Origin: Chrysophaeum taylorii
Lineage: Eukaryota; Sar; Pelagophyceae; Pelagomonadales; Pelagomonadaceae
NCBI GenBank assembly: GCA_029834535.1
Contig: JAQMWT010000541.1
Location: 1-30,215, forward strand
Reading direction: 5' to 3'
DNA: 30,215 nt
The notes beneath the pieces are model-generated. The model did no database searches. It was not told where the DNA came from and saw nothing but the letters and a program-made list of their open reading frames with translations. Positions within the stretch are counted from its first letter, which is position 1. Each line of letters starts with the position of its first letter. The position numbers and the translations under genes were made by a program. Positions 1 to 30,215 of this stretch are shown piece by piece.

Positions 1-1837
1 GCTTGGTGGAAGCTTGATCAACGGTCATGAAATTGGATACATGGGCATTTCTTCGTCACGGCAGCAGTATGTTGGAAGGTAGGGTCCAACATAAGGATTT
101 AATATCGGCAACGAGGACCGAAAGGTGCTTGTACAGAGTGCTGTACGTACCGGCAGGCAGAGCATTGCTGAGCATGTCACAGCAAGGTCATGGCGTAGAG
201 ACAAGAGGAAGGATTCCTGTTGTTTGGTGTGGTTGTTAGCACGAATCAACTCCGGTCGAGTGGGGTAGCGTAATTTCCCGTTGCGAGGGTCGAGTAAAAT
301 AATATTGGCGTACCCTCGGACGGTGGGCAATGGAGCATGCATGGAGTGGATTTTAGAGCCGAGTTTGCGGTCACTTCCACGAAGGTACCCTATATAGCGA
401 CTATGAGATAAGTGGTGATCTTCCAGAGCAAAATGAGAGTCCTTGTAGTCGAAAGAGTTGTCGGTGGCCTTGTAGGTAAGGCAGCCAGGCATCACAAGAG
501 AGCATCTGGACAAGAGCTTTTGTATGGCGGTGCCATAGGTGGCAGCGGAGCCAACTTGGGGAAGGGCTTGGACTATCCACAAGTAACCCATAAACGGCTC
601 CAAATATATGGACCTGTCCCGGTCGCGGGGGATGTCGGAAGCAGTGAACGTATACGTGCTTCCAAACGCGTCAATGGAAGCATGATATTTGGTGGTGGCG
701 TTCTCTATGGTGAGGTTGCCGTCAGAGTGGTGGCCACCAGTTAAGAAGTGGGAGTTGTGTGATGTTGATGAGGTTGTAAGTAGTAACCTGTGTGACGGTT
801 GGTTAGTTTCGAAAACGGTTATGTAATAGGACACAGGAGTCGGTGAGTTAGTGTGTAAGCTGGCAAACAAGTTATAGAGGATTGTAAAAACTTGACATGT
901 ATAGGGTAGGTTGCATTGGGCAATGGCTCCATAGAGGAGCGTTTAAAGCACAGCTGATGATAAGTACACTCGGATTGAACAGAGTGAGTACGTTGCTCGT
1001 GAGCCTGTTGTGAGTGAAGGCGAAGCAGTAACATATTGAGGGATTCAAGGTCAGCCATAGTAAGCTGAACAGAACCTGTGCGAGAGTAAGGTGCAAACGT
1101 TTTAGGAACGGGGATATGTGGAGGATCGGGGAACACCCGGATCCAGTCTTTGGATACGTGTTTAGGTAGCCAAAGGCGCTTGGGAATAGCTTGTAGATCA
1201 TCCACGATCTTTAGGAAGGGGCGTGGATGGAGGATAGGCCACGACAATAATTTAATTGGTCCAGTAGAATATCTGCGTGCGATGCATATCCATCTTCCTC
1301 TAGATTGGTAGTCGCCACAGAGGTAGGTCGGGAACCTATCAACAACATCGACACAGTAATCAAGTGTAGCATGGATAAGTTGGCCACTGTGATGTGGTCT
1401 TGATGACAGTACTTATGTGGAGGCGTCATCTCAGCCAGTAGTACCAAGGGCTGGAGTAGCTTGATGACAGAGAACATGCTGTCGAAAAGAGAATCGTCCA
1501 TCAGGGTGTAAGTCTTCTGTCTTATGCTGTTTTAGTAAATTCCTGTTGTGCAGGGAGGAGTGATCTCAATTTTATCACAATAGAATGTGCGCCTTTCCTC
1601 TGGTGAGATTAGGTGAAGATGGTTAATAAAGGCGGGGAGAGATTCAAATAATAATACAGTAGGGAAACGGTGGCGTAACATACGAACAAGCGTATCATCA
1701 GACTCAACAACAACTTTTACATTGATATTTAAGCCTAAGTCATTAGTGGCTTGAGACAGGAACGCTGGAGTTGACAAACCAGAACAAAGTAACATGACAG
1801 AGGGTTTGCGGAGATTGGACTCTTGTGAAAGAAACAC
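1..1837 (-). pseudogene. C5-cytosine DNA methyltransferase module of the inner Copia copy (frame-broken, runs off the left edge)
   Basis: This is the counterpart of the plus-strand module at 8541-10845. It is split into pieces at 1532-1837, 1211-1501, 819-1247 and 25-870. The first piece carries motif I (MLLCSGLS), the motif II Glu (VVVESDD) and the catalytic loop ITPPCT. A one-base deletion just after the catalytic Cys, relative to the plus copy, shifts the frame. The second piece holds the motif VI-like LLAEM. The QSRGRW motif VIII counterpart lies across the next junction. The last piece covers the long target-recognition region through motif IX, after which the frame shifts again. The site near 1360-1385 matches the plus copy without its SINE, so it gives the empty site of that insertion. 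The fold assignment rests on ordered motifs and is firmer than any claim of activity. Confidence 0.8.
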
Positions 1838-1852
1838 TGGGCGTGAGAGTAA

Positions 1853-3958
1853 TCAGGTTAATGGTTGTGTGTTTTGCTGAACAAACTTGTTCTGTTTCCG
1901 AAGATTGAGAACCAAAGGGCGAATCCACGGGCGATCTGGTAAAACTCTTTGGAGTAGGTAGTTGTAGTATGCCAGTAGATCCCTGTTTTCATGGTATCGC
2001 TTGAGGGGAAATGCGAGGGAACGAAGTTCGAGTTGCTTGTCGCGAGCGATGTTGTAAGTGAGACAAGGGAGAGCAGGTAAATTAGCTGCTATGTAGTGTA
2101 TGGGGATACGTACATCTTTGTCTATGCGGCTCGTGACAGCGCTGAGCTTTGGCTCAGCTCGATCATTGAACACAGTGGTCAGGTTCGTCTGGTTCCACTC
2201 GAGCATGCTCAGGATAGCGAGATGTCGGTCATGCACTGGCTGAAGACATAAAGCGAAGTCGATCTTAACATAGCCAACTTGTGGATGATCTGGTAGGGGA
2301 ACAACAATGTTGCGTGTTAACATCATGTGTGAGGCACGTTGTTGTCCTGTAGCTGTTTGAATAACAATCGGCGCGTATTTGGAGTCCAGTGGAATTATAT
2401 GATTGGGTATTGCAAAATCGTAAGTGGACATCAATGAGATGGTAGCACAAGAGTCAAAATATAGAAAAGAACAATGTGGAGGGACACTGTTTACCTTCAT
2501 GTAGTTGGTGAGGAAGGCGTTTTCCGAATGTGGGCAAGTAGTGGAGAGGCTGGCTGTGAAGAAGTTCTCCAGCAATAACAGATTCGTTGGAATAATAATC
2601 GGTTGAACAGGTGGTGATGGTTCGTCAGCCTCATCAGCCATGCCGTGCTTTTCATCAAATGACGATAGCGAAGTATGATCGGCATCCCTTTTGGTTTCGG
2701 CTTGTGATGGTAGGTTGAGGGCAGATTGGACCTGTGAAGATAGCGAGGACAATAACGCTGGTGGTAAAGCCGAGATGGCGGAAGCGGTAAAGAGGTTAGG
2801 CACGGTATTGGAAGGATTACCCTGTGTGTTTGTAGTAGGAGGAGTTGCCTTTGGGGTGGGAGCAGTAACAACAGTATGGTGTTGTGGCTCCACGTAGTTT
2901 AACGACTTTTCGGTCGAGGATAGATTAACGTCTACATCATAAATGATGTCTTCTGCAAACATGAGTTGTTCGTTTAGACGAAGTAAATTGCTGTTGTCCT
3001 CAGTAGATGTCGTTGACAGAATGTCAGCTGATTGTAATAGAGTCTCAAATAACTTGTTGATATTCTGTTGTAACTGAGCCGTGGTATCATTATCTGTCAC
3101 ATGCTTCGTAAGTTTACTACACTGTTCTCGCAGGGTGTTTAAGGTGTGGTTTGTTCGATCTAATAATTTCATGTTAGACCGAGAGGACCTGTCAAAAGTG
3201 CGGGGGTAAATTGGACGGTCATGAGACTGTCCAGCAGTTTTCTTGGTGACGTAAGAATCACCAGAACGATAATACGATTAATCGCTGCCAGAGAACGGCT
3301 GGCGAGTATCATTAGAGTTACGCAAGCGTCTAGCATTAAACGTGGAAGATGTACCAGGTTGAGACGAAGTGATGAAGGCGAGTGTGTTGGCAGTTTGAGT
3401 CAGACTTCTGTCTGCTGAATCCAGAGTGTTTGTAAGTAGTAACTTTGGCTTTGGTTGAGATGATAAACCTTCGACATAGGGTTGTCAAGAAACGGGGCGT
3501 TCTAAGCGTCTTTTGTTCGACCCATTTGATACTACATTGTATAGGTGTAATGCGTATTCTAAAATGTAGCTAGGGTTGGTAGGGTGACACAATCGTTCAG
3601 CTTCTGGCACAGGCCGAGATGAAGATCGGGTTTCATACATATAACACCAATCTACCCAACCACGATCGTAACGATTGTTGCTGGTATTATTGGCATAATG
3701 CCGATGTATATCTTCATAGATTTTCATACAAAGAGTGCCAAAGTCGAATTGAAGGTCAGTCTCTTCGTGGTTAAGTTGGTAAGAGATTTGCCTAAATGCT
3801 AGGACAGCTTCGATAAATACATGGACATACCATTTAGGATTATAAACAACAGAGTTAAATTGCTGTTTCAAATAGGACACATCAGTAGTCGTAACAGACT
3901 CGTAGTGACGGAAGGCGATGAGCATAATGGCTCGATCCTTGTTGGGTAAATAACTTTT
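1853..3958 (-). pseudogene. Gag C-terminal half plus aspartic protease, inner Copia copy
   Basis: On the minus strand gag resumes after the Helitron at about 3958 and runs to a TGA at 3485-3487, where the plus copy has TGG (Trp). A TAA near 3275 is the other break. From 3172 the frame is open to 1853: a helical gag segment, the junction peptide STEKSLNY (2895-2915), a Pro/Thr/Ala-rich linker, then the retropepsin-like motif YFDSCATISLMS (catalytic Asp codon at 2453-2455). The downstream TATGQQ and HLAILSM stretches match the flap and C-terminal regions of Copia proteases. The usual DS/TG is DSC in both copies. No CCHC zinc knuckle is visible in gag. A TGA separates protease from methyltransferase at the same position as in the plus copy. 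Confidence 0.75.
2895..2915 (-). repeat. TExSLNY junction repeat, inner copy
   Basis: Minus-strand match to the 21-bp repeat found five times in the plus copy (7461, 10846, 12554, 14457, 15744). It encodes TEKSLNY between the gag helical region and the protease linker, exactly where site 1 sits in the plus copy. Confidence 0.85.
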
Positions 3959-3974
3959 GTTATATACCTCACAA

Positions 3975-4345
3975 GTGCAGGCCAGTTAGTTTACCTAGTC
4001 CCAATCTCCAACCCCAGCAAGTTCACCTGTTTCCGTTAAGTTCACCTAGTCCCAATCTCTAACCCCAGCAAATTCGGCGTAAACCCAATCTCTAACCCCA
4101 GTAAGTTCGGCGTAAACCCACACCCACTCTCTTTTGAGCTCGTCGCTCTCACCCCCGCCAATCTAAGCTGCTTTGATCCGCACACGCCGCTAAGCTTTGA
4201 GTTTACTCTAAAAGCCCCAGTAAGTTCACACTTGGTCTCAGTAAGTTCACCTGGTCACTAAGTTCACCTAGTCCCAATCTCCAACCCCAGTAAGTTCACC
4301 TGGTTCCAGTAAGTTCACCTGGTCCCAGTAAGTTAACCTATAGTG
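3975..4345 (-). repeat. Degenerate short tandem repeats at the 3' end of the Helitron remnant
   Basis: Units of about 20-25 bp built on GGTGAACTTACTGG, alternating with GGTTGGAGATTGGGACTAGG, are repeated about ten times on the minus strand. The same tract follows the helicase in the copy at 28850-29195. No ORF or hairpin array is evident. Confidence 0.75.
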
Positions 4346-4929
4346 CGCGTGTAGACGCCGGGAGGGGGCTTATCGGTATTGCGCAGCACGTGTGGGGTAG
4401 GGTGGAGTCGTCGACCCAGAAGAGGATATCCTCGGGGTTGCCGATCGACAGAGAGCCACGTAGAGCTGGACGTGGCAGAAGACGGGCTTGGGCAAGAGAA
4501 CGCCGACCTCGCGGGGCGTCTGGCCCTGGCTCTTGTTGATCGTTTGGCGTCGGCGGGCCTTAAGGGATACAGGTTGGAGGAGCCTCGGTGACAACGACAC
4601 GATCGATCATGTATCTGGTACCGTTGCAGTGGCCGTGCGACGGGTCGAGGTTGCGAAGACTTTAATCTCGCGATCAAAGTCAGCATGCCGTTGGTTGTCA
4701 GGAAGTTCAAAACTCGACTCTCGAGAGCGAGGCGTCGTCTTCCGACCCAACCTAGTCGGCCGAAAAGAACTCCGACGCCTCGTCTCCGGGAAAAAAAGGC
4801 CGCGGTCATGCGCGCGTTGTCAGCATCGACAACATCGTTTCGACGGGGCGTGAGAATGGCGCGCTGAAAGAGCCGCCGCGGGTCGTGGAAACAGTCTGCG
4901 AGGTCGCCGTAGACGGCTTGGAGGATCAA
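4333..4929 (-). pseudogene. PIF1-like helicase C-terminal fragment (Helitron)
   Basis: The minus-strand frame starting near 4929 begins VYGDLADCF, then RAILTPRRNDVVDADN, matching the RAILTP-N-x-VDxIN block of Helitron helicases. The frame shifts near 4780. A LNFLTTNGM stretch matches the NSL-x-x-GLP region. A second frame (4370-4600) carries TINKSQGQTPREVGVLLP and VFCHVQLYVALCRS, the superfamily 1B motif VI region (normally TINKSQGQT, HGQLYVALSR). The N-terminal Rep/HUH domain and helicase motifs I-IV are absent. In the normal element this helicase drives rolling-circle transposition; here it is a dead fragment. Confidence 0.8.
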
Positions 4930-4978
4930 TGGCTGGCTGGCTCGGGCCTACCTGATCCTTACCCTACATCGAGGGACA

Positions 4979-5013
4979 AACAAACAGACAGACAAACAGA
5001 CAAACAGACAAAC
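4979..5013. repeat. (CAGACAAA)n simple repeat at the Helitron 5' edge
   Basis: About 35 bp of alternating ACAGACA and ACAAACA units. A shorter TGTCTGTTTGTC version occurs at the matching edge of the other copy (about 28180-28200 and 28219-28231), so it belongs to the element rather than the host. Confidence 0.7.
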
Positions 5014-5022
5014 ATCTGTCGA

Positions 5023-5781
5023 TTAGTAGTAAGGATTGATGGCGGGCCAGGCCACAAGTGCTGGTTTTCCAACACTTTCGAGATTGAAGTAAGTATGCAA
5101 GAATGTAGCATGCGTGTTCTGATAAGTGTGCCAGTCAGCAGCAGTTAACGAAAACATAGTAACAGGGGCACGAACACGGGTGTCGAAAGCTAATGCCTTC
5201 GGGTGCGCACGATTTAAGATTCGTTCCTCTTCTAAGAAACGGGCATTGATTGCAGGGCGTAATGCCTTGACTTCATAGTCGCAACAGACAGTAGCTAGCC
5301 GAGCTACTTCTGCATCAGGTAAGTGGGGGAAAGCTTCGTTGGTGAAATGCCATTCCTGATACTCAGGGGGCAATTCATCAACAGCTAAACGGAGATCAGC
5401 AGCCCGATCGGTCTTCCATTCCAGGAAAACGCGATCGAGAATTTGATTCCGGAGGATCTCGTAGTCCTTGCATGACCGAGTATATGCTTCGTACGAGTCG
5501 TACTCGAGGAAGGCATCGGCATGACTGGACCGTAACAATTGCTTAATGTGCTTGATTTGCAAGGATACCTTGCGAGTCTGAAGCTGAAATCGATTTCCAT
5601 CGTTAAGAAACTCAACTACAGGAGCTTCGAGCTTCAATATATCCGCACCTGTGATCGCCTTGGGTGCGGCTCGTGCTGCGTGTTCTGCCATAGCAGTTGA
5701 CGGGGAACCTGTGGGTTCAGTCACGCAGTTGACACTGTCTAGACATTCGAAGGGGGTCTGTCTATCGGTGTCTATGTACAC
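5023..5781 (-). CDS. Gag N-terminal part, inner Copia copy
   Basis: Minus-strand ORF of 252 codons. The most likely start is the Met at 5689-5691 (MAEHAARAAPK), since the 30 residues from 5781 look like leader; the upstream Met cannot be excluded. The protein is mixed alpha-helical and soluble, with Trp-rich stretches (EWKTDR, QEWHF, ADWHTYQ), as in capsid regions of LTR-element Gag. I assign it to gag from position (after LTR, PBS and leader, before protease) rather than from a named domain. Its stop at 5023-5025 arises at the Helitron junction; reading resumes at about 3958. The plus copy lacks this part because it begins further downstream. Confidence 0.65.
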   Translation of the reverse strand: MYIDTDRQTPFECLDSVNCVTEPTGSPSTAMAEHAARAAPKAITGADILKLEAPVVEFLNDGNRFQLQTRKVSLQIKHIKQLLRSSHADAFLEYDSYEAYTRSCKDYEILRNQILDRVFLEWKTDRAADLRLAVDELPPEYQEWHFTNEAFPHLPDAEVARLATVCCDYEVKALRPAINARFLEEERILNRAHPKALAFDTRVRAPVTMFSLTAADWHTYQNTHATFLHTYFNLESVGKPALVAWPAINPYY

Positions 5782-6469
5782 TCATCGTTTTCGATGGAAA
5801 GATGTCTATTTGACGACTGTGCAAGCTGTGAGTCCAGAGTAGTGTCGCTAAGCGTAGTCACTCAGGCAGCTGGTTAGTTTTGGTGCTCTCAAGGAGCTTG
5901 TTAAGTGCATTGCCATGGAATGTACGAGTGGACGTACCCAAAATATTCCATAACATGTGTGCAAGAGTACAGGTTAGCCAATTACACACACATCAACATT
6001 GACATGACAATACGATACTATGAACACGTGCACACAAGGTTACACGATCACGTGTGCAAAAAAAGTATTATATATACAGCCCAATGGTAATGGCGTTGTA
6101 TTCACAAGTGTGTTTACGTGTCGAGGCTGAGCCGGCGCGGTAACGGCCCAATACCCATAGGTTACGTGCACGTTTTAACACATGGTTTCTCAGGGACCTC
6201 CCGGGCGGGCCGGTTGGCAGCCGGAACGTTCGCAGTGGGACGGGGTATGGCCGGGGGGCGCAGACGGAAGGTTATCGACGAGTTGGTTGTCAGTCACATC
6301 GCGGTCTCCTCGTCGCATGGCGACAAGCTTGATGGCCACTCTCCGCCGACCGACCTTTCGGCGCTCCTCGTCTACAGGCCCGTGATTCCGGACTGGCTCC
6401 TGTCGGTCCGGCCTGGCTCCCATGCTCGGGAGAGGTCTGAAGTTGGTTAGTTAGTTCTCAGGGACCCGC
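5782..6469 (-). other. Leader (5' UTR) of the inner Copia copy
   Basis: Region between primer-binding site and gag start. It has no convincing ORF. It holds the SINE-like insertion at 6199-6454; without that, the leader is about 420 bp. An AT-rich, ACAC/TGTG-rich stretch lies at 5930-6110. Confidence 0.6.
6199..6454 (+). mobile_element. SINE-like retroposon, subtype B, 5'-truncated
   Basis: A 256-bp insert flanked by a 12-bp direct repeat TTCTCAGGGACC (6187-6198 and 6455-6466). It ends GGTCTGAAG followed by a TTAG-type tail. The body is nearly identical to 24000-24190. It lacks the GGTTGCGATGG head seen in longer copies. Target duplication, 5' truncation and a simple-repeat tail at one end fit LINE-type retroposition. 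No pol III boxes or tRNA-like head could be recognised. Confidence 0.75.
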
Positions 6470-6483
6470 CTGGGCCCATAACC
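6470..6483 (-). promoter_or_regulatory. Primer-binding site, half-tRNA(iMet) type
   Basis: Minus-strand GGTTATGGGCCCAG lies directly after the LTR end (GCTCTGCA). Its complement CTGGGCCCATAACC matches the anticodon stem-loop of initiator tRNA-Met, including CAT. Copia-group elements are known to prime from an internal cut of tRNA(iMet) rather than its 3' end, which fits. Confidence 0.85.
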
Positions 6484-6798
6484 TGCAGAGCGTTTAGCAA
6501 GCAGTGGTAAGTCACCTGGGAAACCACCCCGTCTCACCATGAACTTCTGGAAGTATTTAATTCGGGAAATGAAAAGGTATGTTCCCTATATCCTCAGAAC
6601 ACGACAGGCGGCATCTAGAACTACACGAGAAAGGTAAAGTGTATAGTGCTACATACCTCGGGACGCGCTAGACCATGCTGATGAGCGTAGGCACAAATCA
6701 GAGGACTATTTGATTGTGTAGAAAGGAAGAAGAAGGGTAAGGAAGAGATCACGTTCTCAACGGACGGATAAGGGTAAGAGGCAGCAGATTTCTCTGCA
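6484..6798 (-). repeat. 5' LTR of the inner Copia copy
   Basis: A 315-bp repeat whose reverse complement matches 16649-16963, also 315 bp. On the minus strand it begins TGCAGAG and ends CTCTGCA, the TG...CA ends with a 7-bp terminal inverted repeat expected of an LTR. The primer-binding site follows immediately, which fixes it as a 5' LTR. Its U3 edge at 6798 touches gag of the plus copy at 6799. Confidence 0.9.
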
Positions 6799-8519
6799 AA
6801 CCCTAGCTATATCTTAGAATGCGCATTATACTTATATAATGTAGTATCAAATGGGTCGAACAAAAGACGCTTAGAACGCCCTGTTTCTTGGCAACCTTAT
6901 GTTGAAGGATTGACACCACAACCAAAGCCGAAATTACTACGGACAAACACGCTGGGTTTATCAGACAAAAGTCTGACTCAAACTGCAAACGCGCTCGCGT
7001 CCATTACTTCTTCTCAACCTGGAACATCCTCCACGTTTAACGCTAGACGCTTGCGTAACTCTAACGATGCTCGCCAGCCTTTCTCTCGCAGCAACCTATC
7101 GTATTATCGTTCTGGTGATTCTTATGTCACCAAGAAAACTGCTGGACAGTCCCATGACCGTCCAATTTATCCCCGCACTTTCGACAGGTCCTCTCGATCT
7201 AACATGAAATTATTAGACCGAACGAAGCACACCTTAAATACACTGCAAGAGCAGTGTAGTGAACTTACGATGCATGTGACAGATAATGATATCACGGCTC
7301 AGCTACAACAGAACATCACCAAGTTATTTGTGACTCTGTTGCAATCCGCTGATATTCTGTCAACGACATCGACTGAGGACAATAGTGACGTACTTCGCCT
7401 AAACGAACAACTCATGTTCGCAAAAGACATCATTTATGATGTAGACGTTCATCTATCCTCGACCGAAAAGTCGTTAAACTACGTGGAGCCACAACATCAT
7501 ACTGTTGCTGCTGCTCCCACCCCAACGGCAACTGCTCCTACTACAGATACCAAGGATGCCTCCAACACACAGGGTAATCCCTCCGATATTGTGCCTAACT
7601 TCTTTACTGCTTCCGCCGTCTCGGCGTTACCACCAGCGTTACTGTCCTCGCTATCTTCACAGGTCCAATCAGCCATCAACCAACCACCACAAGCCGAAAC
7701 CACAAGGGATGTCGATCAGACCTCGCTATCATCATTTGATGAGAAGCACGGCATGGCTGATGAGGCTGACGAACCATCACCACCTGTTCAACCGATTATC
7801 ATTCCAACTCACCTGTTATTTCTGGATAACGTCTTCACTGCCAGCCTCTCCACTACTTGCCCGCATTCGGAAAATGCACTTCCAACGAAATATATGAAGG
7901 TGAACAGTGTCCCCCAACATTGTTCCTTTTTATATTTTGACTCTTGTGCTACCATATCATTGATGTCCACCTACGATTATGCTATACCAAATCACATTAT
8001 TCCACTGGATTCCAAATACACTCGATTATCATACAAACTGCCACTGGACAACAACGTGTCACACATATGATGCTAACACGTAATGTAGTTGTTCCCCTAC
8101 CAGATCATCCACAAATCGGCTACGTCAAGATTGACTTCGCTTTATGTCTTCAGCCAGTGCACAACCGACATCTCGCTATCCTGAGCATGCTCGAGTGGAA
8201 CCAGACGAACTTGACCACTGTGTTCAATGATCGATCTGAGCCAAAGCTCAGCGCTGTCACGAGCCGCATAGACAAAGATGTGCGTATTCCCATACATTAC
8301 GTAGCAGCTAATTTGCCTGCTCTCCCTTGTCTCACCTACAACATCGCTCGCGACAAGCAACTCGAACTACGCTCCCTCGCATTTCCGCTCAAGCGATACC
8401 ACGAAAACAGGGATCTACTGGCATATTATAACTATCTCCTCAAGAGAGTTTTACCAGATCGCCCGTGGATTCGCCCTTTGGTTCTTAATCTTCGGAAACA
8501 GAACAAATTCATGCAGTAA
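6799..8519 (+). CDS. Gag C-terminal half and aspartic protease, outer Copia copy (partial, one frameshift)
   Basis: The frame is open from the first base after the LTR (6799) to 8070, so gag enters without its own start. It carries RPVSWQPYVEG, helical segments around 7200-7440, STEKSLNY (7461-7481), a Thr/Ala/Pro linker, and the protease motif YFDSCATISL with Asp at 7939-7941. A one-base loss near 8020 relative to the minus copy moves the rest (TATGQQ, RHLAILSMLEWNQ) to the frame ending at 8519. The TAA at 8517-8519 is CAA in the minus copy. A further TGA, 15 bp on, is shared by both copies and precedes the methyltransferase. The protease should cut the Gag-Pol polyprotein. Asp-Ser-Cys in place of Asp-Ser/Thr-Gly is unusual. 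No CCHC knuckle is seen. Confidence 0.8.
7461..7481 (+). repeat. TExSLNY junction repeat, site 1 (gag | protease)
   Basis: Starts GACCG and ends GTCGTTAAACTA; encodes TEKSLNY in the gag-protease frame. Upstream is the helical gag region, downstream the low-complexity linker to the protease. Confidence 0.9.
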
Positions 8520-8540
8520 AACACTCCGCAATTAACATGA

Positions 8541-10845
8541 ATGCTTTATCGCCCAGTGTTTCTCTCACAAGAGCCCAATCTTCGCAAACCCTCTGTCATG
8601 TTACTCTGTTCTGGTTTGTCAACCCCAGCGTTCCTGTCTCAAGCCACTAATGACCTAGGCTTAAATATCAATGTAAAAGTCCGTGTTGAGTCTGATGATA
8701 CGCTTGTGCGCATGTTACGCCACCTCTTTCCTACAGTATTGTTATTTGGATCTTCACCTGCCTTTATCAACCATCTTCACCTGATCTCACCAGAGGAAAG
8801 GCGCAAATTTTATTGCGATATTATTGAGATCACTCCTCCCTGCACCAACAGGGATCTACGAAAGAAGCACAAGACCGACGACTTACATAGCCTGCTCGAC
8901 GACTCTCTGTTCGACAGCATGCTGTCTGTCATCAAACTTCTCCAACCCTTGGTACTACTGGCTGAGATGACACCACCCCACAAGTACTGTCATCAAGACC
9001 ACATAAATGTCGCCAATCTCATCCATGCTAACTAACTAACTAAATTCAGACCTCTCCCGAGCATGGGAGTCAGGCCGGACAGGCAGGAGCCGATCCGGAA
9101 TCACAGAGGAAAATCGCGCAGTTGGGGCTGAGGCGAGGGACGAGGACTCGTTGATGACGGGCCGCCACTGCGCGCGGTCTTGTGCGAAGTCGTGCAAAAG
9201 CGTCGCAGGCCGCAAACGTGTTGGTCCACGAACAATCGACCTGTCCGTCGCGTTCTGCCCAACCGAGCGAACCCCATCCCAGCGCGGACTTTCCGGGTGC
9301 TAACCGGCCAGCCCGGGAGGCGAGCAGGCACCGTCTCACTCCGGGACGGCCGGGGCCGCCGCAGGGAGCCAGCGTGTCAGGCGCCGTCCTCCATCGCAAC
9401 CAACGCATCCATGCCACACTCGATTACTGTGTCGATGTTGTTGACAAGTTCCCGACCTACCTCAGTGGCGACTACCAATATAGGGAAAGGTGGATCTGCA
9501 TCGCACGCAGGTATTCTACTGGACCAATCAACATACTGTCATGGCCTATCCACCACCCACGCCCCTTCTTTAAGATCGTGGATGACATACAAGCCATTCC
9601 TAAACGACTTTGGCTATCCAAAGATATCTATAAAGATTGGATCCGGGTGTTCCCCGATCCTCCATATGTCCCCGTTCCTAAAACGTTTGCACCTTACTCT
9701 CGCACAGGTTCTGTTCAGCTTACTATGACTGACCTTGAAACACTCAACTTGTTATTCCTACGCCTTCATTCACAACAGGCTCACGAGCAACGCACGCACT
9801 CTGTTCAGTCCGAATGTACTTACCATCAGCTGTGTTTCAAACGCTCCTCCTTGGAACCACTGCCACATGCAACTAATCCACTGCATGTCAAGGCTTTTAC
9901 CATCCTCTATAACGTGTTTGCCAGATTGCACACTAACTCACCCACTCCTGTGTCCTATTACATAACCGTTTTCGAAACTGACCAACCGTCACATAGGTTA
10001 CTACTTACAACCTCATCACCATCACACAATACCAACTTCCTAACCGGCGGCCACCATTCTGACGGCAACCTCACCATAGAAAACGCCGCCACCAAGTATC
10101 ATGCTTCCATCGACGCGTTTGGAAGCACGTATACGTTCACTGCTTCCGACATCCCCCGCGACCGGGACAGGTCCATATATTTGGAGCCGTTTATGGGTTA
10201 CTTGTGGATAGTCCAAGCCCTTCCCCAAGTTGGCTCCGCTGCCACCTATGGCACCGCCATACAAAAGCTTTTGTCCAGATGCTCTCTTGTGATGCCTGGC
10301 TGCCCTACTTACAAGGCCACCGACAACTCTTTCGATTACAAAGATTCTCATTTTGCTCTGGAAGATCACCACTTATCCCATAGTCGCTATATAGGGTATC
10401 TTCGTGGAAGTGACCGCAAACTCGGCTCTAAAATCCACTCCATGCTTGCTCCATTGCCCACCGTCCGAGGGTATGCAAACATTATCTTACTCGACCCTCG
10501 CAACGGGAAACTACGCTATCCTACTCGACCGGAGTTGATTCGTGCTAACAACCACACCAAACAACAGGAGTCTTTCCTCTTGTCTCTTCGCCACGACCTT
10601 TGCTGCGACATGCTCAGCAATGCTCTGCCTGCCGGTACGTACAGCACACTGTACAAGCACCTCTCGCTCCTCGTTGCCGATATTAAATCTCTTATGTTGG
10701 ACCCTACCTTCCAACATACTGCTGCCGTGATGAAGAAATCCTATGTATCCACCTTCATGACCTTTGATCCGGCCTCCACCACGTGCAGCACAGATACCTT
10801 GTCTTTGGCACAAACCTTTATGACGTCTATCTCCAGCAACTGCTT
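8541..10845 (+). pseudogene. C5-cytosine DNA methyltransferase encoded inside the Copia element (split by a SINE)
   Basis: Two open pieces, 8541-9022 and about 9406-10845, join at the SINE insertion. C5-methyltransferase motifs occur in order: motif I SVMLLCSGLS (8592-8621), motif II Glu (VRVESDD), motif IV ITPPCT with catalytic Cys at 8841-8843, motif VI LLAEM in place of the usual ENV with the Glu kept, motif VIII GDYQYRERW matching QxRxR (about 9470-9495), a long target-recognition region, motif IX-like KLRYPTRPEL, and motif X-like MLSNALPAG (10609-10635) for GNAVP. The enzyme would add a methyl group to C5 of cytosine using S-adenosylmethionine. PPCT for PPCQ and a weakened FxGxG are unusual. 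It lies between protease and integrase, ends at a junction repeat, and is present in both element copies, so it belongs to the element. LTR elements carrying such enzymes have been reported in charophyte algae and dinoflagellates. Confidence 0.83.
9029..9405 (-). mobile_element. SINE-like retroposon, subtype A, inserted in the methyltransferase
   Basis: A 377-bp insert flanked by the 9-bp direct repeat CATCCATGC (9020-9028 and 9406-9414). The minus copy of the Copia element (about 1360-1385) supplies the unoccupied site. On the minus strand it reads from GGTTGCGATGGAGGAC to GGTCTGAATT plus a (TTAG)n tail next to the left repeat. It closely matches 20552-20956. The first 75 codons of the 9182-10909 reading frame come from this insert, not from the element protein. 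Confidence 0.85.
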
Positions 10846-10866
10846 GACCGAAATGTCGTTAAACTA
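10846..10866 (+). repeat. TExSLNY junction repeat, site 2 (methyltransferase | integrase)
   Basis: Encodes LTEMSLNY at the end of the methyltransferase frame. A (TA)n run starts inside its last codon, and the integrase continues in another frame immediately after. Confidence 0.9.
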
Positions 10867-11618
10867 TATATATATCTTCGTCCTACGAAGATACTCTCGC
10901 TACTCGTGATGATGAGGATGCACCTCCAAGTGACCCTGCTGCGCACCAGGACGACGACGGACCACCTCCTCCTGCCTTGGACACCGAACTCAAGTTCGAT
11001 GTTCGGCGCAAACGTCATATCCCCGCTCATCCCATTCCTCGCCAATCCTTCGCACGCAGATCTGCTGAATACCTCAACGCCAAAGAACGTGCCAATCGCT
11101 TCCACCGGGTGCACCACTGCCCCGACAACGTCGCAGCCAAGGCCCCCAACGTACTGGCTCGCCCTGGCTTCTCTGCCTCAGACCTACCGTATCGCGACTT
11201 ATGCACCGACTGCATCGCACATAACAAGCGCCACCCGCACAAGCACTTCAATCCGACCAAGCCCTCTTTTGAGCAAACTCACAAAGCCGGCGAAGTCTGG
11301 GCGTGCGACGGCGGCTATGTGACAATTCCATCAGAATGGGGAGGCTTCACACATATTATTGTGTTCAAAGAGCTTATCTCGAAATTTATCTTGGTGTACT
11401 TTACACGCACCACCAACGCCACGGAGTTCACTCAAGCTCTGGACTTCGTGTATGACTTTTGTCGTACACAACTCAACGTGCACATGCGCACCCTCTTCTC
11501 TGATGCCTTCAAGCCCTATTTTAGCCAGCACATTACCGCCCCGTACCGCGTCGATAAGGGCATTCAGCTCATCGCTTTCCCGCCGTACATGCACCACTTT
11601 AACTTTGAAGTCGAGTGA
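10867..11618 (+). CDS. Copia integrase, zinc-binding and DD35E core
   Basis: After an acidic, Pro-rich start (EDTLATRDDEDAPPSD) comes a Copia-type pre-integrase zinc finger: HRVHHC followed by CTDCIAHNK (His/Cys pairs about 11103-11230). The catalytic core follows: first Asp in VWACDGGYV (about 11305), second Asp in LFSDAFKPY, and Glu in FNFEVE with 34 residues between the last two, i.e. the DD35E spacing. The enzyme joins element cDNA ends to target DNA. The frame stops at TGA 11616-11618 directly after the catalytic Glu region, so the usual C-terminal part is absent or lies past the stop. The true start is uncertain because it should be released from a polyprotein at site 2; the (TA)n frameshift now separates it. 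Confidence 0.85.
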
Positions 11619-12553
11619 GCTTCATCGCCTCCGCCACACGCTCCTCCCGCGCCTTTCTCGCTCACACCCCACGCTGCTATCCAAGACCATCTCATTCAGA
11701 CGGGGACAAGGACACCTCATCCTCAGAGGGGACACTCTCCACCTCCCTCAGCTCCTTCTTCGTCCCCTGCTCCTGCTTCTCCTCCCTCTTCCGACGCTCC
11801 CGTCGACGATCCTGGCTCTATGCCACCGCCGCCCTTGCTTCCTTCTTACAAAGACCTTTTTGCACAAGATGACCTCATTCTTGTCCCAGGTTCCAAACAA
11901 CCTAACACCCGCAAGGCAACCTCCATGAAAAATATCCAAGCCTGGCTGCAAGCGTCCACTATTGGTGCTTACAAAGCCGCTGGTGGCAAACTCGCCGATT
12001 TCCGCTGGGATCTTCGCCACCACTTTCTTACGATCAAGTCCCCCGCCCTCTCCGCCCTTCATATCATTGGTGGTATCCTCTGGTCTGCTGTCTGCTCAGA
12101 GGGGGAACATGCGTTGTTAGCTCGTCTTCTTCTCCCGTTGCGCACTGACTTACTTGCCCGTTACCCTCACGTCGATGGTTACTTCGCCCACGCTAAGTGC
12201 GCATCCAGCATCCCAGCCGCAACCTTTCTAACTGCTGATGGTTCACCTACGTGCCCCATTCCTCAGCCTCTTTTAGCTGCGTTCACTGAGCACGCTGCTG
12301 CCTTTGGCATCTCTTCCTTACAGTATGCACTTACGTATCTGGCGCCGACCAGCTTTATCGATCACAACTCCTCCGAGTTTGGCGCTAATTCTGCATCTCT
12401 GTCTGACTTGGAGGAATACCTTCTGGTCTCTACAGAGTATATCACCCAGGTCTTACATGCCGACCCTACTATCCATATTCAACTGGAATCTGCTTCTTCT
12501 ACCCCTCCTACTGACGCTGTTTCCGCTTATCCCGAAGTCGCGCACACTGCCTC
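11619..12553 (+). CDS. Proline-rich linker and integrase C-terminal region of Pol
   Basis: The integrase frame stays open after its TGA to 12779. It first encodes a very Pro/Ser/Ala-rich stretch (about 11619-11830), comparable to low-complexity linkers between integrase and RT in Copia Pol. Next is a globular-looking 220-residue segment starting PSYKDLFAQDDLILVPG and including VDGYFAHAKC and YALTYLAPTSF. The second segment matches nothing I recognise. It ends at junction repeat site 3, so it would be released with integrase. Function unknown; the continuous frame and position support it as a real coding part. Confidence 0.55.
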
Positions 12554-12574
12554 GACCGCAACGTCGTTAAACTA
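12554..12574 (+). repeat. TExSLNY junction repeat, site 3 (integrase | reverse transcriptase)
   Basis: Encodes STATSLNY in the integrase-linker frame, about 50 codons ahead of the first Copia RT motif (AIAKELHDIIRFGCF). Confidence 0.9.
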
Positions 12575-14439
12575 TAGTTCACCAGCCACTGTTGGTCCTG
12601 ACGAATATAAGGTCCAAGAAGCGGACGTTTCCATCGACGAATATAAACTTAAGTGCCTCCACGGTATGTCGCCTGAAGACAGGCACGCCTACCTCAAGGC
12701 CATCGCCAAGGAACTCCACGACATTATCCGCTTTGGCTGCTTCAAACTTTCCTTACCCGACGGTGTCTCTCCCTATTGACAGCAGGATGGTGCTGAAGAT
12801 TAAAACAGACTCTGCAGGCAAATACGTTAAGCACAAGGCTCGCCTCGTGCTACGTGGCTTCCTAGCATCCCTTGGCGCCGATTTCTTTGGCACCTTCAGC
12901 CCCATGGCCACAATGACCGCAATCCGGGTACTACTGGCTATTGCAGCATACAAGCAATTGCCTGTCTACCACGCAGACGTCCCGAACGCCTTCGTTCAGT
13001 CTGACATTGATGCCAACGTCTATGTTCAGTTACCAGACGGCATCAAGCTTATCGACCCCGATGACGCTAAGTACAAGGGCCGACGTCTACCGAAACTGCT
13101 GAAGTCACTTTATGGACTTCGGCAATCACCATCTCTTTGGAACAAAGAGATAGACGGCTTCTTCCGTAGCCTTGGCTACAAGCGCCTGCATTCGGACTCT
13201 TGCCTATATGCTCGAGTATCCGCACATGCTAAGTTCGTCGTATGCAGTCTGTCTGTAGACGACATTGTTATTGTGTCCAATGATGACACTCTTCGTACTG
13301 AGTTACAGGATGCCCTCCACAAACGGTATGCTGTAGAGCAGTTTGAACCTGTCCATACCCTCCTAGGCATGCGTGTGTGTCGCACATCTGATGGATCCAT
13401 TTCTCTGGATGTGCAAGCCAAGGATGAACTCTTCGCTGATCACCCTGTCTTGCAGCAACTGACCCCGCTTAAATATCCTATGTCATCGTCCTTCAAGTAT
13501 AAAGATGGCACTCCCAGCTCTGAAACAGAGTTGTACATCAACTCGCACTTTGCCACCCTCCTTGGCAAGCTGGTGTTCATGCAAGTTGCCTGCAGACCTG
13601 ACTTCTCGCAAGCCTTGGGCAGATGTTCACGTGGTATGCATGCACCCACGTATGCTCACGTCCAAATGCTAGAACACCTGCTCCGCTACCTCAAGAAGCC
13701 GGAAAACCGCTCACTTCGCCTCTGGTTCCATCCTAAAGGTAATGCCATTGAAGCTCACCTTCGCACTGTCTCCGCTAATCGAATTGATCTATCCACTGTG
13801 GTCGACTACCAACCGCTGGATGTATCTACTGGAGAGTTTGATCCCTTAGTTGCCATGGTTGACGCTGACAATGCCCCTTCCTTAGCACAGGAAGATAGGA
13901 AATCTACCACCGGGTTTGTCTTCTATCTTTTCAACTGCCTTATTGGTTGGAAAAGCAAGCTTCAACCGATTGTCTCCTGCTCAACTCACGAAGCTGAGTT
14001 GATTGCCCTCAGTATTTGTGCTGATGAAGCTGTTTGGCTACGCAAGCTGCTGTTGGAACTCTCCTTTGTCGTCAACCCCACCTTCTACGTCAACAATGTT
14101 AATGGTGAGAACACCGCTGATCCTGTTGATTTCGATGACAATGACAACCCAATTGCTGAAGATATGCGCTTCATCAGAAGCCTACCTCTCTTGTCTGACA
14201 ATGCTGCTGCTGTTCACACCTCTAATAACCCAGATGGATCCTCTCGATCCAAGGCACTGTCGACCAGATGGTTTAAGATCCGTGAGTACATCTCGCTACA
14301 GAAAATTCGAGTCCATCATGTTCCCGGCAAGCTAAACGTGGCTGATGGTTTTACAAAGCCACTTGCTGCTGAGTTCTCCACTTTTCGTTCTCTACTCGGC
14401 ATGCATCATGCCTCTGATGACAAGCCTTTACAGGATTGA
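12575..14439 (+). CDS. Copia reverse transcriptase and RNase H (one frameshift)
   Basis: The RT starts in the integrase frame (AIAKELHDIIRFGCFKLSLPDG) and moves by +1 near 12770 into the frame ending at 14439. Diagnostic blocks: VLKIKTDSAGKYVKHKARLV, HADVPNAFVQSDI, LYGLRQSPSLW, and the catalytic SVDD at 13252-13263 (usually YVDD). RNase H follows: VDADNAPSLAQEDRKSTTGF, QPIVSCSTHEAELIALS, LLSDNAAAVH, then HHVPGKLNVADGFTKPL, the typical Copia C-terminus. It copies element RNA into cDNA and removes the RNA strand. The TGA at 14437-14439 closes the frame. The same frame continues through TAG (14476) and TGA (14521) into the next ORF. Confidence 0.93.
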
Positions 14440-14456
14440 AGATGCCTAACCCTAGT

Positions 14457-14477
14457 GACCGCAACGTCGTTAAACTA
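14457..14477 (+). repeat. TExSLNY junction repeat, site 4 (reverse transcriptase | ORF3)
   Basis: In the RT frame, 17 bases after the RT stop, it encodes TATSLN and then TAG where other sites have the Tyr codon TAC or TAT. The nucleotide sequence is otherwise kept, so the repeat outlived the reading frame here. Confidence 0.88.
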
Positions 14478-14523
14478 GCCCTGGCCCTACCTTCTTTTGC
14501 CACAATTTTTTGTGCGCGTGTGA

Positions 14524-16506
14524 GTGTCGCTCATGTCCTTTTCTTGGCACTCCCGTGGCCGCGGCATCTCCCCAGTCGTTCGAAGGACAGTCCCACGCTC
14601 GCTCTCCACGGCCGAACCTTCTCCCAGGTTGTCGCAAAAGCGACAACCCATGACTGCTGCTACTGCTACCCCACAGGCTGCTGCTGTTGCACCGACACCA
14701 GCCGAACATATCTCACCTCAGTCGCTAACGCTCCAGGACGGCCTCAGCATGGACTATGCTTTGTACGAACGAGGAATCTCTCTCCTTGAGAACTTCCGTG
14801 TCCCTGTCACCCCATTTCTCTCTTCTTTTATGCGAGTGGAACTCATCACTGCCCTACATTCCGTCTATGAGTCTACTGACTTTTCATTATTTGTGGAACT
14901 GACCACATTCATATCCATGCGCTTACCCATTACTATACCTTGGGAAGCTGCTCCTGCTATTGCTTCTATTGGCTGCTATAGAGGCCCCAAACGCGAACGT
15001 TTCATTTTGTCGTCCTTTTGTACGCAATGCCTCAATGATCTTGGACAACCGACTTTCCTCGTCTCGACCACGTACAGTTCCAAGGCGCAAACACCTCGTG
15101 AACTCCCCACCGAAGTGCTGAGTCACCTCAACACGGACGACCATAAGAAGAATGGTCACATCCCCATCTCGGCTATTACTATGGGTTTGTGCTTTGCGTG
15201 CCACAATACTGATCAGGTGCCTACACAACCTACCGTATGTGCTCGCAATGATACTTCCTTCCAATTCCCTTGTGATGCGCGCTCAGCTGGTCATATACGC
15301 GCTACCCTCATACGCATCTATCATTTGCCAAGGGAGTTATACACTCTTTTGACAAGTATGCTAGCTCAACACCCGTCACTTGTTAACTTGGTCTTATCCG
15401 TATCCGATACAGCCACAGACCCCACCACACAACTGCCATTAGCACTGGATCTTCGGCTTATAACACAGATGCACCTTGAGCATCTTAATTTCCTTGTGAC
15501 TCTTGTTCGAACACAGAGTCGCAAAGCTCAGGCTATGTTCAAGCCCTCCAAATTCCAACATGTGGTTACCACTGTTGCCCAATCGTGGGTACAACATCTT
15601 GACGACTACGTATCATCTTCAGATGATACAAAACCGCCGTCACTCCTGGATGTAATGTTCGGCCCCACTTATACTCAGGCAGAACATCAAGACTTTCTGC
15701 GCTTTTTAAACGCGAAACACCCCCTACTTGCACAGCATGTGTTGACCGAAACGTCGTTAAACTACTCACTCTCCACATCAGACCCTACTCTGGAGATGTC
15801 TTCGCCATCGACACACCCTGCGCCTTCTGCTTCGCTTGATGATTTCGATGCCTTGCGTCAACAAGTCGAACAACTCCAGGAAACTCTTCGAACACACGTT
15901 CGCAAGGTCAACACTCTCAGTGCTGAGAATCTATCTCTACGCACAGATCTACAGGCTGCCATTGCTTCAATCACCTCCCTGGAGAACCGGCTCTTTCCTC
16001 CTACAGCCAACGCCCACGTTTTACTTATAACACTGTACAAGATCACAGAGCTGTTGTCTCGCTTAACTCTTACCGCTCATGACCAATATGCCGCCAACCA
16101 CTCCTCCCCGGACGATCACCTCCTTCATCTGCGTGACAAGTTGCTCTCATGCATTCAGAGCATTCCGCTCTCATGTGAATCGGAAGACTCTTCTATCTTC
16201 TCGGATCCGTTCGCTGAGTCCAACTTCTTGGAAAACCAACTGGACACCCTACAACTTGACTCGCTGGTGCCATCCATACTGAATGCTTTACTTGCACTCA
16301 CGTTTCGCATGGTACCACACCATTCTGCTATTGGTGTTAACCACCTTACAGCAGAAACTGACGACGACGATACCAATACTCTCGAACCAGCAACGATGTC
16401 CACCACCTCAGATAGTCCTAACACACTGTATGTCATACCTGTGTTTCGTAATGTTCTGTTCAAAAGCTTCAAATCGACTCTCAGCTCCACCAAGTCCAAG
16501 CCCTAA
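14524..16506 (+). CDS. Extra 3' ORF (ORF3) of the Copia element, unknown function
   Basis: About 660 codons; the first ATG is at 14533 (the frame opens at a GTG). I do not recognise the family. Residues 1-60 are basic and Ser/Pro/Ala-rich. Residues 70-410 look globular, with FCTQC (166-169) and LCFACH (223-227) that could hold zinc. LTETSLNY at about 409-414 (site 5) divides the protein. Residues 439-492 form a leucine-rich coiled coil (LRQQVEQLQETLRTHV onward). The tail is acidic and then basic. No signal peptide or membrane span is seen, so an envelope is unlikely. It shares the RT frame but is separated by three stops, so it needs readthrough, reinitiation or its own RNA. It sits before the polypurine tract, inside the element. 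Confidence 0.75.
   Translation: MSLMSFSWHSRGRGISPVVRRTVPRSLSTAEPSPRLSQKRQPMTAATATPQAAAVAPTPAEHISPQSLTLQDGLSMDYALYERGISLLENFRVPVTPFLSSFMRVELITALHSVYESTDFSLFVELTTFISMRLPITIPWEAAPAIASIGCYRGPKRERFILSSFCTQCLNDLGQPTFLVSTTYSSKAQTPRELPTEVLSHLNTDDHKKNGHIPISAITMGLCFACHNTDQVPTQPTVCARNDTSFQFPCDARSAGHIRATLIRIYHLPRELYTLLTSMLAQHPSLVNLVLSVSDTATDPTTQLPLALDLRLITQMHLEHLNFLVTLVRTQSRKAQAMFKPSKFQHVVTTVAQSWVQHLDDYVSSSDDTKPPSLLDVMFGPTYTQAEHQDFLRFLNAKHPLLAQHVLTETSLNYSLSTSDPTLEMSSPSTHPAPSASLDDFDALRQQVEQLQETLRTHVRKVNTLSAENLSLRTDLQAAIASITSLENRLFPPTANAHVLLITLYKITELLSRLTLTAHDQYAANHSSPDDHLLHLRDKLLSCIQSIPLSCESEDSSIFSDPFAESNFLENQLDTLQLDSLVPSILNALLALTFRMVPHHSAIGVNHLTAETDDDDTNTLEPATMSTTSDSPNTLYVIPVFRNVLFKSFKSTLSSTKSKP
15744..15764 (+). 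repeat. TExSLNY junction repeat, site 5 (inside ORF3)
   Basis: Encodes LTETSLNY between the globular part and the coiled-coil part of ORF3. Confidence 0.9.
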
Positions 16507-16641
16507 GACACCCCTTCTATACTCTTGATGCTTCGTATGTGACCTCTGCGACCATCAAGACTGTATTCTCCTTTTTCTTTCCTTCATCATCATCTTTCTC
16601 CAGAGATGTTCTATAGTCGCACCTTGCGCTTAAGACATCTC
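16507..16641 (+). other. 3' untranslated region of the outer Copia copy
   Basis: About 135 bp between the ORF3 stop and the polypurine tract. It is pyrimidine-rich in the middle (TTTCTTTCCTTC). No gene is seen. Confidence 0.6.
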
Positions 16642-16648
16642 GAGGGGG
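16642..16648 (+). promoter_or_regulatory. Polypurine tract
   Basis: GAGGGGG directly precedes the TG of the LTR at 16649. This is the expected plus-strand primer site and fixes the right-hand repeat as a 3' LTR in plus orientation. Confidence 0.75.
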
Positions 16649-16963
16649 TGCAGAGAAATCTGCTGCCTCTTACCCTTATCCGTCCGTTGAGAACGTGATC
16701 TCTTCCTTACCCTTCTTCTTCCTTTCTACACAGTCAATTAGTCCTCTGATTTGTGCTCAAGCTCATCATCATGGTCTAGCGCGTCCCGAGGTATGTAGCA
16801 CTATACACTTAACCTTTCTCGTGTAGTTCTAGATGCCGCCTGTCGTGTTCTGAGGATATTGGGAACATAACCTTTTATTCCCCGAATTAAATACTTCCAG
16901 ACGCTCATGATGAGACGGGATGATTTCCCAGGTGACTTACCACTGCATGCTAAATGCTCTGCA
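16649..16963 (+). repeat. 3' LTR of the outer Copia copy
   Basis: 315 bp, starts TGCAGAG and ends CTCTGCA. It is the reverse-orientation counterpart of 6484-6798, the same length with few differences by eye. The polypurine tract lies immediately upstream. Confidence 0.9.
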
Positions 16964-16977
16964 CTGGGCCCATAACC
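16964..16977 (-). promoter_or_regulatory. Second half-tRNA(iMet) primer-binding site, next to another LTR family
   Basis: CTGGGCCCATAACC on the plus strand is identical to 6470-6483. On the minus strand it directly follows the end of a second LTR type (GTTCTCTA at 16978), so it reads as that family's primer-binding site. The 3' LTR of the outer Copia copy abuts its other end. Confidence 0.65.
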
Positions 16978-17095
16978 TAGAGAACAGTTATTTCAACTGT
17001 GTTACCCTTCAGCCGAGCGTGGGGACAGTGGTAGTCTGTCCTCGAATCTGTCTCCTGGAACGAGGACAGCCGGTGTGAATAAGACCCGTTCTCTA
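16978..17095 (-). repeat. Fragment of a second LTR family (LTR2)
   Basis: TAGAGAACAGTTATTTCAAC through GTGTGAATAA matches 29333-29425 with few changes, including the GAGGACAG and GGTAGTCTG segments. After 17080 the sequence diverges and ends GTTCTCTA. Boundaries beyond the shared part are uncertain. Confidence 0.55.
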
Positions 17096-17351
17096 CCGGA
17101 TTACCAAAGTGAAAGTTGGCCGAATAGTAAGGGCAGCTTATTTGGCCCACTTTACGTGTCGGTTCTCTACCGGTGATGTAAAATGAAATGGATTTGATGG
17201 TTGTTTTGCGGCTTGTATAATATTTAATAAAGGGGAAATCGCAATTAGGCCAAGGGCGGATTAGTTAGATCCAACTATTCCGTGGTTTAATTATAGCTTC
17301 ATCATGACTTAGTTGGGGCAACGTCGATGGCTTAGTTTGATTCGAATGATA
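17096..17351. other. AT-rich intergenic stretch, no gene seen
   Basis: It contains a second GTTCTCTACCGG (17160-17171). It also holds the left arm of a perfect 11-bp inverted repeat, CTTAGTTTGAT at 17331-17341 and ATCAAACTAAG at 17351-17361. I see no ORF or RNA gene. Confidence 0.5.
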
Positions 17352-17861
17352 TCAAACTAAGCCCAAGTGGTTCAAACTAAGCTGGAGCGTTGGGACGTGC
17401 ACCAAAATAACCCGCACGCCAGTTTCCGTGCCGTGCCACCCGTCACATCCGCACGGCATGGTGAAACCGTGCCGCCCCGAAAGCTGCATGGCGCGGTCAC
17501 AGAAGTTGTGTACTAAAATCGCTAGGCCGCCCACGCGCACTTGTTATAGGTCTTCGGGTGGCTCTCCGTTCGGTTCCGAGGGGATCTCCGACGTTTTCTT
17601 GAGGCGCCCGCGCAGGAGATGTCCGTACTGCGCGCGGGCTTATTCGATGGACTCGCGATTCATGCGGGATACGACGAGAATGTCGTGTTCTTCGCATAGT
17701 CTTCGGACGCGACGACGAGCGGCACCGCGCATTAACCCTGGATTGTGCACCGCACTTTCTTCAAACAAAACCAGTAGTGGTCCAGTACTAGTACCAGTAC
17801 TTGTACAAAGCGCAATGTAAGGAAGAATAACCAACGCTCCTACTAGGTCGACACGCGACAA
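17352..17861 (-). pseudogene. Unrecognised minus-strand reading frame with two in-frame TAA codons
   Basis: The frame is open for about 170 codons except for TAA at 17640-17642 and 17544-17546, and closes with TGA at 17352-17354. Recognisable stretches include RRRVRRLCEEHDILVVSRM, YGHLLRGRLKKTSEIP and GGLAILVHNFCDRAM. They read like real protein but match no family I know. It lies just upstream of the Mutator-like transposase on the opposite strand, so it may be the second gene of that element or an older remnant. Confidence 0.35.
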
Positions 17862-19528
17862 CGGTAGCCTGTTCGCGAGGCTGACAGGTCAGGGAGGTGT
17901 GGGAGCGCCATGGAGGCACGGCGGGAGTCCCTCGGGTGTACGATGGAGTTCGGGGACAGCGACGAAGATGACACTCAGTTGGCGTTCGAGAAGGCTGTGA
18001 ATGAATAACGGAGGAAAAGGCCCGTTAGGAGGACAGGCAAGTCTCGCGACAGCACCGAAACTTACGAAGGCCGCGAGCCGCGGAAATTGGCTCATCTGAG
18101 GGAGATCGACCACGAGGTGACCGTGGAGAATGGCTTCAAATCAAAGTGGGACTTTCAGTTACACGGCTTTGAGGAAGCCGAGAAAGACGGCCACCTTCTC
18201 GAGAATTCCAGGTCCACAAAGCGGCGGATGGACATAGTCTGCAAGGCCAAAGACTGCGAGTTCTTACGCGTCTTCCAGGTTCCACGCGGGTGTGACGGCC
18301 CTGCCGGCACGTGCACGGCCGCCGTACCTCACACCTGCATTTATGGGGATTTCAAGCCAATGGCCATCCAGGCCAAGTCCAACTATTCGGCCAGGCACCT
18401 TGAAAATATTCTAAAGGACGCCGTCCTAGCATCCATAGACGGCCAGCAAGGCGGCAACCACGAGAAAAAGACCAAGATCGACGTCACGAACAAGGTGCTC
18501 GGCGCGATTCTCAAGCCACATTTGTACTGCGAAGTATGTCCGAAGCGTGCTCAGAATATCAAAGAATTAGTGTACAAGAACTGGGTCGGGGATGCGGAGT
18601 ACTGGGCCGTAACAATCCAGTGTTCATTCTTTTCAGCCATGCTTAGCCGGTTTCAGCCGTCAAACTACGTCAATTTCGACCTATCGAATATTATGTTGAA
18701 ACATCGCCATGCTGTACCATTCATGCATGTATACGTGGTGTTTGCGCAGGATCGGATCTTCGTCCTCAAGGATCTCGCCGAGAATCAAGGTTTCCGCGTC
18801 AAGATCCTCCTCTCGACACAGCAGGAACTCAAGGCCCGCTTCATTAATCGGTGCAAGAAGGACTTCGCGAAGGCGGAAAACCAGGCTTCGAACTTCGACG
18901 AAAAGCAAGTGGACTTTCCCGAGCAGCTCATAGACCCCGAGTTCGAAGATGTCAAGTTTGTGTCCGGCTGGCTAATAACTGTGCCGCACGCGAATCGATT
19001 CACCAAAGCAGGCCTTTGGAGCCTGCGGACGGAAGTCGACGCGGCGCACACCCTGCTAGACGACACGCTCTTCTCCCGGGTCACCGCCGACGCCAATGAT
19101 CGTATCGTCACGCTTGGAATGGCACTGTTCAACGACACTGAAAATGCCACGACGGCGACTATGTTCAACAAGTTCTGCGCAAGCGTCATGCCCGAGGTCA
19201 AGAGCCGTCGCCACATCTCCGTTGCCGATGCTGCAAAGGGCGGCATCACTGGGTATGTAAAGGTACGATGGAATACAACCTTCCGCATCCTTAGCTTCGC
19301 GCGCGCCGTAGGTCATGCCGGCGGCAGAGCTTCTTGGCTGCAGTATGCCCTAGACCGAAAGGCGGCGCCATCTGACAGTGCTCTTGTGCAGGTAACCACG
19401 GCGGAGAGAACTGCTCCAAGTCAGGCAAGCCGGGTGACGGCGAGAACTACCGCGAGTGGGCGACGGCAACGACAATCCACGAGATGGATCGGGCTCGTGG
19501 CCAGATGTCAAGACTGGCAAAGGAATGG

Positions 19529-19568
19529 GTAAGTGTCAACCAGAGTGCTGCTCACTCCGCTTCTACAG
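19529..19568 (+). other. Intron in the MULE gene
   Basis: GTAAGT donor to TTCTACAG acceptor, 40 bp. Removing it leaves coding-like sequence on both sides (RLAKEW | LAHRLKTAN). Confidence 0.65.
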
Positions 19569-19828
19569 CTCGCACACCGCCTGAAAACCGCCAACGACAC
19601 CGCCTCGAAGCACCGAGCCAAGATCACCTTCAGCGCTATAAACGCGGGGAAGAACCTCATGGGCAAGACGACGACAAACATGGCCGAGTCGCACAACAAC
19701 ATGAACATAAATGCCCGGCTGACCAACATGCCGAGGTCGCTGTTCGTCGCCATCAAGGAAACAAGCCAGCGATTCAACCAACCTCTCGCTGCCGCGGCTG
19801 AGGCGAAGAAAAGCTCGATGCGTCTGAC

Positions 19829-20012
19829 GTAAGTGCTATGAAGTGCAACTGTATCAAACTAAGTCTTATTATATCAAAGTAATTTGTTTTGTATCAAACA
19901 AAATTGCATTTGAATCAAACAAAGTTACATTTGAAAAAAAAAAGTCGCAGCCAGGACATATATCTGAGCTTATTTTGATCGAACAAACACTTTTTTTTGT
20001 GACTGCACTTAG
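19829..20012 (+). other. Probable intron in the MULE gene
   Basis: GTAAGT donor directly after SMRLT; AT-rich body with repeated ATCAAAC and a T-run; CACTTAG acceptor at 20012. An alternative acceptor TTCGCAG at 20043 is possible, because the 20012 choice gives a quick stop without a further shift. Confidence 0.6.
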
Positions 20013-20551
20013 CCACGTGACACCTCCGCGTGGAACTTCGCAGGACGGCAGCCTACGAGGATCTGGTGACACAGGGCGCAGCCGCGTCGCGTGCCACTGT
20101 GCGTGTGGTCAGCGAAGACGAAGGTCATTTTGCTATTAAATGGCCCTTGGCCGACAATGCTCGCGAGAAGATTTACTCGGTCATCATTGGCCCCCGAGAC
20201 GTCATTAACGAAGCTGACTATGGATGCCAGGCATATGTGAATTTCAGCAGCGCTTGCGGCCGCTTCTCAACTACGGGACTGCCATGTGGGTGCATGATCA
20301 TCGCCCAGGAATCGCGAGTTGAGGATCCCGCCAGCCTCTATCCGAGGTGGTGCATCAACAACTACCATAGTTTGCAGTACGAAGGCCTGGAGCCACTTCG
20401 AATTCTGGACCAAGATGACGTCGAAGCCGCATATTAGGGGCGACTCGAAAGTGGCGACTTGCAGGACTCTGTCTTGCCACCCTGTACCAAGCCGAAGCAA
20501 TCAGGGCGGCCTAAGAAGCATCAGTGTTTCGAGGACCCTGCTCGAGCGCAG

Positions 20552-20956
20552 CGATCGCTAACCATATGGTTGCGATGGAGGACGGCGCCTAACACGCTTG
20601 CTCCCTGCGGCGGCCCCGGCCGTCCCGGAGTGAGACGGTGCCTGCTCGCCTCCCGGGCTGGCCGGTTAGCACCCGGAAAGTCCGCGATGGGATGGGGTTC
20701 GCTCGGTTGGGCAGAACGCGACGGACAGGTCGATTGTACGTGGACCAACACGTTCGCGGCCTGCGACGCTTTTGCACGACCTCGCACAAGACCGCGCGCA
20801 GTGGCGGTCCGCCATCAACAACTCCTCGCCCGTCCTCTCTGCCCCAACTGCGCGATTTCGCTCTGTGATTCCGGATCGGCCCCTGCCGGTCCGGCCTGGC
20901 TCCCATGCTCTGGCTCCCATGCCTCGGGAGAGGTCTAAAGTTAGTTAGTTTAGTTA
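20552..20956 (+). mobile_element. SINE-like retroposon, subtype A, in the MULE gene
   Basis: A 405-bp insert between two copies of the 12-bp direct repeat GCTCGAGCGCAG (20540-20551 and 20957-20968). It has the GGTTGCGATGGAGGAC head near 20568 and a GGTCTAAAG plus TTAG tail. It closely matches the reverse complement of 9029-9405. A short duplication near its 3' end repeats CTGGCTCCCATG. Confidence 0.85.
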
Positions 20957-21128
20957 GCTCGAGCGCAGATTGTCAAGACCAAGCGTGGACGAGGCCAGGA
21001 CTCTAAAAAGTTGCAGAGCAAAACGCAGAAAGCAAGGAAGGGCATAATCAGCGGACTTGCTGGTGTCCCGTCGCAGCAGAAAGGCTCAGGTGCAGAGCTC
21101 AGTCTGGAACATCTCTTACTGTTTCCAC

Positions 21129-22622
21129 AGGCGTGGAGGACGAGGAGGACGAGGTAGAGGAAGCGGATGAGGATGAGGAAGCAGCAGCGGCGCTAGCGCA
21201 GGATCAACTGGATCACGAGAAGGAGAACATGGAGGCCGAGCTCGCCGCCAACTCCGTCCAGGAGGACATGGAGGCCGAGCTCGACGCCAGCTCCGTCCGT
21301 GTGATCCCGACTCTGAATATCGGCGATACCGACGTGATCGACGATGGCGCTTCAAACAACAAGGCACGCGCGCGCGCAGGCAAGCGTCCAGCTGCAGACC
21401 CTCCCGGGTCCAGCTTGCGCTTTCGGAAGAAGCCGGACGCTGGACAACTCCGCAAATATGGTGACCAGCCCGTTTCGATGCCCGACGTTGTTGGAGACGC
21501 GCAGGGTCCTGCGGTGTCTCAAGAAGCCAGCGCTGCTTCTTCTTGGTTTCCCACGACCACTTCTGCCAAGCACTCTGCCCAAGCCAAACTGCAGAATTTG
21601 ATCGACGAGCTCATCAACGAGCAGCGCGATTCCGTCCGAGTCATGGCCACCGACAAGAACTTCATGGAGCACAAGTCCCCAAGCGACTATGTCGCAGGTA
21701 ATGCGAAGGTCTAGCACCGCCAGTCAAATACGTACGTCGTCGTCGAGTATGACGACGGCTCCACTGCCGACTCCCACGAATGGGGAGGCGACCGTTGCAT
21801 CACCAGCGAGATTCCATTTTCTACTACCTACCAGCCAATGTGCGTCTCAGGCAATATGTCGTTTGGGTAAAACCCTTTTGCAGGACCAGCCGACGGCTAT
21901 TGGATCCGCGAGTGGAGTGTCATCGAATTCTCCACAACCTCGTAGCTCACTAGGCAGCCGGACGCACACGCTCGCTTCGCGCCGCCGCCGAGAAATCGCG
22001 TGCAACTTGGCTGTCTGCCAATCCTTATAGGAAGCGCCGGTAGACAAGGTAAGCCCAGGATGACGATTGACCGTCAGCCGATGCTTACTAACTGACTTCT
22101 GCAGGTCCACTACCCCTTCGGCAAATCCGTGCTCATGGCACAGCCGCCGGCGGTGGCCCCTTCGACTTCTCGCCGCAGCCTTCGCCGCGAAAAGCCCGAT
22201 GCAAATTGCTCGACTACGCCGAGCCTCCTCCTGTAGACATGCTACTTCGAGAACTAGACCCCCAAGCCCCACGCAAGGACGCTCTTCCTTTGAATTACTG
22301 GGACTTGCGCTGGGGCTGCCCGTCCGACTCCATCCACCGACTTCTGCCCGCCGACGGCCCGTTAGCGACCAAGAACGGCGGGCGACCCCGACAACAACAT
22401 CACGGTGAATCCCGCTACGGCATGGAGCTTCGCTGGCGGGTACGCAGCTGGGCAGAGTTAAACCACATCCGTCCCAGTGAAACCATCGCAATTGCTGCTC
22501 GTCGCGCTCCCGACTACGACGAGCTCGCCGCGTACCGGCGCGTCGTAATGTCGACGACCTCTATGGTCATTACTGGCGGCTGCCCCTGCCGCCTATGCCG
22601 GCCGTCGACGCCTAGACCCTAG
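21129..22622 (+). pseudogene. Unrecognised multi-exon gene with acidic N-terminus
   Basis: A TTTCCACAG acceptor at 21128 precedes a frame open to TAG 21712. It is very acidic at first (EDEEDEVEEADEDEEA), with an imperfect tandem copy of MEAELxAxSV. The same frame resumes after TAG with YVVVEYDDGSTADSHEWGGD, meets TAA near 21868, then gives ADGYWIREWSVIEFSTTS before TAG. An intron at 22049-22104 (GTAAGC, TTACTAAC branch-like site, TTCTGCAG) leads to a last exon ending at 22622. That exon includes LPLNYWDLRWGCP, RYGMELRWRVRSWAEL and GGCPCRLC. I do not recognise the family. It may be the downstream part of the MULE transcript or a separate gene, and is probably decayed. Confidence 0.45.
22049..22104 (+). 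other. Intron with TACTAAC branch-type sequence
   Basis: GTAAGC donor at 22049, TTACTAAC about 15 bases before the CTTCTGCAG acceptor at 22104; 56 bp. All three signals are well formed. Confidence 0.65.
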
Positions 22623-22669
22623 GTTCTCGCGCCCGCTTTCCCTGATCGCCTTGTGGACCCCCGACTAAC

Positions 22670-22751
22670 GATTTAACGAGAGGCCAGCGCAGTGCATGCG
22701 GCGTAGAATAGATTTAACGATAGGCCAGCGCAGTGCATGAGGCGTAGAATA
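22670..22751. repeat. Two tandem copies of a 41-bp unit
   Basis: 22670-22710 and 22711-22751, both starting GATTTAACGA and ending GGCGTAGAATA, with about two differences. Confidence 0.85.
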
Positions 22752-22789
22752 ATCCCAACGCCGAAGCGCGCGGGATCAGAATCGCCAGG

Positions 22790-23262
22790 GATTTTTTTCA
22801 GACGAGAGGCGCTGAAAGGAGCGTCGGGGGAGAGTTGACGCCTGTCGCCATGCGACACGGAGACCACGATTTGGCTGACAACCATCGCGTCGATAGCCTT
22901 TTCTTAGGCGTCCCCCGGCCATAACCCGTCCCATTGCTAACGTTCCGGCTTCCAACCGGCCCGCTCAGGAGGCGAACAGGTGCCAATGTGCGCCGGAAGG
23001 ACTGGTACCTGCGCAAGGTGTACGTACACTATCTCCCGAGTGACGAACGGGTTCCAACCTACGCCGGGAGGACTGGTAACTGCGCAAGGTGTAGCTCCAC
23101 CATCGCCCGAGAGGCGAACAAGTGCCAACCTACGCCGGTGGGACCGATGCCAGCTCAAGGCGTAGGTGCACCATCGCCCGGGAGGCGAACAGGTGACAAC
23201 ATACGCCGAGAGGACAGATGCCAGCGCAAGGCATACGTCCACCACAGCAACCATGCAGATAG
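22790..23262 (-). mobile_element. Degenerate SINE-like copy expanded by a 70-bp minisatellite
   Basis: On the minus strand, CATGGTTGCTG near 23250-23260 is the head. The segment at 22820-22960 matches the subtype B body (GACAACCATCGCG, GGCCATAACCCGTCCCATTG, CTTCCAACCGGCCCGCTC on the plus strand). Between them the GAGGCGAACAGGTGCC segment is amplified. The tail is eroded. Confidence 0.6.
22971..23250. repeat. 70-bp minisatellite, four units
   Basis: Units start at 22971, 23041, 23111 and 23181, each beginning (A/T)GRCGAACRRGT, with CTACGCCGG-type centres and ending in CGCCCGAG or variants. The period is exactly 70 bp and the units differ by roughly 15-25 percent by eye. Confidence 0.85.
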
Positions 23263-23391
23263 CCACCAGGGCAAGGGAGCCAGCTACCCCGCGCTGACAA
23301 CAACGACTTAAGTGTGACCTATTTAGCTTAATTTGATGCATCACAAAACTAAGTTAGAATCAACTTAAGGGTTAGTATCACGCACCAACTA

Positions 23392-23422
23392 AATAACTAA
23401 CTAACTAAGTTAGTTAGTTATT
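23392..23422. repeat. Perfect palindrome of TAAC/GTTA units
   Basis: Two 14-bp arms around TAA: AATAACTAACTAAC and GTTAGTTAGTTATT. The units equal the SINE tail motif, so this may be two tails back to back. The surrounding 23310-23480 is AT-rich without a gene. Confidence 0.8.
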
Positions 23423-23834
23423 GCTCTATCTAAGACAACAAGTTGCTCTACTTAAGTCACATCTAACTAAGTTTATGAATTAAGAAGGGCTAACGCTGGG
23501 GCTGTCGATGGGGGCTATCCGTCTAATAAGTGCGTTGCGAATGACGTGACGTAGGGCAAATGCTGGGGGTTGTAATGAATGCGATGAGGGTTTTGCGAAG
23601 GTGTTGGAAGAAGGTTTGTGTTCGAGAGGGGCATTGATGGGGGATGATGGTGGTTAGGAGATGGGCTGGATGTTGTTTTTTTCGAGGGAGATTCCGGCGT
23701 GTTCGAGAAGGGCGCGGATGGTGGGCTCTTTTTCGGCTTTGAGGGCCCAGTACGTCTTGTCGGGATTGTAGCCGTACACCAACATGTGATATGCCTGGGG
23801 GGGGGTTCCATTTCATACTCCGACAATAGTAGAC

Positions 23835-24201
23835 TCCCTTACCCTGATCACCGACCGCATGGTTGCGATGGAGGACGGTGCCTCATGAATCCTGAGCCTT
23901 GCGAGGGCATCCGCCCTCCCGGCGTAGGTTGGCACCTATTCGCCTCTCGGGCAGGCCGGTTGGCAGCCGGAACGTTCGCAGTGGGACGGGGTATGGCCGG
24001 GGGGCGCAGACGGAAGGTTATCGACGAGTTGGTTGTCAGTCACATCGCGGTCTCCTCGTCGCATGGCGACAAGCTTGATGATCACTCTCCGCCGACCCAC
24101 CTTTCGGCGCCCCTCGTCGACAGGCCCGTGATTCCGGACTGGCTCCTGTCGGTCCGGCATGGCTCCCATGCTCGGGAGAGGTCTGAAGCTAGTTAGTTAG
24201 T
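23835..24201 (+). mobile_element. SINE-like retroposon, subtype B, in the left arm
   Basis: A 367-bp insert between TAGTAGAC repeats (23827-23834 and 24202-24209). It has the head CATGGTTGCGATGGAGGACG, body as in 6199-6454, and a (TTAG)n tail. The right arm near 27705-27720 shows the unoccupied site, so insertion followed arm formation. Confidence 0.85.
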
Positions 24202-24298
24202 TAGTAGACGGACGGTGGAAAGTTCCATTTCAAGAGTGTTGCGGCCGCGCGGTAGCTGTCAATCGTGTAGAGGCCGCGCGATAGCACGACGCTGTCGG

Positions 24299-24327
24299 AG
24301 GGACGGACGGACGGACGGACGGACGGT
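24299..24327. repeat. (CGGA)n simple repeat in the left arm
   Basis: Seven CGGA units at 24300-24326. Related runs lie at 24548-24562, 25153-25187 and, reversed, 26882-26935, which border the spacer of the fold-back element. Confidence 0.8.
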
Positions 24328-25299
24328 CGCCTGGGGGGGGGGGGTCGGCATCAATTCTTCGGCGCTTTCCATCGGTTGTACTTTGCGAGGCGTCATGACG
24401 AGTTCTTCGCGGCGTTGTTGGAATTTTTGGACCGTTGAACGGTTTCAAGCTTCATTGAACACGGTGGAACGTTCCATTTCAAGAGTGTTGCGGCCGCGCG
24501 GTAGATGTCAATGGTGTTGCGGCCGCGCGGCATCACGAGGCTGTCGGACGGACGGACGGTCGCCTGGGGGGGGGGTCGGCATCATTTCTTCGGCGCTTTC
24601 CATCGGTTGTACTTTGTGAGGCGTCACGACGAGTTCTTCACGGCATTCTTGCAATGTTTGGACCGTTGAACGGTTTCAAGCTTCATTGTGTTGCGGCCGC
24701 GCAATAGCCTTCAATAGTGTTGCGGCGGCGCGGTAGCACGAGGCTGTCGCGCGCGCTCGCGGTCCTTTTCCTACCGTTGCGGCTGCCCGGTAGCACGACG
24801 CTCTCGCGGTCGGTCGCGTTGGTCTTCCTCGTGTTGCGGCCGCGCGGTATCACGAGGCTCTCGCGCTCGGTCGCGCTCCTTTTCCTAGTCTTGCCGCACG
24901 CTCCCACGCGATGTCGCTCTTGGTCCGCGTCGAGGTCGCGGTGCTTCTGCTGCTTCTGAGCTTCGCTCGGGCGGTGCCGCGCAAGCCGCGCGCGCCCCTC
25001 GGTGTCGCGGCGCTCTTTAGGCACGAGACGCCGCGGCTCGTCCCAGGAGGCGTCGCCATCATTTCTCCGGGGCAAGCACGCAAGATATGCTAAAATCGGC
25101 AAGATAGTTTAAGCTTCAACCCAACATGAGTATTGAATTTTGTTATGCCGGTCGGACGGACGGACGGATGGACGGACGGACGGACGGATCGTAGCTGTTG
25201 ATTCCATCAACAGGATTAAGCCAATATGAATCAAATTAAGCTAAAATGAACCCATTTAAGTCGATGTCGTTGCTCTAATTGCGACGACCCCTTTAATAA

Positions 25300-25947
25300 A
25301 TGTCCGGGTCACGACTTGAACGACGGCGCGCTGATACGAGCGACTCCGAATCGGACAGCGACGACGAGTATCGCACGACCGAGATCGCCGAAGCGATAAA
25401 GCGTCGTCGAATCGCAGCGATCACCGCATTTGGTGCGTTTGACCGTGAGAAGCGCCCGGGGCCGACGGGGCCCAAGCTTCGTGCGTCGCGTAAAGAGTGG
25501 CATCATCACGTGCGGACAGAGGGTCCACAACAATTTCGACGGATGTGTCGCATGGAGGTCTAGCATTTCAACGAGTTGCTGGAGTTTGTGCGGAGGGAGA
25601 TACAGACGCAAGACACCGAGAGAGCCGTGCGTTCTTCTGGGTCCGAGGTATGCGCCGAGGTCCGACTTGCGATCAGCATACGCTGCCTTGCTGGGGGGAG
25701 CTACCTCGATATCTGCTCTAACTTTGGGGTGTCTCCGGCGGAGTTTTATCGATCGATTTGGAGATGTGTTGAAGCCATCAACATCACGTTCCGTACAGAC
25801 TTCCCGCTGGACGACGACACGGAACTCGAGAAACTGGAGGCGGGCTCGGCTCGCAAGTCACGCCCCGCGGTCCTTCGAAGCGTGGTGGGTGCCATCGACG
25901 GTTGCTGCATTTGGCTGCGGTAAAGCGTCGTCGAATCGCGGCGAAAG
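25300..25947 (+). pseudogene. PIF/Harbinger-like transposase remnant
   Basis: One frame runs from 25300 to TAA 25921 with a single TAG at 25561. The N-terminal part is charged (DTSDSESDSDDEYR, AIKRRRIAA). FRRMCRMEV and HFNELLEF correspond to the region ahead of the catalytic domain. VCAEVRLAISIRCLAGGSYL and SNFGVSPAEFYRSIWRCVEAI match the helix-turn-helix block of Harbinger transposases. VVGAIDGCCIWL holds the first catalytic Asp of the DDE nuclease (GAIDG). The protein ends there, so the second Asp and the Glu are missing. The sequence at the break (AAGCGTCGTCGAATCGC, about 25923) repeats one at about 25396, suggesting a repeat-mediated rearrangement removed the 3' part. Confidence 0.7.
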
Positions 25948-25982
25948 GTCCAGTCCCACCTCGTCAAGTCCCACCCCGCGCA

Positions 25983-26712
25983 CTATCCTTGAGGCGCTCC
26001 TCCGCGAGGAGGGGCTTCGGCGCCCTCGGCAGCGCTAAATATAACGATAGCACTCTTCATATCGGAGGAGGCGGCCGGTGGCAGGGGCGGGCCGGCCGCC
26101 AGGGGGCGGAGGAATTTTTTTAGGTGACGAGGCGCGTAGGTGGAGTCAAGAAGGTAAGGAGGGAGTTGTAGGTTCCTGACGAGCTCGGGAACATCAGGAT
26201 CGGCGGCATACAGGATATCGTCCACTGCTGGATCGTTCGATTTGCAGACCTTGGCCAGCTCCTCCCAGCGCAAGCTGGGCTCCTCGGCGTCAAGGTTTTG
26301 CCAAGATGGCGTTATGAACCGCAAAAGGTGGGCGTCTCGCGTCTGGACGATGGACAAGACCATCCGCGATCGGCAGGGATCCTTCGACCAGTGATTCTTC
26401 GACGGCGACGGCGGTGAGCGAGCTTCACAAAGCAGGTTGCGCCAGCTCGGGGCGGCCGAGTCACTCAGTGAAGAGCGTGGCGCTCGTTTCCACCATCTCG
26501 AGCCAAGCCACGAGCGCGGACCAGTTCCAGGCCTTGCACCTGGGCTCCGGCACGCTTTGCTCTGCCGCCCGGCGCTTGATCCCCGCCATTAGGTGTTTGT
26601 TTTCCGGCCGCGAAACCTTCGGGGTCCAGCTCTGCATCGTCATCGCAGCCCAGCCGGGTTTGATCTTCAGCGTCGCTGCCCGCCGCTGCGCTTCCTTCGT
26701 GGTCCTCGCCAT
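25983..26712 (-). pseudogene. Unrecognised minus-strand ORF beside the transposase remnant
   Basis: Two pieces: 26461-26712 (MARTTKEAQRRAATLKIKPG, then CKAWNWSALVAWLEM) and 25983-26363, the latter extending upstream as NHWSKDPCRSRMVLSIVQTR and containing DAHLLRFITPSWQNLDAEE and RWEELAKVCKSNDPAVDDIL. The order and charge pattern resemble a small DNA-binding companion protein. PIF/Harbinger elements usually carry a second, Myb-like ORF, but I cannot show the Myb helices. It is convergent with the transposase. The frame is broken near 26400-26460. Confidence 0.4.
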
Positions 26713-26843
26713 GGTCGGTATATCTGCTTAAGTTTTCCCACTTTGGCGCCCTCGAAAACCCGACCCAAGTCAGATCGGACTATTTGAAAATCCTCCAAAT
26801 ATCCTGCCCTGATTATTTGGCCAATTTCATTATTTGGCCAACT

Positions 26844-28058
26844 TTATCCTGTTGATCGAATCAACAACAACGAATCGAATAATCCGTCCGTCCGTCCGCC
26901 CGCCCGTCCGTCCGGTCCGTCCGTCCGGTATAGAAAAATTCAATACTCATGTTGGGTTGAAGCTTAAACTATTTAGCATATCTTGCGTGCTTGCCCCGGA
27001 GAAATGATGGCGACGCCTCCTGGGACGAGGCGTCTCGTGCCTAAAGAGCGCCGCGACACCGAGGGGCGCGCGCGGCTTGCGCGGCACCGCCCGAGCGAAG
27101 CTCAGAAGCAGCAGAAGCACCGCGACCTCGACGCGGACCAAGAGCGACATCGCGTGGGAGCGTGCGGCAAGACTAGGGAAAGGAGCGCGACCGAGCGCGA
27201 GAGCCTCGTGATACCGAGCGGCCGCAACACGAGGAAGAGCAACGCGACCGACCGCGAGAGCGTCGTGCTACCGGGCAGCCGCAACGGTAGGAAAAGGACC
27301 GCGAGCGCGCGCGACAGCCTCGTGCTACCGCGCCGCCGCAACACTATTGAAAGCTACCGCGCGCTCGCAACACTCTTGAAATGGAACGTTCCACCGTCCG
27401 TCTACTATTGTCGGAGTATGAAATGGAACGTTCCACGGTTGAGCAAAGGTTGAAAAATTAAATGTTCAATGAAGCTTGAAACCATTCAACGGTCAAAAAA
27501 TTGCAACAATGCCGCGAAGAACTCGTCGTGACGCCTTACAAAGTACAACCGATGGAAAGCGCCGAAGAAATGATGCCGACCCCCCCAGGCGACCGTGCGT
27601 CCGTCCGTCCCTCCGACAGCCTCGTGCTACCGCGCGGCCGCAACACTAGTGATAGCCACCGCGCGCCCGCAACACTCTTGAAATGGAACGTTCCACCGTC
27701 CGTCTACTATGGTCGGAGTATGAAACGGACCCCCCCCCCCCCGAGGCATGTCGCACACGGTGGTGCACGGCTACAATCCCGACAAGACGTACTGCGCCCT
27801 CGAAGCCGAAAAAGAGCCCACCATGCGCACCCTTCTCGAACACGCCGGAATCTTCCTCGAAAAAGCCAACATCCAGCCCACCTCCTAACCACCATCATCC
27901 CCCATCAATGCCCCTCTCGAACACAAACCTGCTTCCAACACCTTCGCAAAACCCTAATCGCATTCATTACAACCCCCAGCATTTGCCCTACGTCACGCCA
28001 TTCGCAACGCACTTGTTAAACGGATAGCCCCCATCAACAGCCCCAGCGTTAGCCCTTC
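26844..28058 (-). repeat. Right arm of the fold-back element
   Basis: Reverse-complement match to the left arm. It lacks the SINE and has about one copy of the 240-bp unit. It includes three or four GC-rich units of about 57 bp (27165-27355) and GGAACGTTCC palindromes. Confidence 0.75.
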
Positions 28059-28067
28059 TTAATCCGG

Positions 28068-28175
28068 TAGAGAACGGGTATAACACAGCGTTTTCTTAAA
28101 TCAAAACGTGCTAAAGTTAAGGGAACTAGCCCTAGGATAGGGGGTACTAATCCTAATTCATATTTTCTATCTCTA
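28068..28175 (-). repeat. LTR2 fragment
   Basis: TAGAGAAC at 28068 to ATCTCTA at 28175. The part from 28083 matches 29430-29529 (AGCGTTTTCT, GTGCTAAA, CCTAGGATAGGGG, GTACTAA). It lacks the GAGGACAG half. It sits directly outside the fold-back element and ends where the second Helitron copy starts. Confidence 0.6.
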
Positions 28176-28284
28176 GGTTGTCTGTTTGTCTTTAAAGGTC
28201 GACTGCGAAGGGGGGGGGTGTCTGTTTGTCCCCCGAACCATGGTAAGGCTCACGTAGGCGCACAAGCCAGACATTGATCTTCCA

Positions 28285-28828
28285 GGCCGTCTACCGCGAC
28301 CTCGCAGACTATTTCCACGACCCGCGGTGGCTCTTTCATCGCGCCATTCTCTCGCCCCGTCGAAACGATGTTGTCTATGCTGACTACGCGCGCATGACCG
28401 CGGCCTTTCCCGGAGACGAGGCGTCGGAGTTCTTTTCGGCCGACTAGCTTGGGTCGGAAGACGACGCCTCGCTCTCTACAGTCGAGTTTTCAACTCCCTG
28501 ACAACCAACGGCATGCTGACTTTGAGCGCGAGCTTAAGGTCTTCGCAACCTCGACCCGTCGCACGGCCACTGCAACGGTACCAGATACATGATCAATCGT
28601 GTCGTGTCACCGAGGCTCCTCCAACCAGTATCCCTTAAGGCCCGCCTACGCCAAACGATCAACAAGAGCCAGGGCCAGACGCCCCGCGAGGTCGGCGTTC
28701 TCTTGCCCAAGCCCGTCTTCTGCCACGTCCAGCTCTACGTGGCTCTCTGTCGATCGGCAACCCCGAGGATATCCTCTTCTGGGTCGACGACTCCACCCTA
28801 CACCACACGTGCTGCGCAATACCGATAA
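28285..28828 (+). pseudogene. PIF1-like helicase C-terminal fragment (Helitron copy 2)
   Basis: VYRDLADYFHDPRWLFHRAI then SPRRNDVV starts the fragment. Stops and shifts follow (TAG near 28446). The frame 28589-28828 carries TINKSQGQTPREVGVLLP and HVQLYVALCRS, identical to the first copy. It has the same 5' limit as copy 1, so the element was already truncated before both copies were made. Confidence 0.8.
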
Positions 28829-28856
28829 GCCCCCTCCCGGCGTCTACACGCGCACT

Positions 28857-29195
28857 GTAGGTGAACTTACTGGGACCAGGTGAACTTACTTGGGTTGGAG
28901 ATTGGGACTAGGTGAGCTTACTGGGACAAGGTGAACTTACTGGGGTTTTTAGAGTAAACTCAAAGGCTAGCGACGTGTGCGGATCAAAGCATCTTAGGTT
29001 GGCGGGGGTGAGAGCGACGAGCTCAAAGGAGAGTGGGGTGAGTGAGTGTGAGCACGAGTTGGTTTACGCCGAACTTACTGGGGTTGGAGATTGGGACTAA
29101 GTGAGCTTACTGACCAGGTGAACTTACTGGGACCAGGTGAACCTTACTAGGGTTGGAGATTGGGACTAGATGAACTTACTGGCCTGCACTTGTGA
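28857..29195 (+). repeat. Tandem repeats at the 3' end of Helitron copy 2
   Basis: Repeated GGTGAACTTACTGGGACCAG and GGGGTTGGAGATTGGGACTA units, with a non-repeat stretch at 28950-29065. Same arrangement as at 3975-4345. Confidence 0.75.
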
Positions 29196-29332
29196 AGAAT
29201 TATTCGAAGATTGTAGAGCCGTTGAGGCGATTTTGTGTCTCGAGGCGTGCCGTTCAGGTGGACGCCCGAGTGCCAAGAGGCGTGGGATACGATCATCGAA
29301 GCCTTGGTGGATTCTCGCGGAGTTATCACCCG

Positions 29333-29529
29333 CAGAGAACAGTAATTTCAACTGTGTTACCCTTCAGCAGAGTGAGAGCAGTGGTAGTCTGCCCTCGCTC
29401 TGTCTCTAACAACGAGGACAGCACGGTGTGAATAACACTGCGTTTTTCTGAAATTAAAAGGTGCTAAAAGTAAGAGAGCTAACCCTAGGATAGGGGGGTA
29501 CTAACCCTAAATCAAATTTTGTATCTCTA
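29333..29529 (-). repeat. LTR2, 3' LTR of another Copia element
   Basis: 197 bp from (C)AGAGAACAG to TATCTCTA on the plus strand. On the minus strand it starts TAGAGATA, preceded by the purine-rich GTGAGGGCG, and follows the RNase H end of a Copia pol gene. It matches pieces at 16978 and 28068. The interval 29196-29332 holds no feature I can support. Confidence 0.6.
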
Positions 29530-29571
29530 CGCCCTCACAGATTGAACTCGGTGAGCGAAATCTGGATCAAA

Positions 29572-30215
29572 CTAAGCAGGAAGCGACTTTCCATCGACAA
29601 GGATGTAAAGAGTGTTCTGGACGGAGTTGTACGGTGGAAGAGTAGCAGAAAGAGTAACTTGATGAGATGGTGGTGAAGAAGATGTAGAATGAACACCGTA
29701 GGCGTTCTTGAACTTGTGGAATAAATTGCGGGGAAGGAGTTTTGAAAAATGATCAGCGATCTGGTAGTGAGTGGGACACCAGAGGGGACGAATGACCGAG
29801 TTGGCCTGGTAGTCACGAATGCGAAATTCTCGTAAATTGATATGACGAGAGGGAGCACTGACTTTAGGGTGATTAGCGACATGCAATGCGCTAGCGTTGT
29901 CAATAAGCAGGGGTATAGCGTGAGCTTGATCACGTGAAAGCAGATAAGGATGAGAGGAGGAAATCTTATGAAACCATTAGCATTCATCAGCGGCTGCGCC
30001 AGCGGCGATGAGTTCGGCTTCCATGGTGCTTTTGGCAGTAAGAGTTTGGCGTTTGCTAGACCAGAAGACGAGGTTGCCAAATACGAAAATACAGCACCAG
30101 AATGAAATCTTAAGCGAGGGTCAGAACGGTCAGCGAAACTGGCATCAGTAAAACAAATAATGGGCGAACGAAGACGATGCAATTCTGGATAGTTGCCGAT
30201 CAGATGCTGAAAACG
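29572..30215 (-). pseudogene. RNase H end of a second Copia lineage (frameshifted)
   Basis: On the minus strand, ICFTDASFADRSDPR and HSGAVFSYLA match the Copia RNase H start (TDAD-x-A...SGYVF). A frame change then leads to SAPSRHINLREFRIRD and PTHYQIADHFSKLLPRNLF, the typical HI-x-RxxxIR and Q-x-ADxxTKxLP end. It differs clearly from the RNase H at 13850-14390, so it is another lineage. It runs off the right edge and is inactivated by at least one frameshift. Confidence 0.75.

Follow-up and report, generated by a model that had tools for sequence, protein, structure and literature searches.

A Copia-type retrotransposon of an alga with a C5-cytosine methyltransferase in pol, between a protease-like region and integrase

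DNA methylation is usually directed at retrotransposons, and one that brings its own methyltransferase raises the question of what methylation does for the parasite. The window analyzed here, a whole contig of 30,215 bases (C541) from an algal genome assembly of 70.8 Mb in 697 contigs, poses this question concretely, as the first-pass annotation had read ordered C5-methyltransferase motifs in it between the protease and the integrase of a Copia retrotransposon. We find that the element is a Copia-superfamily LTR retrotransposon with a C5-cytosine methyltransferase (DNMT) in pol, between a protease-like region and the integrase. Its features in the window are as follows:

1..6798, minus strand: inverted copy of the element, with the 5' LTR at 6798-6484, a junction stop codon at 1855-1853 and a DNMT that starts at 1852 and runs to the end of the contig
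6794..16963, plus strand: Copia copy truncated on the 5' side by the inverted copy, which appears nested in it, and complete at the 3' end, delimited by matching repeat arms and LTR
6794..8519, plus strand: 3' part of gag and protease-like region, from open reading frames; DSCAT motif at 7939-7953; the frame is broken here
8538..8540, plus strand: in-frame UGA between the protease region and the DNMT, kept in 37/38 copies
8541..9028, plus strand: DNMT catalytic lobe with motifs I, II, IV (TPPC) and VI (AEM), assigned by homology to P0001/P0002, PF00145 matches of homologues, AF2 models and Foldseek
9029..9405, plus strand: insertion of a SINE-like dispersed repeat, read from the sequence, with the target duplication CATCCATGC at 9020-9028 and 9406-9414
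9406..10864, plus strand: remainder of the DNMT module, with QYRER at 9476-9490, candidate motif IX at 10508-10537 and candidate motif X at 10607-10636, from the open reading frame 9158-10909, alignments and the collinear L042 match
10846..10866, plus strand: boundary motif of 21 nt encoding T-E-M-S-L-N-(Y), a candidate protease site between DNMT and integrase
10863..11618, plus strand: integrase (rve), PF00665 match at 10863-11615 with 6.5e-4, its 20.3 bits falling short of the curated 32.6
12571..14439, plus strand: Copia-type reverse transcriptase and downstream pol, PF07727 (RVT_2) match at 12571-14436 with 6.9e-42
14524..16506, plus strand: ORF3 of 660 amino acids between pol and the 3' LTR, with no Pfam family over the cut-off
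16649..16963, plus strand: 3' LTR of 315 bp, TGCAGAG...CTCTGCA, preceded by the purine run CGAGGGGG

The assignment to Copia made at first pass is borne out by the reverse transcriptase (RT), which is of the RVT_2 type and thereby sets the element apart from the LINE, DIRS and Gypsy types of DNMT host; the integrase upstream of the RT and the LTRs with a primer site and a purine tract are further Ty1/Copia characters. The primer-binding site, GGTTATGGGCCC, follows the 5' LTR in 10 of the 11 loci scanned, with one base changed in one, these LTR features being read in different loci rather than by comparing the paired LTRs of one complete copy. Similarly, the element length of about 11.7 kb is a sum of distances from two copies and not that of one assembled sequence. 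The protease is assigned by the DSCAT motif, read by eye, and by gene order, with no Pfam match over the cut-off, and the T-E-M-S-L-N-(Y) boundary motif recurs at 7461, 12554, 14457 and 15744.

The plus-strand copy is dead, because stop codons and the 377-nt insert, which is flanked by 9-bp target duplications, break its DNMT module. A related copy of the SINE-like repeat lies elsewhere in the window at 20567-20913. The inverted copy carries the same module, as had been noted before, and appears to be nested in the gag of the plus copy, since its outer 5' LTR end abuts the broken gag with an overlap of 5 bp (6794-6798); its other end lies off the contig, so that the nesting is read from one junction rather than from a target duplication.

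Is the module between the protease region and the integrase a methyltransferase at all? In the plus copy, motif I reads LLCSGLS (8601-8621), motif IV TPPC (8832-8843), motif VI AEMTPP (8961-8978) and motif VIII QYRER (9476-9490), followed by KLRYPTRPEL and DMLSNALPAG as candidates for motifs IX and X. RTGSVQLTM and NPLHVKAFTILYNVF had initially been taken as IX and X; the collinear match to the DNMT of another element of this genome, L042, makes the C-terminal part the better candidate, and this part aligns pairwise with the far C-terminal part of L042 at E 0.003. A longer profile alignment with L042 also passes through the RTGSVQLTM/NPLHVKAFTILYNVF pair.

Direct family searches were negative: the window pieces have no DNA_methylase match in Pfam and no DNMT match in PHROG, and a copy open over 663 amino acids in one frame (L002) has no match in Pfam, NCBIfam or PHROG and recovers nothing in a sequence search of the PDB. 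Hence, the link to the family has to come via homologues. A protein search recovered one MMETSP transcript protein, P0001, which is 42% identical over 353 amino acids and matches a PHROG DNA methyltransferase family at 3e-8, and a profile search added P0002-P0004. With the PF00145 cut-off at 22 bits, P0002 (23.0) and P0004 (23.6) lie above it and P0001 (20.2) and P0003 (17.7) below, so that the PF00145 search proposed at first pass failed for the window sequence itself but succeeded for two of its homologues. A profile of the homologues and the window pieces yields weak matches in the PDB, of which the best 3 of 10, namely, 8yf3 (E 0.086), 3g7u (0.41) and M.HhaI (0.55), are all cytosine-specific or C5 methyltransferases; the Glu of motif VI is paired in all three alignments, whereas the alignment to 3g7u adds only the Cys of motif IV, that to 8yf3 only QxRxR, and that to M.HhaI both.

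Structure prediction points in the same direction, with models of low to middling confidence. The AF2 model of the window's own 164-aa piece (pLDDT 67, five sequences) has the Rossmann strand-helix order, and the best 22 of the 50 PDB matches listed for it by Foldseek are all C5-methyltransferases, 4 of them at E <=0.001 and human DNMT2 first (3.6e-5). For the AlphaFold model of P0001 (pLDDT 44, six sequences), the best 41 of the 50 PDB matches listed are likewise all C5-methyltransferases, with DNMT1 first. TM-scores normalized by query length are modest (about 0.3 for P0001 and about 0.45 for the window piece), as expected of partial models built from shallow alignments; the best folds differ between the two models, and the sequence is too divergent for placement in a class, be it Dnmt3 or the orphan LINE type of de Mendoza 2018. 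The first-pass annotation had named the lack of a significant DNA_methylase hit, together with a fold devoid of a Rossmann-like core, as grounds for abandoning its reading; the former was indeed found for the window, but the model of its 164-aa piece has such a core. In searches for more distant relatives, none of P0001 or of the window piece was found among viral contigs, and a tblastn search of phages with P0002 gave four records, of which the best three are Synechococcus phage cytosine methylases (26% identity, E 0.1) and the fourth a gene annotated as a tryptophan halogenase.

DNMTs are found in other mobile elements of the same genome. A genome-wide search with PF00145 gave 121 matches, and two of the four places that we read (L041-L044) lie in other retroelements, which fits the earlier suggestion of another capture or a divergent member. 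L042 (C96:63300-66300) comprises a single frame with a DGGAS protease-like motif, read by eye, a canonical DNMT (PCQ, ENV; PF00145 4.4e-8) and, behind it, the first part of an integrase, for which comparison with the integrase of the window gave E 1e-9; a protein search with its DNMT recovered no homologue among the 8000 candidates scored. Its RT lies outside the stretch read, so the family is inferred to be of Copia type. The profile of the window family matches the L042 DNMT over 286 columns (E 8.5e-8, score 65.9), while the controls reached at most 31.0 in 120 shuffles of L042 and 21.4 in seven other open reading frames. Given this match and the same position, we conclude that the two families share a DNMT module at the same place. 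They differ in that L042 has the canonical PCQ and ENV, lies above the PF00145 cut-off and, over the stretch read, passes from protease to DNMT uninterrupted by a stop codon. The other retroelement, L043 (C235), is Gypsy-like, as its PF00145 frame (2.1e-5) is overlapped by an RVT_1 frame (1.1e-13). L041 and L044 have DNMTs (PF00145 4.1e-19 and 6.5e-18, respectively), and the 1.4-2 kb examined at these places showed no RT; the frame beside the L041 DNMT ends like what we take to be a chlorophyll a/c-binding protein with an ARAF-type signal, as would suit an alga whose plastid is secondary. The family profile matches these three only weakly, with E 0.0032 for L044 (score 32.6, motifs I to VI; probability 10%), 0.027 for L041 (1.8%) and 0.15 for L043 (0.4%).

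The module is, moreover, part of the element rather than of this one locus. Counting the two copies in the window, the 164-aa piece has at least 151 matches in the genome (from 847 initial candidates, of which 150 were scored); many are in open frames, and 21 of the matches listed have a stop inside. The search of the genome suggested at first pass gave copies open over the module, L002 among them. Conservation was counted over 39 unique copies after removal of duplicates (L001 = window, L002 = L035, L014 = L032); they were picked as best matches, for long frames or, in a few cases, for divergence, with an overall bias to conserved ones that affects all regions alike. In 39/39, the module is immediately preceded by the protease region, and the integrase start is aligned behind it in 21/39, which are those whose fetched and aligned stretch extends that far; of the other 18, 16 are short fetched pieces or the cut copy of the window, and L029 and L040 have no integrase start in the stretch read. 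The claim that the module was mobilized with the element is in keeping with these counts. The catalytic Cys (motif IV) and Glu (motif VI) are present in 39/39 copies, and in QxRxR, the Gln is found in 39/39, the first Arg in 38/39 and the second in 38/38.

Pairwise dN/dS (Nei-Gojobori) has a median of 0.093 from motif I to the start of motif VIII (697 of 741 pairs usable) and of 0.188 and 0.194 in the two further parts of the DNMT, all three lying under a Ka/Ks of 0.2. Elsewhere, the medians are 0.126 for gag (551 pairs), 0.148 for the protease region (678), 0.151 for the RT (90) and 0.247 for the integrase (202), so that no other part of the element has a dN/dS as low as that of the catalytic lobe; off-frame controls of the same regions gave medians of 0.83-2.5. 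When L035 is compared with L037 and L039, two divergent copies at a dS of about 2, dN/dS in the catalytic lobe is 0.061. By these substitution patterns, the DNMT module is under purifying selection.

Taking these findings together, the module is almost certainly a C5-METHYLTRANSFERASE. That the motifs fell together by chance in an unrelated part of pol would accord with the lack of a direct family match for the window sequence or L002 and of a clear profile match to the three other DNMTs; we consider this scarcely credible in view of the fold matches, the homologues above the Pfam cut-off and the shuffle-controlled match to L042, and the abundance of copies and the selection on them likewise argue against chance for the motif order, which was read upstream of the integrase and RT just where it had been reported. 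It is also very unlikely that the module is a degenerate, inactive methyltransferase retained for structure or nucleic-acid binding. Its AEM in place of ENV in motif VI, its CSGLS in motif I and its position under Pfam detection could be so explained, but the Cys, Glu and QxRxR are invariant or nearly so in the 39 copies and are found in P0001 and P0002 as well, and the dN/dS is the lowest of the element.

How the enzyme is made is the next question, as an in-frame UGA directly precedes the DNMT in 37 of the 38 copies with a codon there, in the contexts UGACUA (16), UGAAUG (11), UGAAUA (7) and three singles; UGA followed by CUA is a leaky stop context. The exception, L030, has a deletion beside the site, and L022 has no sequence there. 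Stop codons elsewhere in the DNMT module occupy 17 of 23,622 codon cells, with at most two copies affected at any one place, and the UGA is retained across the tree of copies, including the outgroup copies L037 and L039. Given this conservation, DNMT, integrase and RT probably depend on recoding. A search for an RNA structure or stem-loop behind the UGA found no covariation.

We propose that the best explanation as a whole, and probably the correct one, is that of a Copia DNMT made past the UGA and methylating the cDNA of the element in the particle. Gag-protease would be the main product, and a minority of ribosomes would pass the UGA, by readthrough or by restart at the AUG that comes next in some copies, to yield Gag-protease-DNMT-integrase-RT; the DNMT-integrase-RT part would be a minor product made via recoding, as is usual for Gag-Pol. 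The repeated TExSLN|Y peptides may be the cut sites of the element's protease, and cutting would leave the DNMT free or joined to the protease; such a fusion is possible because we found no TExSLN|Y site between the protease region and the DNMT. In the particle, the DNMT could methylate freshly made cDNA ahead of its integration, and new copies would then arrive methylated, be it as a self mark, as a shield from DNA-sensing or nucleases, or for controlled silencing. Methylation of the element's own cDNA prior to integration is the most likely role, which we would call about evenly balanced between right and wrong. The conserved UGA would tie the amount of enzyme made to the control of translation, a connection that can be tested.

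Two other targets deserve consideration. DNMT2 acts on tRNA anticodon loops, and Copia elements use half-tRNA primers; hence, the enzyme might be a DNMT2-like RNA m5C methyltransferase that modifies the element RNA or the tRNA primer. Human DNMT2 is the best PDB match of the window piece, and the primer-like site so regularly found after the LTR seems able to pair with the anticodon arm of a CAU tRNA, which suggests that the primer may be half a tRNA. We nevertheless consider this unlikely, as the model of P0001 puts DNMT1 first, the candidate IX/X part gives no classification and RNA methylation is raised by de Mendoza 2018, in the text accessible to us, for the LINE enzyme only (PMC5890265). 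Alternatively, the host genome or competing elements could be the targets, the enzyme then being a mobile source of genome methylation that works in trans. The many copies in open frames and the 121 PF00145 matches, with their two retroelements among four places read, would suit such a source, but one would expect a domain that is part of Gag-Pol to end up in the particle, which makes action in trans quite unlikely.

A footprint of CpG deamination was looked for in the copies. No clear CpG-specific excess of C/T changes was found between copies: the C/T-to-transversion ratios are 2.0-2.6 for CG and an overlapping 1.8-3.0 for CHH (the 42 rows include three duplicates and 10 unmapped over the DNMT, and the count omits L037 and L039). 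Taken without the ratio, C/T changes are more frequent in CG than in CHH in three regions out of four and equally frequent in the fourth, which gives no clear support for deamination because transversions in the coding parts are also raised or nearly so. The observed-to-expected CpG ratio is 0.85-0.93 in the window family, 1.02 in L042, 1.16 in L043 and 1.34-1.53 in two GC-rich gene stretches; this hints at CpG depletion in the window family, confounded by GC content, which is 65-68% in the two gene stretches versus 46-50% in the element.

A larger picture, which we offer as a tentative and rather doubtful one, is of a Copia clade that has long carried a methyltransferase in pol, by now diverged beyond the family models, in which the UGA switch yields a protease-methyltransferase fusion that acts on cDNA or on a half-tRNA primer in the particle; with Gypsy elements of this genome equipped likewise, retroelements could be a main source of cytosine methylation in this alga.

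For the stop codon, a parallel is offered by Tca2 of Candida albicans, a Copia-type element. There too, an in-frame UGA separates two open reading frames and must be bypassed, and in yeast the sequence around it was not enough by itself to bring about readthrough (PMC2194720). In Tca2, the UGA is placed between gag and pol, with no DNMT mentioned in the abstract (PMC2194720); the one described here lies between the protease region and the DNMT.

The capture of DNMTs by retrotransposons is already known, having been described in LINE, DIRS and Gypsy elements (PMC5890265); what is new is a Copia element with a DNMT between the protease-like region and the integrase, of which we found no description in the accessible parts of the open-licence literature. 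Copia elements have been treated as methylation targets (PMC9998398), and those of Symbiodinium are given as being without any DNMT domain in the sections of the survey available to us (PMC5890265). One clause in the available text of a later article places Dnmt3 members in "LTR Copia and DIRS families" (PMC12344493), citing the survey, which itself says Gypsy (PMC5890265). The Sola DNA transposons of Ectocarpus, as far as their description is accessible, have a different kind of methyltransferase, of the N4/N6 type with ParB (PMC12477816). SymbioDIRS-Dnmt3 and SymbioLINE-Dnmt resemble the present case in that hundreds of DNMT genes reside in retrotransposons of an algal genome, but they belong to DIRS and LINE elements rather than to a Copia-type one; in yeast, the enzymes of the Symbiodinium DIRS elements establish CG methylation de novo, and methylation of cDNA was proposed by the authors, according to the same sections (PMC5890265). 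As portrayed there, KnitGypsy-Dnmt3 of Klebsormidium nitens is likewise an LTR retrotransposon with a C5-DNMT inside Pol under purifying selection (its Ka/Ks < 0.2), but it is Gypsy-type and Dnmt3-related (PMC5890265), whereas the element studied here has a Copia-type RT, a divergent DNMT without a Pfam match and a conserved UGA ahead of it. The Copia case, along with the DNMTs in Copia-like and Gypsy-type elements of the same genome, widens the described LINE, DIRS and Gypsy set and, as the enzyme of the window family escapes Pfam, suggests that a survey based on Pfam would underestimate both how common and how old such captures are.

A 21-nt motif, whose product T-E-M-S-L-N-(Y) is a candidate protease site, is found repeatedly at boundaries of the polyprotein. 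The features considered here are as follows (window coordinates unless a locus is given):

7461, 10846, 12554, 14457 and 15744, plus strand: boundary motif GACCG(A/C)AAnGTCGTTAAACTA, at polyprotein boundaries
14437-14478: end of pol and trailing boundary motif
14524-16506: ORF3, 660 aa, between pol and the 3' LTR
16964-16980: CTGGGCCCATAACCTAG, immediately 3' of the plus copy's 3' LTR
6197-6456, 9029-9405, 20567-20913 and 23943-24202: dispersed non-coding repeats
G000:C235:20600-23600: Gypsy-type element (L043) with a DNMT-like domain 5' of RT

Twenty other scanned loci of this Copia family carry one to four such sites apiece, with up to 4 mismatches tolerated. Between copy L035 and the divergent L037, three sites are identical at 19-20 of 21 nt, and their flanks, compared without gaps, at 31/90, 34/90 and 66/90 positions. 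Judged from these alignments, the nucleotide identity of the motif exceeds what the encoded peptide requires. The motif may serve some function as nucleic acid, or its sites may have exchanged sequence with one another; a small, weak hairpin is a possible fold of the motif.

Pol ends in UGA in all six copies extending to that point, and a further motif follows in frame, which closes with TAG in three of the four copies that reach it and with CAG in L034, as if readthrough from pol into ORF3 had once been possible. ORF3 itself contains one boundary motif, possibly forms a coiled coil and matches no Pfam family above cut-off.

CTGGGCCCATAACCTAG includes the reverse complement of the element's primer-like site and could fold like a CAU anticodon arm; ARAGORN detected no tRNA anywhere in the window. 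This segment might represent a tRNA-gene target or a remnant. The dispersed repeats are inserted in the window's retrotransposons and elsewhere in it.

In the Gypsy-type element, the DNMT-like domain displays the motifs LFSGAGGS and SPPC and lies upstream of the RT; among the matches listed in the genome search with PF00145 (DNA_methylase), dozens are similar partial ones within long frames.
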